Of a stretch of DNA of 64,000 nt, positions 1 to 64,000 are shown in pieces; position 1 is the first letter of the stretch, and the number at the start of each line of letters is the position of its first letter. The position numbers and the translations under genes are program-made. The stretch is from Polynucleobacter tropicus (GTDB lineage Bacteria > Pseudomonadota > Gammaproteobacteria > Burkholderiales > Burkholderiaceae): positions 496,001 through 560,000 of the forward strand of contig NZ_CP028942.1 of NCBI RefSeq assembly GCF_013307225.1, in the 5' to 3' direction. The notes under the pieces were generated by a model that saw only the letters and a list, made by a program, of their open reading frames with translations, was not told the DNA's origin and ran no database searches.

Positions 1-1
1 T

Positions 2-289
2 GTTGAAGGTACACGTAAGCGTACCCAGGCCTTTGAAGGTGTTGTGATTGCAAAACGCAATCGCGGACTCAATTCAAGCTTTATCGTGCGTAAGATTTCT
101 TCTGGTGAAGGCGTTGAGCGTACATTCCAAACTTACTCACCATTGATCGCTAGCGTTGAAGTAAAACGTCGCGGTGATGTGCGTCGTGCGAAGTTGTACT
201 ACTTGCGCGATCGCTCTGGTAAGTCTGCGCGTATTAAAGAAAAGCTCCAAGCTCGCAACAAGCCAGAGGCTGCTACAGTCGCTGAGTAA
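2..289 (+). CDS. rplS: 50S ribosomal protein L19, C-terminal part (cut by window edge)
   Basis: The reading frame is open from base 2 and lacks its start, so only about the last 95 residues are present. L19 sits at the 30S-50S interface of the ribosome. The residues read [19 protein letters not shown], then a run through [28 protein letters not shown] and [11 protein letters not shown], the standard conserved body and tail of bacterial L19. In betaproteobacteria this gene usually ends the rpsP-rimM-trmD-rplS operon, so those genes probably lie just outside the window. A strong intrinsic terminator follows 22 bases after the stop. Identity is near certain. Confidence 0.97.
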
Positions 290-310
290 TTGCCGCTTTG
301 ATGCGAATAA

Positions 311-335
311 AAAGGCGGCCTCGGTCGCCTTTTTT
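311..335 (+). terminator. Rho-independent terminator after rplS
   Basis: An AAAGGCG arm and a matching CGCCTTT arm flank a short GC-rich loop and run into six or more T residues. It ends the ribosomal protein operon 22 bases after the rplS stop and 20 bases before the next gene. Confidence 0.85.
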
Positions 336-354
336 GTTGCCTTAGAATAGAGCT

Positions 355-1092
355 ATGTCAAAAACATCCACTCCTGAAGTAGGCGCAATTAATGTCGCTG
401 CGCCTCCAGGCTTTGATGCGCAGGCCATTCCGATTCATGAAGTGTGCGCAGATCAAAAGAAGGTGGCGCCAGAATTTTTGGAGCCTCAAGCTTTAAAAGC
501 GAGATTGCAGTCGCCTCCCCAGTGGGAACCAGAAATCACCGACGAGAATCGCCATGTGATCGCCGCTGATATCATTGCGCGTCGTCAGGCTGCTGGCAAG
601 GTCACTCGCGCAGCGGTATTAATTCCACTGCTATTAAAAGAAGGTGGCTTATCGGTTTTGCTAACACAAAGAACAAATCATTTGCGCGACCATGCTGGGC
701 AGATTAGTTTTCCTGGTGGTCGTATGGACCCAGAAGATCAAAGTCCAAATGACACTGCTTTAAGAGAGAGTCATGAGGAGATTGGTTTGAATCCTAGTCG
801 AGTCGAGATTATTGGTCATTTACCGGAGTATTTGACTGTTTCTGGTTATAGCGTCACGCCAGTGGTCGGATTAGTGCAGCCTCAGGCAGAGTATGTCTTA
901 GATGAGTTTGAAGTAGCGGATGTATTTGAGGTGCCGCTACAGTTTTTGTTGGATCCTGCCAACCATCAAGTTAGACTATGGGAAACCGAGCAAGGCGGAC
1001 GTCGTTTTTATTCAATGCCTTATGAGAACCGCTTTATTTGGGGTGCTACTGCGGGAATGTTACGTAACCTATATCATTTATTAAAAGTATGA
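355..1092 (+). CDS. NUDIX hydrolase, coenzyme A pyrophosphatase type (NudL-like)
   Basis: A 245-residue cytoplasmic protein that probably cleaves CoA or acyl-CoA into 3',5'-ADP and (acyl-)phosphopantetheine. The diagnostic NuCoA motif is seen at residues 102-122 as LLTQRTNHLRDH followed by GQISFPGG. It is directly joined to the Nudix box, GGRMDPED then ALRESHEEIGL (about 121-145), which carries the metal-binding glutamates. The roughly 80-residue N-terminal extension before the domain is longer than in E. coli NudL. The start follows a GAATAGAGCT stretch 6 bases upstream. The stop overlaps the next gene's ATG by four bases (ATGA), so the two are translationally coupled. The exact nucleotide substrate is inferred from the motif alone. 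Confidence 0.9.
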   Translation: MSKTSTPEVGAINVAAPPGFDAQAIPIHEVCADQKKVAPEFLEPQALKARLQSPPQWEPEITDENRHVIAADIIARRQAAGKVTRAAVLIPLLLKEGGLSVLLTQRTNHLRDHAGQISFPGGRMDPEDQSPNDTALRESHEEIGLNPSRVEIIGHLPEYLTVSGYSVTPVVGLVQPQAEYVLDEFEVADVFEVPLQFLLDPANHQVRLWETEQGGRRFYSMPYENRFIWGATAGMLRNLYHLLKV

Positions 1093-2048
1093 CTTTCTTT
1101 TCTATTCTCTTCGCCCTGATAGCCGAGCAATATCGCCCGGTTACTTCTCAACACTGGATTGTGCGCATGAGCACACGCTGGTTGGATTGGGTTGCTAAAG
1201 AGTTTGGTGGCAAAACGGAAGAGGGTGCTAGCCCAGTTGGCGCACGCATGGCATGCTTGGTTGCTTTTATATTGCCAACCTTTTTGGTATTCATCGTTTA
1301 TGTCGTTTGTATGGTGACATATCCGATCCTCGGATTTTTGTGGAACGTTGCGATCGCCTATTTGTTTTTTGGCTTTCGTCAATTTAGTCATTCATTCACC
1401 TTGGTGCATGAGGCGATTGAAGCTCATGATTTGCCAGCAGCTCGCGCTGCCTTAGGTGAGTGGTATGGTCCTGAACTTGATACTTCTGATCTTACTGAAA
1501 CGGAAGTAATTTCATTGGCGCTTGAGCGCGCCATCATTGGCTCGCATCACCATGTATTTGGCGTGCTGTTTTGGTTCATGATGCCAATGGGTCCAGCTGG
1601 CGTTGTGCTCTATCGCTTGGCAGACATCGCTGCGCAACGTTGGTCAGAGCGTGGCGATTACAACTTGAGCGAATCCGCGCGCCATTTCTTCTACGTGATT
1701 GACTGGATTCCATCACGTATTACAGCGATGGGTTTTGCGATCGTGGGCAATTTCGAGGGTGCGGTGTATGCATGGCGTTACCTCACGCAGAAGTGGTCTG
1801 ATTCTTTATCAGCAGTGATCTTAGCTGCAGGTAGTGGCGCACTTGGAGTGCGTTTGGGCGAGCCATTAAGTGAGCCTGATAGTGATGAGGCTTTGCGTAT
1901 GGCTGAGGCTGGCGAGCCTTTGGTTTATGAGGTAGGTCTGGAGCCTACGGAACGCACGATGCGCTCAGCAGTGGGATTGGTGTGGCGCTTGGTTATCGCT
2001 TGGATGGCTTTGTTGCTAATGCTGACCATCGCTCTTTGGCTTGGCTAA
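1089..2048 (+). CDS. CobD/CbiB-family membrane protein
   Basis: A 319-residue inner-membrane protein with hydrophobic segments near residues 1-12, 53-100, 155-175 and 295-319. It resembles the CobD/CbiB family, whose named members join aminopropanol to adenosylcobyric acid in cobalamin synthesis. The central motif ERAIIGSHHHVFGVLFW and the later YRLADIAAQRW match the conserved family core. No other cobalamin gene is near, and the family is often kept in betaproteobacteria without a full pathway, so its real role here is uncertain and it may do something other than B12 synthesis. It is coupled to the NUDIX gene (ATGA overlap). Its last 56 bases overlap the convergent rsgA gene tail to tail. 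Confidence 0.75.
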   Translation: MTFFSILFALIAEQYRPVTSQHWIVRMSTRWLDWVAKEFGGKTEEGASPVGARMACLVAFILPTFLVFIVYVVCMVTYPILGFLWNVAIAYLFFGFRQFSHSFTLVHEAIEAHDLPAARAALGEWYGPELDTSDLTETEVISLALERAIIGSHHHVFGVLFWFMMPMGPAGVVLYRLADIAAQRWSERGDYNLSESARHFFYVIDWIPSRITAMGFAIVGNFEGAVYAWRYLTQKWSDSLSAVILAAGSGALGVRLGEPLSEPDSDEALRMAEAGEPLVYEVGLEPTERTMRSAVGLVWRLVIAWMALLLMLTIALWLG

Positions 2049-3006
2049 TTCCCTGAATTTGAATATCGGCAGTCTTTGAGTCCGATCGTAGTTGTCTAAA
2101 TAGCGCTAGTCTTTCTGGCGCTATTTCATTTTTATCTACCGCTTCGCGTATCGCGCAATCAGGCTCTGATTGATGAGCGCAGTTATGAAAACGGCACTTA
2201 CCTAGCAAGTCTTTAAATTCTCTAAAGGCATGCTGTAGCTCACTAACTGACATATGAGCGAGACCAAACTCCTGAAAGCCCGGTGAATCTATGAGGGCGC
2301 CTAATTTACCATCGGCGCCTCTTCCCCAAGATTCTGGTAGCTCAAAGTAGCGACAAGCAGTTGTGGTGTGCTTGCCAGTATCTAGGCGGACAGAATATTC
2401 CTGCGTCAGCGCCGCTGCATTGGGTACCCAGGCATTGAGAAGACTGGATTTGCCCATGCCGGATTGACCAACAAACACAGAGACTTTGCCTTGTAAGACT
2501 GGACGTAACGCATCAATCGATGCGGGATCAAATTTTGCCGACACTTCACTGACTGGGTAGCCCATCCGCGCATAAGGCGCAATGATCTTGCGAGCATTTT
2601 CCAGTTGATCTTTAAGGTCGCACTTGTTGAGAAGTATGTGCAGCCCGATTTGATTTGCTTCTGCCGCTACAACTGCTCTACCTAGTAGATCGGGTGAGAA
2701 GGCAGGTTGCGTGGCAAGTACTACCAATATTTGATCTACATTCGAGGCAATGATCTTGCTCTTAAATGCATCTGAGCGATACAAAATATTTTGGCGTGGC
2801 TCGATTCCAATAATGCGTGCCTGATCTGCAGAGGTCATCTCCAGCAACATGCGATCACCCACTGCGCCAATATGTTGTTTTGCAGGGGTGCTTACCTGAA
2901 TTAATTGGCCGATGGGGGATTCATTGCCTGTGGCGTCGCTCACCAAACGTTGCGCTAAATAATGCCTTCCGTAAGAGGCGGTAAGTAGCGCGTGAAACTG
3001 ATCCAT
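1993..3006 (-). CDS. rsgA: Ribosome small-subunit-dependent GTPase A
   Basis: A 337-residue circularly permuted GTPase that helps late 30S subunit maturation by releasing assembly factors such as RbfA. After an N-terminal OB-fold, the G motifs occur in permuted order: G4 NKCDL at 127-131, the P-loop GQSGMGKSS at 180-188, and G3 DSPG at 240-243. A C-terminal zinc knuckle is formed by C271, C276, H278 and C284. Length and motifs are normal. The gene lies 20 bases downstream of the M48 peptidase on the same strand, so the pair probably forms an operon. Its 3' end runs 56 bases into the convergent CobD-like gene. Confidence 0.96.
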   Translation of the reverse strand: MDQFHALLTASYGRHYLAQRLVSDATGNESPIGQLIQVSTPAKQHIGAVGDRMLLEMTSADQARIIGIEPRQNILYRSDAFKSKIIASNVDQILVVLATQPAFSPDLLGRAVVAAEANQIGLHILLNKCDLKDQLENARKIIAPYARMGYPVSEVSAKFDPASIDALRPVLQGKVSVFVGQSGMGKSSLLNAWVPNAAALTQEYSVRLDTGKHTTTACRYFELPESWGRGADGKLGALIDSPGFQEFGLAHMSVSELQHAFREFKDLLGKCRFHNCAHQSEPDCAIREAVDKNEIAPERLALFRQLRSDSKTADIQIQGISQAKERWSALATKPSKR

Positions 3007-3026
3007 GTTTGAGTGATTGAGACTTA

Positions 3027-4283
3027 TTATGGCTTACTAAAGCGCTGCAAATTAGCGATACGCAATGGTGCTGGCGGATGTGAACTATAAAAGGCGGTAT
3101 AGATCGGATCTGGCGTCAAGGTAGAGGCGTTATCTTGATACAGCTTAACCAATGCGGAGATTAAATCGTTTGCGGATGATTTTTCTGCGGCAAAGTCGTC
3201 TGCCTCGTATTCATGTTTGCGTGAAGCCAAGCTGCCAAGTGGTGTGAAGAAAAAGCTAAACACAGGTGATACCAACATAAACAGAGCTAAGGCAAGGCCG
3301 CCGTTATAACCATTCAGATTGGGCATCACACCAAGATCGGTATAGAACCAAACTTGAGTACTGATCCAGCCTAATAAGGCAAACATACCAAAACTGAGTG
3401 TGAAGGAAACGAGTAAGCGTTTACGGATGTGATTACGTTTGAAGTGACCGAGTTCGTGAGCAAGCACCGCCTCTACTTCTCCAGGATTAAGTTTTTCAAT
3501 GAGGGTATCAAAAAACACAATGCGCTTGGCTTTACCCATGCCTGCAAAAAAGGCGTTTCCATGGGCGCTACGCTTGCTACCGTCCATCACAAATAAGCCT
3601 TGGCTGGCAAAGTCGCAGCGAGTAAGAAGCGCTTCGATTTGTGTTTTGAGCGGACCATCTTCAAGCGCTTGGAATTTGTTGAATAAAGGGGCTATAAATG
3701 TTGGAAAGATCCACTGCATGAGAAGGCTAAATGCAGTTAATACACCCCAAGCCCAAAGCCACCAAAGATCACCTGCTTTCGCCATCAGCGAAAGAATGAC
3801 CCATAGCAATGGCAGTCCGATGGCGGCACCAAGCGCAACACCTTTTACGAGATCAACAAAAAACAATTTTTTGCTCATGCGATTAAAGCCAAAGCGCTCT
3901 TCTAAATAAAACTGCTTGTACCAGGAAAAGGGCAGATCAATAATGCCGGAGATAACAGCGATTGAGGCTAGCAATGCGATTTGTTGAGTGATACCTGGGC
4001 CGAAATAATTTAATAAAGCAATGTTTAGGATTTCAAGGCCACCCAAGAGGGTGAAGCCAATTAAAACGATGGCACTGAAACCATTCTCTAAAATACCTAG
4101 GCGTAATTTGGCAACTGTGTAATCAGCAGCTTTTTGATGGTCGGCTAGGGTAATTTTTTCAGCGAAATCGGTCGGCACTATTTCTCGATGCTGCGCTACA
4201 TAACGAATTTGGCGTTGAGAAAGCCAGTGGCGCAAGCCAAAGCTAGCAATAAAAGCGATTAAGAAAACGATGGTGAAGGTCAT
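3027..4283 (-). CDS. M48-family (Ste24/CAAX protease-like) membrane metallopeptidase
   Basis: A 418-residue polytopic inner-membrane zinc protease. The zinc-binding HELGH is at 276-280 and the third ligand is the glutamate of EYEADDFA near residue 360. The N-terminal half has about five hydrophobic helices (1-17, 67-92, 100-117, 147-170, 175-195), with two more after the active site (about 292-310 and 328-348), which is the Ste24p layout. The bacterial members probably take part in membrane-protein quality control; no prenylated substrate is implied. It is followed by rsgA 20 bases away. In many betaproteobacteria orn sits immediately upstream and divergent, but here a three-gene cassette separates them. 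Confidence 0.93.
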   Translation of the reverse strand: MTFTIVFLIAFIASFGLRHWLSQRQIRYVAQHREIVPTDFAEKITLADHQKAADYTVAKLRLGILENGFSAIVLIGFTLLGGLEILNIALLNYFGPGITQQIALLASIAVISGIIDLPFSWYKQFYLEERFGFNRMSKKLFFVDLVKGVALGAAIGLPLLWVILSLMAKAGDLWWLWAWGVLTAFSLLMQWIFPTFIAPLFNKFQALEDGPLKTQIEALLTRCDFASQGLFVMDGSKRSAHGNAFFAGMGKAKRIVFFDTLIEKLNPGEVEAVLAHELGHFKRNHIRKRLLVSFTLSFGMFALLGWISTQVWFYTDLGVMPNLNGYNGGLALALFMLVSPVFSFFFTPLGSLASRKHEYEADDFAAEKSSANDLISALVKLYQDNASTLTPDPIYTAFYSSHPPAPLRIANLQRFSKP

Positions 4284-4492
4284 ACTTCATTATATCTAGC
4301 TGATCATTTTTCAAAACTTGTCCGTATCAATTGGATTTTGGCTGCCAGATTTAGGGGATACCCGTAAGAAATTTTTTAAACGATTGGATCAGATTTGTGT
4401 AAAGTTAATCGCTAGCTGGTTTGATATTGTAAAAATTTGAGACAACCGAGTGTGGAATGCACTAGGCAATAAATATTAAAAATGGAGTCAGC

Positions 4493-5944
4493 ATGATTAC
4501 TAATAAATTTCGCATGTTATGGGCAACTCTTTTACCATTTGCGCTAACCGCTACAGTTTGTGCTCAGGGAGTTGATTCTTCCAAGAATATGGCTCTTGAG
4601 GGGTATAACGATTTACAAGCTCGCACAGCTTATCAGCCAACCATTCAAAAGCAAGGCAATCGATGGATTGCTTATGTCGGACATCATGGGGATAACAAAT
4701 TAAATCCGCTGAATGGCAAGATGGAAGATAACGGCACATCCATTATTGATGTTACCGATGTCAAAAAACCTAAATATCTTTATCACATTCCTGGTGAAGA
4801 GGGGCTTGCAGAGCAGGGTGGTAGTCAGATGGTGCGCGTCTGTAGTGGCGCAACCCTACCCAAAGCAGACAAGAGTAAGTTTTACATGCTGCGGGTTTTT
4901 GGAAATCAAGCGCATGAAATCTGGGATGTCACTACACCCGAGAGTCCAACCTTGCTAACAACCATTACCAAGGGCCTAAAAGGGACCCATAAAAACTTCT
5001 GGGAATGTGATACTGGGATTGCATACCTTGTTTCTGGCAACCCCCAATGGCGAACAACGCGTATGACGCAAGTTTACGATTTATCGGATCCTGCTAAACC
5101 AGTATTTATTCGAGATTTTGGTCTGGTTGGTCAGCAACCCGGAGCTTCTGGAGAAGTACCTGTTCAGTTGCATGGTGTGATGTCGACCGGACCAAAGGGG
5201 AACCGAGTGTACTTTGGTTATGGCACTAACACCAATGGCGTTATTCAAATTGTTGACCGTGATAAGTTAATTAATGGCCCTAAGGATCCTACGCCAGAGA
5301 ATTTGCTCTACCCGCAAGTGACTCGTATTGATATGCCAACCATGCATGGTGCGCATACTACTTTCCCTATGTTGGGAGTTAAAGTCCCAGAGTTTTCAAA
5401 GAATTTATTGGGCGCAAGTCGCGACTTTATTGTTGTGACAAACGAGGCAATTCAGAAAGAGTGTCTTGAGGGTCGTCAAATGGTTTGGGTGGTTGATGCC
5501 ACTAATGAGAAAAGAGCCTTTGGGGTTGCTAACTGGGGGATCCCAGAAAAATCAGGCAACTATTGCTCAAAAGGTGGGCGCTTTGGGACCCACTCCTCTA
5601 ATGAAAACATGACTGACATTTACTACAACAAGCTCATGTTTTTCTCATACTTCAATGCTGGCGTGCGTGCTGTAGATATGCGGGATCCATTCCAACCTAA
5701 GGAGGTGGCTTACTTTGTGCCGGCTATGAATAAAAACACCGTCGTTCTAGAAACGCCTGTGACTCAAAGAGGCAAGTTGCCATTCACTGCCGCATCTGAT
5801 CGCAAAGTAATTCAAACAAATAATGTTGAGGTTGATGATCGCGGCTATATTTATATTGTTGATAGGGCCAATACAGGCATGCATATCCTATCTTTAACAG
5901 GCCCCGCTAGATCTATAGCGAATTGGAATGCCGCTGTTAAATGA
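4493..5944 (+). CDS. Secreted LVIVD-type beta-propeller protein
   Basis: A 483-residue protein with a signal peptide (residues 1-24, cleaved after VCAQ) and a repeated strand pattern of the LVIVD/beta-propeller type. Visible examples are GTSIIDVTDVKKPKYL, HEIWDVTTPESPTLL, TQVYDLSDPAKPVFI, GVIQIVDRD and GVRAVDMRDPFQPKEV. Several histidines and cysteines (YVGHHGD, NFWECDTG, QLHGVM, MHGAHT) are spread along the chain and could bind metal, but no catalytic site can be named. A GGAGT ribosome binding site lies 7 bases before the ATG. It heads a three-gene cluster with a cupredoxin-like protein and a multipass membrane protein, which suggests a periplasmic redox or metal-handling function. A remote link to selenium-binding/methanethiol-oxidase propellers is possible but unproven. 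Confidence 0.72.
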   Translation: MITNKFRMLWATLLPFALTATVCAQGVDSSKNMALEGYNDLQARTAYQPTIQKQGNRWIAYVGHHGDNKLNPLNGKMEDNGTSIIDVTDVKKPKYLYHIPGEEGLAEQGGSQMVRVCSGATLPKADKSKFYMLRVFGNQAHEIWDVTTPESPTLLTTITKGLKGTHKNFWECDTGIAYLVSGNPQWRTTRMTQVYDLSDPAKPVFIRDFGLVGQQPGASGEVPVQLHGVMSTGPKGNRVYFGYGTNTNGVIQIVDRDKLINGPKDPTPENLLYPQVTRIDMPTMHGAHTTFPMLGVKVPEFSKNLLGASRDFIVVTNEAIQKECLEGRQMVWVVDATNEKRAFGVANWGIPEKSGNYCSKGGRFGTHSSNENMTDIYYNKLMFFSYFNAGVRAVDMRDPFQPKEVAYFVPAMNKNTVVLETPVTQRGKLPFTAASDRKVIQTNNVEVDDRGYIYIVDRANTGMHILSLTGPARSIANWNAAVK

Positions 5945-5977
5945 TCATTCTTTATTAAGACATTAAGGGGGGTATTT

Positions 5978-6349
5978 ATGCGTTGGGAAATTCTGACTCA
6001 TAGGTACCTTTTTTTATTTTCCATTGCTTTTTTTTCTTCACAGCTGTGTGCTGAAAGTCGACTATTTAATATTCAAATTCAGGATGGAAAAGTCCCCCCT
6101 TCAGAGCGGGTTATGAGGGTTAAAAAAGGCGATCAAGTTATTTGGAAAATTCGTAGTGATGCCGAGGGTGAGCTTCATATCCATGCCTATCAGATTGATT
6201 TAACAGTAAAGCCAGGGGTTGAGAAAAAGCATGTTTTTACAGCTTTTGCTACTGGCAGGTATCGAGTGGAATGGCACCCCGAAAACGAGCGGGGGAAGGG
6301 CATTCACCACCAAGAAAGCCTAGCTTCTTTTGAAGTTTTTCCCAATTAG
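5978..6349 (+). CDS. Small periplasmic cupredoxin-like protein
   Basis: A 123-residue exported protein with a signal peptide ending near LCAES (residue 27). The rest is an all-beta domain with the cupredoxin flow: RVMRVKKGDQVIWKIRSD, then HIHAYQ, a strand ending in KKHVFTAFATGRYRVEWHP, and a final LASFEVFP strand. Candidate copper ligands are the histidines of HIHAY and those of EWHP and GIHHQE. The usual cysteine and methionine ligands are not evident, so it may bind metal differently or not at all. It begins 33 bases after the propeller gene, with an AAGGGGGG-like ribosome site, and ends 5 bases before the membrane protein, consistent with one transcript. Confidence 0.62.
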   Translation: MRWEILTHRYLFLFSIAFFSSQLCAESRLFNIQIQDGKVPPSERVMRVKKGDQVIWKIRSDAEGELHIHAYQIDLTVKPGVEKKHVFTAFATGRYRVEWHPENERGKGIHHQESLASFEVFPN

Positions 6350-6354
6350 CGTTC

Positions 6355-7824
6355 ATGCTAAAGCATTTGATTTTTATTCTCTCCTTTTTTTGGGGTGCGC
6401 TCGCCAGGGCTCATAGCTTTGACGAGCGCTATGACCTGCCCATTCCATTGGAATTCTTTTTGGTGGGTGGAGGCGCAGTGGTCGCGGCCACATTTTTAAT
6501 GATCGTCATTGCCGTAAAAAGTTGGCCAACTAGTTGGCACATCAGCGGAAGCTCAGTACTAGTTTTCGGCGAGCGAATGAGCGCTACCATTTTGTTTCTT
6601 GGCCAGCTGGTGAGCATCACTCTTCTGTTCTTGGTGATTGCCGCTGGATTTTGGGGGCCTGGAAACCCGCTCTTAAATTTAGCGCCAAATTTTATTTGGA
6701 TTACTTGGTGGCTTGGCACATCTCTATTCATTGCTTTATTTGGAAATATTTGGCCCATCATTAACCCATGGAGCGCTCTTTATGATCTACTTGCCTGGAT
6801 CGGTCAGCGCTTGGGGTTGCAACTAAAAACCCCCTCTCCTATGCTTGTTTTTCCCAATTATTTAGGCCTCTTTTGGGTTACTGCTTGCCTATTGGCATGG
6901 AGCTGGATGGAGGTGGTGTATCCGATTGCTTTTGTTCCGGCAAAGGTAGCTAGTATTGGATTAATTTGGACCCTCCTCAGTTTAATTGGCGTGTATTTGT
7001 TTGGAAGGGATGTATGGCTAAAGAGGGGCGATGTTTTTTCTGTTTACTTTGAGATGTTGGGTCAGTTCGGAATTTTTTATTTCCAGACAAGCGATCGCAG
7101 TTTGAGGATTCGCATGCCTGGAGCAGGGATTTTGCTCAATGCCAATTATTGGCGGAATACACCCGGGGTAATGGCTTTCATTATCGCGATGCTAGCGATT
7201 GTTTTATTTGATGGACTGCATGGCAGCGAGGGATGGGGCTATTTTATATCTCTAGTGCAACACCTAGGTTTATCTCGGATTAGCTCGAGTTCATATGCTA
7301 TGGGTACGATTGGATTGCTATTGGTATGGTTAGTGTTTATGGGACTCTTTTATGGATCCTGTTGGATTTCCAGTTGTTATGCCAATGTATCAGTAGGCCA
7401 ATTGAGTCATTTTTTTGCTACCGCCTTAATACCTATAGCTGTTGCTTATTTAATTGCGCATAATTTTTCTAGCTTAATGATTCAGGGGCAGAGTATTATT
7501 TTTTTAATGTCGGATCCACTAGGTCTTGGATGGGATATATTTTCAACAGCCAATTTTCGTCCAAATATTGGGGTGATTGATGCGAAGTTCACTTGGTATA
7601 TGGCCGTATTTGCAATTGTGGTGGGACATATTATTGCCCTAGTTCTGAACCACTTGCTTGCCATGCGGTTAGTGGGATCGAGTCAAAAAGCTACTTGGGT
7701 TACCTTGCCCCAGGCGGTCCTAATGATCATGTTCACCATGCTAAGCTTGGTGATTATTGCGGAACCCATGACGACCTCTGAATTTAATCCCATAGAAATC
7801 TGCTTTTCTAATGATGCCTCATAA
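6355..7824 (+). CDS. Polytopic membrane protein of an AHSF-x-RYDLPIP family
   Basis: A 489-residue inner-membrane protein with about 12 hydrophobic segments. After a signal-like start it carries the motif AHSFDERYDLPIPLEFF (residues 19-35). Proteins with this N-terminal signature occur in many bacteria as uncharacterised membrane proteins, and from memory some are annotated as fenitrothion-hydrolase-like; I cannot verify that and assign no enzyme activity. Conserved tryptophan-rich stretches such as NPWSALYDLLAWIG and YYF-type loops recur. It starts 5 bases after the cupredoxin-like gene, so both may work with the upstream propeller protein at the periplasmic face. No nucleotide-binding or haem CxxCH motif is seen. 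Confidence 0.6.
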   Translation: MLKHLIFILSFFWGALARAHSFDERYDLPIPLEFFLVGGGAVVAATFLMIVIAVKSWPTSWHISGSSVLVFGERMSATILFLGQLVSITLLFLVIAAGFWGPGNPLLNLAPNFIWITWWLGTSLFIALFGNIWPIINPWSALYDLLAWIGQRLGLQLKTPSPMLVFPNYLGLFWVTACLLAWSWMEVVYPIAFVPAKVASIGLIWTLLSLIGVYLFGRDVWLKRGDVFSVYFEMLGQFGIFYFQTSDRSLRIRMPGAGILLNANYWRNTPGVMAFIIAMLAIVLFDGLHGSEGWGYFISLVQHLGLSRISSSSYAMGTIGLLLVWLVFMGLFYGSCWISSCYANVSVGQLSHFFATALIPIAVAYLIAHNFSSLMIQGQSIIFLMSDPLGLGWDIFSTANFRPNIGVIDAKFTWYMAVFAIVVGHIIALVLNHLLAMRLVGSSQKATWVTLPQAVLMIMFTMLSLVIIAEPMTTSEFNPIEICFSNDAS

Positions 7825-7864
7825 AAGACTTTAGTTCCTGAGGCTTGGGTCGGCTTAGGGTTAA

Positions 7865-8476
7865 ATGAGCATTAAAATAAGCAGCATGACTGAAATTGCC
7901 AATCATCAAGTAACGAAGACTGCATCACCTAATGAATATCTGATTTGGGTGGACATGGAGATGTCCGGTTTAAACCCAGAAACCGAGCGTATTTTAGAAA
8001 TCGCCATTATCGTCACAGATGGGTATCTCAATACCATTGCCACTGCGCCTGTCTGGGTTGTACATCAAGAGGACGCTGTCTTAGATGCGATGGATGCCTG
8101 GAATAAGGGCACTCATGGTCGTTCAGGTTTAATCGATAAAGTAAAGGCATCTACGCTAGACGAGGCTGCCGTTGAGGCAGAGTGTATTGCTTTCTTGAGG
8201 AAATACATTAAAGCTGGCATTGCGCCAATGTGTGGCAATACGATTGGTCAAGATCGTCGCTTTATGGCGAAGTACATGCCAAAGCTAGAAGCTTATTTTC
8301 ATTATCGAAATGTTGATGTATCGACATTAAAAGAATTATGCAAACGCTGGCATCCAGAATTAGTGAAGGGCTTTACTAAAAAACAAGCGCATACCGCATT
8401 GGCGGATATTGAAGAATCTATTGAAGAGCTGAAATACTATCGCGATAAATTTATCGTGCCTCTACCACCGCAGTGA
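7865..8476 (+). CDS. orn: Oligoribonuclease
   Basis: A 203-residue DEDDh 3'-5' exoribonuclease that degrades di- to pentanucleotides left by mRNA decay and also pGpG from c-di-GMP breakdown. The metal ligands are visible: D30 and E32 in [11 protein letters not shown]130 in NTIGQDRRF, and H176 and D181 in [12 protein letters not shown]. About 20 extra N-terminal residues precede the usual start. An ATG at 7889 would also work, but the TTAGGG five bases before 7865 favours the longer form. The pGpG activity matters in a window with a diguanylate cyclase and a PilZ protein. Confidence 0.96.
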
Positions 8477-8500
8477 GGTGAGTAGCTAAAACCAGACCGC

Positions 8501-9124
8501 TTATTTCTTGAGCGCGCTCTTTGGTCTGAAGGCCTTGATGACTGCTTCATTGGTTTCAATATACGGACCACCAATGAGATCGATGCAGTAGGGAACTGCG
8601 GCAAAGATTCCGGGGACGATAGATTTGCCGTTTTCATCCTTAAGGCCTTCAAGGGTCTCCGCAATTGCCTTTGGTTGGCCTGGCAAGTTAATCACGAGGG
8701 CGGCATGTCCTTCAATCTCGCGCAACACAGCAGTCTGTCTAGAAAGAATGGCTGTAGGAACAAATTTGAGGCTAATTTGGCGCATTTGCTCACCAAACCC
8801 TGGCATTTCTCTGGTGCCTGCTTCAATGGTCGCTTCTGGGGTCACATCCCGTCTTGATGGGCCAGTGCCGCCAGTGGTTAAAACTAGGTCACAACCAAAA
8901 TCGTCAACAAGCTCAACGATGGATTCGGTGATGACTTCAGACTCGTCGGCAATAAGGCGTTCATGGAAGGTGCAGGGGTTGCTGATCGCCTTCATAAGCC
9001 AAGTTTGCAAGGCAGGAATCCCCTCATCTTGGTAGACGCCTTTGCTGGCTCTATCAGAGATGGAAATAAGGCCAATTTTGACCTCATTTGGCGACTTGCG
9101 TTGCAGGGCTTCGGTATGCTTCAT
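8501..9124 (-). CDS. mog: Molybdopterin adenylyltransferase
   Basis: A 207-residue cytoplasmic enzyme that adenylylates molybdopterin before molybdate insertion in molybdenum-cofactor synthesis. The MPT-binding motif TTGGTGPSRRDVTPEAT lies at 83-99, REMPGFGEQMRQIS at 105-118, and the second conserved loop INLPGQPKAI at 145-154. Length and motif order fit MogA rather than the shorter MoaB. It is transcribed toward orn and divergent from pmbA, with only 26 bases between the two start codons, so the promoters must overlap. Confidence 0.93.
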   Translation of the reverse strand: MKHTEALQRKSPNEVKIGLISISDRASKGVYQDEGIPALQTWLMKAISNPCTFHERLIADESEVITESIVELVDDFGCDLVLTTGGTGPSRRDVTPEATIEAGTREMPGFGEQMRQISLKFVPTAILSRQTAVLREIEGHAALVINLPGQPKAIAETLEGLKDENGKSIVPGIFAAVPYCIDLIGGPYIETNEAVIKAFRPKSALKK

Positions 9125-9150
9125 GTTTCTATTCTAGCTATTATTGAGGC

Positions 9151-10497
9151 ATGTTTACATATTCATCTCACCAGTTTCAGGAAATTGTCGATTTCATGCT
9201 CAAAGAGGCCAAAAGAAGGGGTGCCTCAGATGCGGTTGCGGAAGTTTCGGAGGGTCAAGGCCTCTCAGTCACTGTTCGCAAAGGCGAGGTTGAGACTATT
9301 GAGCAAAGCTTGGATAAGCAAGTTGGAGTGACCGTATTTTTAGGGCATCGCCGAGGCAATGCCAGTACGAGTGATTTTTCTAAAGCATCACTAAAGGCAA
9401 CAGTTGAAGCTGCGTATCACATTGCTCAACATACGGCTGAAGATGATTGCGCAGGTCCAGCTGAAGCGAAGTTGCTTGAAAAGAAACCATTGGATTTGGA
9501 TTTGTTCCACCCTTGGGATATTGATGCCGTGCACGCAGTAGAAATTGCGCGATCAGCAGAAGGTGCTTCGTTTGCAGTGAGCAAGCAAATTCAAAATAGC
9601 GATGGTGCTTCTGTCTCGGCACATCATGCGCACTTTATGATGGCAACCTCTCAAGGATTTATGGGTGGTTATCCATTCTCACGTCACTATATTTCTTGTG
9701 CGCCGATCGCAAGTCTCGGTGGAAAAAAATCGCAGATGCAAAGAGATGATTGGTATTCCAGTTCTCGTATTCCAAGTGAGCTCGCAGATCCTGCGTCTAT
9801 TGGGCGTTATGCGGCGCAAAGAGCCTTATCGCGTTTGAAAGCAAGGTCATTAACTACACGCCGTTGCCCAGTGATTTTTGAAGCGCCGCTAGCTGCGGGC
9901 TTATTGGGTGGCTTGGTTCAGGCGGTATCAGGTGGCGCCTTGTATCGTCGCTCTAGCTTCTTGTTGGATAGTTTGGGTAAGCAGGTATTGCCTAAGCACA
10001 TTAGCCTTTTTGAAAATCCCCACCTGAAGTCCATGACTGGAAGCGCTCCCTTTGATGAGGAGGGCGTAAAAACCAGCGCACGAACAGTTGTCGATAAAGG
10101 TATTTTGCAAGGCTATTTTTTATCTACTTATTCAGCGCGTAAGTTGGGTATGAAGACTACCGGAAATGCGGGCGGCTCGCATCACCTGCGCTTGCAAAGC
10201 AAAAAGACGCCTAAGGGTGGATTACCTGCGTTATTAAAAGAAATGGGTACTGGCTTGCTGGTCACTGAATTAATGGGGCAGGGCGTGAACTATGTCACAG
10301 GAGATTATTCACGCGGTGCGTTTGGTTATTGGGTTGAGAATGGTGAGATACAGTATCCCGTTGAAGAAGTAACCATCGCCGGAAACTTGCGTGATATGTT
10401 GATGGATATTGTGTCTATTGGCAGCGACTCACTGATTCGTGGGACCAAAGAAACGGGCTCAATCTTGATTAGCTCTATGACGGTTGGCGGAAAATAA
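9151..10497 (+). CDS. pmbA: PmbA/TldE subunit of the TldD-TldE metalloprotease
   Basis: A 448-residue cytoplasmic protein of the PmbA/TldE family. TldD-TldE forms a heteromeric protease that degrades unfolded peptides and processes some ribosomal peptides; TldE itself lacks the zinc site. Family features are the N-terminal SDAVAEVSEGQGLSVTVRKGE, the EQSLDKQVGVTVFLGHRRG segment, the central FEAPLAAGLLGGL, and the C-terminal TGDYSRGAFGYWVENGE and GSILISSMTVGGK. Length matches E. coli PmbA. The partner gene tldD is not in this window. It is divergent from mog. Confidence 0.96.
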   Translation: MFTYSSHQFQEIVDFMLKEAKRRGASDAVAEVSEGQGLSVTVRKGEVETIEQSLDKQVGVTVFLGHRRGNASTSDFSKASLKATVEAAYHIAQHTAEDDCAGPAEAKLLEKKPLDLDLFHPWDIDAVHAVEIARSAEGASFAVSKQIQNSDGASVSAHHAHFMMATSQGFMGGYPFSRHYISCAPIASLGGKKSQMQRDDWYSSSRIPSELADPASIGRYAAQRALSRLKARSLTTRRCPVIFEAPLAAGLLGGLVQAVSGGALYRRSSFLLDSLGKQVLPKHISLFENPHLKSMTGSAPFDEEGVKTSARTVVDKGILQGYFLSTYSARKLGMKTTGNAGGSHHLRLQSKKTPKGGLPALLKEMGTGLLVTELMGQGVNYVTGDYSRGAFGYWVENGEIQYPVEEVTIAGNLRDMLMDIVSIGSDSLIRGTKETGSILISSMTVGGK

Positions 10498-10552
10498 GCT
10501 AGACGATAGAATCAAAAACTAAATTACTCCAAAACATGGAAGGGAGATAACG

Positions 10553-11635
10553 ATGCAAAGACGTTCGTTTTTAAAGAAAGCAACCGTAGGTGCTGGTGTT
10601 GCAGCGCTTGGGGCTCCGGCAATTGCGCAGAGCTTACCAACCCTGAACTGGCGTTTGGTATCCAGCTTCCCAAAATCACTGGATACTTTGTATGGAACTC
10701 CTGAAGTATTTGCTAATGCATTGCGCAAAGCCACCGACGGCAAATTCAATGTGAAAGTATTTGCTGCAGGAGAAGTGGTGCCTGCATTACAAGTATTAGA
10801 TGCAGTGCAAAACGGTACTGTTGAATGCGGACATACAGCGAGCTACTACTATCTTGGCAAGAACAGCGCGTTTATTTTTGATACCGCTGCTCCATTTGGT
10901 CTAACAGCGCGTCAACAATCTGCATGGATGTTGCATGGCAATGGTATGAAGCTAATGCGTGAGTTATATGCCAGCTACAACATTGTGAATTTTCTTGGAG
11001 GTCAAACAGGTACGCAGATGGGTGGATGGTTCCGCAAAGAAATTAAATCACCAGAGGATTTAAAGGGTCTGAAATTCCGTATCGCTGGATTTGCTGGTCA
11101 AGTTCTTTCAAAACTTGGTGTTGTGCCACAGCAGTTACCTGCAGGCGAAATTTACTCTGCGCTAGAGAAAGGTACGATTGATGCCGCTGAATTCGTAGGC
11201 CCATACGATGATGAGAAATTAGGCTTGGCTAAAGTTGCTAAAAATTACTATTACCCAGCCTTCTGGGAAGGCGCTGCTGGACTCTCATTCTTGGTTAATA
11301 AGAAGCAATGGGATTCCTTGCCACCGTCTTATCAAGCGGCTTGGGAAGCGGCTTGTTACGAAGCGCATACTGATATGTGCGCTAAGTACGACGCACTCAA
11401 CCCACCAGCTTTGCAACGTCTTTTACAGAATGGCGCGGTGTTACGTAAGTTCAACACATCGATCATGGAGGCATGCTTTAAAGCAAGCCAAGAAACATAC
11501 GCTGAAGAGTCTGCAAAAAATCCTCAGTTCAAGAAGATTTTTGATGACTATCGAGCATTCAGAAACATGGAAGCGCAATGGTTCAACGTTGCAGAGCAGG
11601 CTTTTGCGCAATTTAGTTTTAATAAAAAGCTATAA
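10553..11635 (+). CDS. TRAP transporter periplasmic substrate-binding protein (DctP family)
   Basis: A 360-residue periplasmic receptor with a twin-arginine type leader (MQRRSFLKKATVGAG, cleavage near AIAQ at 26). The mature part has the DctP fold: FPKSLDTLYGTPEVFANAL, the conserved GGWFRKEIKSPEDLKGLKFRI segment whose arginines contact a carboxylate ligand, and GEIYSALEKGTIDAAEFVGP. The close spacing of those motifs matches receptors for 2-oxo acids and other monocarboxylates, but the ligand cannot be named. No DctQ/DctM membrane subunit gene is adjacent, so the receptor is an orphan here. A GGGAG site lies 9 bases upstream of the ATG, and a bidirectional terminator follows. Confidence 0.92.
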   Translation: MQRRSFLKKATVGAGVAALGAPAIAQSLPTLNWRLVSSFPKSLDTLYGTPEVFANALRKATDGKFNVKVFAAGEVVPALQVLDAVQNGTVECGHTASYYYLGKNSAFIFDTAAPFGLTARQQSAWMLHGNGMKLMRELYASYNIVNFLGGQTGTQMGGWFRKEIKSPEDLKGLKFRIAGFAGQVLSKLGVVPQQLPAGEIYSALEKGTIDAAEFVGPYDDEKLGLAKVAKNYYYPAFWEGAAGLSFLVNKKQWDSLPPSYQAAWEAACYEAHTDMCAKYDALNPPALQRLLQNGAVLRKFNTSIMEACFKASQETYAEESAKNPQFKKIFDDYRAFRNMEAQWFNVAEQAFAQFSFNKKL

Positions 11636-11676
11636 GCAGATTGCAACTGTATGGATGGGGCTTGGGCCTCATTCAA

Positions 11677-11704
11677 AAAGGGCTCATAGAGCCCTTTATT
11701 TTTT
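11677..11704. terminator. Bidirectional terminator between the TRAP receptor and esterase genes
   Basis: AAAGGGCTC and GAGCCCTTT form a perfect nine-pair stem around an ATA loop, with an ATTTTTT tail on the plus strand and A residues on the left. It serves the plus-strand receptor gene and probably the convergent esterase gene. Confidence 0.88.
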
Positions 11705-11710
11705 ACCTAT

Positions 11711-12382
11711 TTAGCTAGAGGGTTTTATCAATACTCTTTGCAAGAAGCGAGAGATGTCTATTAGCTCTTCGCGATTGACGGAGTGCTCCATCGGGTATTC
11801 ATTCCAATCTACCTCATAACCCAATTTTTCCAATACAGCGCAAGAAGCTTGGGCGCGCTCAGGAATGACCACTTGATCGAATTCCCCATGCGCCATAAAG
11901 ATAGGGGTTTTAGAGTTGGCGGAATGTTTTTCAAGATGCAATGTCATTGCTAATGGTAGGTAGCCTGATAGGGCAATGATGCCCGCGAGTTTGTGGGGGA
12001 AGCGCAGGCCAATATGCAATGCCATGGCGCAGCCTTGAGAAAATCCAGCTAAGACAATATTGTCATAGGCGATACCTCTGCTGTACTGGTGTTTAATCAG
12101 CTCTGTAATTGCTGCTGCTGATCGCAAAATACCATCCGCATCTTCGCGATCCATGAGATTTCTGCCAATGATGTCGTACCAAGCTGGCATGACATAACCA
12201 CCATTTACTGTTACCGGCATGCTAGGTGCACTCGGAAAAACAAATCGAATGCCAGGACAACCTGTCAGCTGGAGTTCTGGAATGATGGGCACAAAATCAT
12301 TGCCATCGGCCCCAAGTCCGTGTATCCAAATGACTGCGGCACTGGGATTGGGGGCGGTTTCAATTTCGATACAAGGGAGCAT
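11711..12382 (-). CDS. Carboxylesterase/phospholipase-type alpha/beta hydrolase
   Basis: A 223-residue cytoplasmic alpha/beta hydrolase of the acyl-protein thioesterase / carboxylesterase 2 family. The oxyanion-hole motif is VIWIHGLGADGNDF (about 17-30), the nucleophile serine is in AGFSQGCAMA (about 113), the acid is the aspartate of AHGEFDQVVI, and the histidine is in YPMEHSV near residue 200. Together they make a complete Ser-Asp-His triad. The family hydrolyses short esters and thioesters; the natural substrate is unknown. The next minus-strand gene upstream (COG3235-like) ends 16 bases before this start codon, so the two may be cotranscribed. Confidence 0.9.
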   Translation of the reverse strand: MLPCIEIETAPNPSAAVIWIHGLGADGNDFVPIIPELQLTGCPGIRFVFPSAPSMPVTVNGGYVMPAWYDIIGRNLMDREDADGILRSAAAITELIKHQYSRGIAYDNIVLAGFSQGCAMALHIGLRFPHKLAGIIALSGYLPLAMTLHLEKHSANSKTPIFMAHGEFDQVVIPERAQASCAVLEKLGYEVDWNEYPMEHSVNREELIDISRFLQRVLIKPSS

Positions 12383-12397
12383 AGTTTTGGTAGATGA

Positions 12398-13042
12398 TTA
12401 ATGGTTCATATAGGCTGATTCATTGTAGGTCGATACCCAATTTGGCCTGTAGATCAAGAAGATTGCCAAGAGCATGCCAGACAAAGAGCCTTCCATGAAG
12501 GCGATAATAATCAACCCCAGTAACCAACCCTCAAGATCGATATGTGTACCTGTGCTGGCAAATAGCATTTTACCAATCAGCAGAACTATTCCCGATAGGA
12601 TGACGCTCAGAAAGGCGGCGACATAGCCATTTCCTAGAATCAGAACAAACAAATGCTTGGGAATATATTTTTGAATTACTTGAATAGTTAGATAAGCAAA
12701 AAAGGTGGGTAGAACGCAAACCATCAAATAATGTTGCGCTGCCTCAATCATTCCCCCTTGGAGTACAAAGATACCCAAGAAGGCGACGGGGAGCAAAATA
12801 GTGAGTGCAATCGCTGGCCCAAACATAGCTGTCAGCAGCGCGGCACCATAGAAGTGGAAGATAAGCCCATAGAATTTACCCGGAGCTTGTCCTGGCAATG
12901 TGGGGGATACATTCCAGGCGATAGCCAAAAAGAGGATGGCCGCAACTGCGAGAAACGATAGTGGAGGTTTGGAAAAGATCGATGGTGGGCTCTTCAGGAG
13001 CGCCCCTAGAAAAATGAAGACTGCTAAGCCTACCCAGGTCAT
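12398..13042 (-). CDS. CbiM-like integral membrane protein (energy-coupling factor permease type)
   Basis: A 214-residue protein with about seven hydrophobic segments and few soluble loops. The end AFMEGSLSGMLLAIFLIYRPNWV and the central FHFYGAALLTAMFGPAIALTILL resemble a family of uncharacterised proteins related to the CbiM S-component of cobalt and nickel ECF transporters (COG3235 by recollection). The metal-binding N-terminal MHI motif of true CbiM is absent, so nickel or cobalt transport is only a weak inference. No ATPase or T-component gene is nearby. It is transcribed toward the esterase gene 16 bases away. Confidence 0.6.
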   Translation of the reverse strand: MTWVGLAVFIFLGALLKSPPSIFSKPPLSFLAVAAILFLAIAWNVSPTLPGQAPGKFYGLIFHFYGAALLTAMFGPAIALTILLPVAFLGIFVLQGGMIEAAQHYLMVCVLPTFFAYLTIQVIQKYIPKHLFVLILGNGYVAAFLSVILSGIVLLIGKMLFASTGTHIDLEGWLLGLIIIAFMEGSLSGMLLAIFLIYRPNWVSTYNESAYMNH

Positions 13043-13195
13043 ATTTGGTCTTATATTTAGAAAGATAAAGAGATCGAGTCAGTCTAATCAAATGAGGGAT
13101 AAATCCCATCCGCACTTTCACTAGGGATGGCTTGGTTTATGGCATGCATAGGGGGTGTAATATGTTCTAAACGATCTGCCAGTTGGAGGTTTTAG

Positions 13196-13423
13196 ATGAA
13201 GCCCTTCTATATTGATTACCCACAGGAAAAAATTGAGGAGCACCAGCACGCTTATCGATGTGCGCACTGCAAGATTCCAACAACCATTATTTTTGGACTA
13301 CTTGAAAACCATGCTGAAGATTGCGCTTATCGAACTCAGCAAAGTAAATGGACGCAGTTGGCGGCCAAATTAAAACCCCACAAAGAGCATTTTGATGAAC
13401 CCCATGCTGACGAAGTCGACTAA
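13196..13423 (+). CDS. Small protein with a C2HC-like zinc site, unknown function
   Basis: A 75-residue cytoplasmic protein I do not recognise. C22 and C25 (RCAHCK) with H39 and C43 (ENHAEDC) could form a C2HC zinc site. The N-terminal and C-terminal parts are charged and histidine-rich (EEHQHAY, HKEHFDEPHADEVD). A TTGGAGG ribosome site lies 8 bases before the ATG, supporting translation. The next gene's ATG follows the stop with no gap, so the two are expected to be coexpressed. Confidence 0.6.
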   Translation: MKPFYIDYPQEKIEEHQHAYRCAHCKIPTTIIFGLLENHAEDCAYRTQQSKWTQLAAKLKPHKEHFDEPHADEVD

Positions 13424-13801
13424 ATGAAAACCTATCCTATTGCGATTGAATTAACGGTTTGGTTTGATCTGGGATTAAATCAATATGAGATTACGATTGA
13501 TGGAGTCTCTAAGCTATCAGTGAAGCGCACGGATGATGTATTGCATAGTCGAGATCTCACAGACTCTGAAACAAAGCGCTTAATCGAGACAATTGAATCT
13601 ATCGCGGTGCCGGTGAGCGAAGAAATGTCGGCAGATCCAAGCAATAAGGCATCCTCAAGCTATGAGTTGATTATTGAATCAGCCCATTTTTCCCTAGAAT
13701 TTAATTGGGAAAGCCTCGATGTTGAGAATAGTCGTACGCACGCATTCGAGCCTCTGGTAAAGCTTGCGAGCCTGATACAAAGTTTCGATTTAGATCATTA
13801 A
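13424..13801 (+). CDS. Hypothetical protein, soluble
   Basis: A 125-residue protein of unknown function. It has no signal peptide or membrane segment and predicted alternating strands at both ends (AIELTVWFDLGLNQYEITI and SSYELIIESAHFSLEF). The start codon abuts the stop of the zinc-site protein, which argues for a two-gene operon. Its stop overlaps the convergent CitE-like gene by four bases. I see no catalytic motif. Confidence 0.55.
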   Translation: MKTYPIAIELTVWFDLGLNQYEITIDGVSKLSVKRTDDVLHSRDLTDSETKRLIETIESIAVPVSEEMSADPSNKASSSYELIIESAHFSLEFNWESLDVENSRTHAFEPLVKLASLIQSFDLDH

Positions 13802-14673
13802 TTGGATGCGAATGATTCAATGGCTTTCGCCAAAGCTAGGATCCGCTTCGCATCCTGAATATGTAGCTCTTCAATTAACTTGCCGTTGAGTACGGCAATT
13901 CCAGCGCCAGCCTGAATAGCTGCATCATAAGCCGCGATTCGCTCTTGTGCTTCAGTAATCTCTAGGGGTGATGGGCCAAAAAATTCATTAGCAAGTTCTA
14001 TCTGTTTTGGATGAATTAAGGTTTTGCCATCAAAGCCCATATCTCTTCCTTGTATGCAAGATAGTCGCAAACCTTCTTCATCATCCAAAGAGAGATGTAC
14101 TCCATCTAACACACATAAACCATATGCTCTAGCAACCAATACTGAGAGCGAGAGGGCAGTTAGTGTTTCTACACGGGATGGGGTATGTCTTGCATGCAAA
14201 TCTTTAACGAGATCGGAGGTGCCCAATACAAGTGCTTCTAGCTTGGGGTGCGCGCTCGCAATTTCTTGTAATTTAAAAATAGCCATTGGCGTTTCAATCA
14301 TGGCCCAAATAGTGAGATCAGATCTAGCGCCTGCTTTATCGAGCATCGTAGCCACTTCCTGAATTTGACTTGCCGACTCTACTTTAGGGAGAACAATGGC
14401 ATCTGCTTTTGAATTGGCGAACGCACTTAAATCGTCTGCCCCCCAAGGTGTGTTTAAGCCATTGATTCTAACAACGGCCTCACGATGACCAAAACCCGTT
14501 TCAAGTGCAGCAAGAATATTGGCTCTTGCAGCCACCTTTGCATCAGGAGCGACAGCATCTTCTAAATCCAAGATTAGGGAGTCTGCCGCCAAGGTCTTCG
14601 CCTTTTCTAGGGCGCGAGTATTGGCGCCTGGCATATACAGAACTGAGCGACGGGGTCTGTGGATGTTAATCAT
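13798..14673 (-). CDS. CoA ester lyase, CitE/HpcH-HpaI aldolase family
   Basis: A 291-residue TIM-barrel enzyme of the citrate lyase beta-subunit / malyl-CoA lyase group. Typical signatures are the start RPRRSVLYMPGANTRALEKA, the metal-site LILDLEDAVAPDAK (about 32-45), VRINGLNTPWGADDL, VLPKVESASQI with the metal-binding glutamate, and LGTSDLVKDL. The citrate lyase alpha and gamma subunits are absent, so a stand-alone role such as a malyl-, citramalyl- or methylmalyl-CoA lyase or thioesterase is more likely than citrate lyase. It is divergent from the nitroreductase gene and lies beside the acyl-CoA catabolic genes that follow. Confidence 0.9.
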   Translation of the reverse strand: MINIHRPRRSVLYMPGANTRALEKAKTLAADSLILDLEDAVAPDAKVAARANILAALETGFGHREAVVRINGLNTPWGADDLSAFANSKADAIVLPKVESASQIQEVATMLDKAGARSDLTIWAMIETPMAIFKLQEIASAHPKLEALVLGTSDLVKDLHARHTPSRVETLTALSLSVLVARAYGLCVLDGVHLSLDDEEGLRLSCIQGRDMGFDGKTLIHPKQIELANEFFGPSPLEITEAQERIAAYDAAIQAGAGIAVLNGKLIEELHIQDAKRILALAKAIESFASN

Positions 14674-14751
14674 GTTAAAAATAGGGAATGACTTATTGGT
14701 AAAGAATCAAAATACCATATCCGAATCGATGTTTTCAAAAAAGAGGGAAAA

Positions 14752-15441
14752 ATGAATTCTGTAGCCGAGGCAATTGAACAGCGTATGTCGGTGCGGGCAT
14801 TTACAAAAGAAGCGGTTTTACACGAACAAATTTTGAAACTGCTCAATCTCTCAGCTCGCGCACCATCAGGTACAAACACCCAGCCATGGAAAGCATATGT
14901 TCTCGAAGGTCAAAAGTTACAAACGCTATGTGATCAAGTTTGTGCAGCTTATGACAACATCGCCAACAACCCAGAGTTGGCAAAAGAATATCAAGAGGCT
15001 TATGACTACTATCCAAGTAAATGGTTTAGCCCATATATTGATCGCCGCCGTGAAAACGGTTGGGGTTTATATGGCTTACTTGGTATTACCAAGGGTGATA
15101 AAGATAAGATGCACGCACAGCACCGTAAAAACTTTCAATTCTTTGGCGCACCAGTAGGTATCTTCTTTACGATTGATAAAGAGCTTGGTAGGGGATCTAT
15201 GCTTGACTACGGAATGTTCTTGCAGAACTTCATGATTGCAGCCAAAGGAGAGGGTTTGGATACCTGTCCTCAAGCTGCCTGGAATACCTACGCAAAAATT
15301 ATTCTGCCAATGATCGGCGCCAAAGAGAATGAGATGCTGGTATGTGGAATGGCACTTGGGCATGCCGATAAAGCCGATATCGTTAACACCTTCCGCACCC
15401 CGCGTGTTGCTGCAGAAGAATTTACTACTTGGGTGGATTGA
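14752..15441 (+). CDS. Nitroreductase-family flavoprotein
   Basis: A 229-residue FMN-dependent NAD(P)H oxidoreductase. The family motifs are EQRMSVRAFTKEAV (FMN phosphate contacts), the RAPSGTNTQPWKAYVL loop, and the C-terminal GMALGHADKADIVNTFR with the FMN-binding arginine region. A central LDYGMFLQNFMIAAKGEGLD matches the dimer-forming helix. Natural substrates of this family are diverse, including nitroaromatics and quinones; none can be assigned. A GAGGG site lies 6 bases before the ATG. It sits between the CitE-like lyase and the CoA-dependent catabolic operon, so a role in the same pathway is possible. Confidence 0.92.
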   Translation: MNSVAEAIEQRMSVRAFTKEAVLHEQILKLLNLSARAPSGTNTQPWKAYVLEGQKLQTLCDQVCAAYDNIANNPELAKEYQEAYDYYPSKWFSPYIDRRRENGWGLYGLLGITKGDKDKMHAQHRKNFQFFGAPVGIFFTIDKELGRGSMLDYGMFLQNFMIAAKGEGLDTCPQAAWNTYAKIILPMIGAKENEMLVCGMALGHADKADIVNTFRTPRVAAEEFTTWVD

Positions 15442-15486
15442 ATATCTTCCATATTAGCTACGAAAATAGCGAGATAACTGAGAGCC

Positions 15487-15528
15487 AACTTGTCCGTATA
15501 TTTGCAAAAATTTTTAAATTGGATTTTG
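15487..15528 (+). promoter_or_regulatory. Two-block element shared with the promoter region at 4315-4340
   Basis: AACTTGTCCGTAT (15487-15499) and AATTGGATTTTG (15517-15528) also occur at 4315-4327 and 4329-4340, upstream of the LVIVD propeller gene. The spacer is 17 bases here and 1 base there. The position 76-117 bases before the crotonase start suggests a regulatory or promoter role. No regulator is identified. Confidence 0.3.
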
Positions 15529-15603
15529 AATTTATAGGTATTATTTATTCAAGAGTTTCGCTTAAATGATATAAAAACCAATAATTAATTAAATGGAGAC
15601 ATC

Positions 15604-16482
15604 ATGAGCATCAAACCAGAAAAGCCGTACAAGGACATTTTGTTTGAGGTTAAGGATCAGGTTGCATGGATTACCATCAATCGTCCAAGAGTTCTCAATG
15701 CATTTAGAGAGCAAACGCTCGATGAGATGATTGACGCGGTTAAGCTCACCCGCGAGGACCCGTCAATTGCATGTATTGTCTTCACTGGAGCTGGCGACAA
15801 AGCCTTTTCTGCGGGCGGAGATTTTTATGCAATGAAGCGCCTTACCTTCACAAATGGTTCGATGTGGAATGATCGTATGCTTGGATTAGCAATGGCTATT
15901 CGTGGTGTTCCAATCCCGGTAATCGCGATGGTAAACGGATGGTGTGTTGGCGGCGGTCATGAGTTAGCTTTATGGTGTGACTTGGTGATTGGTTCAGAGA
16001 AATCAGTATTCGGGCAAACTGGTGCAAAAGTTGGCGCATGTCCGACTGTAGGGGCTACACAATATCTGCCAAGAATTGTTGGTGAGCGCATTGCGCGTGA
16101 AATGATCTTCTTGGCTAAACGTTTTGAGGCTAAAGAGGCAGAAAGCATCGGCCTGATCAATAAGTGCGTTCCTGAGGCGGATTTACTCAAGGAAACATTG
16201 GCTTGGTGTGAAAACATCAAGAGTAATAGTTCGCAAACTATTCGCATGACCAAGAAGAGTCTCAATTTTGAATCTGACCAGTTATATGCATCATGGCAAC
16301 ATGGTATGGAGTTGCTTGCATATGTATGGGGATCAGAGGAGAGCTTAGAAGGTATGAACGCTTTTTTAGAGGGGCGCAAACCAGATTTCCAGAAATTCAG
16401 ACTTAAAAATAAAGCAGCGCTTGAGGAGTACTTGGATGGGTTTAGAAAAAATCTAAACGCGCCGCCCGACATGCGTGATTGA
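15604..16482 (+). CDS. Enoyl-CoA hydratase/isomerase family, BadI/MenB-like hydrolase
   Basis: A 292-residue crotonase-fold protein. Oxyanion-hole segments are GAGDKAFSAGGDF (about 60-72) and VNGWCVGGGHELALWCDL (about 111-128). FGQTGAKVGACPTVGA followed by LPRIVGERIAREM is close in pattern to BadI (2-ketocyclohexanecarboxyl-CoA hydrolase) and MenB, which open or close rings by Dieckmann-type chemistry, rather than to simple hydratases. The family often acts in alicyclic or aromatic acid breakdown. A GGAG site is 5 bases upstream of the ATG. It leads an operon with a CoA transferase that overlaps its last 8 bases and two solute receptors. The actual substrate is unknown. Confidence 0.88.
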   Translation: MSIKPEKPYKDILFEVKDQVAWITINRPRVLNAFREQTLDEMIDAVKLTREDPSIACIVFTGAGDKAFSAGGDFYAMKRLTFTNGSMWNDRMLGLAMAIRGVPIPVIAMVNGWCVGGGHELALWCDLVIGSEKSVFGQTGAKVGACPTVGATQYLPRIVGERIAREMIFLAKRFEAKEAESIGLINKCVPEADLLKETLAWCENIKSNSSQTIRMTKKSLNFESDQLYASWQHGMELLAYVWGSEESLEGMNAFLEGRKPDFQKFRLKNKAALEEYLDGFRKNLNAPPDMRD

Positions 16483-17728
16483 GTCTAAGCCCATGAGCCT
16501 TAATAGAAATCCTGCATCTAGACATCATGTCGAAGATGACGGTGCTTTAAGTGGTCTCAAGGTGCTGGATCTCAGTCGAGTTCTAGCTGGCCCCTGGTGT
16601 GGCCAGCTCCTCGGCGATCTTGGGGCGGAGGTGATTAAAGTGGAATCACCGCATGGGGGCGATGATACGCGGGCCTGGGGCCCTCCTTTTTTGGAGGGGG
16701 AGTCCGCATACTTCTTGGGCTGCAACCGAAATAAACAAGGCATTGCGATTGATTTCTCCAGTGAGTCTGGAAAAGGCTTGCTTGCAAAACTCATTCCTCA
16801 ATTTGATGTGCTCATTGAAAACTTCAAGAATGGAACTCTTGAGAAGTGGGGGTTTGATAAGGGTTGGTTCGAAAAGCATGCGCCAAAAATTGTGCGCTGC
16901 TCGATTACTGGCTATGGATCTGATGGGCCGCAGTCGGATCTTCCTGGGTACGATTTTATTTTGCAAGCGGAATCCGGTTTGATGGGCATCTCTGGTCCGA
17001 CTAATGGCGAGCCAACTAAGTATGGAGTTGCCATAGTTGACTTAGCAACAGGAATGATGGCTGCGAATGCGATTCAAGCAGCTCTTCTCGCGCGCTACAG
17101 AACAGGTAAAGGTCAATTTGTAGAGGTTTCACTTTTTGATACCTCAATTACGCTACTCGCTAACGTTGGAAATAGCCATCTAGCTACTGGAAAAGAGGCG
17201 GGTCGTTATGGAAACGGGCACCCAACGATTGTTCCTTACACCACCTATAGCTGTATTGATGGAATGATTGCTCTGGCAGTTGGCAATGACAAGCAATTCG
17301 CCAAGTTATCAACATTATTGGGGCATCCAGAGTGGGCTGAAGATGAGCGATTGATTACAAATGCCGCACGAGTAAAGAATAGAGCCCTCATTGATCAGTT
17401 ATTACAAGAAGTGATCCTGACTTACACAAGTGCTGAGCTCATTGCGAGTTGCAGAGCGATTGGAATTCCAATTGGAAAAGTAAATACGGTAAGTCAAGCT
17501 TTGGCACAAGGGCAAACCAATGCTAGACGCATGATCTTGAATATGAAGCATCCAAAAATTGGTGAATTTCAATCATTAGCATCGCCATTAAAGTTGCATG
17601 GCACAAAAAATACAGTGAAAAACGCTCCTCCACAACTTGGAGAGCATACAGATGTGATTCTGAAGCAGTATCTTGGTTTGACGCCTGAGGAATTAGTTGC
17701 CTTGAGAGAGAAAAAGGTGATTGGTTAA
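16475..17728 (+). CDS. Class III (CaiB/BaiF) CoA transferase
   Basis: A 417-residue enzyme that moves CoA between carboxylic acids through an aspartyl-CoA intermediate. The N-terminal GLKVLDLSRVLAGPWCGQLL and LGAEVIKVESPHGGDDTRAWGPP are family hallmarks. The catalytic aspartate is expected in the LPGYDFILQAESGLM region (about residue 165-180). GTG at 16475 overlaps the crotonase gene by 8 bases; an ATG at 16493, ten bases after the crotonase stop, is an equally good start, and neither has a clear ribosome site. It probably activates the acid that the crotonase-like enzyme uses, after uptake assisted by the Bug receptors downstream. Confidence 0.93.
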   Translation: MIESKPMSLNRNPASRHHVEDDGALSGLKVLDLSRVLAGPWCGQLLGDLGAEVIKVESPHGGDDTRAWGPPFLEGESAYFLGCNRNKQGIAIDFSSESGKGLLAKLIPQFDVLIENFKNGTLEKWGFDKGWFEKHAPKIVRCSITGYGSDGPQSDLPGYDFILQAESGLMGISGPTNGEPTKYGVAIVDLATGMMAANAIQAALLARYRTGKGQFVEVSLFDTSITLLANVGNSHLATGKEAGRYGNGHPTIVPYTTYSCIDGMIALAVGNDKQFAKLSTLLGHPEWAEDERLITNAARVKNRALIDQLLQEVILTYTSAELIASCRAIGIPIGKVNTVSQALAQGQTNARRMILNMKHPKIGEFQSLASPLKLHGTKNTVKNAPPQLGEHTDVILKQYLGLTPEELVALREKKVIG

Positions 17729-17755
17729 TTTTGAATTGGAAATAAGGGGTTCAAT

Positions 17756-18751
17756 ATGTGGACTGTTTTAAATAGAAGATTCATTCAAGCTTGTTTCATT
17801 ACCTCAATGTTGTGCTTTAGCTCACTTGGCTTGGCCCAGACTGATGCGTATCCCAATAGACCCATTAAATTAATCATTACCTGGCCGGTAGGGGGCTTTG
17901 CAGATACTTTAGGCCGCACGCTTGCAGGTCAGCTCGGGACGATTCTTGGTCAACAAGTGGTTGTAGAAAACCGAGGTGGTGCTAATGGAATGATCGGAGC
18001 TGATGCAGTAGCGAAGTCAGCGCCGGATGGCTATGCCTTGATGTTTCAATCTATTACTTCGCATGCGATAAATCCCGCGATGTATGGCAAGACTCCATAT
18101 TCAACAGAAAAAGATATTGTTCCAATTGCAGTAGTGGCTTCAGTGCCTATGTTGTTAGTTGCTAATCCAAGTCTGAGCGCAAAGACTGTTTCCGAATTGA
18201 TTTCCTTGGCAAAAAAAGAGCCAGATTCTTTATCGTATGCCACATTTGGTAATGGAAGCGCAAGCCATCTTGCCGGGGCGCTATTTACAAATCAGGCCGG
18301 TATCAAGATGACGCATATCCCATACAAAGGGGGAGCACCAGCTATAACGGATACATTGAGCGGCCAAACTCCTCTGAGTTTCTCTGCATTTGGATTGGCA
18401 TTGCCCCATGTGAGAGCGGGAAAGTTAATTCCACTTGGCGTTACGGGATCCACTCGATCAAAGTTGCTTCCTGATGTGCCGACAATTGAAGAAGCCGGAG
18501 GATTAAAGGGTTATGAAATGTCAATCGTGTATGCACTGTGGGCTCCAGCGGGAGTGCCACAACCTATCTTGGCTAAGTTAGGTAAAGCGGTAGAGACAGT
18601 GGTTTCCTCCAGTGCTTTTAAAGAGAAATTGGTAGGTGATGGAGGTGAGGTGATGAACTTGTCTACAGTGGCGGAGAGTAATGCGTATTTCCAAAAAGAA
18701 ATGCAACGTTTAAGCAAAATTGTTAAAGATGGCAATATAAAGGCGGATTAA
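17756..18751 (+). CDS. Bug-family (TctC-type) periplasmic solute receptor 1
   Basis: A 331-residue exported receptor with a signal peptide ending at LGLAQ (residue 28). Bug hallmarks are YPNRPIKLIITWPVGGFADTLGR, VVVENRGGANGMIGADAVAKSAPDGY, THIPYKGGAPAITDTLSG and the C-terminal VPTIEEAGGLKGYEMS. These receptors bind carboxylates and may feed tripartite tricarboxylate transporters or act alone. No TctA or TctB gene is near. An AAGGGG site lies 7 bases upstream. It is followed after a single base by a second, divergent paralogue, so a duplicated receptor pair serves the operon. Confidence 0.93.
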   Translation: MWTVLNRRFIQACFITSMLCFSSLGLAQTDAYPNRPIKLIITWPVGGFADTLGRTLAGQLGTILGQQVVVENRGGANGMIGADAVAKSAPDGYALMFQSITSHAINPAMYGKTPYSTEKDIVPIAVVASVPMLLVANPSLSAKTVSELISLAKKEPDSLSYATFGNGSASHLAGALFTNQAGIKMTHIPYKGGAPAITDTLSGQTPLSFSAFGLALPHVRAGKLIPLGVTGSTRSKLLPDVPTIEEAGGLKGYEMSIVYALWAPAGVPQPILAKLGKAVETVVSSSAFKEKLVGDGGEVMNLSTVAESNAYFQKEMQRLSKIVKDGNIKAD

Positions 18752-18752
18752 T

Positions 18753-19742
18753 ATGAATTACAAAAAATTGAAATTATTCGGAGCGCTTATTTTTTTGGGT
18801 TGTGTGAATAGTGCTGTACTTGCTCAAAACGTTAAAGAGTCGAGCAATTATCCCAATAGGCCTATCAAAATTATTAATCCCTTAGCGGCTGGTGGCGCTG
18901 TTGATACTATGGCTAGATTGCTTGCTCCTGCTTTGCAAGATGCTTTGGGGCAGCCCATTATTATTGAAAGCAAGCCTGGGGCTGGTGGCACAATTGGAAG
19001 TAACTTTGTCGCTAAATCACCACCAGATGGATACACCATTTTGATGGTGTATGACACTTTTGCCGTAAATCCTCACGTTTATAAAAATCTTCCTTTTGAT
19101 TCATTTAAGGACCTCACCCCAGTTACCGAGCTGGTAAAAATCCCCTTGTTGGTGGTGGCTGGCAATAAGTTGCCTGCTAATAATTTACGTGAATTGGCTG
19201 ATCTTTCCAAAACGAAATCCGGGGGTATCAATTATTCCAGTGGAGGAGCTGGTAGCTCTGGCCATCTTGCCGCTGAATTACTCAAGAGTAATTTAGGTAT
19301 CGATATGACGCATGTGCCTTATAAAGGCGGGGGACCAGCCTTAACCGCAACGATTGCAGGCGAGACAGATATCACTATATTGGGCGCGGTGATCACCGTT
19401 CCCCAGATTAAAGGTGGCAACTTAAAGGCTCTAGCGGTATTAGGCAAAAAGCGTACACCTGCGTTACCTCAGGTTGCCACTGCAAGTGAGCAGGGTTTAA
19501 CAAACTTTGATGTTAGTTCTTGGGTTGGAGTATTAGTTCCTGCTGGTACACCTACCCCGATAGTTGAAAAGATTAATGCTGCATTTAGTCAGGCCTTAAA
19601 AAATCCTACTGTACAAGCTCGAATGGCAGAGCAGGGTAATGAGATCGTCGCAAGCTCATCAGCCCAATTTGGCGCATTCCTTGGGCAGGAGTCGGCAAAA
19701 TGGGCAAAAGTAATTAAAGAAAATAATATTCAGCTGGAGTAA
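18753..19742 (+). CDS. Bug-family (TctC-type) periplasmic solute receptor 2
   Basis: A 329-residue paralogue of the preceding receptor, with a signal peptide cleaved near VLAQ (residue 25). Motifs are YPNRPIKIINPLAAGGAVDTMAR, IIESKPGAGGTIGSNFVAKSPPDGY and THVPYKGGGPALTATIAGE. Sequence similarity to its neighbour is clear but moderate, so the two probably bind different or overlapping acids. Its ATG lies one base past the upstream stop and AAGGCGG inside the upstream end serves as ribosome site. It is the last gene of the plus-strand operon and converges on the amidohydrolase gene. Confidence 0.93.
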   Translation: MNYKKLKLFGALIFLGCVNSAVLAQNVKESSNYPNRPIKIINPLAAGGAVDTMARLLAPALQDALGQPIIIESKPGAGGTIGSNFVAKSPPDGYTILMVYDTFAVNPHVYKNLPFDSFKDLTPVTELVKIPLLVVAGNKLPANNLRELADLSKTKSGGINYSSGGAGSSGHLAAELLKSNLGIDMTHVPYKGGGPALTATIAGETDITILGAVITVPQIKGGNLKALAVLGKKRTPALPQVATASEQGLTNFDVSSWVGVLVPAGTPTPIVEKINAAFSQALKNPTVQARMAEQGNEIVASSSAQFGAFLGQESAKWAKVIKENNIQLE

Positions 19743-19750
19743 TTGACCTT

Positions 19751-19769
19751 AAACGTAAATTACGTTTTT
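19751..19769. terminator. Short convergent terminator hairpin
   Basis: AAACGT and ACGTTT form a six-pair stem around AAATT, with T residues after it on the plus strand and A residues before it. It lies where the Bug operon and the amidohydrolase operon converge and includes the amidohydrolase stop codon. The stem is short, so efficiency is uncertain. Confidence 0.5.
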
Positions 19770-20857
19770 AGATTCAATAATCTTGCAGCATTACCACCAA
19801 GAATTCCAATGCGATCGGCATTGCTTAATCCTTTAGTTGCCATGACGCGCTCAACTGGAAATTCTTCCCATGGAATAGGGTGATCAGTACCGATTACCAC
19901 TTGGCTTGCACCCACCTGCGATACCAAATAAGCCAGAGCCTCTGGAGTAAATACCAGAGAATCAAAGTACAGTTGCTTTAGGTATTCAGAAGGTTTCTTT
20001 TTCAAAACAATATTGGGATCGCAATTTTGCGGGGAAACAAAGCAGCTGTGATCCATGCGAGGAGCATAAGACCCTAGAAAACCTCCACCATGTGCAGCCA
20101 AGATCTTTAGCTGTGGATATTTATCTAATACCCCTTCATAAATGAGGTGTTGCAAGGCGATTGTAGTGTCCAGTGGGTTGCCAATCACATTGGACATCCA
20201 GCCATTTCCTTTAAAGCGCTGCGCTAATTGTGGCGTGCTTTGAGGGTGGATAAATAGCGTCACATTCAGCTCTTGAGCTTTAGCGAGAACCGGATGGAAT
20301 TTGGGATCCGAAAAGTCCTGGCCTAATACGCTACCGCCAATTGCTGCGCCACGAAGGCCTTGTTGTTTCACTGCGTACTCTAGTTGCTCTACAGCAAGAT
20401 CTGGATACTGCATGCTAAGGGATGCAAAAGCGGCAAATTTATCAGGACGCAGGGCGCAAAGCTCGGCTAAATGTAAATTATTAAGGCGGCAAATTTCCGC
20501 GGAGGTTTCTTTATCCTTGCGATACCAATAGGGATTAATGCTCAATACCTGCATATCGATACCTTGTTCTTCCATGGCGCGTATGCGTTCATTAATCTTA
20601 ATAAAGTGTTCTGGCACTCCTTTAGTTGGTGGAGGAACGGATTTTGCATCCTCGCCCATCAAATCAATCGCATCTTGAAACATGCAATGCGCATGCACAT
20701 CAATTGTTTTTATTCGTTTGCCGTTAATAAATACTGGTGTTACCCGTTTTGGAAATACTTCTTTGGAGTCACTCGCATGAGCAAAGCCGCAGCCACAAAA
20801 AAATAGGCCCCCTAGAGCTTTTCCTGAAGTCTTTAGAAATGAGCGTCGCTGATTCAT
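19760..20857 (-). CDS. Exported amidohydrolase (ACMSD/amidohydrolase-2 type)
   Basis: A 365-residue metal-dependent hydrolase or decarboxylase with a twin-arginine leader (NQRRSFLKTSGKALGG) and a following cysteine-rich GGLFFCGCGFAHA that could be cleaved by signal peptidase. The TIM-barrel metal ligands are the histidines of IDVHAHCMF, FIHPQST, ILAAHGGGFLG and the aspartate of IGTDHPIPWEEFP. The pattern fits the amidohydrolase-2 family, which includes aminocarboxymuconate-semialdehyde and related decarboxylases. Export is unusual for this family. It is the last gene of a four-gene minus-strand operon of secreted proteins, 14 bases after the ModA-like receptor. Confidence 0.87.
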   Translation of the reverse strand: MNQRRSFLKTSGKALGGLFFCGCGFAHASDSKEVFPKRVTPVFINGKRIKTIDVHAHCMFQDAIDLMGEDAKSVPPPTKGVPEHFIKINERIRAMEEQGIDMQVLSINPYWYRKDKETSAEICRLNNLHLAELCALRPDKFAAFASLSMQYPDLAVEQLEYAVKQQGLRGAAIGGSVLGQDFSDPKFHPVLAKAQELNVTLFIHPQSTPQLAQRFKGNGWMSNVIGNPLDTTIALQHLIYEGVLDKYPQLKILAAHGGGFLGSYAPRMDHSCFVSPQNCDPNIVLKKKPSEYLKQLYFDSLVFTPEALAYLVSQVGASQVVIGTDHPIPWEEFPVERVMATKGLSNADRIGILGGNAARLLNLKT

Positions 20858-20871
20858 AAATATCCTTTCGT

Positions 20872-21624
20872 TTAGCGTACGGGGTTCATGCCACCATTTT
20901 TAATGGATTCTATGGCATTTTTTGAGCTTAAGTAATCAATTAATTTCTTTGCCTCTGATTCATGCGGTGATCCAACAACAATCGCGGCTGCGAAAGTTTG
21001 AATGAGTTGTAGGCTGTCTGGGATAGGCCCAACATAATCCACCCCAGGAATATTGACTAACTCGCTACTTGGTTGAACGGCAATGTTTGCGTTTTTAGCA
21101 GCCAGTATTGCTGTGGCATCAGATCCACGCTCTGTCACTTGAACAGAGATTTTGTTCGCAACGCCAAGCCGAGGAAATACATCTTGAACTAAATAAATTC
21201 CACTCGTGCTACCAGGCACAACAATCTTCTTTGCCTGTACTAAGCTGTCCGTAAAGCTCTTAACGGTGGAGATGTTGGGCCTTGGGTTGCCAGAGGGTAT
21301 TGCAAGTCCGAGTGGCGCTTGCGCTAAATCCACATCGGAGCCCGCAAGAATTCTTTTTTGTTCCACTAGTTCGGCGAGACCCTCTCGAGACAGAATCACC
21401 ACGTCAGCAGTGACTCCCGTCGCCAATTGAGCTTTAATGGTCTTGGATCCTGAGCCTTGCGATGCACCTGACTTGGTAACTACCTTAATGCCAGTAGTCT
21501 TCTCAAACTCGGGAAGCATTTGCTTGTAAGGCCCACTAAAGCCTCCCGAGATGATGACTTCAAGCTGTGCCATGGCTGGTGCAGAGAAAAAAAGGGTACT
21601 GAGGCATAAGAGAAAATATTTCAT
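20872..21624 (-). CDS. ModA-like periplasmic substrate-binding protein
   Basis: A 250-residue exported protein with a signal peptide ending at AMAQ (residue 19). The type II periplasmic binding fold is recognisable: GGFSGPYKQMLPEFEKTTGIKV, DVVILSREGLAELVEQKRI, PLGLAIPSGNPRPNIS and SGIYLVQDVFPRLG. It resembles molybdate receptor ModA-like proteins, but no ModB or ModC permease or ATPase gene is adjacent and several ModA-like proteins in betaproteobacterial catabolic clusters have unknown ligands. It starts 13 bases after the NHL propeller gene. An organic or metal-complex ligand linked to the neighbouring hydrolase is as likely as molybdate. Confidence 0.8.
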   Translation of the reverse strand: MKYFLLCLSTLFFSAPAMAQLEVIISGGFSGPYKQMLPEFEKTTGIKVVTKSGASQGSGSKTIKAQLATGVTADVVILSREGLAELVEQKRILAGSDVDLAQAPLGLAIPSGNPRPNISTVKSFTDSLVQAKKIVVPGSTSGIYLVQDVFPRLGVANKISVQVTERGSDATAILAAKNANIAVQPSSELVNIPGVDYVGPIPDSLQLIQTFAAAIVVGSPHESEAKKLIDYLSSKNAIESIKNGGMNPVR

Positions 21625-21637
21625 GAGTGAAGTTCAT

Positions 21638-22729
21638 TTATTGAGTTCTTACAAATTTCTGGGCGCGTTTACCAGTATCCACTTCAGTGGTGTAGACGCT
21701 GCCATCCGAATCAACGGCGATGTTGTGCACCCAATGAAATTGACCGGCATTACGACCATTTCTGCCAAATGAACCTACTTTTTGCCCGGTCTCACGAACT
21801 AGCACAGTGACTTCATTATTTGTGCCGTCGGCAATCAGAATGTATTTCTGACTAGCATCGGATGGAATGAGATCCCATACTGATCCCGAACCCTTAGTTT
21901 CAGTTTCAAAAGCCATCTCACGAATGAACTTGCCATTTTTTTCAAATACCTGAATACGATTGTTGGCGCGATCGCAGACAAATAAGGTGTTGTCCTTCAT
22001 CAGGCGAACACAATGTACAGGATTCGCGAACTGAGAAGAGCTTGGATTAAAGTTCGCCATTTTTTCATCGCTAGGTACATTTCCATAGGCGCCCCAATGT
22101 CGTTTGTAGGCGCCAGTATTGGAATCAAAGACAATGACGCGTTTATTTAGATAGCCATCAGCAATATAAATTTCATTAGCTACAGGGTCTACGTTCATGT
22201 GCGCAGGACGACCCAATTGAGTGGTGTCATTACTACCTAAGCTTGCACCAGGTGATCCAATTTGTAGCAGGAATTTACCTTGCTGGGTAAATTTCAAAAT
22301 CATGTGATCGGATTGATCGTTGCCCCCGAGCCAAACATAGCCATTTGGATCTATATAAATGCCATGTTCATTTTTGGGCCAGTTATATCCAGAACCAGGA
22401 CCGCCCCATGCCTGTAATAAATTACCTTGTTTATCAAATTCCAAAACAGGTGGTGCTGGTACGCAGCACTTTGATCTTTTGGGATTTAATGTCGCCCCTT
22501 TTTCATCATCGGTAATTGTTCCAGGGCGATGAATAATCCAGATGTGATCATTTTTGTCTGTAGCGACACCAGCAACCTGGCCTAAGATCCAATTATTTGG
22601 CAAAGCTTTTGGCCATGATGCATCCACTTTGTACTGTGGAGCTTTAGATGCCGGAGTATTTTGAGCAAGAGCAGAGAATCCAGTGAATAAGAAAGCAAAT
22701 ACAGCAATGCAATGAGCAATACGTTTCAT
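21638..22729 (-). CDS. Secreted NHL-repeat beta-propeller protein
   Basis: A 363-residue exported protein with a signal peptide ending near ALAQ (residue 23) and six-bladed NHL-type repeats. Examples are GVATDKNDHIWIIHRPG, GIYIDPNGYVWLGGN, HMNVDPVANEIYIADG, HCVRLMKDNTLFVCDRANNRIQVF and HNIAVDSDGSVYTTEVDTGKRAQKF. It resembles propellers annotated as peptidylglycine alpha-amidating lyase-like, where a metal sits in the central channel. A pair of cysteines in KRSKCCVPAPP is conspicuous. A strong AAGGAG site precedes the ATG. The neighbours suggest an extracytoplasmic reaction on the operon's substrate, but no activity can be assigned. Confidence 0.8.
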   Translation of the reverse strand: MKRIAHCIAVFAFLFTGFSALAQNTPASKAPQYKVDASWPKALPNNWILGQVAGVATDKNDHIWIIHRPGTITDDEKGATLNPKRSKCCVPAPPVLEFDKQGNLLQAWGGPGSGYNWPKNEHGIYIDPNGYVWLGGNDQSDHMILKFTQQGKFLLQIGSPGASLGSNDTTQLGRPAHMNVDPVANEIYIADGYLNKRVIVFDSNTGAYKRHWGAYGNVPSDEKMANFNPSSSQFANPVHCVRLMKDNTLFVCDRANNRIQVFEKNGKFIREMAFETETKGSGSVWDLIPSDASQKYILIADGTNNEVTVLVRETGQKVGSFGRNGRNAGQFHWVHNIAVDSDGSVYTTEVDTGKRAQKFVRTQ

Positions 22730-22739
22730 GCCATTCTCC

Positions 22740-23348
22740 TTATCGGCTGGCGGGTTTTGATAGGTAATTCAATGACTGTGCTTCGCTCTTGAGTGGCGTC
22801 ACCTTATCTGGGTCAAAGCGAATCATGAGGTAGTTGATGTGATCTGGAATCTCAGTAAACCAGTGACCAGTTCCTGCTGGAATAACCACAACATCACCAG
22901 GCTGAAGTTTTCTTGATATGCCATTTTGAATTTCGCTGCTATTGTTTCCTGGACCATTAAATTCAACAACGGTTCTCTGGGTAGCAGGTCTACGTTGACG
23001 ATTGGTGATGTCAGGACCGAGCACGAGCGTGCCTGATCCAGAGATAATGTGATAGACCTCGCTGATTTGATCATGTTCGGCAACAGAGTCTGGGTTTGGT
23101 GCATCTAGTTTGCCGCGATAGACCATGCCAATGCCTACTCGTGCTTTGCCAATATCAATATCACGAACTTGTTGATCAATATGGCCTTCTTGAATTGCTT
23201 TTTTGGTGTACGCATTTAGTTCATCAACTGGTATGAACGTGCCGGGACACATATAGCAAGTTGGTTGTGGATCCGTTGGATTCACTTTTGCTTGCGCAAA
23301 GATCAGGCTAGAAATAAATAGCAATGCGATACCGATAAGGTATTTCAT
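22740..23348 (-). CDS. Exported cupin-domain protein
   Basis: A 202-residue periplasmic protein with a signal peptide (KYLIGIALLFISSLIFAQA). The frame is open further upstream to 23417, but the AGGAG site 7 bases before 23348 and the signal peptide fix this start. The cupin strands include EHDQISEVYHIISGSGTLVLG and GDVVVIPAGTGHWFTEIPDHI, with metal-binding candidates E, H and H. A Cys-x-x-Cys (CYMCPG) follows the signal peptide. It is the first gene of the operon continuing through the NHL propeller, ModA-like receptor and amidohydrolase. Function may be sensing, isomerisation or dioxygenation; none is proven. Confidence 0.82.
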   Translation of the reverse strand: MKYLIGIALLFISSLIFAQAKVNPTDPQPTCYMCPGTFIPVDELNAYTKKAIQEGHIDQQVRDIDIGKARVGIGMVYRGKLDAPNPDSVAEHDQISEVYHIISGSGTLVLGPDITNRQRRPATQRTVVEFNGPGNNSSEIQNGISRKLQPGDVVVIPAGTGHWFTEIPDHINYLMIRFDPDKVTPLKSEAQSLNYLSKPASR

Positions 23349-23606
23349 GTTGTCTCCTAGTTTTTGTAATAGTTTTGGAAAGCTTACATTGAAACTTTCC
23401 CTCAAATTCAAAAACACTGGGTTATCCCCTAGGGAGGGATTGGATTGGGTGGGTCAGCGCCCAACCAAAGAGGTCCGAACAAGTTCCAAAGCCCATATGT
23501 ACGCTAGCTTAGGCATCTTTCTAAACTTACTGATAAGCTTGCTATTGAGACATAAAACCATGAAAACGGTTCAATAATTAAAAGTATTCACAAAAAGGAG
23601 TGGTTC

Positions 23607-24527
23607 GTGAATAAACAAACTTCAGCAGTGGATAAAGAAGCGGCGGTAGCTGGCATTACTCAGGTGCTGTCCAAGTTCACATCCTATATTGGCAAGCGAC
23701 TGCCGACGGATGTCACAACGAAATTAGGGGAGTTACGCAGCAAGGAAGTGAACTTCTTAGCAAAAGAAGTTTTCGATTCCATGCGTGAAAACCAAGAGCT
23801 GGCAGACAAGCTGGATCGCCCGAGTTGCCAGGATACTGGCGTCATTCAGTACTTCTTACAAGCGGGCTCAAACTTTCCACTTTTGGGTGAATTAGAAGAT
23901 ATTTTGCTCAATGCCACTAAGGGCGCTACTAAAGAAGGCCCATTGCGTCACAACGCAGTGGAAACCTTTGACGAGAAAAATACCGGAACTAATACAGGAT
24001 CAAAGATTCCATGGTTGGATTGGGAAATTATTCCTGGTGCTGATTACTGCATCGTAGATGTCTATATGGCGGGCGGTGGCTGCACTTTGCCTGGTGCTGC
24101 AAAGGTATTAATGCCAGGTCAAGGATATGAGGGTGTAGCGGAGTTTGTATTTGATGTCATCACCTCGCGAGGTGTGAATGCATGTCCTCCATTGTTGGTT
24201 GGAGTGGGTGTATCTACTTCGGCAGAAACCGCAGCGCGTCTCTCCAAGAAAGCAATCTTGCGTCCAGTGACATCTAGTCACCCGAATGAGAATGCGGCGA
24301 TGATGGAAGAGTTGCTGACTGAAGGTTTAAATGAGCTAGGACTTGGGCCACAAGGATTAACTGGCGCAAACAGCGTGATGGGTGTCAATATTGAATCCTC
24401 AGCGCGTCATCCATCTACGATCGGAGTGGCGGTATCTACAGGCTGTTGGGCACACCGTCGCGGCAAGATCAAGATTAATGCCGATATGTCTTATGAAGTC
24501 ATTTCTCATGAAGGATTCAAGCTGTGA
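23607..24527 (+). CDS. Class I fumarase / L(+)-tartrate dehydratase alpha subunit
   Basis: A 306-residue iron-sulfur hydro-lyase subunit, close in length to TtdA. The expected cluster cysteines are C74 (RPSCQDTG), C193 ([12 protein letters not shown]) and C280 ([10 protein letters not shown]). The GTG start has an AAGGAG site seven bases upstream. The beta subunit follows with a four-base GTGA overlap. Two-subunit enzymes of this class dehydrate tartrate, malate/fumarate or substituted malates; substrate cannot be read from sequence. The location beside a catabolic island could mean a specialised dehydratase, but it may equally be the cell's oxygen-sensitive fumarase. Confidence 0.92.
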
Positions 24528-25132
24528 AGAAGATTCTACAAACGCCTATTAAAGACGAAGATTTAGAGGCTCTCAATATTGGTGATGTGGTCTATCTCAC
24601 GGGTACATTAGTGACATGTCGAGATGTGGCGCACCGTCGTTTAATTGAACTGGGTCGTGAACTGCCTGTAAACCTAAAGGGTGGCGCGATATTTCATGCG
24701 GGACCAATTGTTCGCCAGAAAGAAGATGGCGAATACGAGATGGTATCGATTGGACCAACTACCTCCATGCGCATGGAAAAGTTTGAAAAAGAATTTATCA
24801 AACAAACTGGCGTGAAGTTAATTGTCGGTAAAGGCGGCATGGGCATTGAGACTCAAGAGGGCTGCGCGGAGAATAAAGCCGTACACGCAATTTTCCCAGG
24901 CGGTTGCGCCGTGTTGGCTGCAACTAAGGTGGAAAAGATTGAGGATGCCCAATGGAAAGATTTGGGAATGCCTGAAACTCTATGGGTAAACCGTGTAAAA
25001 GAGTTTGGCCCCTTAATCATCTCGATTGATACAAAAGGCAAGAACTTGATTGAAGAAAACAAAAAAGTCTTCAATGCTAAGAAGGGTCCAATTCTCAGCA
25101 AGATTAATGAAAAGATTCGTTTCATTAAGTAA
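24524..25132 (+). CDS. Class I fumarase / L(+)-tartrate dehydratase beta subunit
   Basis: A 202-residue subunit matching TtdB and the C-terminal domain of class I fumarases. Visible features are the [20 protein letters not shown] core, [12 protein letters not shown], the GPTTSMRME substrate loop and [12 protein letters not shown]. The GTG start overlaps the alpha-subunit stop, giving stoichiometric coupled translation. A strong terminator follows 32 bases after the stop, so the two genes form a closed operon. Confidence 0.93.
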
Positions 25133-25163
25133 GGCTGCTATCTAAAAGTAGGAGTCAGAAAGC

Positions 25164-25195
25164 AAAAAAGCCAACCTTTCGGTTGGCTTTTTTAT
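25164..25195 (+). terminator. Rho-independent terminator after the fumarase operon
   Basis: AAAAAAGCCAACC pairs with GGTTGGCTTTTTT across a TTTC loop, giving a very stable stem with A and T flanks on both sides. It can also terminate the convergent glycine-zipper gene that ends at 25218. Confidence 0.92.
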
Positions 25196-25217
25196 CGCCT
25201 CTATTGGCGAGTATTGC

Positions 25218-25490
25218 TTAGTTACCAGAATTCTTGCCAGCGTTGTAACCAGCGTTGTATTCAGAAGCTTGATTCTTTTTGTAAGCGTCATAAGCATAGC
25301 CTGAAGCTGCGCCAACCGCTGCGCCACCAACTGCGCCCCAAATTGGGTTGCCATGGAAAATCGCCGCGCCAACGCCACCTGCAACCGCGCCAATTGAAGC
25401 GCCAGACAAAGTGCGTTGTTCTGTATTGCTCATATTGGAGCAGCCAGCAATGGCTACGGTAGCAGCTGTGATTGCAATAATTTTTTTCAT
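25218..25490 (-). CDS. Glycine-zipper lipoprotein
   Basis: A 90-residue lipoprotein with lipobox AIAGC (Cys17) and a glycine-zipper region (SIGAVAGGVGAAIF and WGAVGGAAVGAASGY) typical of 17-kDa-antigen/YMGG-like outer membrane proteins. The C-terminus is soluble and tyrosine-asparagine rich (YNAGYNAGKNSGN). Such proteins insert in or stabilise the envelope; no specific role is known. It lies 41 bases after the Rap1a/Tai-like gene on the same strand and may be cotranscribed. Confidence 0.82.
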   Translation of the reverse strand: MKKIIAITAATVAIAGCSNMSNTEQRTLSGASIGAVAGGVGAAIFHGNPIWGAVGGAAVGAASGYAYDAYKKNQASEYNAGYNAGKNSGN

Positions 25491-25531
25491 GATCGTATTC
25501 CGTTTAGGTAATAAGGTAATTTATTTAGAGA

Positions 25532-25912
25532 TTACTTCTTGGCGCAAGGGAAGCGCATAGACAGGAAGCTCAGGAATGTGCCAGCAGCTGGATCATTTGC
25601 CAACATTGGAGCTGTCTGTGAAATAAACTGAACGTAATCCGCAATCACTTCATCACGCTTTGGCGCTGGTTGCTTTACGCAAATTGTGTTCTTTGCACGT
25701 TGTGGATGACGAGTAGCCAAATAGGTGTCGTAAATTGCGGTAGTGTAGCCAATGCAGTAGCTGCGAGAGTCTGGACTAGCTGGTAATTTGCAGTGGTTAA
25801 CCAATTCTTGTGCGCTTAATACAGGAATCTTTTGATCAGCGTTAGCGTTGAATGTGAGTGCGGCAGCACAAATAGCTGAAGCGGCTGCTAGGGTAAATGA
25901 GAGTTTTTTCAT
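25532..25912 (-). CDS. Rap1a/Tai-like exported protein
   Basis: A 126-residue secreted protein with a signal peptide cleaved near ANADQ (residue 26). The mature domain has the Rap1a/Tai immunity-protein pattern: a LVNHCK cysteine, SYCIGYTTAIYDTY, TICVKQPAPKRDEVIADYVQFI, and a terminal FLSMRFPC, giving four cysteines for two disulfides. Family members neutralise type VI secretion amidase effectors in the periplasm. No effector or secretion gene is in the window, so here it may be an orphan immunity protein or a domesticated envelope protein. A GAGGA site supports the start. Confidence 0.72.
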   Translation of the reverse strand: MKKLSFTLAAASAICAAALTFNANADQKIPVLSAQELVNHCKLPASPDSRSYCIGYTTAIYDTYLATRHPQRAKNTICVKQPAPKRDEVIADYVQFISQTAPMLANDPAAGTFLSFLSMRFPCAKK

Positions 25913-26020
25913 GGATTTTCCTCTATAAAGTGTGGTTAAAATCTTATCACGAGCAGGGTTTGTAGCAACAAAAAACCAACGCTTTATCGATTGCTTCTCA
26001 CCGAATTTATTAGGGATAGT

Positions 26021-27166
26021 ATGAAACCATCAAAAAAACAGTTAGCCCCGCGTTTGTTAGCCTCATTGCTTTCAATTGCAGTAATGGCGCCAATGTCGCC
26101 TACTTATGTATTTGCGCAACCTGCTAGCCAAAGCAATGCGCCTCTTTCCCAACAGCAATTAAGCGCCCTGGTGGCGCCAATTGCTTTGTATCCAGATCCT
26201 TTGGTGTCGCAAATATTGATGGCCTCTACTTATCCTTTGGAAGTAGGCGAAGCTGCCACTTGGCAGAAACAAAATTCTCGTTTGACAGGTTCTGCGTTAG
26301 ATAATGCTTTGCAATCTCAGTCTTGGGATCCGAGCGTTAAATCTTTAGTGAGCTTTCCACAAGCCTTGCAAATGATGGGCTCAGATCTCAGTTGGACACA
26401 AAAGTTGGGCGATGCGGTTTTGTCTCAGCAGTCTGATGTCATGGCTGCTATCCAAGCAATGCGCACAAAAGCAAAGCAAGCGGGTAACCTAAGCTCCACA
26501 CCGCAACAAACAGTTAGTACTTCTGGTCAGACGATCATTATTCAGCCTGCAAATCCACAAGTGGTTTATGTGCCAACTTATAACCCCTCAGTGGTTTATG
26601 GTCCATGGCCTTACCCGGCTTATCCGCCGCCACCTCCTTACTATCCTCCTGGATATGTAGCGGGTACAGCTTTGCTCTCATTTGGTGTTGGCATGGCAGT
26701 AGGTGCAGCCATGTTTGGTGGCATGCACTGGGGTGGCGGCGGTTCTATTACCGTCAACAACAACACATTTAACAACTTCAATAGAACGACTGCAAATGGA
26801 AACTACCGTGCAGGCTCATTTGCCTCTGGAGATAAGTGGCAATTCAATCCTCAGCATCGCGGCAATGTGCCTTACTCAAACTCTGCTTTACAGAATAAGT
26901 ATGGCAAGTTGAGTGGTCAAGCCTCTAATCAGGAGCGCAATCAAGAACGACAACAGCTTCAACAGAATCTCAATAAGAATGGTTTAAGTGGTGAGCGCAG
27001 TGGCGCGGAAAACCGTGAACCAAATAGAGATCCTTCAAGATCGGGTGGCAATCGCAATGAGCGGGAAGCTCCACGTGAAAATACTCGTGAGCCTCAGCGT
27101 GAACCGGAGAGATTTGGTGGCGAGCGTGAGGGTGGTGGCGAGCGCATGGGTGGCTTTAGAAGATGA
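26021..27166 (+). CDS. DUF3300 secreted protein with a charged low-complexity tail
   Basis: A 381-residue exported protein. The frame is open from 25991, but AGGG five bases before 26021 and the signal peptide (cleaved near VFAQ) favour this start. The DUF3300 domain reads LSALVAPIALYPDPLVSQILMAST, then LQSQSWDPSVKSLVSFPQAL and WTQKLGDAVLSQQSDVMAAIQ. It is followed by VVYVPTYNPSVVYGPWPYP, a proline-tyrosine rich stretch, a glycine-rich hydrophobic segment (about 235-255) and an R/E/N/Q-rich tail of about 100 residues that looks disordered. Function is unknown. A shared terminator separates it from the convergent MFS gene. Confidence 0.85.
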   Translation: MKPSKKQLAPRLLASLLSIAVMAPMSPTYVFAQPASQSNAPLSQQQLSALVAPIALYPDPLVSQILMASTYPLEVGEAATWQKQNSRLTGSALDNALQSQSWDPSVKSLVSFPQALQMMGSDLSWTQKLGDAVLSQQSDVMAAIQAMRTKAKQAGNLSSTPQQTVSTSGQTIIIQPANPQVVYVPTYNPSVVYGPWPYPAYPPPPPYYPPGYVAGTALLSFGVGMAVGAAMFGGMHWGGGGSITVNNNTFNNFNRTTANGNYRAGSFASGDKWQFNPQHRGNVPYSNSALQNKYGKLSGQASNQERNQERQQLQQNLNKNGLSGERSGAENREPNRDPSRSGGNRNEREAPRENTREPQREPERFGGEREGGGERMGGFRR

Positions 27167-27203
27167 GCTCAGATAAAAGCAGATAAACATCTGCGGTGGA
27201 GCT

Positions 27204-27237
27204 AAAAACCTTCACCCGAAACGGTGGAGGTTTTTTT
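27204..27237. terminator. Terminator between DUF3300 and MFS genes
   Basis: AAAACCTTCACC pairs with GGTGGAGGTTTT (one G-T pair) around a CGAAAC loop and ends in seven T residues on the plus strand. The A-rich left flank makes it usable for the convergent MFS gene. Confidence 0.82.
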
Positions 27238-28843
27238 ATTGCTTCAATTGAGCAGCAATACGTCTAGTCAACTTGGGTGGACTAGAGTCAATATGAAAGC
27301 GGTGGCGCTCTTCTTGCATGGCTAAGTCATCAGCCGTGAATCGATCAAATCGCCTTAGGTAATCTGCCCAAGTTTCAAAGACAAAATATTCCAGAAATTT
27401 TCCAGCGTGCTCGGCATCTTCAAACAAGCTCCATGAGAGCGCCCCTTGCTTTAATCGCGAGCGTCTTGTTTTCCCCATTAGTTTTCTGAAAAGCTCTGCC
27501 TGTTCATGATGAATTTGATATTCGACAGAGATCATGACGGGGCCTTCATCGAGATCTATATCTCTAGAGGGGTGAGGGCGCTCAATCGGACATACTGGAC
27601 TCAGATCTTCTGCTTCGTGTCCATGAATGCGATGCTTGCGTATTAATAGCAAGGCGATGATGCCAAAAATAGCGCTGGCGATAACACCTGTAGTTACATC
27701 GGTGGAGTTGGTGATCTTGCCCCAAACGAATGCCCCTAATGCGCTACCTCCCATAAGACTCATTTGGTAGAAGGACATGCCACGCGCGCGAATCCAGTTT
27801 GGCAATGAGAGTTGTGATGAAGTACTTAAGGTATTGCCAACACTAAACCACGACATACCACTCAATATCATGATGGGTGCCGCATACCAAAGGTTGGGTG
27901 CTAGAACCACACCTGCGGAGCTGATAGAAAGAAAAATAATTCCATAGCTCGCCATTTGTTGTGGTGTGAATTTATCCCTTAAGTAATGCAGTTGTGACCC
28001 AATGACAATTGCTCCAAAACCAAGGCAAGAAAGCAGTAGGGTAAAAGTATTCGCATCGCCATTGAAATGAGACTTTGCGATCACCGGCAGCAGGGCTAGC
28101 AAGCTAGAGGATTGCATGTAAAACAAGAACGAACGAATCAAAATCGAGCGCATCGGTTTTGATTGGCGAATATATTGCGCACCGACGCGCATGGCGCCAA
28201 AGAATCGTTCGCCTGGTAAGGTTGAGATGTAACTCTCATTCTTCCAGCGCAAGACAATGACGCTCATGGCTAAAGACAAAACCATATTCAGCGCAAATAC
28301 ATACTCCGTACCAATGCCTGCGATGATGAATCCAGCAATCAAAGGCCCCAGAATGCGTGAAGCATTCATGGCGATGGAATTTAAGCCTAGAGCCAAGTGA
28401 AGGGTGTCGCGAGGAACCAGATCAGGAACAATCGCTGCATATACAGGCCAACGCATTGCTAGGCCAACCCCATTAATAAATGTCAGCAGTAGTAAAAAGA
28501 TTGGGTCTAGGAGATTAAACACCGAAGACAAAAACAATAGAGTGGCATTGATGGCAAGCCAGGCTTGTGTAAACACGAGGAAATGCTTACGATTCAGAAT
28601 ATCGGCAAGGGCTCCGCTAGGTAGACCAAATAGAAGGACAGGTAAGTTGGCCGCAGTTTGAACTAGGGCAATCAAGGTTGCCGAGTTCGTTAAGGATGTC
28701 ATCATCCAGGCGGCAGCAACATCGTTGGTATACATGCACACATTGGCTACTAGCCATGTGGTCCAGAGTGCTCGAAAAACTGGAATTCTGAGAGGCGCCA
28801 ACCAAACAGGTAATTTGGATGGCGGAAGGGAATGCATGCTCAT
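27236..28843 (-). CDS. MFS transporter (EntS-like) with C-terminal monooxygenase-like domain
   Basis: A 535-residue protein: an MFS exporter of about 12 helices in residues 15-405, then a roughly 110-residue soluble tail. The transporter part resembles the EntS/MFS_3 group (siderophore and drug exporters), with GLPSGALADILNRKHFLV between helices 2 and 3. The tail (MISVEYQIHHEQAELFRKLM, GALSWSLFEDAEHAGKFLEYF) is like an antibiotic-biosynthesis monooxygenase (ABM) fold, a fusion seen in this MFS group. It starts only 33 bases after the four-helix protein gene of the Fur-linked operon, so it could be its last gene. Its cargo is unknown. Confidence 0.85.
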   Translation of the reverse strand: MSMHSLPPSKLPVWLAPLRIPVFRALWTTWLVANVCMYTNDVAAAWMMTSLTNSATLIALVQTAANLPVLLFGLPSGALADILNRKHFLVFTQAWLAINATLLFLSSVFNLLDPIFLLLLTFINGVGLAMRWPVYAAIVPDLVPRDTLHLALGLNSIAMNASRILGPLIAGFIIAGIGTEYVFALNMVLSLAMSVIVLRWKNESYISTLPGERFFGAMRVGAQYIRQSKPMRSILIRSFLFYMQSSSLLALLPVIAKSHFNGDANTFTLLLSCLGFGAIVIGSQLHYLRDKFTPQQMASYGIIFLSISSAGVVLAPNLWYAAPIMILSGMSWFSVGNTLSTSSQLSLPNWIRARGMSFYQMSLMGGSALGAFVWGKITNSTDVTTGVIASAIFGIIALLLIRKHRIHGHEAEDLSPVCPIERPHPSRDIDLDEGPVMISVEYQIHHEQAELFRKLMGKTRRSRLKQGALSWSLFEDAEHAGKFLEYFVFETWADYLRRFDRFTADDLAMQEERHRFHIDSSPPKLTRRIAAQLKQ

Positions 28844-28876
28844 TACCCAATTATTACTCAGAGTGTTATTTGTTGT

Positions 28877-29317
28877 CTAAGGAGATGAGGATGGGGTCGA
28901 AGCCCCAATTGACCTAGTAATTCCATGGAAGATAAAGATTGCGAAGAAGATTAATCCCAGAGTCCAGTGCGTTATTCCACTACCTTGATGAAGTTCTTCT
29001 GGGCCGTAGTAAAGGAGCATTGCCGTAATAATCAGAATTGCCAAGAAAATTAGCTGTGAGATTCCGCTGATCAGATTTTTCTTGGCCTTAAGGCCGGCCT
29101 TGATATGAAAGGGCAGTACTGTACCAAATGCAATTAAAGCAATTGCCGCAGAAACGCCATGCATGATGAGCACTGTTCTATCGCCAAGCAGCGCGCGTGA
29201 AATGTGAAACTCATGGCCGAGTAAAAAAGCGATGCCTGATAAGGAGCAAACGCATAGAACGCTAATCGTGAACCAACGTTGCCAGTTTGGCATCTTACCT
29301 AAGCCATGTTTCTTCAT
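28877..29317 (-). CDS. Small four-helix membrane protein, cytochrome b-like
   Basis: A 146-residue inner-membrane protein with four hydrophobic helices (about 14-33, 46-66, 80-101, 115-136). Histidines lie in or near helices: FLLGHEFH, MHGVSA, LPFHIKAGL, THWTLG and FHGITR. This arrangement could ligate b-type haem, although no family can be named. Its start overlaps the apbE stop by four bases, so it is translationally coupled to the flavin transferase. It is the obvious candidate for passing electrons across the membrane to the FMN-binding protein made from the same operon. Confidence 0.66.
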   Translation of the reverse strand: MKKHGLGKMPNWQRWFTISVLCVCSLSGIAFLLGHEFHISRALLGDRTVLIMHGVSAAIALIAFGTVLPFHIKAGLKAKKNLISGISQLIFLAILIITAMLLYYGPEELHQGSGITHWTLGLIFFAIFIFHGITRSIGASTPSSSP

Positions 29318-30117
29318 AGAGCAATCCCAATAGCTTGCGCTGAATGCTTCTGAAAACAGGGGTGGGCATTATCTTTGCTAATAGCAAAGACCTTTGTTAG
29401 GGCATCTGCATAAATGCATTCAGGTGCAATGACTGTATAAGACTCGGTAAATTCAATTTGCTCCATCGTTTGGGGGTTAACGATATGCCCTTGATTGGGT
29501 CTGGAGTTATCGCGGTAGTAGAGTCCACTACTAGCCATAGCGCCATTCTCGAGTGACCCCAGCGAAATTAATTCACTGGGATTGCTAGGGTTGCGTACTT
29601 GAATTTTCTGAGAGGTATTTCCAAAAACCCGTAAATCACCGCCAGCATTTACATAGCCAGTTGTAACTCCGCATTCTTGTAGCGCCTCGACTGCTTTGTC
29701 GACAGCAAATCCTTTGGCAATACCACCAAGATCTAGGGTAAGCGGGGTAATTGAAGAGACTAGATTCGGCTCAGTGAGCACGAGATCCATGATGCTATCG
29801 CAGGATATACCCACGCGTTCGGAGTGCTTTGGCAGTAAACCGGAGTCAACTAACTTTCTGCCAACGCCACAGTCAAATATGCCATTTGTGCTTTCACATA
29901 ATTCCTTGGCGATGTGAAGAACTTGATAAGTCCACTCATGCACTTTAATTTGCTCTAAGTGAGCACGAGCATTGATTTGGGATAGTTCGCTATTAGGGTT
30001 ATGAAACACCATTAAGTCTTGAATTAATTGAATAGCTGCAAATGCCTGATCAATCGCTTTATCAGTATCGGCGGAGATCTCAACATAAGTCCCCAAGAGT
30101 GGTTTGCAACGAATCAT
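29314..30117 (-). CDS. apbE: FAD:protein FMN transferase
   Basis: A 267-residue enzyme that transfers FMN from FAD to threonine or serine in flavoprotein targets. Motifs are the start KPLLGTYVEISADTD, FHNPNSELSQIN, LDLGGIAKGFAVDKAVEAL, GYVNAGGDLRVFG and a QGHIVNPQT loop. Compared with typical ApbE (about 320-350 residues) it is short and has no evident lipoprotein signal, so whether it acts in the periplasm is unclear. It overlaps the FMN-binding-domain gene upstream by four bases, which makes that protein its likely substrate. Confidence 0.93.
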   Translation of the reverse strand: MIRCKPLLGTYVEISADTDKAIDQAFAAIQLIQDLMVFHNPNSELSQINARAHLEQIKVHEWTYQVLHIAKELCESTNGIFDCGVGRKLVDSGLLPKHSERVGISCDSIMDLVLTEPNLVSSITPLTLDLGGIAKGFAVDKAVEALQECGVTTGYVNAGGDLRVFGNTSQKIQVRNPSNPSELISLGSLENGAMASSGLYYRDNSRPNQGHIVNPQTMEQIEFTESYTVIAPECIYADALTKVFAISKDNAHPCFQKHSAQAIGIAL

Positions 30118-30656
30118 TTGGACTTAGGTTTCAATGCTAATTCGTACATCACCATTACTCTCTTGACGCCATCAGTTAAGTGCTTGCAAGAGAGGGTTGC
30201 ACCAGAAATATTCTGAATATCCTTCTTGAGTTTCAAAGGATCTTCCGCAGTTTTGCCAACAAATTGCTTGCGCCAACTATCTTCAGCTACTTCGTAACCA
30301 TATGACTCAACATATTCCATAATCTCGATGCCTTGCACTGTGCCGTTTGGGGCAATGCCAACTGCGTAAGTAATCATTTCATGTTTGCCAACCACTTCAT
30401 CTACGATGAAATAGCTTCCATCGGCTGCTTTCCAGGTTCTGTCGCCTTTAAAAGGGTGTCTCACACTGGAGGCTGATTGCATTTTGTCCTGGATATCCTC
30501 GCTTAATACGATGGGGTATTTGGTAAATTGCTTATTAGGAAAGATCAATTTCTGCGCTTGTTCGGCGGAGACGTAAATCTTTGCGTGTGCATAGATGGGT
30601 GCGCCCACTAGAGTAATGCCTGTGATTGCAATAAGCGGATTGGGATTCCATTTCAT
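30114..30656 (-). CDS. Exported FMN-binding-domain protein, flavinylation target
   Basis: A 180-residue protein with an N-terminal signal segment (about 8-25, APIYAHA). The FMN-binding domain is of the NqrC/RnfG type. The flavinylation motif is at 151-156 (SGATLS), with T154 the expected site where ApbE would attach FMN. Upstream, YAVGIAPNGTVQGIEIMEYVESYGYEV is the usual domain core. The ApbE gene overlaps its end by four bases. It is likely a periplasmic one-protein redox shuttle. The operon lies behind a Fur-box-like element, which suggests a role in reducing iron or in respiration under iron limitation; that role is inference. Confidence 0.88.
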   Translation of the reverse strand: MKWNPNPLIAITGITLVGAPIYAHAKIYVSAEQAQKLIFPNKQFTKYPIVLSEDIQDKMQSASSVRHPFKGDRTWKAADGSYFIVDEVVGKHEMITYAVGIAPNGTVQGIEIMEYVESYGYEVAEDSWRKQFVGKTAEDPLKLKKDIQNISGATLSCKHLTDGVKRVMVMYELALKPKSK

Positions 30657-30670
30657 AGGATTGATCTTTA

Positions 30671-30850
30671 TTAATGTGACAAGAATTCATTCGCCTCATA
30701 ACAAAGCGTTTGTATTTCTTTATTGCTAGATTTCGCATTGGATAAGGCGTCAAACATCATCAACGCTCTTTCTCTTGCGGTAGGACATTGTGTAGTTTGA
30801 AACTTCAATAGATAGGTCATCGCACCAATCAGTAGATTCTGAATTTCCAT
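30671..30850 (-). CDS. Small 59-residue protein of the Fur-linked operon
   Basis: A short open frame between the outer-membrane protein and FMN-binding genes. It reads MEIQNLLIGAMTYLLKFQ at the start and ALSNAKSSNKEIQTLCYE near the end. A GGAG ribosome site lies 8 bases before the ATG, and the gene ends 14 bases before the FMN-binding gene, so an operon position is clear. Two cysteines (C22 and C50) and a helical, mildly amphipathic composition are seen, with no signal peptide. I do not recognise the family. Its spacing and ribosome site argue that it is translated. Confidence 0.6.
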   Translation of the reverse strand: MEIQNLLIGAMTYLLKFQTTQCPTARERALMMFDALSNAKSSNKEIQTLCYEANEFLSH

Positions 30851-30882
30851 GACATTTCTCCAGGAATAAAATTGGATGAACC

Positions 30883-31806
30883 TTAGTTCAGTGGGAATCC
30901 CACTTTGACAATGAATTCATTTTTGGTGTGGCCATCCCAGACACGGTTGCCCCAACAATCGCCCGCACCAGTGTTGTGACATGTGCCGCCAGGTAGTTGA
31001 TAGCGCCAAGCTACTGTTACCCACCAATCCTTTTCTGCATAGTGGACATTAGGGCCTACAAAGATGGCATTTTGCGTAGGGCTTTGCCACATATAGCCGT
31101 AAAAGTCATTATGGAAACGAGCCTCAAGGCCTGCTGAGAGCTTGGGTATAAAGCGATAGCTTGCGCCCACAAGAAGATCGACTTGAGATTCTTGTAATAA
31201 GAAACCATTGGATTTCAGTTGTTCTTGTTCAGCGACTATATTTGCGGCCAGTATTAATCGATCATCGATAAAGTTTGATTGCAAGAGCAGTCGGTACTCG
31301 AGCGCATTTGCATTGCGACCTACGGTAGGTTCGAAGTACACACCAACACCAATGGGAGAAGTGATTGGGTCGGCAATTCTGTAAATGGCTTCAAGCGATC
31401 CACCATCTAATCCTGTTTGACTATAGCTAGAGGCGCCAGAGGAGGTTACCCATTGCGGAACTCCAGCACCAGCCGTACATGGCGTAGCACCACATAAATC
31501 TGGGTTCAGGTAATTATTTTTGGCAGTGACTTTATAGGCGTTTAAATAACCAGCGAGTTGAAAGTCGTCGGTAACGCCATATTCAATTTCTGTTCTCGAA
31601 TACCAAGACTGATATGTTCCAGTTGCCTGTCCCTGATTTAACTGTAGACGTTGCTCAAATTCTGCTTTTCCCTTGGGTTGAAGATCGAGCGTGTAGATCC
31701 AGCCGAAATTGCCTTCACCTGCCTGAGCCATGGAGAAGTGGAATAGGGTTGCTAAGACTAGGGCGAAGAAAAGTAGGCTTTTAGCGCCTAATTTTGTGGT
31801 TTTCAT
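30883..31806 (-). CDS. Outer-membrane beta-barrel-like protein (DUF6662 type)
   Basis: A 307-residue exported protein with a signal peptide (about 1-30, ending MAQAGEG). The mature part alternates amphipathic strands: SWYSRTEIEYGVTDDFQLAGYL, GVGVYFEPTVGR, SYRFIPKLSAGLEARFHND and WWVTVAWRYQL, ending in a phenylalanine-containing strand (KNEFIVKVGFPLN), all typical of outer-membrane barrels. Cysteine pairs DLCGATPC and GTCHNTGAGDC may form loop disulfides. The frame is open to 31842, but the upstream part lies inside the Fur box and the signal peptide begins at 31806. It is the first gene of the operon behind the Fur-box-like element. Confidence 0.75.
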   Translation of the reverse strand: MKTTKLGAKSLLFFALVLATLFHFSMAQAGEGNFGWIYTLDLQPKGKAEFEQRLQLNQGQATGTYQSWYSRTEIEYGVTDDFQLAGYLNAYKVTAKNNYLNPDLCGATPCTAGAGVPQWVTSSGASSYSQTGLDGGSLEAIYRIADPITSPIGVGVYFEPTVGRNANALEYRLLLQSNFIDDRLILAANIVAEQEQLKSNGFLLQESQVDLLVGASYRFIPKLSAGLEARFHNDFYGYMWQSPTQNAIFVGPNVHYAEKDWWVTVAWRYQLPGGTCHNTGAGDCWGNRVWDGHTKNEFIVKVGFPLN

Positions 31807-31824
31807 ATTGCTACACTTAATATT

Positions 31825-31872
31825 AATGAGAATCGTTATCATTAATATACCACAAATGAGAATTATTCCTAT
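31825..31872 (-). promoter_or_regulatory. Fur-box-like element upstream of the flavinylation operon
   Basis: AATGAGAATCGTTATCATT (31825-31843) is a near-perfect 7-1-7 Fur operator: TGAGAAT and GTTATCA each differ by one base from the TGATAAT inverted repeat. A second partial copy, AAATGAGAATTATTCCTAT (31854-31872), follows with one good half site. The strong box centres 28 bases before the OMP gene's ATG, consistent with iron-dependent repression. Confidence 0.78.
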
Positions 31873-31938
31873 TTAAAATAAGAAGAAGTCAGCCAACACC
31901 CATAAAGGCGTTGAAACACATTCAATTATTTGATGAAC

Positions 31939-32541
31939 TTAATTCCGAATTAGTTCTAGTGAATCTGGGTGTCTAACTAAGAGACCTTCTTTTTCTAGAG
32001 TGGAGATGGCACGGTAGAGTGCTTCATGCGTTACGCCAATTTCTGATGCCATAGATTTCAAATCCGATTGCAGGTGAAGGGTGCCCGCTTTGCCATCAGT
32101 TTCAATAAGATGAATAAGTTTACTTTTGATGTCTTTCATACCTAGACGCTCAGACTGCGTTCGCAGGCGCATGATTTCTTTACTGAGCAATTGAACCCAC
32201 TTCAATGAGAAGTTGCTATCCATTAGCGCCTTTCTCAATGAATGAATTGGTAAAGTGATGGACAACCCAGAGTGGGTCGCAATGGCATCACAGTGATAAA
32301 CATCGGTTAGCAGACTGGCTTCACTTACAAACCCACCCTTACATCTTTGTAGGGTGATAGGTTCGCCGTGTTTATTTGCCCTTGTCAAAATAACCTCGCC
32401 TGAAACGATGAAGAACATGTAATCCGGCTTTTTCCCTTGGTGAAAAAGATGATCACCTTTATTAAATGAGCGACTGTGGCACTCGCTTAATAGCTCTTTT
32501 GGAAGAAGGTTCTTTAGAAGATCGGGTATGTACAGGTCCAT
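31939..32541 (-). CDS. Crp/Fnr-family transcriptional regulator
   Basis: A 200-residue regulator: a cyclic-nucleotide-binding-type sensor (about 10-125, with FNKGDHLFHQGKKPDYMFFIVSGEV) and a C-terminal winged helix (SDLKSMASEIGVTHEALYRAISTLEKEG). The recognition helix THEALYRAI keeps the glutamate and arginine that contact TGA/TCA half sites. No N-terminal cysteine cluster is present, so it is not an iron-sulfur Fnr. The open frame reaches 32736 but would overlap the divergent gene, so the ATG at 32541 is preferred. An FNR-type palindrome abuts this start, so autorepression is likely, with control of the divergent DUF2892-CMD-DUF6803 genes. Confidence 0.88.
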   Translation of the reverse strand: MDLYIPDLLKNLLPKELLSECHSRSFNKGDHLFHQGKKPDYMFFIVSGEVILTRANKHGEPITLQRCKGGFVSEASLLTDVYHCDAIATHSGLSITLPIHSLRKALMDSNFSLKWVQLLSKEIMRLRTQSERLGMKDIKSKLIHLIETDGKAGTLHLQSDLKSMASEIGVTHEALYRAISTLEKEGLLVRHPDSLELIRN

Positions 32542-32556
32542 ATGATTTAGATCATA
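32541..32556. promoter_or_regulatory. FNR-type palindrome at the Crp/Fnr gene start
   Basis: TATGATTTAGATCATA contains TGAT-N4-ATCA, the core of the FNR/Dnr consensus. It directly abuts the regulator's ATG and lies 57 bases upstream of the divergent DUF2892 gene, so one site could serve autoregulation and activation of the other operon. Confidence 0.65.
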
Positions 32557-32612
32557 CGCCCTTTGGCAATTTTGGCTAATAATAAAAACGTAGAAATCAA
32601 TAGGAGGTTTAT

Positions 32613-32837
32613 ATGAAATGCAATGTTGGTGGTATCGATCGTGTTTTGCGTATTGCTGTTGGTTTAGTCTTGGTTGCCTTGGCGGCAAGCAATGTGATTG
32701 GCATATGGGGTTGGGTCGGAATCGTTCCGCTTGCAACAGGCCTATTTAGATTCTGTCCTTTGTATCCAGTCTTGGGAATTAATTCTTGCGGTACTGGTAC
32801 CGGATCTAGTTGTGGCGGCGGCGGTTGCTGCAAATAA
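32613..32837 (+). CDS. DUF2892-like small membrane protein with cysteine-rich tail
   Basis: A 74-residue protein with two hydrophobic helices (about 10-33 and 35-55) of the DUF2892 type (start MKCNVGGIDRVLRIAVG, end of domain TGLFRFCPLYPVLGINSCGT). Unusually it has a glycine- and cysteine-rich tail (GSSCGGGGCCK) that could bind metal or sulfur species. A strong AGGAGG ribosome site precedes the ATG. It leads a three-gene unit divergent from the Crp/Fnr regulator. DUF2892 domains are often attached to rhodanese domains, so a sulfur or redox link is plausible. Confidence 0.82.
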   Translation: MKCNVGGIDRVLRIAVGLVLVALAASNVIGIWGWVGIVPLATGLFRFCPLYPVLGINSCGTGTGSSCGGGGCCK

Positions 32838-32857
32838 TTGCTTAATGGAGAGCCTAA

Positions 32858-33205
32858 ATGCCAAAAGACTATAAACAAATTACCCGTGATATTTCTTCAT
32901 CTTTGGTCAAGTTGAGAGCTGAGGCTCCAGAGGTCATGAAGGGGTTTAGTGATTTAGCAGCTGCCGCAACGAAAGATGGGGTTTTGGATAAAAAGACCAA
33001 GGAGCTAATTGCTTTGGCATTAGGTGTGGCCGCAAGATGCGACGGTTGTTTGGGATTTCATACTCAGGCTTTAGCAAAATTAGGGGCTAGCAAACAAGAG
33101 GTTGTTGAAACCTTGGGAATGGCAATTTATATGGGTGGCGGACCATCACTCATGTATGCAGCAGATGCGATGAGCGCCTTTGAGCAGGCGCAAGGAGTTC
33201 AATAA
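32858..33205 (+). CDS. Carboxymuconolactone decarboxylase/AhpD-like protein
   Basis: A 115-residue all-helical protein of the CMD/AhpD fold. The redox motif C61-D-G-C64-L-G-F-H68 is intact, as in AhpD-like peroxide-defence proteins; CMD domains that act on lactones lack the CxxC. The rest (ELIALALGVAARCDGCLGFH, ALAKLGASKQEVVETLGMAI) is a standard AhpD-type core. It follows the DUF2892 gene with a GGAG site and ends with a one-base overlap on the next gene. A thiol-peroxidase or nitrosative-stress role is inferred from the motif and the Crp/Fnr neighbour. Confidence 0.9.
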   Translation: MPKDYKQITRDISSSLVKLRAEAPEVMKGFSDLAAAATKDGVLDKKTKELIALALGVAARCDGCLGFHTQALAKLGASKQEVVETLGMAIYMGGGPSLMYAADAMSAFEQAQGVQ

Positions 33206-33753
33206 TGAATATGACCCACTATATGGAGTTGCTTGCTGTTAATCAGCCTTGGAACTTAATCATCTTTATGGCGATACCGGTTGTATTGGCTGAGACATTG
33301 GCAATAACTGAGTTGTATTTATTGTTTACTCGAAAGTTCGGTGGTGCGATTTACTATCTAAATCGCTTTGCTGGAGCAGTAGTGGGTCTCTATTTCATTG
33401 GCATCATTTACTACATCATTAGTAATGCAATCATCCCAATCACCAAGGCAGGTGAGTGGCGTACTGCGATTGATATAGTTGCTGTCGGTAGTTACGTCAT
33501 TGCAGGATTACCTTTGGTATGGATTTCATTGCAAGAACTTGGCTTAGTCAACAAGGCTTTAGATCAAATGAGTAAGCTCAAGATTCATGCTATTTGTGTA
33601 GCTTTGTTCTTGGTATTTGGTCATATTGCGATGATTGCTGGCATGCTTGATCCTGGACTGCTTGGTTATCAAAACCCTCATCAGATGATGGGTAATGGTC
33701 AAGAAGTGCCTATGAAAGAAATGCCGATGGGCAATGCAGCACATATGCACTAA
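33205..33753 (+). CDS. Polytopic membrane protein (DUF6803-like)
   Basis: A 182-residue inner-membrane protein with about five hydrophobic segments (17-38, 47-75, 88-110, 125-148) and a histidine- and methionine-rich soluble tail (NPHQMMGNGQEVPMKEM, ending GNAAHMH), which is suggestive of copper or other metal contact. The start overlaps the CMD gene (TAATG), with AAGGAG just upstream. Family name is from recollection only. It closes the operon divergent from the Crp/Fnr gene. Confidence 0.68.
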   Translation: MNMTHYMELLAVNQPWNLIIFMAIPVVLAETLAITELYLLFTRKFGGAIYYLNRFAGAVVGLYFIGIIYYIISNAIIPITKAGEWRTAIDIVAVGSYVIAGLPLVWISLQELGLVNKALDQMSKLKIHAICVALFLVFGHIAMIAGMLDPGLLGYQNPHQMMGNGQEVPMKEMPMGNAAHMH

Positions 33754-33830
33754 TAATGCACTGTAGGCATTGAGCTAGAGAAAACGACAAAAATAGTAAA
33801 ACCAAGAGAATTGGGTTTAGAATTCGCCTC

Positions 33831-34184
33831 ATGTTGCTGCGTCGTAAAACATTCCCGTTATTGCTGTGCCTTTTCCTGATTGCATTTAAGGTCGCAGCCT
33901 CCAGTATCTTTGTTCAGGCCGCCATTGAACGCGCGGAATTAGCAGGCGATTACAGCAGTATCGTTGCTATGCAAATGAATCCAGAGACTAGCGATACATC
34001 GGATGACAATGGTAAGGTGCACACCATGAACTTGATGAGCCATGTCACAGCCAATATCTCAAATTCTGAAATCGCTATTTGCCAGCCTCAGGTAAGATCT
34101 ATTCAGTATTTCGTAGCTGACAAAGTACTTCTCACTCAAAATTTCCCAGACGCGGAATTTAAACCTCCCAAAATAAATACCTAA
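33831..34184 (+). CDS. Hypothetical exported protein
   Basis: A 117-residue protein with a hydrophobic N-terminus (LLRRKTFPLLLCLFLIAFKVAA) and a short soluble region rich in asparagine and serine, with one cysteine (AICQPQVRS). It resembles no family I recognise. There is a 77-base gap to the previous gene and 87 bases to the next, so it may be its own unit. Coding status rests on the signal-like start and frame length. Confidence 0.5.
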   Translation: MLLRRKTFPLLLCLFLIAFKVAASSIFVQAAIERAELAGDYSSIVAMQMNPETSDTSDDNGKVHTMNLMSHVTANISNSEIAICQPQVRSIQYFVADKVLLTQNFPDAEFKPPKINT

Positions 34185-34271
34185 ATCCATTTAGGCTGAC
34201 GAGCTCAGAGGCTGAGTCCGTATTCATGTTGTTGCGCCATGTAAGTGTGGCCATGTTTGGGAAATATATCC

Positions 34272-34763
34272 ATGTTTAAATTCGTAAAAGTGTTGTCATT
34301 GGCATTACTCGTTTTGTTAGCTTCTGCTTGCAGTAGTGTGAAATTAGATGACAGCAACTCTGTTGCTACAGTCAATGCAGGTGGGTCATCAGGGTATGAC
34401 CCTATTAGCGATCCAAAGTCTAGCGTCTATGGCAAACGATCGATTTATTTTGAGTTCGATAGTTACACCATTGATCCTAAATATGCTTCAGTGATTTCAG
34501 CGCATGCGGGATATCTGAAGGCGTTTCAAAAGCAAAAAGCTTCTGTCATTATTCAAGGCAATACGGATGATAGGGGTACCGCAGAGTATAACTTAGCATT
34601 GGGACAGCGCCGTTCAGAAGCAGTCAAAAAGGCTCTCATGAATCAAGGTGTTAGCGAATCTCAGCTTGAGGCTGTGAGCTTCGGTAAAGAAAAGCCTGTA
34701 AATCCGGCACAAACTGAAGCAGCGTTTAAAGAGAATCGGCGCGCTGATTTCGTCTATCAATAG
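34272..34763 (+). CDS. OmpA/Pal-like peptidoglycan-associated lipoprotein
   Basis: A 163-residue outer-membrane lipoprotein with lipobox LLASAC (Cys near residue 20). It has an OmpA-C domain: SIYFEFDSYTIDPKYASVI, IQGNTDDRGTAEYNLALGQRRSEAV and the final KENRRADFVY, where D and R contact diaminopimelate. The frame is open from 34245 but the signal peptide begins at 34272, behind a GGGA site. No tolB, tolA, tolQ or tolR gene is adjacent, so this is an orphan Pal-like protein, likely a second copy. Two small downstream genes (lipoprotein, zinc-ribbon) follow closely. Confidence 0.85.
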   Translation: MFKFVKVLSLALLVLLASACSSVKLDDSNSVATVNAGGSSGYDPISDPKSSVYGKRSIYFEFDSYTIDPKYASVISAHAGYLKAFQKQKASVIIQGNTDDRGTAEYNLALGQRRSEAVKKALMNQGVSESQLEAVSFGKEKPVNPAQTEAAFKENRRADFVYQ

Positions 34764-34780
34764 GCGAACGGAGACTGCAA

Positions 34781-35284
34781 ATGAAAAAGTTATACATATT
34801 CAGTTGTGTAGGGCTAATGATGCTTACCGCTTGTGCGAGCAACCCAATAGCAAATAATCTAGTTCAAGTTGCTAAGGCACCAACACCCATTCATTCTGAA
34901 TCGGTTTCAAAGCGCCTCAACGCTTGTATTGTTCGTAGCAATCAAAGTGCTGATGCTTTGTTGGTGGACAGCCAGATTATTGCTGTTACCAGAAACAATC
35001 CTCATGCCAAAAGCTTATTTAGCTCACCCGATAAGTTAACTGACCAACAAGCTCAGGCATTAACGAACTATTTGGCTGAAGCAAATGCCTGTAGGCCAAT
35101 TGCTCTTGAGGGCGTCAACCCAGAAATGACGGCTGTCTATCAGGATTTCTTCAAGCGTATAGATGCTGTGTATGCGGATTTGATTGCCAGAAAAATCACT
35201 ATTGGTGTAGCTAATCAAGAGCGGCAGCTGCTGATACAAGATGCGCATCTCAAGCGCGTTGCCATTCAGACAAAAAGCAAATAA
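34781..35284 (+). CDS. Hypothetical lipoprotein
   Basis: A 167-residue exported lipoprotein with lipobox MLTAC (Cys18) and a helical soluble part (RSNQSADALLVDSQIIAV, LTDQQAQALTNYLAEANAC). It starts 17 bases after the Pal-like gene with a GGAG site and ends 11 bases before the zinc-ribbon gene, so the three are likely cotranscribed. No domain is recognised. Confidence 0.65.
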   Translation: MKKLYIFSCVGLMMLTACASNPIANNLVQVAKAPTPIHSESVSKRLNACIVRSNQSADALLVDSQIIAVTRNNPHAKSLFSSPDKLTDQQAQALTNYLAEANACRPIALEGVNPEMTAVYQDFFKRIDAVYADLIARKITIGVANQERQLLIQDAHLKRVAIQTKSK

Positions 35285-35295
35285 GGAGGCGAGCA

Positions 35296-35601
35296 ATGCC
35301 AAGATACAAATTCGCCTGCCGATCTTGCAAGTTTGAGTGCGTTAGCAGCATAGGTAAAGAGGTTGGGCCATATTCTTCAAAAGTGGCAATGGTTTGTAAG
35401 AGCTGTTCCACTATTGATGAATACACTTTGGCGCTTCCCGGAAGCATCAATTCTGAAATCAGCAAAATACCTGTTTGTAAGCATTGCTCATCAAGCGCCC
35501 ACTTAATAGAGTGGGATGGCTTGACGTGTCCGCATTGCAATAAGAGCATGAGGGCCTTGGGCGCGGATATCGATGCAGAGAAACCATATAAGCATTGGTA
35601 G
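35296..35601 (+). CDS. Double zinc-ribbon small protein
   Basis: A 101-residue cytoplasmic protein built from two zinc ribbons: C8/C11 with C34/C37, and C61/C64 with C78/C81 (CRSC, CKSC, CKHC, CPHC). It has no DNA-binding helix or enzyme motif. A strong AAGGAGG site lies 7 bases before the ATG. Such proteins often act as metallochaperones or assembly factors, but the role here is unknown. Linked to two lipoprotein genes upstream. Confidence 0.68.
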   Translation: MPRYKFACRSCKFECVSSIGKEVGPYSSKVAMVCKSCSTIDEYTLALPGSINSEISKIPVCKHCSSSAHLIEWDGLTCPHCNKSMRALGADIDAEKPYKHW

Positions 35602-35618
35602 GGGTATGATCAACTCAT

Positions 35619-35807
35619 ATGACAAATGCGAACTCTCAAAAAACGCCCGCTCAGTCTACTCAAGAGAGTGGGGCCGTAGAAAGCCAGAAAGAGCTTGCGA
35701 CTGATCAGGTATCTAACGCACAGGATTCGAATAGAGCCAAAAAGGCGCTTAGCAAGCGAGAAATTATGGAGCAACTATCCCGTGAACGTTTCCCTTGGGA
35801 TGAATGA
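35619..35807 (+). CDS. Small hydrophilic hypothetical protein
   Basis: A 62-residue protein, highly polar and probably disordered in its first 40 residues (AQSTQESGAVESQKELATD), ending in a charged helix with SKREIMEQLSRERFPWDE. There is no good ribosome site, and it starts 17 bases after the zinc-ribbon gene, so translation may depend on coupling. Coding status is uncertain. Confidence 0.45.
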   Translation: MTNANSQKTPAQSTQESGAVESQKELATDQVSNAQDSNRAKKALSKREIMEQLSRERFPWDE

Positions 35808-35882
35808 TCTAGCTTATCGGACATTATGGATTGGATGTCACCAATCTATTTACTTGCCCTGAGCTAAGAATAGAATGAAAGG

Positions 35883-38468
35883 ATGAGTGACCGCATCCTG
35901 CATCAACCCTCAGATATTCAGCAATTGGCTTTGGCTGATTTGCAGTCGCTTTATCAACGATTTCAATCTTCCGAGCAAGGCTTAACCCAGGTTCAGTGGC
36001 GTAGCAACCTCAATCGGTACGGCAAGAACCAGTTACCTATTGAAACAGGGGAGTGGGTTGCATTACGTTTCTTGCGTAGTTTTCTTTCTCCGCTTTCGTT
36101 ACTGCTGATAGCTCTTTCTATGCTTTCCTATCTAACAGGCGAGCATAGCGGTGCATTGATGATCGCCATCATGGTCTTTTTGTCCACAATTTTGACATTT
36201 ACCCAAGAATACAAATCAAATAATGCTGCTAAAAAGCTAATTGCAATGGTTAGCGCAAAGACTCAGGTTATTCGTGATGGTGTCGAGCTTGAGGTTGATT
36301 TAAAAGATTTAGTGCCTGGAGATGTAGTTCATCTATCGGTTGGCGATATGATCCCGGCCGATGTGCGATTGATCAGCAGCAAAGATTTATTTATTAACCA
36401 AGCCTCTCTTACGGGCGAATCTCTGCCTACGGAAAAATTATCTACTTGCTTAAATTCGCAAATAAGTTCTCCCTATGATTGGAGCAATCTTGCATTTATG
36501 GGAAGTTATGTGGTTTCTGGAATGGGAAGTGCCTTAGTTGTTCGAACTGGGCAGGGAAGTTTCTTCGGTCAATTGGCACAGGAAACTACAAAGCAGGTAA
36601 AGCAATCTACTTTTGATAAAGGAATTAATCAATTTACTTGGCTCATGATTCGCATCATGTTATTCATGATTCCGACAGTCTTTTTGATCAATGGCTTGAT
36701 CAAGGGCGATTGGATGGAGGCCGCGCTTTTTGCTATCGCCGTTGGCGTTGGGCTTGCTCCTGAAATGTTGCCAATGTTGGTTACAGTTAATTTAGCAAAA
36801 GGCGCAATCTCACTCTCAAAGAGAAAAGTCATCGTCAAGCGCTTAAATGCTGTCCAAAATTTGGGTGCAATGAATATTCTTTGCACGGATAAAACAGGAA
36901 CATTGACGCAAAACGAGATTATTTTAGAAAAACATATTGATGTTGATGGTCAAGATAGCGTCCAAGTGCTCGACTACGCCTATCTCAATAGCCATTATCA
37001 AACAGGGCTTAAGAATTTAATGGATGTCGCCATCCTAAAACATGTCGATGTTCATGAAAAATTACATGATGACAATACCTATCAAAAGATAGATGAGATT
37101 CCATTTGATTTTGAGCGTCGACGCTTATCTGTGGTGGTGCGTAAAAATAATGAACGCGATATTTTGATTTGCAAAGGTGCAGTGGAGGAGATTTTTTCTT
37201 GTTGTCAGTACGCGGAAAGCAATGGGCAAAAAATCCCCTTAACACCAGAACATCTCGCCAATTTAAAAACGGTTGTTGCGGACCTCAATGAAGATGGCTT
37301 TCGGGTAATAGCAATCGCGGTGCGAGAAGATGCGGCATCACAAAAGCCCTATAGCACTACTGACGAGAGTGATTTAGTATTGTTGGGCTATGTCGCATTT
37401 TTAGATCCACCAAAAGAATCCGCTAAGGCTGCCATTGAATCCTTGCAAGCAAGCGGTGTGCAAATCAAAATTTTGACCGGTGATAATGAGATCATTAGCC
37501 GCAAGGTTTGTCATGAAGTGGGGCTGCCGATTCGTGATGTGATGTTGGGCGCAGAGGTAGATGCATTAAGTGATGAGCAACTCGCTGCTAGGGCAATGAA
37601 TGTCCAAATCTTTGCGAAGATGACGCCTCAACAAAAGGCTAGGGTGATTCGCTTGCTGAGAGGTGAAGGCCGTGTGGTTGGCTATATGGGCGACGGCATT
37701 AATGATGGCCCAGCCTTAAAGACAGCCGATGTCAGCATCTCGGTAGATTCTGCGGTGGATATCGCAAAAGAATCGGCTGACATCATTTTGTTAGAGAAAA
37801 GCTTGCTGGTTATATATCAAGGCGTACTTGAAGGGCGGCGAGTTTTTGGCAATCTCATGAAGTATTTGAAGATGTCCGCTAGTTCCAATTTTGGCAACAT
37901 GTTCAGCATGCTGGGTGCCAGCGCTTTATTACCCTTCCTACCAATGGCGCCAGTGCAAATACTGTTAAATAATTTGCTCTACGATTTCTCGCAAACTGCA
38001 GTACCTACGGATGCAGTCGATTCCGAGTACTTATCTCAACCGCGGGAATGGAATATAAAAGGATTGGCTCGTTTTATTTTTTGCATTGGCCCAATTAGTT
38101 CCATTTTTGACTACTTAACATTTGGATTGCTATGGTTTTATGTCAAAGCCAATTCTTTAGAGTTGTCACCCATATTTCAAACAGGTTGGTTTGTAGAATC
38201 TCTTTTATCCCAAACACTAATCGTCTATGTGATTCGTACAGGCAAGATCCCATTTATAGAGAGCAAGCCTAGCTTGCCTTTGGTTCTCATGACTTTATCC
38301 GTTTGCACGCTTGGCGTCTTTTTGCCCTATCTTGCTATTGGGCACTATTTTCAGATGGTGCCATTACCCGAAATATATTGGATTGGTCTTATTTTCTTGG
38401 TTCCCTGTTATTTAATTCTGACTCAGTTAGTTAAGACGTGGGTTATCAAGCATTCAGGAGTTCTATAG
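35883..38468 (+). CDS. mgtA: Magnesium-translocating P-type ATPase
   Basis: An 861-residue P3B-type ATPase that imports magnesium. The catalytic DKTGTLT has its phosphorylated aspartate at residue 336, TGES lies in the actuator domain (LTGESLPTEKL), GDGIND in the hinge (VGYMGDGINDGPALK), and KGAVEEIF in the nucleotide-binding domain. About ten hydrophobic helices are seen, with NNLLYDFSQTAVPTDAVD near helix 6, which resembles known MgtA/MgtB. E. coli MgtA has 898 residues; this one is slightly shorter. It sits alone between two unrelated groups and is followed by a terminator. The region upstream has an inverted repeat GATTGG/CCAATC that may be regulatory. Confidence 0.95.
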   Translation: MSDRILHQPSDIQQLALADLQSLYQRFQSSEQGLTQVQWRSNLNRYGKNQLPIETGEWVALRFLRSFLSPLSLLLIALSMLSYLTGEHSGALMIAIMVFLSTILTFTQEYKSNNAAKKLIAMVSAKTQVIRDGVELEVDLKDLVPGDVVHLSVGDMIPADVRLISSKDLFINQASLTGESLPTEKLSTCLNSQISSPYDWSNLAFMGSYVVSGMGSALVVRTGQGSFFGQLAQETTKQVKQSTFDKGINQFTWLMIRIMLFMIPTVFLINGLIKGDWMEAALFAIAVGVGLAPEMLPMLVTVNLAKGAISLSKRKVIVKRLNAVQNLGAMNILCTDKTGTLTQNEIILEKHIDVDGQDSVQVLDYAYLNSHYQTGLKNLMDVAILKHVDVHEKLHDDNTYQKIDEIPFDFERRRLSVVVRKNNERDILICKGAVEEIFSCCQYAESNGQKIPLTPEHLANLKTVVADLNEDGFRVIAIAVREDAASQKPYSTTDESDLVLLGYVAFLDPPKESAKAAIESLQASGVQIKILTGDNEIISRKVCHEVGLPIRDVMLGAEVDALSDEQLAARAMNVQIFAKMTPQQKARVIRLLRGEGRVVGYMGDGINDGPALKTADVSISVDSAVDIAKESADIILLEKSLLVIYQGVLEGRRVFGNLMKYLKMSASSNFGNMFSMLGASALLPFLPMAPVQILLNNLLYDFSQTAVPTDAVDSEYLSQPREWNIKGLARFIFCIGPISSIFDYLTFGLLWFYVKANSLELSPIFQTGWFVESLLSQTLIVYVIRTGKIPFIESKPSLPLVLMTLSVCTLGVFLPYLAIGHYFQMVPLPEIYWIGLIFLVPCYLILTQLVKTWVIKHSGVL

Positions 38469-38526
38469 GCAGATGGGCGCGAATATCATTTAATTTAGCG
38501 CTTAGAGTAGGTAAAGACTGAAAAAC

Positions 38527-38556
38527 GTTAGTTTTTACTAACTTTTTATTTTTTCT
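38527..38556 (+). terminator. Rho-independent terminator after mgtA
   Basis: GTTAGT and ACTAAC form a six-pair stem around TTTT, followed by a long T-rich tail (TTTTTATTTTTT). It lies 59 bases after the mgtA stop. Confidence 0.75.
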
Positions 38557-38659
38557 GCTTTTTTGGGCGGAGAAATGGAGCTAGAATTGATGCCCCTGAC
38601 TAGATTTAAGTCACGTTTCAGATATACGGAACCGTTTAGAGACTGAAAGTTATCAAGAT

Positions 38660-39109
38660 ATGTTGTTCAAGAAATCTCAATCAATCAAATTTTTGCAACC
38701 CACAATGGAGTCCTTTGAGACTATTGTTGGTCCAGCTACTGAAGTGCATGGAAGATTAGTTGCTAATGAAAGCTTGCGCATTGATGGTAGCGTCATTGGA
38801 AACATCGAAGCGCGTCAAGGTAAGAATGTCAGCATTGCATTGGGGCGTACAGGCGTAGTGCAAGGTGATATTTATGCATTTAGGGTATTGGTTGCCGGCC
38901 GGGTAGAGGGAAATATTTATGCGGTTGAGCGAGTAGAACTACATGAAGGTGCTGAGGTTCGCGGCGATATTACTTACGGTCAGCTCGGCATTGAACATGG
39001 GGCTAAGTTGAATGGATTGATGATTTCTAGAAATGGCGAAGAGCCAGAGGGCATAGTTGATTCATCCGCAGTATTTCAGGCAAATTGGGCTAAGATAAAA
39101 AGTCGCTAA
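38660..39109 (+). CDS. Bactofilin 1
   Basis: A 149-residue bactofilin (polymer-forming cytoskeletal protein). The right-handed beta-helix core has the stepping pattern ATEVHGRLVANESLRIDGSV, RTGVVQGDIYAFRVLVAGRVEG, and VELHEGAEVRGDITYGQL. The first 20 residues (LFKKSQSIKFLQPTMESFE) form a basic lead; an internal ATG (MESFE) at 38705 is an alternative start. Bactofilins self-assemble into filaments without nucleotides and scaffold cell-shape or motility factors. It is the first of three here, with bactofilin 2 in the opposite orientation and bactofilin 3 downstream of the RodZ-like gene. Confidence 0.92.
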   Translation: MLFKKSQSIKFLQPTMESFETIVGPATEVHGRLVANESLRIDGSVIGNIEARQGKNVSIALGRTGVVQGDIYAFRVLVAGRVEGNIYAVERVELHEGAEVRGDITYGQLGIEHGAKLNGLMISRNGEEPEGIVDSSAVFQANWAKIKSR

Positions 39110-39157
39110 GAATAGTCTTTATTAGGTTTCAGTGTTTTAGCTAAAAGATAAGAATAT

Positions 39158-40045
39158 ATGGCCTTATTTAATTTGGGATCGTCCGCTCCTCAGTATATGG
39201 AGCAGGTATTGTTTGATGAAACGGTATATAAATTTTATCGACTACGTCATCAGTATGAAGATTTCCAAAGTTTTTGGCATGCAAAAACAAATTCTGGAGG
39301 CGTGGAAGTTCGTTTAGTGGATAGTCTATTGGCCAACGCAAGCAAGTATCCTAAAGACGAGTCATTGCGAGCGCAGCTCTCCGAGGCATGTTTAGAAATT
39401 GAAAAATATTGGAATAAGAAATTTGGCAGTAGTCCCGAGTCACTTCTTATTTTTAGTAACATCTACTCTCAGGCGGAAGAGGCGTTAATTAAGTCTGAAG
39501 CTCAGGCAGTTGATGCTAGGCAGTCTGACGCCCATATCAACACAGGCGCAAGAGTGGAAACCTGCATGAGAAATCTCTATAAATATGAGATCCAAATTCA
39601 ACAATTAAAGCCAATACGTTTTGATGATCAAACAAAAATCCACTTTTATTTAGATGGCCTAAATGAAACGCTGAGCTCTAGCTACAAATATAGCGGTAGC
39701 GTACTCAAGGTCCTAGAGCAAGATTCCTACATACAAAATGAGGATGTGACTTGGGGTAGGTGGACTTTATTTCGCGATTCAACCGGTTACTCTGATGTTT
39801 GGATTGTCAAGATTCAGAATGGCAGGGCGGAAGTATTTAGTGCGGTAGAAAAACTAAATCAAGATACCTATAAGCTTGATGAGTCAATCAGAGGTATTCA
39901 TTTTGATTCAGAGATATTTAAAGCGATTGATAAGACACAAGTCACTGCGTTTGATAATTCAGAATTTAATTTGAGCCCCCCAAGCTATTTTCAGATGCTT
40001 GCGATGCTAAACGTAACGGGGGAGAAGCCCTTTGAAAGTTGCTAA
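39158..40045 (+). CDS. Hypothetical cytoplasmic protein in the bactofilin cluster
   Basis: A 295-residue soluble protein without signal peptide, membrane helix or motif that I recognise. The N-terminal half is predicted helical with aromatic and acidic content (FYRLRHQYEDFQSFWHAK), and the C-terminal half is beta-rich (YSDVWIVKIQNGRAEVFSAV). It lies between bactofilins 1 and 2, so a scaffold partner or cargo role is plausible. The start has no clear ribosome site. Confidence 0.6.
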   Translation: MALFNLGSSAPQYMEQVLFDETVYKFYRLRHQYEDFQSFWHAKTNSGGVEVRLVDSLLANASKYPKDESLRAQLSEACLEIEKYWNKKFGSSPESLLIFSNIYSQAEEALIKSEAQAVDARQSDAHINTGARVETCMRNLYKYEIQIQQLKPIRFDDQTKIHFYLDGLNETLSSSYKYSGSVLKVLEQDSYIQNEDVTWGRWTLFRDSTGYSDVWIVKIQNGRAEVFSAVEKLNQDTYKLDESIRGIHFDSEIFKAIDKTQVTAFDNSEFNLSPPSYFQMLAMLNVTGEKPFESC

Positions 40046-40097
40046 ATATCTAGCAGCAATCAAAGGTTTTATGCGGAAGTATTTCTATGCTTCGGTA

Positions 40098-40493
40098 TTA
40101 CTCGTTATTTGAGTAATCAGAGCTTGATCCGTAGGATGGGGTAGATGAATAGGCAGGAGAGTGACTAGACTCAATTACTCTTAGCTCGCCGCTTAACTTT
40201 GCGCCCTTTTCAACGCTCATCTCCGCGTATTGTGTTAATCCAGTAATTTTTGCGCTAGATTTGATGTTGAGGTGATTGGTAACGTGTAAGCCTTGGGTTA
40301 CTTCGCCACGAATCTCGACAACTTCCGCGTTAATTCTTCCATTCACAATTCCAGTGGTATCTACCAATACTTCTTTGGTATTGAGTTCGCCCTCAACGAG
40401 GCCTGCTACTACTGCCATTTCGGGAACTTCGAAAGTGCCTTTAACAACGACGCCTTCACCTACGAAAAGTGAGCCTTTTGGATTGTTGTCCAT
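40098..40493 (-). CDS. Bactofilin 2
   Basis: A 131-residue bactofilin in the reverse orientation. The core repeats GVVVKGTFEVPEMAVVAGLVEG, NTKEVLVDTTGIVNGRINAEV, EIRGEVTQGLHVTNHLNI and AKITGLTQYAEMSVEKGAKL form the beta-helix. A serine- and tyrosine-rich tail (SHSPAYSSTPSYGSSSD) follows. An AGGA site lies 8 bases before the ATG. Three bactofilins so close together suggest hetero-polymers or different cellular locations. Confidence 0.92.
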   Translation of the reverse strand: MDNNPKGSLFVGEGVVVKGTFEVPEMAVVAGLVEGELNTKEVLVDTTGIVNGRINAEVVEIRGEVTQGLHVTNHLNIKSSAKITGLTQYAEMSVEKGAKLSGELRVIESSHSPAYSSTPSYGSSSDYSNNE

Positions 40494-40588
40494 ATTTTTT
40501 CCTAATTTGTTGATTTTGATAAATCATATCGCATTGGAGCGCAACCACATTTTTATTTTTAAAAGCCTTAATGCACAAATATAGTGCA

Positions 40589-40921
40589 TTAATTGTCTGT
40601 ATTTTGTGGTTTAGATTTAATTGGTGTTGGGGTGGCTAGCTCGGAAAACTGGTCCTTTAGTTTACTAAGAGAGATAATTTTTGATTCTATAAGTGGTAAT
40701 TGGCGTTGCAGAGCCTGTAGTTTTTCTCGGTATGTGGCCTCAATTTCATCCAATTCTTTTCGAGTAATGACGCCACCCATCTCCTTGGTCATCTCAGGAC
40801 TGAACCGAATTGCCACTCTAAAGCCAAGAAAATGTATCCCGATGCCAATAAAGATGAAGATGCTGAACGACAAAATAGCTAGCTTAATCAAGGTCCTACC
40901 CGTGATTTTTATTTGCTTCAT
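40589..40921 (-). CDS. Single-pass membrane protein with coiled coil, unknown
   Basis: A 110-residue protein with one N-terminal membrane helix (about 9-30, LIKLAILSFSIFIFIGIGIH) and a C-terminal coiled-coil-like segment (ITRKELDEIEATYREKLQALQ). The open frame extends to 40957, but the ATG at 40921 is preceded by an AGGA site and removes a poorly structured lead. Its type II-like topology, cluster position and coiled coil suggest a membrane anchor for bactofilin filaments; that is inference. It is transcribed before bactofilin 2 on the same strand. Confidence 0.6.
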   Translation of the reverse strand: MKQIKITGRTLIKLAILSFSIFIFIGIGIHFLGFRVAIRFSPEMTKEMGGVITRKELDEIEATYREKLQALQRQLPLIESKIISLSKLKDQFSELATPTPIKSKPQNTDN

Positions 40922-41072
40922 TGTTGAAGTAGATCCTGAGATCCAGATCAGTTGCATCTGATTTTTACCTTTATTTACTAGCTAAGATTGCGGTAGTCGC
41001 AATTTTGGACATCTTTGCTTTAAAAGTAAAGTTAAGGTGCCAATTTAGGGGGATTGATCGCTATTTGATGCT

Positions 41073-41096
41073 AATATTGCGCAAAATAACAATATT
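41073..41096. promoter_or_regulatory. Inverted repeat upstream of the RodZ-like gene
   Basis: AATATTG and CAATATT, seven perfect pairs, are separated by ten bases in an AT-rich gap between two divergent genes (bactofilin-cluster membrane protein and RodZ-like protein). It may be an operator for a helix-turn-helix protein; a role is not shown. Confidence 0.35.
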
Positions 41097-41163
41097 TATA
41101 AGAAATTAGACAAATAACCCGCATCATGTTTCTTACCGCGCCACTTAACTATTAAATTTGGTT

Positions 41164-42189
41164 ATGACCCAAACTCGTTTACCTGAAATTATTGGCTCTG
41201 CACTTAAAGCTGCTAGAGAAAAGAGGGGTATGGAGCGTGGCGAGTTGGCAACGCAATGCTGCCTTTCTAGCAAAATGATTTTGGAGTTAGAGGAGGGGGG
41301 CAGCAGCTCTTTCTACAATTTTCAACTCAAACTATCTACTGCAAAGCGAGTTGGGACGTTTCTAGGTTTGGCACCTACGGATTACCTTGAGCAACCAGTT
41401 GCAATAGTTGCGACGGTTACACCTGTTTCTGAAGTGGAAAATTCGTCAGATGCAAATGATGCACAAGCTTCGCAAGACAGTGTGTCAGTCAAGGATGATG
41501 CAAAGCCCGCGGAAATCAGCGCCCCGTCTAAGACGGTTGTTGATGAGGGCGAGCAGTTGGATGATTTAATTTATGAAAGCACCCACTCAGGAACATCGCT
41601 GCCTTATATCGCTGCGCGTTCGACACCATTTGCTTTTAAGAAGCTGGGGCTTGCATTAGGCATATTGATTGTCATGGGCGCACTCTATGGCGTAGGAAAT
41701 AAATTTCAAGTTTCTAGTGCAGTCTTAGCATTCGTGGATAGTTTTGGGGCTAAGAAAGTAGAGCAGCAAGAGTCTCCTAGCGAGAGTGCATCGCAAGAAC
41801 CGCAGCAAGCGGTCGCTGAAGATGGCGTTTCTGAGAAAGCTCCGGTAAAGCCTGAATTAGTTGCTAATGCAGCACCATCCCAGATTCAATGTCCGCAAGT
41901 GCGCGATGATCAGCTGCCAATTTATAAATCTCCCAACCCATCCAAATTGGGGGATGCGGTGAATATTAAAACCTTGGTGAAGCAATCTATATGTGTTGCC
42001 GATGGTCAGGGCAGAAACACTTCGGTGGATTTAGAGCCGAATACCGCCCATTCCTTTAGAGGGGTATCGCCCTTTGTTATCTCGGCGCAAGATTTGGACA
42101 ATGTGGAAATGTATTATCAGGGTTGGAGGGTGAGACCTCCTAGTTCGGGATTGAAGCAAATGAAATTAGTCGAAGTTGCGATGCAGTGA
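41164..42189 (+). CDS. RodZ-like HTH transmembrane protein
   Basis: A 341-residue protein with an N-terminal Cro/XRE-type helix-turn-helix (about 5-70, GSALKAAREKRGMERGELA and CLSSKMILELEEG), a linker of about 90 acidic residues, one membrane helix (about 160-182) and a periplasmic C-terminal domain. The end (DLEPNTAHSFRGVSPFVIS, MYYQGWRV) resembles the DUF4115 domain of RodZ, which in E. coli links MreB to the wall machinery. The TTG at 41158 extends the frame by two codons, but the ATG at 41164 is preferred. It is followed 35 bases later by bactofilin 3. A RodZ-type anchor for bactofilin filaments is an attractive inference. Confidence 0.8.
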   Translation: MTQTRLPEIIGSALKAAREKRGMERGELATQCCLSSKMILELEEGGSSSFYNFQLKLSTAKRVGTFLGLAPTDYLEQPVAIVATVTPVSEVENSSDANDAQASQDSVSVKDDAKPAEISAPSKTVVDEGEQLDDLIYESTHSGTSLPYIAARSTPFAFKKLGLALGILIVMGALYGVGNKFQVSSAVLAFVDSFGAKKVEQQESPSESASQEPQQAVAEDGVSEKAPVKPELVANAAPSQIQCPQVRDDQLPIYKSPNPSKLGDAVNIKTLVKQSICVADGQGRNTSVDLEPNTAHSFRGVSPFVISAQDLDNVEMYYQGWRVRPPSSGLKQMKLVEVAMQ

Positions 42190-42224
42190 AGTGACTTTTC
42201 TGAAGGTATTTCGGAGGTAGCTAG

Positions 42225-42698
42225 ATGTTTGAATTCTCAAAAAAAGGCCCGATGGCCGATACGCAGTTAACTTATCAAACCACTGTTGGTACTGGGTCTT
42301 CTGTCACTGGAAACTTTACGCATCGAGGCAATATGTTGCTCTCTGGCCATCTCGTTGGAGATATCCATCAGGATGATGCTGCCCCAGATGCTGCTAATGG
42401 ATTTACTGCAGTTATTGGCAAAACGGGTTTTTTAGAGGGTGATATTCATAGCGCTCACGCCATTATCATTGGCCGCATTAACGGCTCTGTACTTGCAAAA
42501 GGCAGGGTTGAGGTTTATCCAGGTGCAGTTGTTTGTGGCGATATTACGTATACACAAATTAACGTGCATCCTGACGCTAAGGTAAATGGCAACCTCAAAT
42601 GCTTGCTTCCAGATACTTTAAATATTGCAGCGACTACAACCGAGGTCGATGATTTAGCTAGCAATGTTGTGTTGATGACAAAGGCTGAAGGCGCATAA
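42225..42698 (+). CDS. Bactofilin 3
   Basis: A 157-residue bactofilin with core repeats GTGSSVTGNFTHRGNMLLSG, GKTGFLEGDIHSAHAIIIG, and RVEVYPGAVVCGDITYTQIN. It has a short basic N-terminus (EFSKKGPM) and an acidic C-terminal tail (TTTEVDDLASNVVLM). A GGAGG site lies 7 bases before the ATG. It sits directly after the RodZ-like gene and before a small membrane protein, so the three form an operon. Confidence 0.93.
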   Translation: MFEFSKKGPMADTQLTYQTTVGTGSSVTGNFTHRGNMLLSGHLVGDIHQDDAAPDAANGFTAVIGKTGFLEGDIHSAHAIIIGRINGSVLAKGRVEVYPGAVVCGDITYTQINVHPDAKVNGNLKCLLPDTLNIAATTTEVDDLASNVVLMTKAEGA

Positions 42699-42718
42699 CT
42701 CCCCCTGGAGATATTGAG

Positions 42719-43153
42719 ATGACGCAGATCCCCGAGAATCAGATTCACCATCTCAAAGAATCTTTAGAAGAGAACTCCTTTAAAAAAAGAGCTCCATGGA
42801 TTTTATTGTTCGGTTTTCTGCTGTTAGTAATTGCGGGCGCATTAACTTATACCTACCACTATCGAGATCTTCCCAAGTGTCAAGACGAGAGAGTGCAAAT
42901 ATTGCTGAACCAAAATATCAGAAGTAATGAGGCTCTAATTCAGAATTCAAGAACTCTAGCTTTTGAGGGAATTAAAGAGATTTCGCAAAACAATGATCAG
43001 CGCTCTTGTCGCGCCAACCTAATCACCAGTCAAGGAAATTACCTTGTTACCTATCTAGTACAGAATGACTTGATTGAGAATAGTTGGATGAGCAAGTTCT
43101 TAGGCAAGGTTGAGTACTCTATTTCAATAGAAAAAATAGAGTCTGCTCAGTAA
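42719..43153 (+). CDS. Single-pass membrane protein with periplasmic domain, unknown
   Basis: A 144-residue protein with one membrane helix at about 27-48 (PWILLFGFLLLVIAGALTYTY) and a periplasmic part with two cysteines (KCQDERVQILLNQNI and DQRSCRANLITSQ) that can form a disulfide. The tail has alternating strands (YLVTYLVQND, KVEYSISIEKI). I do not recognise the family. It follows bactofilin 3 by 20 bases with a GGAG site, so it probably belongs to the same operon. Confidence 0.65.
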   Translation: MTQIPENQIHHLKESLEENSFKKRAPWILLFGFLLLVIAGALTYTYHYRDLPKCQDERVQILLNQNIRSNEALIQNSRTLAFEGIKEISQNNDQRSCRANLITSQGNYLVTYLVQNDLIENSWMSKFLGKVEYSISIEKIESAQ

Positions 43154-43198
43154 AGCATTAATGTCCGTTTGATTTTGCTTTTGATTGCCGAGAAATCA

Positions 43199-43471
43199 CT
43201 ACAGCAAAAACTTGCCAACAATGTAGAGCATCATAGTTGATACCACTATGTAAATCGCAGCCTTACCTAATGCTCTTTCAACACCCTTTTGAACAATCTT
43301 GTTCTGAATATTTTCATCGGCAACAATATTTTTAATATTCCAAAGATCTTTTCTAATGGTGTTTAGACTTTCCTCGGATTTGCGGTCTTTAGCTTGAATC
43401 GATTCGCTAATTTCAGTTAAGCGGAAGTTGATCGCCTTTAGTTCTGCGATGGCGTCGTCTAGATTGCCCAT
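43199..43471 (-). CDS. Small coiled-coil tail-anchored membrane protein
   Basis: A 90-residue protein with an N-terminal coiled coil (LDDAIAELKAINFRLTEISES) and a C-terminal membrane helix (AAIYIVVSTMMLYIVGKFLL). It has no signal peptide, so it is probably tail anchored, with the coiled coil in the cytoplasm. A GGAG site lies 7 bases before the ATG. Role is unknown. It is convergent with the preceding unknown membrane protein gene. Confidence 0.62.
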   Translation of the reverse strand: MGNLDDAIAELKAINFRLTEISESIQAKDRKSEESLNTIRKDLWNIKNIVADENIQNKIVQKGVERALGKAAIYIVVSTMMLYIVGKFLL

Positions 43472-43736
43472 GGATGCTCCAAATCGGGGGTGAGGCTATG
43501 TATTGTCATTCGTGCCGTAAACGGGGTTTTAAAAGTTAAAGGAATTATGGCAAATTTCATAAGCTCGCCTGACATTTTTTATTAATTTTGTAAAAACGTT
43601 ACAAATGAGCTAACTTTTGGTTTGGAATTGGGTTTTATTGAATTAATTTGCTTTATAGTGGTGCTAGACATAATTATGCCTTTATGTGTGGCATAACACT
43701 CAATAAATCTAACCGCAGCATGGAAATCAAAAGCCG

Positions 43737-44282
43737 ATGATAGTGGCTCAAGTTAAAGCTTTAGCTAAATTTATTTTGAAGGGCGTCGCCCTATTGCTGG
43801 TTTTGCTGGTTTTGCTCTATGCAGCATTCAAGCTTTGGGAATATCAAGCGATAGAGACCAAGCGGGCGGAAAATGTTGCCATCCAAAACCGTTTGAAGAA
43901 TCAGTTTGAAGATCTAACTAGAGATCAAGCATCTTATATCCCTTTGGTGGTTGGCGGCTCTTCATTGGATTACGTGCAGCAAGGTAATGGAGAATTCATT
44001 TTTTCGTATTTGCTAGGTTCTAATTACAAGCTTTATCAAGAGCTAATGGAAGATAGTGCTCAAATCATTTATGTGGGCAAGCAAATTCTGGGCTCTGGTT
44101 GCAAAAAGCAGGGGTGTAGCGATGGAGAGGCTGCGTTTGTGGTTGATCCTGAGAGTAGCAAATATTACGCAGCCATTAGTTATGGGGGAAAAGTTGAGTA
44201 TTACGGCATTGAAGATGGTGCACTAGCTCCCGCAGCGTTTCAACAATGGCATGGTAGCCATGCTGCAGAGGGAGCTAAGTAA
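43737..44282 (+). CDS. Single-pass membrane protein, unknown
   Basis: A 181-residue protein with one membrane helix (about 10-30, FILKGVALLLVLLVLLYAAF) and a soluble domain with beta-rich stretches (DYVQQGNGEFIFSYLLG, AQIIYVGKQILGSGCKKQGC) that include a possible disulfide pair. Its stop overlaps the next gene's ATG (TAATG). A 266-base upstream gap contains an imperfect repeat ATGCC/GGCAT. Family unknown. Confidence 0.6.
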   Translation: MIVAQVKALAKFILKGVALLLVLLVLLYAAFKLWEYQAIETKRAENVAIQNRLKNQFEDLTRDQASYIPLVVGGSSLDYVQQGNGEFIFSYLLGSNYKLYQELMEDSAQIIYVGKQILGSGCKKQGCSDGEAAFVVDPESSKYYAAISYGGKVEYYGIEDGALAPAAFQQWHGSHAAEGAK

Positions 44283-44773
44283 TGTTGCTCACAAAACCAT
44301 CATTTTTGAATAAATATTGCTTAAGTCTGATGCTGGCTCTATTTGTTATGCATGGGGTGCATGCTAAGTCAGACCATCAAGAGTCAACCCCAGCAAAAGC
44401 GGGTGCTCAAAAGGGCGCTCATAAATATAGCAATGATAAAGATATTGTGCTGCGTAAGAATGCGCAATCCACTTTATATCTTTTGTCTGGCTGGGGTAAG
44501 ACGGAAGGGCCATTTGTTTGGTACACAGTATCGGCGCACTTCAACTCAGACCAATTGTCTCCAAATGGGAAGCCATTTAATCTTTTTAGTTTAAGTGGCG
44601 CTCTTGATTGCAAAGAAAACCATTTCTTTTTCTATCGCACCTCATATATGTATTTTGATGTTAAGGCCAAGTCTTTGAATGAAGTCTTTTTCAAAAAAGC
44701 TAAATCTGACGTTATTTCAATAAATCCTGAGACCATAGAGTCAAGCGTTAAAGCAATCATCTGTAATGAGTGA
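44282..44773 (+). CDS. Exported protein, possibly surface-adhesin-E-like
   Basis: A 163-residue protein with a signal peptide (about 1-28, ending GVHAKSD). The mature part is beta-rich, with the pattern FVWYTVSAHFNSDQLS, then ALDCKENHFFFYRTSYMYF, and a closing AIICNE, i.e. two cysteines near the middle and end. This layout resembles the surface-adhesin protein E fold, but identity is weak. Start overlaps the upstream gene's stop. The diguanylate cyclase gene follows with no gap, so coupled expression is likely. Confidence 0.5.
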   Translation: MLLTKPSFLNKYCLSLMLALFVMHGVHAKSDHQESTPAKAGAQKGAHKYSNDKDIVLRKNAQSTLYLLSGWGKTEGPFVWYTVSAHFNSDQLSPNGKPFNLFSLSGALDCKENHFFFYRTSYMYFDVKAKSLNEVFFKKAKSDVISINPETIESSVKAIICNE

Positions 44774-45469
44774 TTGCTGTCTGATTGGCGCACAGTGTTA
44801 AAGCAATTCCAGAATCTTTTTGAGCAGTTACAAAAACTTGCTCATCAATCTATGCAAGATGGCAGTGTTCTAGAGGCGGATGCAGATAGACAATTAACCC
44901 CTCTGCAGCGACACATTTTGCGAGAGCTATTGGAGGGTCGGCCAGCGCAACCCCAAATAGTGCGTGATGAGTTAACGGGCTTACTTGTTCGCTCGAGCTT
45001 GCTTGAGCGATTGGATCAGGCTTTGGGTGGCTCCAGTAGTCGAGATTCAATCTTGGCGCTGTGTTTCATTGACCTCGATGGATTTAAGCAAATTAATGAT
45101 CAACATGGACATGCCATTGGTGATCAGGCGTTGAGCTTGGTGGGTCAGCGCTTGCAGAACTCAATTCGTTCGGATGATTTGCTGTGTCGCTGGGGCGGCG
45201 ATGAATTCGTAGTGGTTTTGCAAAATATCGATCACCAAAAATCGGTTGAGCATTTGGCTGACCGTTTGTTAAATGCAATTTCTCATCCATTGAGATTAAG
45301 TGCTGATGAGCCACTCACATTATTCTTGGGCGCTAGCATTGGCGTGTCAATCCTTGCGCCCGGAGTCTTGCGTGAGAAGTTGGATGCGCTTGGATTAATT
45401 GAGAGCGCAGATCAGGCAATGTACAAGGCCAAAAGAGCAGGCAAAAACCGTATCGAAATTACTGCCTAG
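44774..45469 (+). CDS. Diguanylate cyclase (GGDEF) with intact I-site
   Basis: A 231-residue cytoplasmic protein. About 75 N-terminal residues of helical linker precede a GGDEF domain: DELTGLLVRSSLLERL, FIDLDGFKQINDQHGHAIGD, and the active site WGGDEF. RSDD five residues before the GGDEF is an RxxD inhibitory I-site. It makes c-di-GMP from GTP and is feedback controlled. TTG at 44774 abuts the previous stop; GTG at 44795 is a shorter option. It is convergent with rpoN. A YcgR-like PilZ c-di-GMP receptor gene lies about 2.5 kb away. Confidence 0.9.
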   Translation: MLSDWRTVLKQFQNLFEQLQKLAHQSMQDGSVLEADADRQLTPLQRHILRELLEGRPAQPQIVRDELTGLLVRSSLLERLDQALGGSSSRDSILALCFIDLDGFKQINDQHGHAIGDQALSLVGQRLQNSIRSDDLLCRWGGDEFVVVLQNIDHQKSVEHLADRLLNAISHPLRLSADEPLTLFLGASIGVSILAPGVLREKLDALGLIESADQAMYKAKRAGKNRIEITA

Positions 45470-45487
45470 TTTCATAGTTGCACAAAA

Positions 45488-46873
45488 CTATTGTTTGCGC
45501 AGATGCACGGGTGGAATGCGAAGGACGTCTCGATATTTTGCTACAGTACGTCGCGCGATAATGTAACCTTGTTCGCTTAATAGTTGCGCAATCTGGGTAT
45601 CGGAAATGGGTTTCTTCGCAGATTCTTCCTCAACAATTTTTTTAATTAGCGCCTGTATTGCGGTGGACGAAATCCCCCCGCCTTTTTCTGTGCTGACTTG
45701 ACTGCTAAAAAAGTATTTGAATTCAAAGATCCCTAAAGGGCATGCTAGGTATTTTTGGGTTGTAACTCTCGAAATAGTCGATTCATGCATTTCCAATTCT
45801 TCAGCAATTTCACGAAGAACTAAGGGTTTCATGCCGATTGCGCCCATCGAGAAAAATTGCTGCTGTCTCTCTACTATTGCTTGTGCCACCCTTTGAATTG
45901 TTTCTTCACGTTGAGCAATATTTTTTACTAGCCAACTGGCTTCCAGCATTTTTTGCTTTAGGGCGCCATCAATTTTCTTTTGCCCATTTTCTTTTAGGAT
46001 CCTGGCGTATTCGTTGTTTAAAGTGAGGCGAGGTTTTGCATTGGGGTTTGATTCCACAATCCAGCGATTTTGTTTAATTTTGACGACGACATCCGGCAAA
46101 ATCCATTGATCATTCTCGCGCTCAAATTGAGAGCCTGGATTGTGTTGCAATGTCCGAATGAGTTCGACGGCTTTGAGTACTTCTGCTTCAGATTTGCCGC
46201 TAGCCTGTTTAATTTTCTGCCAGTCCTTAGAGCCCACCTTTGATAAATGAGATGTAACAATTTCTTTTGCTAACTCCCATGCGGCAATATCAACTTTGAC
46301 GTTTTCTAGAATGCGATCAATCTGAAGGGAAAGGCATTCTGCAAGATCACGAGCGCCAATTCCAGGTGGATCGAGTGTCTGTAACTTAGCTAGCGCTTTT
46401 TCAATGTGCTTGAATGAAGTATTTTCGGCTAGTTGGGATGCAATATCTGTGTGTATGGCCTTAAGGTCTTCTGGAAGGTAGCCGCGATCATCGAGACATC
46501 CGGCCATATAGGCAATTAAGGATTGCTCTTCTGGGTTGATATTCAGAAGATGAATTTGTTCATCCAAATATTCCAATAGGGTTTGCTTGTGAGCGACACG
46601 CTCATAGCGCTCCCCCCAATCTTCATCATCATCTTGGGAGATTTGACTGCCTCCCCAAGACTGTTGAGCAACCTCAACACGCTCATTGGATTGAGAGTGG
46701 TTGGATTCAATTTCGGGGTTGGGTTCAAATTCTAGTAGCGGGTTTTCTTCAGCCGCCTTGGCTAATTCTTGCTCCAACTCTGAGTTGGAGAGTTGCAAAA
46801 GCTTGATAGATTGCTGTAATTGCGGGGTAAGGCTTACCGTCTGGCTGACTCGGGTATTAAGTGAGATGGCCAT
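45488..46873 (-). CDS. rpoN: RNA polymerase sigma-54 factor
   Basis: A 461-residue sigma factor. The N-terminal Q-rich region I reads QTVSLTPQLQQSIKLLQLSN. The RpoN box ARRTVAKYRD lies at 440-449, following the LSEQGYIIARR helix. It directs transcription at -24/-12 promoters with AAA+ activators, including flagellar and nitrogen genes. In many proteobacteria rpoN sits in the lptB-rpoN-hpf group; here it is isolated between the bactofilin/GGDEF and flagellar/sensory groups, which suggests either relocation or a dedicated copy. The next gene is over 300 bases upstream. Confidence 0.95.
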   Translation of the reverse strand: MAISLNTRVSQTVSLTPQLQQSIKLLQLSNSELEQELAKAAEENPLLEFEPNPEIESNHSQSNERVEVAQQSWGGSQISQDDDEDWGERYERVAHKQTLLEYLDEQIHLLNINPEEQSLIAYMAGCLDDRGYLPEDLKAIHTDIASQLAENTSFKHIEKALAKLQTLDPPGIGARDLAECLSLQIDRILENVKVDIAAWELAKEIVTSHLSKVGSKDWQKIKQASGKSEAEVLKAVELIRTLQHNPGSQFERENDQWILPDVVVKIKQNRWIVESNPNAKPRLTLNNEYARILKENGQKKIDGALKQKMLEASWLVKNIAQREETIQRVAQAIVERQQQFFSMGAIGMKPLVLREIAEELEMHESTISRVTTQKYLACPLGIFEFKYFFSSQVSTEKGGGISSTAIQALIKKIVEEESAKKPISDTQIAQLLSEQGYIIARRTVAKYRDVLRIPPVHLRKQ

Positions 46874-47193
46874 AACTTACTGAATGCAAAAGAGGATTGG
46901 GAAAAAGCAGTGGTTCACAGAATGAGTGTAATTGCCAAACGAGGTCAGAAATGCTTTACCAGGAATCGAGAAGGGAAATTACCTCTGTAGTCTTTATCTT
47001 TGGCCATCCTGATGAATATTTTTTGTTTTATTGGGTAGACATTTTCAATCATATAAATAAAGTCTATATAAATCAATGATATAGATGGCTATTGGTACAT
47101 AAATCTCTTTAGGAATGTATAAAATAGGTAATCAATTAGCAAGATTTGTCCGTTTACAGTTACCCTGTCACTAAAAAAGAGGAATTTCACATT
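46874..47193. other. Intergenic stretch with no clear gene
   Basis: About 320 bases separate the rpoN start from the next likely gene. They are AT-rich and probably hold the rpoN promoter and the promoter of the downstream small gene. A 42-codon frame starting at 46951 (MLYQESRREITSVVF) has a GAGG site six bases upstream, but nothing else supports it as coding. TTTGTCCGT at 47146 resembles part of the shared TTGTCCG element. No tRNA or hairpin terminator was seen. Confidence 0.4.
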
Positions 47194-47376
47194 ATGGAAT
47201 ATCCTGTCATTACTGAGCATCGAATCCGAGGTGAGCGTTTCTACACCATTGAAAAAAGCAACAAAATTGCTTTTTACACGACCAACATTGCTGCTGCCCG
47301 TTATTGGGTGAAGCATGTGGTTGATGGCGAGAATGTATCTATCCCCCAAGTTGATTCCGTCGCTAAGGATGGTTAA
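47194..47376 (+). CDS. Small hypothetical protein
   Basis: A 60-residue protein from ATG at 47194 (start MEYPVITEHRIRG). The frame is open to a TTG at 47146, but the ATG with GAGG about 12 bases upstream is preferred. It is basic and strand-rich (RGERFYTIEKSNKIAFYTT, YWVKHVVDGENVS), with no recognised domain. Coding status is moderate. Confidence 0.45.
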   Translation: MEYPVITEHRIRGERFYTIEKSNKIAFYTTNIAAARYWVKHVVDGENVSIPQVDSVAKDG

Positions 47377-47556
47377 GCCCCCTAAGGCATTACTTAGGCA
47401 CCCAACCCAACACCCAATTTTCTAGAGTCTAGAATGGGCTTTAAGGCGACTCTTTAGCGCCTCCAAAACAGGAGGATTGGAAAGTTTTAAATGGCGTTTA
47501 GAGGGCTATAAACGCAGGATATCCGTATAATGACCCATTTAATGTGGGTTAGTTGC

Positions 47557-47979
47557 ATGGGCCGCTTCCTTTTCCGAAATACCACTTTTGTTGTGCTTTT
47601 TGCCACATTTGGCAGTGGTTTTGCATTGGCTCAAGTAAACGAAGATATGGTTACCGTTATTGACGGTCGCCAATACAGTGTCTCTTATTACAAAAGCTCA
47701 ATTAAATCTTTACCTCCTGACTGGAAAAAGGTTTGGATAATCACAAATCGAAAACAAGAAGCTGGCGCTGCACCCGAGCGAGTTCAATCCATCCGGCGGA
47801 ATATTTTGTTTAATTGTGTTCGTAATACGTATTCCACTTTAGCTACCGTAAATTATTCTGAGCTCAATGCAATGGGTAAACCCAATTTGCAGACTGAGAC
47901 TGGCTTCGAATTAAACGATGACCCTGTTCCGGAGGGCACTCCTATATCCATTATTTATTCACAAGTTTGCAGTTCTTAA
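47557..47979 (+). CDS. Exported protein, surface-adhesin-E-like
   Basis: A 140-residue protein with an N-terminal signal peptide (MGRFLFRNTTFVVLFA, cleaved near ALAQ). The open frame starts at 47530, but a TATAAT at 47526-47531 would lie on or past that ATG, so 47557 fits better. The mature domain has a VWIITNRKQE strand, then FNCVRNTYSTLATVNYSE and a final SIIYSQVC, a pattern like surface-adhesin protein E. It lies nine bases before the PilZ gene, so it may be part of the same unit. It resembles the protein at 44282 in its two-cysteine layout. Confidence 0.55.
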   Translation: MGRFLFRNTTFVVLFATFGSGFALAQVNEDMVTVIDGRQYSVSYYKSSIKSLPPDWKKVWIITNRKQEAGAAPERVQSIRRNILFNCVRNTYSTLATVNYSELNAMGKPNLQTETGFELNDDPVPEGTPISIIYSQVCSS

Positions 47980-47988
47980 TTTATTGAT

Positions 47989-48747
47989 ATGAGATTTAAT
48001 ATTTTTCCACCCGAGGGGCTACAAAGCATTGAGCCCAAGTTTCATGTTGATACTCGATTGATTCAAAAAACAATTGAGCGTGAATTGCATAAAAAACCAC
48101 TTGCTGGTTTGTATCCCATTGACGGTGTAGGGAGTGCAATTCCGGTAAGTCTGTTAGATGTTGCCAAGGGTTTGCTGGTGATGAAGCCTGAAACAAAGCC
48201 TGAAGGTGGCTTTACCAGTTTGATTGGCGGACAACGAATTGTGGTGATGTGCGGCGAAAGTGGCAAGATGCAGTTTTTAGCCACCAACTTGAGATTGAAT
48301 GAAGAGGGCAATCTGGTGTGCCCTATGCCAGCAGATTTAATCTTGATTCAACGTCGTAAAGAATTTAGAACTCTTGGACCTGCGGATGACGATTTAAATT
48401 TTGTCCTTTGTTTGGGTGCTGGACAAGAATTGCTCACCAAGGTCATTGATATATCGGATCATGGCATCTTGCTAGATATTCGTCTGGGGGCTACGGAAGT
48501 AGAAGTGGGGCGCTATTGGCACTCCGGCTATTTTGAGCGCCTCAGATCTCGCTCCACCACTATTGACCTAGTCATTAAAAACGTTCGCCCAGGCGCAGAC
48601 ATTGATCGTATTCGGGCTGGGTGTGAGTTATATGAGCCTAAAAAGCAAACTCTTAAAGAGTTTGAAAGCACTCGCAGCGCAATTGAAAATGCCCGCGTGC
48701 AAGGTCGCCTAAATCGTTGGTACCTTGGAGCTAGCTGGCATGAGTAA
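47989..48747 (+). CDS. YcgR-like PilZ-domain c-di-GMP receptor
   Basis: A 252-residue cytoplasmic protein with an N-terminal YcgR-N-like beta domain and a C-terminal PilZ domain. c-di-GMP contacts are RRKEFR (122-127) and DISDHG (154-159, the D/NxSxxG motif). A C-terminal extension follows (KKQTLKEFESTRSAIENA). YcgR-type proteins slow the flagellum when c-di-GMP is high. It precedes five unknown or chemotaxis-like genes and flgA, so it probably acts on this flagellar system. Weak ribosome site. Confidence 0.9.
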   Translation: MRFNIFPPEGLQSIEPKFHVDTRLIQKTIERELHKKPLAGLYPIDGVGSAIPVSLLDVAKGLLVMKPETKPEGGFTSLIGGQRIVVMCGESGKMQFLATNLRLNEEGNLVCPMPADLILIQRRKEFRTLGPADDDLNFVLCLGAGQELLTKVIDISDHGILLDIRLGATEVEVGRYWHSGYFERLRSRSTTIDLVIKNVRPGADIDRIRAGCELYEPKKQTLKEFESTRSAIENARVQGRLNRWYLGASWHE

Positions 48748-48790
48748 TTTATTTGTTCGCGAATTTGCGTAATCTCGGTTTGATATTGAT

Positions 48791-49600
48791 ATGAATTTCT
48801 TCGCGTCATTTACCACTGGAAAATTGATCATGATCGTGAGCTTGCTCATGTTCATTGCATTGATCTATTTTTTCATTCGTGATTTTTACGGAAAAGTGGT
48901 AGATGAAGTTAAGGAAAAACAAGCTAAACCAATAGAGCCAGTTGCTGTAGCAAGCCTTCAAAAAACACATCAACTTGAAGAGGTAATTAATCAAAAAATT
49001 GCCAACATGAAGTTGGATCTTATGGCAGAGCGTTTGCGCATTACTTCTACTGCTGAAGTCTTGAAGAACTTGGCGAATGAAAGGCATCTTCCTGAAACTC
49101 TGTATCAAATTTATTTTGAAACGCGTGCTTTTCCAAAAAAGAGTTTAGAGGCGCAACAGACAGATTTGGAGTGGCATGCACAAGCAGGGATCACCGATCT
49201 GAAGGTTGAGCCTATGCCGCTCGATGATGGGACTCAGATTTACTTTACCTTGCACAACTATCCATACAAGCTCACAGCAGTTAATCACCGATTTGCTAGG
49301 ACTTATTTTGTTGAGTTGACCTTACGTGATGTGGATGATGTTCGATTGTTCGTAGTTAGGGTTAAAGCGAGCGAGACGAACGGTCGCGAGATTTTGGAGA
49401 CCGCAATTATTGAAATGAAATCAGGCGATTGGATTGATGACATTGCAAGTTGCCGATTGCTGATGGATAAGCGGAAAACCGAAGTTCAGTTGATGGCTGA
49501 GCATCGTGAGGTGGAGTTATTAAAACAGCGGTTCATATTGAATCAGGGCGGCAATAAGTTTATTGCTAGCAAAGCTGATAGTGGCCTAAAGAAAAAGTAA
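48791..49600 (+). CDS. Single-pass membrane protein with coiled coil, unknown
   Basis: A 269-residue protein: one N-terminal membrane helix (about 10-29, KLIMIVSLLMFIALIYFFIR), a coiled-coil stretch (QLEEVINQKIANMKLDLMAE), and a mixed alpha/beta soluble domain (IYFTLHNYPYKLTAVNHRF, FVELTLRDVDDVRLFVVRV). No family is recognised. It lies 43 bases after the PilZ gene and 7 bases before the PDZ-protein gene. A scaffold between membrane and sensory proteins is possible, but only context supports it. Confidence 0.62.
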   Translation: MNFFASFTTGKLIMIVSLLMFIALIYFFIRDFYGKVVDEVKEKQAKPIEPVAVASLQKTHQLEEVINQKIANMKLDLMAERLRITSTAEVLKNLANERHLPETLYQIYFETRAFPKKSLEAQQTDLEWHAQAGITDLKVEPMPLDDGTQIYFTLHNYPYKLTAVNHRFARTYFVELTLRDVDDVRLFVVRVKASETNGREILETAIIEMKSGDWIDDIASCRLLMDKRKTEVQLMAEHREVELLKQRFILNQGGNKFIASKADSGLKKK

Positions 49601-49607
49601 AAATACC

Positions 49608-50636
49608 GTGTTAAAAATTCAGTTTCCTCGCACGCAAAAAGGTATTTACTTCTGGTTCTTAGCCTTTTCAAGCTTCTTGCTTTTTGTTTCTTTAGCCACT
49701 CTTTTGGCTGCGGCCGGCGAGTTGTCTAGCTCTTCTTCAGATTTAAAAAATTTGAAAGTGGTAATGCCGAATTTGGAAGAGTACGTTAGCTATCAGGCAA
49801 TTGATTTTCGGCTCAACAATACTACGCTAAATACACGTCGATTAAAGCCGAGCGATATTCCAAAGTTGGCTGATGATGCGATTGTTCCGGTTAGCTTGGA
49901 TGATGCTGTTAATCGCGCTTTCCAGTACTTCGCAGAATTTGAAAACAAGCGTTCTGGACCAATTCTTACTGTAACGCCGCCTAGCGTTGAGTCGGTGGAG
50001 TCTGGCTCTCCTGCTGATGCAGCAGGCGTAAAGCCCGGGGACCTCATTCTGTATGTTGGCTCTAATAAGATTGAGTCAGTGATGGGGTATTACCAGGCGC
50101 TAAATGAAAAGCTATCTTCAGAAATTAGCTTGAAATTGCAAAGAAATAAGCAGGGTACGATTTCGGTTGCAATGAAGAGCTTAAACCGTACCCCCATAAC
50201 TGGAGGTAATAGTGGAATTACTTTTGCAATTCCACCTGAGGCGGTTTACTTAACTGAGCAAGATAGCAAACGTATGGCCGATCAATATCGTCGCGAAATG
50301 CTTCCTGCGATCTCCGTTGATTGGCGAACTGAAGCTGCTAATAATTTGATGCAAAGTGCTAAGCGCTTGAATTTAATTTCCAAGGGTGTGGTTGATCCAA
50401 GTGGGACGTCTTCTGCCAAGATTCGCGCTAAAGACGTGCTGAATTGGCAACATAAAAAAGTTTTGGAGTCTATTGATGCTTATTTTTCACAAAGAAGAAA
50501 AATTGAGAATAAAAACGCATTCTATCTAACTGGTATGGGCGATGCGGTTGTTGGTTTTGTTTGCAGCTTGGTAATTTTCGTAATTGCTGGGGCGTTGTAT
50601 TGGTATCAACGTCGTATTGCGGGTAAAAAGTCATGA
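49608..50636 (+). CDS. Membrane protein with periplasmic PDZ domain, unknown
   Basis: A 342-residue protein with two membrane helices (about 12-37, WFLAFSSFLLFVSLATLLAA, and about 307-330, VVGFVCSLVIFVIAGALYW) and a PDZ-type domain between them (about 125-185, ESVESGSPADAAGVKPGDLI). The PDZ is therefore periplasmic. The GTG start lies 7 bases after the upstream stop. No protease motif is visible. Its stop overlaps the CheW-like gene's ATG by four bases, so expression is coupled to it. The protein may hold a periplasmic partner of the PilJ-like receptor; that is inference. Confidence 0.68.
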   Translation: MLKIQFPRTQKGIYFWFLAFSSFLLFVSLATLLAAAGELSSSSSDLKNLKVVMPNLEEYVSYQAIDFRLNNTTLNTRRLKPSDIPKLADDAIVPVSLDDAVNRAFQYFAEFENKRSGPILTVTPPSVESVESGSPADAAGVKPGDLILYVGSNKIESVMGYYQALNEKLSSEISLKLQRNKQGTISVAMKSLNRTPITGGNSGITFAIPPEAVYLTEQDSKRMADQYRREMLPAISVDWRTEAANNLMQSAKRLNLISKGVVDPSGTSSAKIRAKDVLNWQHKKVLESIDAYFSQRRKIENKNAFYLTGMGDAVVGFVCSLVIFVIAGALYWYQRRIAGKKS

Positions 50637-51040
50637 GCTCGCTAGAGAATCAAGAGTATTGGCTTGGATTGCGCATTAATGGTGAGCGCTATGCTCTGCC
50701 AGCATCCCAAGTGCATTCGGTATTTCTTTGTCCAGAGGTGGAGCAGTCGATTAAAGATTTAAAAATCAGCGGCGTTGTCGTGCATGAGGGTGAACCAGTT
50801 TATTTGCGCAATCATTTTCAATTGCTAAAGACCAGTCTTAGTTCTAATAGTGCGATGACTTGGCAACAGGTTTTAAAAAGAGATCAAGCGCCGTGGGTAG
50901 TGGTTCTGAAGGATGATGTCGATAAAGGCCTGGGTTTTCGAGTGAACAACATAGTCGGGCCTTTTCATTCATCTACATTTCCTGAGGCGGCTTTTTTGCA
51001 CTACAACGGATCAGATTTTCATTTGGTAGAGGTTCTATAA
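50633..51040 (+). CDS. CheW-like adaptor (PilI-like), degenerate
   Basis: A 135-residue CheW-like protein. The fold signs are YWLGLRINGERYALPASQVHSVF at the start, then ISGVVVHEGEPVYLRNHFQLL and PWVVVLKDDVDKGLGFRVNN. Standard CheW proteins use a similar pattern (GxxYAI, IxGVVNLRG); here the R and G positions are altered (HEGEPVYL), which suggests changed partner binding. It is coupled to the PDZ gene by four bases and precedes the PilJ-like gene, as pilI precedes pilJ in the Pil-Chp system. Confidence 0.7.
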   Translation: MSSLENQEYWLGLRINGERYALPASQVHSVFLCPEVEQSIKDLKISGVVVHEGEPVYLRNHFQLLKTSLSSNSAMTWQQVLKRDQAPWVVVLKDDVDKGLGFRVNNIVGPFHSSTFPEAAFLHYNGSDFHLVEVL

Positions 51041-51083
51041 AGTTGCCGGGTATGTCGCGAGGCCTTACAGTTAGAAATTAAAT

Positions 51084-53069
51084 ATGCGCAAAATATATAA
51101 CAATCACGTCTTTCAACGCTCAACTAAGCCTTGGCAGTGGTTAGCCACAATTTCTTTTGCCATTGCACTGCTAGCAAGCATAGGCGCATATGTAACTGCA
51201 CGCAGTTGGTTAACCGATGGGCGATATTTGCAGTCTTTGGATATTGAGCAAATAGAGGTCTTGCGTCTTATTCCCGCGCTCAAAGATTTACAGCAACAAG
51301 TAACGGGAACTCACGTACTAGATTCAGAGTTTTTTAATGGTCTAAAAAAGGCAGATCGACTGTTAAGGTCAATGACTGACGATGTCAAGCTGCCTGCTGA
51401 TAACGCTAGTTCATCTAATGTTATGACGCCTGCAAAATTGCCTGCCCCTGTTAATGGCAGCAAAAATACTGCGGCTTCAAAGAGTTCAATGGAAGAGCCA
51501 AAAGTTGTGGCAACACTTTCGGATAATCCCGCCCTGGCTTTTTTCCAAAAGCTAGATTCCAAAATTATGAAGATTGTCTTCGGTAAGCCGGATAAATATG
51601 CCGAGTTAGATAGGGAAGAGGATGCGCCCTCGACTCCTGCGGTAGTGGAACAAAAAACAACTAATGCTGTAGATATTCAGGATGTATTAATTGGCGCTAA
51701 AACCGCTGAGCAATCCATTGTGTTGGTGCTTGCCCAAGAGAAGGGTTTGGCTGGCTTGGATATATTGGCTAAATCTGCTGAGACGCTCATTTCTCCCAAG
51801 GGCCCACTTGACCTAGAAAAGATTGCTACTGATTCCCCCGCAAGAAAATATGCTGAGAGCTTGACCGAGTTCATCAAAGCGAATGCCGCTTGGCAAAAAA
51901 ATATTACTAACGCATCTGCATCAGCAGATTTGCAAAAGGCCCTAGGTGTAGTGATCGATCAAAAGGTCTTGATTGAAATCGAGGCAGGTAAGAAGACCTC
52001 GGGTAAATCTACTTTAAGCCTCACACAGGCGCTGCCTAAGGTACATCAAAGCCCTTGGCATACTAAGTTGCCGCAAGAGAGCGCCTCTGCGTTGAAGATG
52101 TATGCAAATAATATTCAGGTAGTCCGTGAATTTGCCTCAGACCATGAGGCTTTAAGGGTTGTTGCTCAGAAAAATTCAAATGGCATCCGTTTATTTGACT
52201 TTGCGGCAGCTGGCGGATTCTTGGGGTTAACTTTGGTGAGCATCGTTGCCTTAGTCTTTGCTGGATTGGGTGGGTTGATGCTATTGAAAAATAGCCGCGT
52301 TCCTGAAGTTGAGTACAAGCGTACAACAAAGCTCGCAGCTCATGCTGATGAGTTGTTGGGTTCTATTGATCTGGCGCTTAATAAATCGGGTGGTGCCAAT
52401 ACTCAGGATACAAAAACTACCACTGAGACTAAATCTAAGTCCTCAGACTCAATTAAAGAGGATATTGATCGTAGAGATTTGGCTGATGCAAGCAGGTCAG
52501 AGCTAAAAACAGTTGTTAATGTCATTACCGAACTTAGCCATGACTTGAAAGATAAAGTCATTGGTATTGAGTCACGCATGAAAGCGCTCAGCCAGCTAGG
52601 CAATAAGTTGCGTCACTCAGTAAATACTTTGCAAGATAAGAGTGCGCAGATGCGGTCAGGTTCCAATGAACAGTCTGACGGAACTTATGGATCAAGTGCA
52701 AATCCAAATCGTGGCGGCCCTCTAGAGCAATTGCAAGATGCATTCTTCGCACTCAAGCAACAAGGTGTGCGTTTGTATTTAGCGATATTGGATAACCACT
52801 CCAGTAAGCAGTTAGCAATAGAAACCGAACAACTGAATTTATTAGTTGAGCGTGTAGAAGCAACAGTTTCTAAAATGCGCACATCATTAGCGCAGGCCTT
52901 AGATCAAGCTGCTGATGCCCAGGCTTCTGCCCCTCAGGTTTCACCAGAAGTCATTGAGTTAATTAGCATGGATGCGAAGCAGGTGATGCGCGATTTAGAT
53001 TTGTGGCAAGAGGAATTTGATGGGTTAAATCGCGCTTTTGGTGATCTCAAACATGAAATCAAAGCGTGA
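51084..53069 (+). CDS. PilJ-like transmembrane receptor lacking a standard MCP signalling tip
   Basis: A 661-residue protein with two membrane helices (about 18-40 and 370-402) and a long periplasmic region between them (about 330 residues), followed by a cytoplasmic tail. This topology and its place between CheW-like and ChpA-like genes match PilJ. The cytoplasmic part is coiled-coil rich (SELKTVVNVITELSHDL, ALSQLGNKLRHSVNTLQ), but I do not see the conserved MCP hairpin tip (EIxRLAxxT / AAxExARAGExG). The periplasmic segment has long serine- and asparagine-rich linkers. It may be an integral receptor that lost kinase control, or an entirely new use. Confidence 0.6.
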   Translation: MRKIYNNHVFQRSTKPWQWLATISFAIALLASIGAYVTARSWLTDGRYLQSLDIEQIEVLRLIPALKDLQQQVTGTHVLDSEFFNGLKKADRLLRSMTDDVKLPADNASSSNVMTPAKLPAPVNGSKNTAASKSSMEEPKVVATLSDNPALAFFQKLDSKIMKIVFGKPDKYAELDREEDAPSTPAVVEQKTTNAVDIQDVLIGAKTAEQSIVLVLAQEKGLAGLDILAKSAETLISPKGPLDLEKIATDSPARKYAESLTEFIKANAAWQKNITNASASADLQKALGVVIDQKVLIEIEAGKKTSGKSTLSLTQALPKVHQSPWHTKLPQESASALKMYANNIQVVREFASDHEALRVVAQKNSNGIRLFDFAAAGGFLGLTLVSIVALVFAGLGGLMLLKNSRVPEVEYKRTTKLAAHADELLGSIDLALNKSGGANTQDTKTTTETKSKSSDSIKEDIDRRDLADASRSELKTVVNVITELSHDLKDKVIGIESRMKALSQLGNKLRHSVNTLQDKSAQMRSGSNEQSDGTYGSSANPNRGGPLEQLQDAFFALKQQGVRLYLAILDNHSSKQLAIETEQLNLLVERVEATVSKMRTSLAQALDQAADAQASAPQVSPEVIELISMDAKQVMRDLDLWQEEFDGLNRAFGDLKHEIKA

Positions 53070-53102
53070 TGATGTTAAACATCGATTAAGCACAACGTAA
53101 AC

Positions 53103-54686
53103 ATGGCTGAAGAAAAACCCTTATTTCTGATAGACGTTGATCGAGCAATCGAAGGATTGCTTTCAGCTACGCCTAAAAATGCGTCTGGCCCAATTCAGGT
53201 TGAGTCAATTGTGATGCATTGCGTTGATCTAGCCAACGCACTTGATGGAGCTGGGCTTGAAGATCTCTCTGGGTTCGCGCAAGAGCTGGCGGCGCAGTTT
53301 AAGCAAAATCAAGCACAGTCCCTACTGCTGGTAAATGACTTTATTGCATTGACAAATGCGGGGGTTACCCAAATTCACCCTGGTGAAGCAACCCACTTAG
53401 TTGTCACTGACGAGGTATTGAATGCTGCTAAAGCTAGCTTTGCCAAGAAATTAGCGCAATTAAAAGCTGGCACGCCAATTTCTTCCGAGCCTATTGCGGT
53501 AGCCAGTCAGGCTGCGCAAGTGTCGCAAGATCCTGCTGTAGTTACAACTCAAGCAAAGCCCGTCGAAGAGAGTATTGAGGATGCCTTCCCCAATCAAGAG
53601 TTTTCACCGGAACTCTTCCGTGCTTTAGAGGCTAAAAAAGAGGCGCCTGTTGATGCTGTTTCAGCACAAACTGTGGCAGAAACTCCAGAGCAAACTATAG
53701 CGCTAGCAGTTGCATCATCATCAGAGCCAATTTCTCTTGAACAAGCCCTAGAGCAAACTTTAGACCGTGCTGTGAATGAGTTAAATCATTTATTTGCACC
53801 CAGAAAAGAATCGCCTCCGGTCTTATTTACTCCGCCAGAGCCAAAGCCATTTGTATTGCCTGAAAATTTGACTAAGCCAATTGATCGCGAGAGTGCTTTT
53901 GAATACACAAGTAAGGCGCGCTACCTAGATAAGCATTACGCATTAGACCGCTCTAGCAACTTAAATCGCATGCAAAAAGCTCGAAGCTTAATTGGTAAAG
54001 GTGATAACTGGAGCGGTGTAGAGGTAGACTTTTTATTGGGTCGTGAACAAGATGAGCTAGTTCGCTCAGGCCAACAATCACTGCGCCATATCTTTGAGAA
54101 CCTCACAGATGAGTTATTGATTGATGAGGTATATGCTGATCCAGATATTGCTCAGCAGCTTTTAACGATCCTCAGCATTTTGCCGCCATGCCCGAGTATC
54201 TTTGCAGTTCAACAAGAGTTGATGATTTTTGTCGATTTGGATCATGTGACTCTGTCTAATGAGCATCTCTTGGCTGTGAGTAATATGATGGCCGAGATCG
54301 GCGGGTCACTTGAAATTCATCATGATGGTGTACGTTTATCATGCCCATCTAGTTTGCTACGCATGCCTATGGCTTTCTTTACTCGACATGGGGAGCAGTA
54401 CGCAGTCTCGGCAATACAGTATCTGGGTGAAGAGCCCCTGAGCAAAGCGGTGGATTCCAAGGTTGATTTCCTAGGGGAAATCATTCACCCGGCTCGAAAT
54501 ATTTATATTCGCGCAGGGAATCATGATTATGTGATTCATGCCCATGAGTTCTTGGGCGTTCAAAATATGAATGTGCATCAAAATCTTCCGAGATCTTTAG
54601 AGCGACCCTATTGGATGGCTGGCGTTGCTCTTGATGGTGCTAATAATGTTTATTCTTGGATAGCTTTAGACCGGTACATCAGATAA
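53103..54686 (+). CDS. ChpA/CheA-like protein without visible kinase motifs
   Basis: A 527-residue cytoplasmic protein. The N-terminal helical part (QVESIVMHCVDLANALDG, AGLEDLSGFAQELAAQF) resembles an HPt-like domain but without a histidine at the phosphorylation position. A long linker rich in A, E and Q follows. The C-terminal third has a P5/CheW-like end: GGSLEIHHDGVRLSCPSSL, AFFTRHGEQYAVSAIQYLGEE and WIALDRYIR. The N, G1 and G2 boxes of a CheA ATP-binding domain are not seen. The stop overlaps flgA's ATG (TAATG), so a CheA-derived scaffold appears fused to flagellar gene expression. Confidence 0.52.
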   Translation: MAEEKPLFLIDVDRAIEGLLSATPKNASGPIQVESIVMHCVDLANALDGAGLEDLSGFAQELAAQFKQNQAQSLLLVNDFIALTNAGVTQIHPGEATHLVVTDEVLNAAKASFAKKLAQLKAGTPISSEPIAVASQAAQVSQDPAVVTTQAKPVEESIEDAFPNQEFSPELFRALEAKKEAPVDAVSAQTVAETPEQTIALAVASSSEPISLEQALEQTLDRAVNELNHLFAPRKESPPVLFTPPEPKPFVLPENLTKPIDRESAFEYTSKARYLDKHYALDRSSNLNRMQKARSLIGKGDNWSGVEVDFLLGREQDELVRSGQQSLRHIFENLTDELLIDEVYADPDIAQQLLTILSILPPCPSIFAVQQELMIFVDLDHVTLSNEHLLAVSNMMAEIGGSLEIHHDGVRLSCPSSLLRMPMAFFTRHGEQYAVSAIQYLGEEPLSKAVDSKVDFLGEIIHPARNIYIRAGNHDYVIHAHEFLGVQNMNVHQNLPRSLERPYWMAGVALDGANNVYSWIALDRYIR

Positions 54687-55363
54687 TGCGTTTTATTGGG
54701 GTCATCATAGTTGCCTATTTATTAGGCACAAATGCTCAAGCAGCATTGACGCCTGATCTTGATAAAGAAATCACGCGTTTTATTCAATCAAGCCCCACGG
54801 TCAATGGTTTACGAGTTCAGCCAGAGTTGGTTGACCCTAATATTGTTGTGCCTGCCTGTTCAGGTGGTGCTATTGAGATCAGTACTCAGCCTGGGGCGCG
54901 TATCTGGGGTAGGACAACTCTTCAGTTGCGCTGTGCCAGGGCGGGCTGGATGGTAAATGTGCCCTTCAATATTCGGGTATTCGGTAATTATGTTGTTGCC
55001 AGCCAGTACCTTCCAGCTGGTCAAAAAATCGAGCCAAGCGATATTCGGGTAATTGATGGGGAGTTAAGTTTATTGCCTGATGATGTTCTGAGAAGTCCAA
55101 AGGGGGCTTATGACCGCATTTTGAGCCGTTCCCTGCAAATGGGTTCCCCTGTTGGGCTAAACGATTTAAAAGAATCATCCGTTATAAAAGCAGGAGATCC
55201 CGTAAGACTTGTTTTAAAAGGCAAGGATTTTGAGGTTTCTGGTGAGGGTATAGCCCAAACCGCAGGCATGATTGGCGATATGGTCCGAGTCCGTATTGCA
55301 GATGGTCAGGTCCTGCAAGGAAAGGTTTTAAGGCCGTCAGTAGTCGTAGTGACGGTTGAGTAA
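54686..55363 (+). CDS. flgA: Flagellar basal body P-ring formation protein
   Basis: A 225-residue periplasmic chaperone for FlgI P-ring assembly, with a signal peptide (ending near NAQAA). The C-terminal SAF-like and FlgA domain include VVASQYLPAGQKIEPSDIR and DRILSRSLQMGSPV, then AGDPVRLVLKGKDFEVSGEGIAQ and VRVRIADGQVLQGKVL. The frame is open to 54656, but the ATG at 54686 overlaps the upstream stop and starts the signal peptide. It is the first flagellar structural-assembly gene after the sensory-like operon. A weak hairpin (AACCCA/TGGGTT) lies between it and flgM. Confidence 0.95.
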   Translation: MRFIGVIIVAYLLGTNAQAALTPDLDKEITRFIQSSPTVNGLRVQPELVDPNIVVPACSGGAIEISTQPGARIWGRTTLQLRCARAGWMVNVPFNIRVFGNYVVASQYLPAGQKIEPSDIRVIDGELSLLPDDVLRSPKGAYDRILSRSLQMGSPVGLNDLKESSVIKAGDPVRLVLKGKDFEVSGEGIAQTAGMIGDMVRVRIADGQVLQGKVLRPSVVVVTVE

Positions 55364-55467
55364 AAGATGTAAAAACCCATTTTTTGGGTTACAGTATTAC
55401 GAAAAGGTACCAGTCACCAGATTGGTGCTAAGGGTAGTAAAATGCTGCTTGTACAGAGGAGAAAGCG

Positions 55468-55803
55468 ATGAAAGTAAACGAGAATGGGGCGTTAATTTCG
55501 CCAAACACAGGGGTTAATAAAGCTAACCCTGGCTCGAACTCGACTTCTGTAAACCCAAGCGCGAATAAAGTAGCAACGGATGCCGTTGCTGGTCCAGCAG
55601 TTAATTTGGATATTAGTTTGACGGCCAAGTTGGCTGAAGTGCAAAGTGACTCAAAGGCAAACAAGGTTTCCGATGAAGCTTTGATTGAGAAGCTTCGCAA
55701 TCAAGTGGCTAATGGTGAATTTAAGATCGATTACAAAAAGATCTCTCAGGCAATGCTTAAAGATGTTGTTGCCGCTATTGGACAAAAGCCAAAACAAGCC
55801 TAA
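55468..55803 (+). CDS. flgM: Anti-sigma-28 factor FlgM
   Basis: A 111-residue protein. The first 55 residues are serine- and asparagine-rich and disordered; the C-terminal half has the FlgM signature VSDEALIEKLRNQVANGEFKI followed by DYKKISQAMLKDVV. FlgM binds FliA and is exported through the completed hook-basal body to release late-gene transcription. A GAGGAG site precedes the ATG. fliA is 4.5 kb away in this window. Confidence 0.93.
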   Translation: MKVNENGALISPNTGVNKANPGSNSTSVNPSANKVATDAVAGPAVNLDISLTAKLAEVQSDSKANKVSDEALIEKLRNQVANGEFKIDYKKISQAMLKDVVAAIGQKPKQA

Positions 55804-55846
55804 GTTCATCTTAGGTTTGCATCACCCCAGTAATCTAAGTTAATCA

Positions 55847-56260
55847 ATGTCAGGTCAAGTCCCATCAATTTCATTTGATGGGATGCAATCTTTTTTGCAA
55901 AAGATTGCGAGTGCTGTATTAGATTTGCGTAGTGCATTGGAAGCAAACGATATGGAACGCTTGCCGAATGCATTAGATCTCACTAATGCGGCGTTAGATT
56001 CCATCAACCAATACCCTGGTGGTGCTGAGCAGCTCAAGGTTGATATTGGTCGGTTTCCAGAAGAGCAAAATCGCTCCCTTATGAGTTTACTCGATGAGGC
56101 ATCTGTTAATCACCAGATCAACGGTGATCTGATTCGCTTGGCAATGCAACGCAGTGCCGCAATGCAATCATTTATCGCACAACAAGCTCCCAGCGCAACT
56201 TATGATAGTGAGGGTGGGGTTCCCGGCTCTGTTGGTGGCGTACTTTCGCGTAAGGTCTAG
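55847..56260 (+). CDS. flgN: FlgN-family chaperone
   Basis: A 137-residue helical protein that escorts hook-associated proteins FlgK and FlgL. Family signs are the long helices (FLQKIASAVLDLRSALEAN and RSLMSLLDEASVNHQINGD), then LIRLAMQRSAAMQSFIAQQ and ATYDSEG. Its place directly after flgM, as in enteric flgMN, supports the name. It is convergent with the giant flagellin gene. Confidence 0.83.
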   Translation: MSGQVPSISFDGMQSFLQKIASAVLDLRSALEANDMERLPNALDLTNAALDSINQYPGGAEQLKVDIGRFPEEQNRSLMSLLDEASVNHQINGDLIRLAMQRSAAMQSFIAQQAPSATYDSEGGVPGSVGGVLSRKV

Positions 56261-56286
56261 CAGTCCGCCAGCTAAGCGTAATTTGA

Positions 56287-59200
56287 TTATTTTGAGCCGG
56301 ACTTAATCTGCCCCCATTGTTCCATTAATAACTGCATCATCGATGGAAAATTATTTGCAGTTGCAGCCATATCAGCGGCTGCTTGCTCTGTAACTAATGC
56401 CTTAGTCAGTGTTGCAGCTCCTTGACCATAATCTTCATCAACCAAATCGGAATTTGCCTTTTGTAGATTGGTAGATTGTGAGGCCAAGTTTGTAATGCTG
56501 AATGACACGCCATTTAATTGAGACCCAATCCTTGTTCGATTGTTTGAAATCCAATTATTAGCCGAATTAACATTTGTAGTGAGGGTTGCGAAAAAGTTAT
56601 TCCATTCATCACCAGTACTAGAGGTGGATAAACCTCTGAGTGTCTGGTTAAGTGCAACGCCAACATTTCTCATGCCGGTTGCATCATTGGATACCAATTG
56701 AATTTGAGGTGCATTACTGACTTTAATAGTTGTTGATTGTGCGCTGTCGTACTGCGTAATACTTTTATTTAAATATAAAGTCATTCCACTGGTCGTATCG
56801 CTAAAGACATTTTTTGCGTTCGTGATTGATCTACCATTTAATGATAGGGAGGCATCAGAAGCAACATTAACGCCAACAACCGAGAATGTAAGGAAGCGAT
56901 TTAAATTATTTGTTGGGGCTCCCCATGCTGCGGCAAATGGGATATTAGTATTTAAGTATCCATTATTTAGTATTGAGCCTGTTGAAGAGGAAGTGGCTGA
57001 TCCAAAAAACGAAGGCGTGATACTGTAAATATGGTTGGGATTTCCAACGGTCTCATAAAGAGATACTGCCCATTCCCCATTGGTTTGCAATCCATCAGCT
57101 GCTAAAGAGACATTTCCATAATGTATGTTGCCGCCAGTTGAATTCGTGCTAGTAACCATTCTTAAGTTATTAAATGTCACCGCATTATTATTTTGTGTTC
57201 CCGCAACGCTTAAGGTCGCATAGCCACCAGCTGAGGAAATACTTGATGTCACCTTATCGCGAGAACCTACAGTTTGAGTGCCGTTTAATGTCATATAAAC
57301 AGCTGCATTTGCAGGATTGCCGCCCCAGCCTGCAGCTAAACGTAATGAGTCTCCAGTGGCATATCCTGTGCCAGCATTGTTAATGCTAATAGATGAAATG
57401 ACTCCATCGGCATCAAGAGTCAAATTTGCAGTAGCGCCAACGCCAACGCCAGATACCGTTGTCAGGGCTAAGTTGCTATAACTCGTGCTATGACTGCTAT
57501 AGCTCGCAAATGGCGAACTCAGTGATGGTGATGCCGCTCCATTTGACAGTCCTACGCTATTAATCCAAGTATTGAGATCTGCCAAAGTTGCATTAGTGGA
57601 TAGCGCTCTGCCTGGATCTGTGGTGGTGACTCCGCCAACAGTTTGCCTGCCACTTGCGTAATACGTATTTGAGCCAACGGTTAATGAAAAATTACTTGTA
57701 ACGCCTGCAGCTGTCGCTGATGTGGCATAGCCATTCAAATTAAAAGATGTTGATGCGCCTGCTGAAGCAGGGACAATATTGGTTACTGAAAAGGTTAGAT
57801 ACTGGGTTAAATCTTGATAAGGAGCGGCCCATGATGTATTAAATGGAATATTCGTATTTAAGGCGCCAGCGGCAGCGCCTGTAGAAATCAATGTTCCATT
57901 GCCAGAGTAATTTGCTGCACTATAGCTTACTCCTTCAGTGTTATTAGTGATTAACGGATTTTCTTTGATTGGTAAATTCCATTCGCTATTAGTGATGGTT
58001 CCATCTGTTGCCAGCGATACCAGCCCTTTATTAATGACGCCAGTTTGAATATCTTTGCTGGTAACCGTGTAGAGATTACTAAAAGAGACGGCATTAGCAG
58101 CGCCTGTTTGAGTACCTTTTATTTCAATTGAGTACTTTCCAGGTGCATCCTGATCAAGACAGGCTGAGACGTTATCGTTTAATTGGTTGATCCATGTGGC
58201 AAATTGGGCAGCCGTCGTATTTGTGCTTAATGCGCCGGCACTATTTGCAGAAATATCACCATTGCTATTTTGCTTACTGCCATCGGCATAGTAGGTATTT
58301 CCACCTACTTTGAATGAAAAAGTATCAGTAATTCCAACGGTATCTGTTGTGCTGGTAAGGCCGGTAAGGGAAAAATTTGTTGCTTGTGCAGTTCTATTCA
58401 CAGTGACTGCGAAATTGCCCAAAGCAGTGGCCGTAGTAGTCATTGCCGTAATCAGATCGTTATTGCTTGAATTTGCTACGGATTTATTGGAGCCGATTTG
58501 ATTGTCGCCAACGACTAGGGAGGTAACGTTTAATGGGGAGTATGCCAAATAATCTGGAGCCCCTTTGTCGCTGCCGATGGTAATATCGGGACCATTTTTA
58601 ATAACAATTGGCCGAAATATATTGGACATATTTGAGGCAATTGCTTCGGCGCTGTCGTTTGAGCCCAAAACTCCGCAAGGTGTAGTTTGTAAATTTACTG
58701 TGATTCCTAGTTGGTCATAGTTTAAGGATTGTGTAAAAACACCAGTTTTTCCTCTAGGATCTTGGACTTGCAGAGTTTGCGAGGCTAAAGTATTGCCGCT
58801 GTAATCAATTTTCGTAAGAGTAAGATTGTTGCCATTATTGCTAAAGCTGTAGACTCCCTCTCTTGCCTCGGGAGAAAAAATGCCTGTAATTACAGTTGTA
58901 TCTAATTCGCCGACATTGGTTGCATTAAGCTTAATTCCCGAGTTAGCCTGATCAAACCAACTGCTATTGCTAAACAAGCTGTGGCTGTTATAGCTTGTAT
59001 CGGCTACAGTTTTGACCATCGCCGTATATAAATCAGCAACTTGACCGGCAATAGCAAGTCTTTGGACCCCATTTAAGCTTGCGTCCATACCTTGCGTCGA
59101 TAGTTGCTCCATTTTTAGCAGCATGTCTTGCACGCTAGATAAGGCTGAATCAGCAATTTGCAGTAGATTGGTCCCATTATTCAGATTCATCAAGGACTGA

Positions 59201-59385
59201 TTGGTCGCATTAATCTGGCTGACTAAGTTTTGGGAAATCGCCAAACTGGCCGGATCATCTTGTGCTCCATTAACTCGCTTGCCTGTCGATAGGGCTTGCA
59301 CCGTTTGAGTAACGATTTTTTGTGCTTGCGATAAATTATCTTGCGCGTAATTAGACGCAATATTGTTATTAATAGACATCGTCAT
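56287..59385 (-). CDS. fliC: Very large flagellin with duplicated central domain
   Basis: A 1032-residue flagellin. The N-terminal D0/D1 (SINNNIASNYAQDNLSQAQ, ALSTGKRVNGAQDDPASLA) and C-terminal D0/D1 (NWISNNRTRIGSQLNGVSF, LTKALVTEQAAADMAATAN) are conserved, but the middle is expanded to about 800 residues. It holds a tandem duplication: NTYYADG / NTYYASG, ALSTNTTAAQFATWIN / ALSTNATLADLNTWIN, and LNTNIPFNTSWAAP / LNTNIPFAAAWGAP recur. A partial third copy begins near ASLSLNGRS. Two cysteines (TTPCGVL and SACLDQ) are unusual for flagellin. Start choices are 59403, 59385 and 59379; 59385 has a GGGA site 7 bases upstream. Confidence 0.94.
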   Translation of the reverse strand: MTMSINNNIASNYAQDNLSQAQKIVTQTVQALSTGKRVNGAQDDPASLAISQNLVSQINATNQSLMNLNNGTNLLQIADSALSSVQDMLLKMEQLSTQGMDASLNGVQRLAIAGQVADLYTAMVKTVADTSYNSHSLFSNSSWFDQANSGIKLNATNVGELDTTVITGIFSPEAREGVYSFSNNGNNLTLTKIDYSGNTLASQTLQVQDPRGKTGVFTQSLNYDQLGITVNLQTTPCGVLGSNDSAEAIASNMSNIFRPIVIKNGPDITIGSDKGAPDYLAYSPLNVTSLVVGDNQIGSNKSVANSSNNDLITAMTTTATALGNFAVTVNRTAQATNFSLTGLTSTTDTVGITDTFSFKVGGNTYYADGSKQNSNGDISANSAGALSTNTTAAQFATWINQLNDNVSACLDQDAPGKYSIEIKGTQTGAANAVSFSNLYTVTSKDIQTGVINKGLVSLATDGTITNSEWNLPIKENPLITNNTEGVSYSAANYSGNGTLISTGAAAGALNTNIPFNTSWAAPYQDLTQYLTFSVTNIVPASAGASTSFNLNGYATSATAAGVTSNFSLTVGSNTYYASGRQTVGGVTTTDPGRALSTNATLADLNTWINSVGLSNGAASPSLSSPFASYSSHSTSYSNLALTTVSGVGVGATANLTLDADGVISSISINNAGTGYATGDSLRLAAGWGGNPANAAVYMTLNGTQTVGSRDKVTSSISSAGGYATLSVAGTQNNNAVTFNNLRMVTSTNSTGGNIHYGNVSLAADGLQTNGEWAVSLYETVGNPNHIYSITPSFFGSATSSSTGSILNNGYLNTNIPFAAAWGAPTNNLNRFLTFSVVGVNVASDASLSLNGRSITNAKNVFSDTTSGMTLYLNKSITQYDSAQSTTIKVSNAPQIQLVSNDATGMRNVGVALNQTLRGLSTSSTGDEWNNFFATLTTNVNSANNWISNNRTRIGSQLNGVSFSITNLASQSTNLQKANSDLVDEDYGQGAATLTKALVTEQAAADMAATANNFPSMMQLLMEQWGQIKSGSK

Positions 59386-59432
59386 GATGTTTTCCCATAG
59401 CAAAGCTGGCTTTTCTCACATGGAAAAGCTCC

Positions 59433-59460
59433 CAATCGGTTTACGGTTTTTTTGAGTAAA
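59433..59460 (-). promoter_or_regulatory. Candidate sigma-28 promoter for the flagellin gene
   Basis: On the minus strand, TTTA (59457-59460) and ACCGATTG (59433-59440) are 16 bases apart, close to TAAA-N15-GCCGATAA. The -10 lies about 48 bases before the flagellin ATG. The -35 match is imperfect, so this is a candidate only. Confidence 0.38.
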
Positions 59461-59562
59461 GTGTTTAGTCGGCGCACCTCAAGAAGAGTCTGCAAGCTTT
59501 TTAAAAGAGGGTCATAATTAACTCGATTACCCGTATGGCATGCTTGTTGGACATGACTTCTA

Positions 59563-60249
59563 ATGCAATTTTTTGATAATGCCCGCCTAGATATTGCTAG
59601 GCAAAACTTAAATCGTGGACGCTATCAAGCTGCGTTTGAGATATTTTATGAGTTGGCCGTCCATGATCTAGATGAAGAGGCTCAATTTGCGCTTACCAAA
59701 ATGTGCTTTGATGGACATTTGGATGCGGAGCAAATAGCCAAGCTCTTTGAGTGGGTAAATTCCAATAGCAGTCTTGGTAATGGTTATGCACACTTTAATG
59801 TGGCCCTCATGTACGAACGGGGTATGGGCGAGATTAAGCAAAGCTACAAAACAGCTATTGAGTATTACGAGAAAGCGATTAAAGAGGATGTTGTAGATGC
59901 CTATTGCAATCTAGGCAATATTTACGCATTAGGTTTGGCCGAGGAGCAGGGTATTCCTCGTGATATGTATAAAGGCATTCAATATCTTGCTAAAGGTGCG
60001 GAAGAGGGTAGTCGACAGGCAGCCTATACCCTTGGCTGCCTTTATGAGAAAGGGGAGTTTATTCCTCAAGATCATCGTAAGGCCTGTTATTACTTGGTGT
60101 TGGCGACCTTAGCTGGTCATGAACAAGCTCATCGCGTGTTAATTATTTTTCAGCACACCAATAAAGGTGATTTCAATAAAGAGTTTGATGATGCTGAAAT
60201 GCAGTATGGAAAAATTCAAAATATGCGCAGACTCTATAAGTGTCTATGA
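59563..60249 (+). CDS. SEL1-type tetratricopeptide repeat protein
   Basis: A 228-residue soluble protein with SEL1-like repeats of about 36 residues: AHFNVALMYERGMGEIKQSY, AYCNLGNIYALGLAEEQG and AAYTLGCLYEKGEFIPQDH. No signal peptide. Such proteins are usually protein-protein adaptors. It lies between the flagellin and fliA genes, so a link to flagellar or c-di-GMP regulation is possible. Start at 59563 has no strong ribosome site. Confidence 0.85.
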   Translation: MQFFDNARLDIARQNLNRGRYQAAFEIFYELAVHDLDEEAQFALTKMCFDGHLDAEQIAKLFEWVNSNSSLGNGYAHFNVALMYERGMGEIKQSYKTAIEYYEKAIKEDVVDAYCNLGNIYALGLAEEQGIPRDMYKGIQYLAKGAEEGSRQAAYTLGCLYEKGEFIPQDHRKACYYLVLATLAGHEQAHRVLIIFQHTNKGDFNKEFDDAEMQYGKIQNMRRLYKCL

Positions 60250-60288
60250 GTAGCGGGAAATACTGATAGTGGTTATGCGGAATGATTG

Positions 60289-60978
60289 CTAAATTTTGAG
60301 TTTGGCACGAATTCGAATCATGCCTTGGGTATGAATCTGGCTGATACGCCCTGGTGTGATATTCATCACTTGGGCAATTTCTCGATAAGATAAATCTTCT
60401 TGATAGTGAAGCGCAAATACTAACTGCTCGTTTTCAGGAAGGCCTTCCAAGATAGTCGCGATACGTTCAGCTAGTTGAGCCATTGCCACAGCTCTCATGG
60501 GATCTGATGAGTCGGTATCAGATGGCAAGAGGTCATCTGATAAATCATCAAGCGGCATAAGGTGAACCATATTGGCCATGATGGCATGGTAGGCCTCAAT
60601 CGACATTTCAGCGCTTGCGGCAATTTCTCTTTCGGATGGGTGGCGCCCCAAATTTTGCTCAAGCTTGCGGGTAACTTTCTCTAGTCCCTCCAGCTCATCA
60701 CGTTGATTACGCGGCAAGATATCGTTCTTACGACAAGCATCATAGATGGCTCCACGAATTCGGGTACGAGCATAGACCTCAAAGTTCAGATTGGCTTGAG
60801 GCTCATATCGAGTTAAGGCATCTAATAGTCCTGTTAAGCCCTCTTGAATTAAATCGTCGACTTCTACGTTAGGTGGTAGGCGCGAGCAGATTTGATGAGC
60901 AATACGCTTAACTAGAGGAAGATGTTCTTTGATGGCGAGATCAATGTCAATAGACTGGGTATAACTAGATGGTTTCAA
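60289..60978 (-). CDS. fliA: Flagellar sigma factor sigma-28 (FliA)
   Basis: A 229-residue sigma-70-family factor that transcribes late flagellar genes. Region 2 reads LPLVKRIAHQICSRLPPNVEVDDLIQEGLTG split in the usual place, with FEVYARTRIRGAIYDACRK; region 4 has LPENEQLVFALHYQEDLSYREI and the helix-turn-helix YREIAQVMNITPGRISQI. It starts at TTG, because a stop codon directly precedes it and no other in-frame start lies nearby. FlgM is its antagonist, encoded here too. Confidence 0.95.
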   Translation of the reverse strand: MKPSSYTQSIDIDLAIKEHLPLVKRIAHQICSRLPPNVEVDDLIQEGLTGLLDALTRYEPQANLNFEVYARTRIRGAIYDACRKNDILPRNQRDELEGLEKVTRKLEQNLGRHPSEREIAASAEMSIEAYHAIMANMVHLMPLDDLSDDLLPSDTDSSDPMRAVAMAQLAERIATILEGLPENEQLVFALHYQEDLSYREIAQVMNITPGRISQIHTQGMIRIRAKLKI

Positions 60979-61024
60979 TCACAACTCGCGCAAAAGGACA
61001 TCAATCGGAATTCAGGCAATTGTA

Positions 61025-61843
61025 TCAAGCCGTAATCTTGGCAGAAATTGCTTTAAAGAAATTATGAGGGAGAACAAATTCATGAGGGGTGCCATGTGTA
61101 ACTGGGTTAAAGCTCATGTCATCCAAATCAATTTCAACCCTTTGAGCAGTAAAGGCCTGAATCCAGCCTAAAGACTCAATATTTTGTTCTAGAGCCCTTT
61201 GCGCTGCATCTTGTAGCTTTTCAAAAGCAGCAGTTCCTGCAGCCTCATCATGGCCGCCAACAATTAATACTGAAAGCGGTTCATCAAGTTGTAATTCAGC
61301 CATCTGACGAATCATTACCATCGCTCTTTTTAAACAAGCTTCTTCAGTAGAGGCAACCAAAATGCGTTTGATATTGCTGCCAAAGTAAGCAACCAGATTG
61401 GCTTGCGGATCAATGGTAGGGAAAACAACATAATCGATATTGATTTCGTGCTTCACCAGGCGCTCATCTAACTTGGGATATTTTGCAAAGCGGCTGGTGA
61501 TCTCCTGACGCAGCTTGGCGCTCGTAGCGTACCAAAAGTTCTCATCAATCTGCTTAATGGTTCTTAATAAATCAATCGAGTTTGAAAAAACCTGGCCAAG
61601 GTCATAGCGAACGGGGTATAAAAACCCTGACATCGTTTTGCGATCGGCCAAAGGAACTTCATCAATGAGAAGGACGCTGTGACCAAGTTGTTTGATGTTA
61701 TGAGCAGTTCCGTGACCCAGGTGAATCGTAGAGTCTGGGTCTAGCGTGCTCGCAATACAAATAACGCGGCACAACTCTGAGCCAAAAATATCACGTAAAC
61801 CTGCGGCCTGATCAACGCCACTAGCAGTGCTTGCTGTATTCAT
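61025..61843 (-). CDS. flhG: FlhG/FleN-like protein without a P-loop
   Basis: A 272-residue MinD-like protein by position and end-to-end fold. FlhG sets flagellar number and antagonises FlhF. The usual KGGxGKT Walker A is replaced by ASTLDPDSTIHLGHG after RVICI, and the DADLGLAN motif by LLIDEVPLADR, so ATP binding is probably lost. The C-terminal part (RMVMIRQMAELQL-type helix, LGWIQAFTAQ) is recognisable but divergent. Start overlaps flhF's stop by four bases, keeping the flhF-flhG coupling. Confidence 0.78.
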   Translation of the reverse strand: MNTASTASGVDQAAGLRDIFGSELCRVICIASTLDPDSTIHLGHGTAHNIKQLGHSVLLIDEVPLADRKTMSGFLYPVRYDLGQVFSNSIDLLRTIKQIDENFWYATSAKLRQEITSRFAKYPKLDERLVKHEINIDYVVFPTIDPQANLVAYFGSNIKRILVASTEEACLKRAMVMIRQMAELQLDEPLSVLIVGGHDEAAGTAAFEKLQDAAQRALEQNIESLGWIQAFTAQRVEIDLDDMSFNPVTHGTPHEFVLPHNFFKAISAKITA

Positions 61844-63486
61844 TGATTCACTTTGCGAATCCAGTCGCCCAAATGATCAGAGAGTAGGGCTGGAACTTGT
61901 TCGTCAGTTAAAGAGAATGTCTCAGCAAAGGCGCGCATTGCCATGGCGCGATGACTTAAGTAATTGACATCAGGCTGGCTTAAATCTTCTGGAACTCGCT
62001 GGCCATTGGAGACAAACAAAATAGATAAATCATGGCGAATGACGCTATCAATAACTGGGGCTAAATGGGCAGCCTCATCAATCTTGGTAATAATTACTGA
62101 ATCCAGTTTTTCACCATTGGTGTTCTGCATGGCTTGATTATGCAAATTGATCACTTCTTCTTGGGTGCGCAAATCTGTCGTTGAGCTCATAACCAAAATA
62201 CGGCGGGCCTTACTAGAGCCATGCTCTAGTAAATGAGATTGTTCAACCATCAAAGTATCTCGCTGGCTCACTCCAGCAGTATCTAGCAAAATAATCTTGC
62301 GATTAGAGAAGTCTTTAATTTTGGCGGCTAAATCTTCGCTATCTCTGACAGCGGTAACCGATAAGCCTAAGATTTTGGCAAAAGTCTTCAGTTGCTCTTG
62401 GGCGCCAATACGATAGGTATCGGTAGTGAGTAATGCAACTTGATTACGACCATAGCGCAATACACAACGCGCTGCAATCTTGGCAATAGTAGTGGTCTTA
62501 CCAACCCCAGTTGGCCCAATAAAAGCAAAAACACCGCCCCGATCAAAAATATCAAATGCGCGAGAAGTTTTAAGCATGCATTTAACTTGCTCACGGGCAT
62601 TTTTGAGTAAATGTAATACGCTTAAATTCTCTGGCAGGTTTTGGGCGATCTCTGCAACCAGTTTTGGTGAGAAGCCGCTATTGAGAAGGTGTTTTACAAC
62701 CTCAGTGATTTGTGCATTTCCTTGCTGAATGTTGCCCCAAAAGCTACCAGCAACATGAGACTGCAAGAGATTTTTAACTTCGCTGATTTCAGAAAGAAGT
62801 TTTTCTACCTTAGGAGAGCTCTCGGCTTGTGAGGCAATACTAGATGTGACATTGTTGGGTGTGCCGGCTGACAAGTTATTTGCTGACTCTGTTTGGTTAC
62901 TGGGTGCACGCACTTTTTGAGCGGCACTTTGCGCAGCTGTTTTTAAGGCATTTAGCGCGGCAGCCTCCTGTGCTGCCTTGGTATTGGCTGCAAGGCTAGC
63001 GCTAAAGATAGCATCGTTATTGGATGGGTTAACAACATTTGCTGAGCCTCTAGGAATACGCTCAGCATTATTAAATGAAGTGGGTAAAAAAGCCTCTGCA
63101 CCGGGAGCGCGAATCGGGCGTTCTACTCTGGCTGGGTTGCGACGCAAAATGCCATTGGGAACATCAGGATGTACTCTGGGTTTGGCTGATTCGCTTGAGG
63201 CAGTAGATGCAGATGGCGCGCGCCGTGCAATAGCGTTAGCAAATTTATCAGTAAGACCAGACTGCTTTAGGGAGCGCTCAGAAAACGCACTAGGTTCGCC
63301 AAATTGTGGGTCTAATGCTTCGGAGCGAGCAGAAAGGTTTGCCAAATCACCCGAGGTAATCGCCATGACTTCAACACCTTGATCGGTATCTTTAGTGGAC
63401 AGCACCATAGCATCCGGACCCATCTCAGCACGTATGAGCTTTAAGGCGTCAGCGGTATTGGCTGCTATAAATTTTTGGGGGCCCAT
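61840..63486 (-). CDS. flhF: Flagellar SRP-like GTPase FlhF
   Basis: A 548-residue GTPase that directs flagellar pole placement. The B-domain start is FIAANTADALKLIRAEMGPDAMVLS; a linker of about 200 residues is alanine- and serine-rich. The NG domain carries GPTGVGKTTT (324-333) and DTYRIGAQEQL, LLDTAGVSQRDT and ITKIDEAAH (G4-like TKID). Longer than most FlhF because of the linker. It lies between flhA and flhG, the conserved betaproteobacterial order. Confidence 0.95.
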   Translation of the reverse strand: MGPQKFIAANTADALKLIRAEMGPDAMVLSTKDTDQGVEVMAITSGDLANLSARSEALDPQFGEPSAFSERSLKQSGLTDKFANAIARRAPSASTASSESAKPRVHPDVPNGILRRNPARVERPIRAPGAEAFLPTSFNNAERIPRGSANVVNPSNNDAIFSASLAANTKAAQEAAALNALKTAAQSAAQKVRAPSNQTESANNLSAGTPNNVTSSIASQAESSPKVEKLLSEISEVKNLLQSHVAGSFWGNIQQGNAQITEVVKHLLNSGFSPKLVAEIAQNLPENLSVLHLLKNAREQVKCMLKTSRAFDIFDRGGVFAFIGPTGVGKTTTIAKIAARCVLRYGRNQVALLTTDTYRIGAQEQLKTFAKILGLSVTAVRDSEDLAAKIKDFSNRKIILLDTAGVSQRDTLMVEQSHLLEHGSSKARRILVMSSTTDLRTQEEVINLHNQAMQNTNGEKLDSVIITKIDEAAHLAPVIDSVIRHDLSILFVSNGQRVPEDLSQPDVNYLSHRAMAMRAFAETFSLTDEQVPALLSDHLGDWIRKVNQ

Positions 63487-63521
63487 GCGTTAACTCCGAA
63501 TCATTCTCTCTAGTAGTGATT

Positions 63522-64000
63522 TTAGGGGTTTTTGCCCGTCTGGGAACAAAGAACCTTGTAAAAAGCCAGATTTGCCGTGGGTGGCAGCTCGCTAAGGGCC
63601 AAAATGATCGCTTGAGGGCAAACACGGCGGGCGATTCTGGAAATCGTGGCCCTGGTGCGGGTGCCGCTCACAATCACTGGGGGCAGATTTTCATTCTCCA
63701 TTTCCTGAACCCCTTTGATCACTTCTTCGCCAAACATGCGTGCTAAAGAGGGCTCAATTAAGCCATCAGGAGCGATAGCACCAGCACCAATCGATTGTTC
63801 AATTAGGCGCTCAAATTCGGGTTGGATGCCAAGTACTTTGAAGTTATTGCCATCACCCAGAGAATCTTGCACGATGGTGCGACGCAAGGCGTAACGAATA
63901 TGCGGCAGTATTTCTAATGGATCATTTAATTTGCCTGCATATTCACTGGAGACTTCTAAGATAGTGCGCAAGTCTTTGATGGGCACATTTTCCTCCAACA
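63522..64000 (-). CDS. flhA: Flagellar export gate protein FlhA, C-terminal part (cut by window edge)
   Basis: Only the last roughly 160 residues are present; the frame continues beyond the window. The cytoplasmic domain ends with ENVPIKDLRTILEVSSEYA, IRYALRRTIVQDS, LIEQSIGAGAIAPDGLIEP and VIVSGTRTRATISRIARR. FlhA forms the nonameric export gate ring that docks FlgN-type chaperones. flhF follows 35 bases later on the same strand. Confidence 0.93.
   Translation of the reverse strand, partial: LEENVPIKDLRTILEVSSEYAGKLNDPLEILPHIRYALRRTIVQDSLGDGNNFKVLGIQPEFERLIEQSIGAGAIAPDGLIEPSLARMFGEEVIKGVQEMENENLPPVIVSGTRTRATISRIARRVCPQAIILALSELPPTANLAFYKVLCSQTGKNP

Follow-up and report, generated by a model that had tools for sequence, protein, structure and literature searches.

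The Polynucleobacter genome studied here (2.04 Mb) carries, at positions 47989–55363 of the window (the whole stretch of 64,000 nucleotides that was analysed), a tight run of plus-strand genes leading into flgA, flgM, and flgN. The arrangement described in the original prediction, with all reading frames on one strand, small gaps or overlaps between them, and a final overlap with flgA, is confirmed. The intergenic distances along the run are, in order, 43, 7, −4, 43, and 33 nt, and the stop codon of the pseudo-CheA gene (53103) shares 1 nt with the flgA start codon at 54686 (TAATG). The features are as follows.

47530..47979, plus strand: small secreted Adhesin_E-like protein (PF16747, E 2.4e-9), ending 9 nt upstream of the PilZ gene
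47989..48747, plus strand: YcgR-like PilZ protein (PilZ Pfam E 0.008, below the cut-off)
48791..49600, plus strand: one-TM coiled-coil protein, here called cc (no known family)
49608..50636, plus strand: two-TM periplasmic PDZ protein (PDZ_6, E 8.6e-9)
50633..51040, plus strand: CheW-like coupling protein in the PilI position (PF01584, E 2.2e-4)
51084..53069, plus strand: PilJ-like membrane protein (no Pfam family; assigned from the model, fold matches, and TM segments)
53103..54686, plus strand: pseudo-CheA/ChpA (no Pfam family; assigned from the fold and profile comparison with real CheA)
54686..55363, plus strand: flgA, P-ring chaperone (PF13144, E 4.1e-22)
55468..55803, plus strand: flgM, anti-sigma-28 (PF04316, E 1.5e-7)
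55847..56260, plus strand: flgN (PF05130, E 3e-5)
60289..63486, minus strand: fliA (FliA, E 2e-66), a gene at 61025–61843 in the flhG position, and flhF (FlhF, E 1.6e-70)
63522: flhA, next after flhF

The Adhesin_E-like gene occupies the same place in several relatives; given this conservation and its short distance from the PilZ gene, the run may begin at 47530. The convergent block of fliA, the gene in the flhG position (itself without a family match), flhF, and flhA persists in nearly every operon locus whose sequence extends far enough to include it. Promoter searches were uninformative: a scan for the sigma-28 consensus returned about as many matches as shuffled sequences, while the sigma-54 consensus gave 61 matches against 46 expected, and the highest-scoring one close to where the operon begins falls inside the 47530 gene.

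The 53103 protein, predicted to be ChpA-like, is related to CheA by both fold and profile comparison. Its 527 residues comprise a P1-like region (2–125), P3 (about 280–321), a lid-less P4 (322–417), and P5 (418–527). The top eight Foldseek matches of the model (mean pLDDT 64) are all CheA, with E values of 2.3e-8 to 3.9e-6. Residues 2–125 adopt a helical N-terminal Hpt/P1 fold that superposes on P1 of CheA3 (Z 11.8, 113 aligned residues), the P4 fold match reaches Z 11.4, and residues 274–525 (P3–P5) superpose on 1b3q_B with Z 10.4 and on 3ja6_C over 229 aligned residues. The Pfam Hpt family is detected in one of 15 members (E 0.0038), and the pseudo-CheA profile meets that of real CheA at the P4/P5 junction with an E value of 7.5e-5. 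Sequence profiles of the CheA-like and CheW-like proteins gave nothing useful against the PDB; the CheA identity thus rests on the fold and the comparison with real CheA profiles.

The kinase boxes are absent, as had been proposed. No HATPase_c match was found among the 15 pseudo-CheA members, the Asn column of the N-box is occupied by L, S, V, A, or I, and the G-boxes are gone. The P4 span from D346 to P415 is 70 residues long in every one of the 15 relatives; in four real CheA/ChpA proteins it is 134–136. The phosphoacceptor column of P1 holds His in 11 of 15 members and Tyr in four, with Asp at +3 in all, and the HxxKG context is not met. The protein is a CheA fold without an ATP lid or kinase boxes, and the best reading is that it is kinase-dead.

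The support for the two remaining chemosensory proteins is weaker. The 50633 protein scores 21.3 bits with PF01584 (E 2.2e-4), below the cut-off of 23.5, and similarly weak CheW matches occur in 10 of its 15 relatives. In the alignments, VHEG replaces the NLRG receptor-binding loop. Its profile has no PDB match and no significant match to real PilI or CheW profiles; control comparisons of unrelated profiles were likewise empty. As far as its sequence allows, the protein is classed as a weak CheW. The 51084 protein is modelled with a TM segment (20–38), a helical ectodomain, a second TM segment (382–400), and a short cytoplasmic four-helix bundle. Its topology is that of an MCP, and among all fold matches of the ectodomain region the best are Pseudomonas aeruginosa PilJ structures (8wdf, Z 11.5 over 214 residues; 7zjr, Z 10.6 over 229). 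The likeness to PilJ is one of fold alone, with a Foldseek E value of 0.25, an hhalign probability under 1%, and a mean pLDDT of 61; helical proteins can reach Z values of up to roughly 13 incidentally. The profile has no significant match to real PilJ or MCP profiles. The MCP tip is missing, in agreement with the initial reading: MCPsignal is not among the families listed for the 15 PilJ-like members, the genome search gave no match at this place, and the four-helix bundle is modelled instead of the MCP hairpin. A viral fold search with the same model gave long-helix matches only and was set aside.

The cc protein, among the most conserved of the run, has a single N-terminal TM segment, a coiled coil, and a conserved C-terminal domain; by the positive-inside rule, its bulk is probably cytoplasmic. 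The PDZ protein has TM segments at 17–35 and 313–331 enclosing one periplasmic PDZ domain. Its profile matches PDZ domains of site-2 protease and DegQ with E values down to 1e-17, and the best PDB stretches also span the PDZ. In Pfam nothing but the PDZ is matched, and the protease domain of HtrA/DegP-like proteins is lacking. The 47989 protein finds its best PDB profile matches in YcgR (E 0.004) and retains an intact c-di-GMP motif, R123-x3-R127 and D154-x-S-x-x-G159. In an alignment of PilZ relatives, R123, R127, D154, and G159 are invariant and S156 is present in at least 90%. As a two-part protein with this motif near flagellar genes, it resembles the flagellar brake YcgR/FlgZ, but its NCBIfam score of 17.9 bits falls far short of the 400 bits required for the YcgR family, and its gene is embedded in a pseudo-Che operon.

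Polynucleobacter and a second Burkholderiales family (f18) share the order cc-PDZ-CheW-PilJ-CheA-flgA, with intact reading frames and a protein identity of about 14–34% between the two. Freshwater bacteria are among the carriers. Since it recurs at such divergence, the order is not a matter of chance, and the expectation that synteny would extend beyond one genome is met. The pseudo-CheA and cc genes are present in the same 7 of 399 genomes of the order. A short subtype retains only the CheW-, PilJ-, and CheA-like genes; the PDZ, cc, and PilZ genes are missing. The first upstream gene in the second family was suspected to encode PilZ and was found to be unrelated.

The predicted co-occurrence with flagellar genes was also observed. 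In both families the operon lies beside flgA, and it accompanies only one flagellar type, being absent beside the other. The N-terminal CheY-docking peptide of FliM is found in none of 15 operon-type FliM proteins, compared with all ten of the other type, and operon-type FliM forms a single clade (support 100/100). Whole-genome absence was judged by Pfam MCPsignal and CheW searches alone (without PF02895); of the 17 operon genomes searched, 14 gave no MCP match and 16 lacked a canonical CheW. Canonical MCPs are present in genomes G000, G400, and G426, the last of which has a full che cluster beside flagellar genes; phosphorylation signalling may therefore coexist with the operon there. In the literature on Polynucleobacter flagella, no paper mentioning such an operon was found.

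Compared with real clusters, the last three genes keep the pilI-pilJ-chpA order, as noted in the original prediction. The operon shares with Pil-Chp of P. aeruginosa and many Burkholderiales this coupler-receptor-kinase order and CheA-type P1, P3, P4, and P5 modules; a PilJ-like ectodomain, seen by fold only, may be a further likeness. In contrast, neither PilG nor PilH is encoded in or beside the run, the ATP lid and the MCP tip are lacking, and the operon is tied to flagellar genes. Its CheA-like protein contains one P1-like domain rather than many Xpt domains and lacks a C-terminal receiver, whereas real Burkholderiales ChpA proteins are 1800–2250 residues long with G2 boxes present. With the MCP-CheW-CheA core unit it has in common a CheA fold that spans almost the entire protein, a CheW-like coupler, and a two-TM receptor, but not the kinase, the MCP-tip signalling hairpin, or the CheY-docking peptide on FliM. 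Because the CheA-like protein meets both Che and Chp profiles, and the PilJ- and CheW-like profiles match neither real PilJ and MCP nor PilI and CheW, sequence comparison leaves descent from Pil-Chp or from Che unsettled and does not show a Chp over a Che origin. The degenerate phosphorelay scaffolds FimL and the pseudokinase DivL likewise keep a phosphorelay fold but not its normal catalysis; in FimL, Gln occupies the phosphoacceptor sites (PMC3019171). Here, however, the entire receptor-coupler-kinase set is degenerate together, within a flagellar operon.

We favour, with a probability of roughly 0.55, a reading in which a kinase-dead chemosensory core complex is kept as a phosphorylation-free scaffold or allosteric sensor for one flagellum uncoupled from CheY; there are no data on expression, complex formation, localisation, or motility. 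How such a complex would produce its output is an inference. The state of the periplasm or envelope would be sensed by the PilJ-like ectodomain, possibly together with the periplasmic PDZ protein, and the short helical bundle would relay the signal to cc at the inner membrane and to the CheW/pseudo-CheA assembly. The motor or its assembly would then be reached by protein contact rather than CheY phosphate, and in most genomes a YcgR-like protein, whose c-di-GMP binding is inferred from its motif, might tune the system. A caveat to the uncoupling is that CheY could act via FliN or other contacts. The proposal that a chemosensory scaffold was recruited to flagella is supported as regards the CheA and CheW likenesses, the PilJ likeness by fold, and the flagellar linkage; recruitment to control or placement is only inferred, and placement has no direct evidence. 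A stronger version, that a complete array of receptor, coupler, and pseudokinase replaced CheY as the motor input and signals by touching the motor directly, c-di-GMP being a second input, remains tentative.

The same proteins could instead form a passive ring, collar, or polar anchor at the flagellar base, with the PDZ, PilJ-like, cc, and pseudo-chemosensory proteins sensing nothing. The fixed linkage to the P-ring and other flagellar genes, a kinase-dead protein of constant P4 length, a single periplasmic PDZ without protease, and the precedent of pilus proteins exapted into the flagellar motor as the Campylobacterota cage (PMC11870540) all suit such a structure. We nevertheless consider it rather unlikely: a receptor-like ectodomain and, in most genomes, a c-di-GMP effector are retained, which suggests input, the loss of PDZ and cc from the short subtype indicates that the set is not structurally indivisible, and none of the operon's proteins was identified as a relative of PilM/N/O. 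A complex that marks the pole and controls the site and timing of flagellum formation through FlhF/FlhG or FlgM/FlgN/FlgA, rather than rotation, would fit the neighbouring flhF, flhG-position gene, fliA, flgM, and flgN. Its precedent is FimL, which is Chp-linked, unlikely to carry out canonical phosphotransfer, and polar in P. aeruginosa (PMC3019171, PMC12632253). This role is unlikely as well, as FliM of the same clade has lost its CheY peptide, which suggests that rotation is what is controlled, and neighbourhood alone cannot separate assembly from function. Small genomes and the lost kinase boxes and MCP tip might also suggest a former chemotaxis or Pil-Chp operon decaying under streamlining. 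Frames intact in two families at their low mutual identity, a P4 deletion of the same length everywhere, and the kept gene order and flagellar linkage are not expected of decay, making it very improbable.

A kinase is the defining part of chemosensory systems. Under the favoured reading of a kinase-free scaffold or sensor, all three core parts are retained without one in two families, and they accompany only a flagellum whose FliM no longer has the CheY site. Should the operon work in the proposed way, the scaffold role of arrays would be separated from phosphorylation, and the operon would offer a natural test system for kinase-less arrays. Next to the Campylobacterota motor cage, it may also represent a second instance of a flagellum taking over type IV pilus-linked machinery, although the proteins differ: FcpMNO, exapted from PilMNO, form a structural cage derived from the pilus alignment complex, whereas a chemosensory core is involved here. 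Under the stronger version, in which the array replaced CheY, flagella could be steered in a further way, in addition to CheY phosphate and simple braking by c-di-GMP. Concerning c-di-GMP, not every locus includes the PilZ gene, a caveat to the tuning, and in genome G054 a GGDEF-EAL gene is located within the operon.

The genome containing the window is complete (2.04 Mb; window, G000:C1:496001-560000). Six open frames, separated by successive gaps of 43, 7, -4, 43, and 33 nt, occupy 47989-54686 on the plus strand and lead into flgA:

47989, plus strand: PilZ protein
48791-49600, plus strand: coiled-coil membrane protein
49608-50636, plus strand: PDZ protein
50633, plus strand: CheW-like protein
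51084, plus strand: PilJ-like protein
53103, plus strand: CheA-like protein
54686, plus strand: flgA

The stop of the CheA-like gene, the last of the six, shares one base with the start of flgA. flgM and flgN come after flgA, and the region ends in a convergent block of fliA, a gene in the flhG position, flhF, and flhA.

The CheA-like protein was modeled with AlphaFold2 without templates from 15 sequences (mean pLDDT 64, mostly 82-91 over residues 325-415). The model comprises a five-helix N-terminal domain, two helices (283-321), an alpha/beta domain, and an SH3-like, beta-rich C-terminus, and all eight of its top PDB matches in Foldseek are CheA. With a second aligner, residues 2-125 superpose on CheA P1 (Z 11.8), 322-417 on P4 (Z 11.4, 92/189 residues), and 274-525 on P3-P5. 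Furthermore, the profile matches two real CheA proteins of related genomes at the P4/P5 junction (E 7.5e-5) and four real ChpA proteins at the same junction (E 3.7e-4). From D346, the N-box Asp, to P415, the Pro before P5, each of the 15 sequences spans exactly 70 residues, compared with 134-136 for the four real kinases measured. None of the 15 has Asn at the N-box Asn position, the P1 histidine is Tyr in 4/15, and the position +3 from it carries Asp in place of Lys in 15/15. Because of these four features, the CheA-like protein is, judged by sequence, kinase-dead. The equal P4 span length across families at 22-30% identity speaks for a gene under selection rather than in decay.

In the PilJ-like protein, transmembrane segments 20-38 and 382-400 flank a helical ectodomain. 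Among the fold matches to this region, the two PilJ ectodomain structures recovered rank first (Z 11.5 over 214 residues and Z 10.6 over 229); the others lie near Z 8. Since the Foldseek E-value of the model is weak (0.25) and profile comparison found no sequence similarity to real PilJ, the PilJ identity remains a structural lead from a predicted model. The cytoplasmic part is modeled as a four-helix bundle, in which no MCP signature was found. The CheW-like protein matches CheW weakly and, in an alignment read by eye, the window protein has VHEG at the position of the NLRG receptor loop. The usual receptor-coupler contact is therefore altered on both sides.

The PilZ protein, whose nearest solved relatives are YcgR, keeps the c-di-GMP motif. 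A second copy lies immediately after flgN in G010 (L044:12306-13130). In G054, a GGDEF-EAL protein gene sits within the operon, between the PilZ and coiled-coil genes (L052:9939-11174), which again hints at a link to c-di-GMP. The coiled-coil protein has one transmembrane segment and matched no known family, and the PDZ protein has two, with PDZ as its sole domain.

Within Polynucleobacter, the CheW-like gene occurs in 13/61 genomes and a strong flgA in 18/61. Operon genes immediately adjoin flgA in 13 of these 18, including G052, whose contig begins within the PilJ-like gene; in G046, the operon is present and the contig stops within the CheA-like gene, short of flgA. The remaining five (G007, G014, G029, G034, and G047) have a different flagellar layout without the operon. 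In G007, G029, and G047, where the wider region was examined gene by gene, flgA adjoins flgB-like genes; the surroundings in G014 and G034 were examined less widely. Loci in G018, G036, and G049 hold only the CheW-, PilJ-, and CheA-like genes, adjoining rpoN. The PilZ protein is absent from this short subtype and from f18, a second Burkholderiales family.

In profile searches of 399 genomes of the order, the CheA-like protein was found outside the genus in only four genomes, all of f18, a family with small genomes. The coiled-coil protein occurred in exactly the same seven genomes as the CheA-like protein. The operon is present in five f18 genomes, spread across two contigs in G464; G462, cut off by a contig end, has flgA-flgM-flgN and the same neighbors. 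The f18 order, cc-PDZ-CheW-PilJ-CheA-flgA-flgM-flgN (cc, coiled-coil gene) with the convergent fliA-flhG-flhF-flhA block, is that of the window. This family likewise has two flagellar types, and five other members (G205, G302, G332, G361, and G465) carry flgA in the other layout and lack the operon. No further case appeared among 369 genomes sampled from the class. Two checks set for the original prediction of a chemosensory scaffold come out in its favor, with recruitment to flagellar control or placement remaining an inference: synteny extends beyond one genome, in the genus and in f18, and the operon co-occurs with flagellar genes, adjoining flgA-flgM-flgN and being absent where the flagellar layout differs.

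The downstream flagellar cluster encodes basal-body, hook, export, and switch proteins, MotA, MotB, and, together with a histidine kinase, a sigma-54 regulator. CheY phosphate docks on FliM at an N-terminal peptide, L[ST]xxExxxL. This peptide is missing from all 15 operon-type FliM proteins examined but present in 10/10 of the other type from the same two families (Fisher p 3e-7, although the sequences are related). Since operon-type FliM forms one clade spanning both families (support 100/100, long branches), the loss may have been a single event. It is maintained throughout the operon type, including G426, a near relative that shares an identical FliM with G000, the window's own genome. G426 carries an intact MCP-CheA-CheW-CheB-CheR cluster near flhA (L082:7304-13931), yet its FliM lacks the CheY-docking peptide.

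Among 17 operon genomes searched, 14 yielded no canonical MCP and 16 no canonical CheW domain; the sensitivity of these searches is limited, as is evident from the 459-aa CheW-like protein of G000. This protein is encoded together with cheR, cheB, and one canonical MCP at G000:C1:1637000-1656000 (L085). No CheA was seen in this 19-kb stretch, the CheW-domain search found no CheA P5 in G000, and this second chemosensory cluster may itself lack a kinase.

The composition, degeneration, conservation, and flagellar linkage of the operon and the loss of the FliM docking site are demonstrated. We infer that the CheW-, PilJ-, and CheA-like proteins form one complex, which would sit at the inner membrane beside the flagellum as a scaffold of receptor, coupler, and pseudokinase. 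Its PilJ-like ectodomain would sense a signal, and its output, through contact and c-di-GMP, would target the flagellar motor. A passive structural role of the operon proteins, or an action in polar assembly, is an almost equally good fit. Pil-Chp and Che systems have parts in common with the operon but do not share the kinase loss (PMC12632253). FimL offers a precedent for a protein that is linked to Chp but lacks a phosphoacceptor (PMC3019171), and Campylobacterota motors illustrate the exaptation of pilus components into flagella (PMC11870540). Open-licence papers yielded no account of this operon.

Between flgN and fliA, the minus strand of the window (56287-59403) encodes a very large flagellin-like protein of 1038 aa; relatives have flagellin-like genes of other sizes close to the same flagellar cluster. 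Several small bactofilin-like genes, judged by eye, also adjoin the flagellar region (window 38660-42698; L097:14227-15524).
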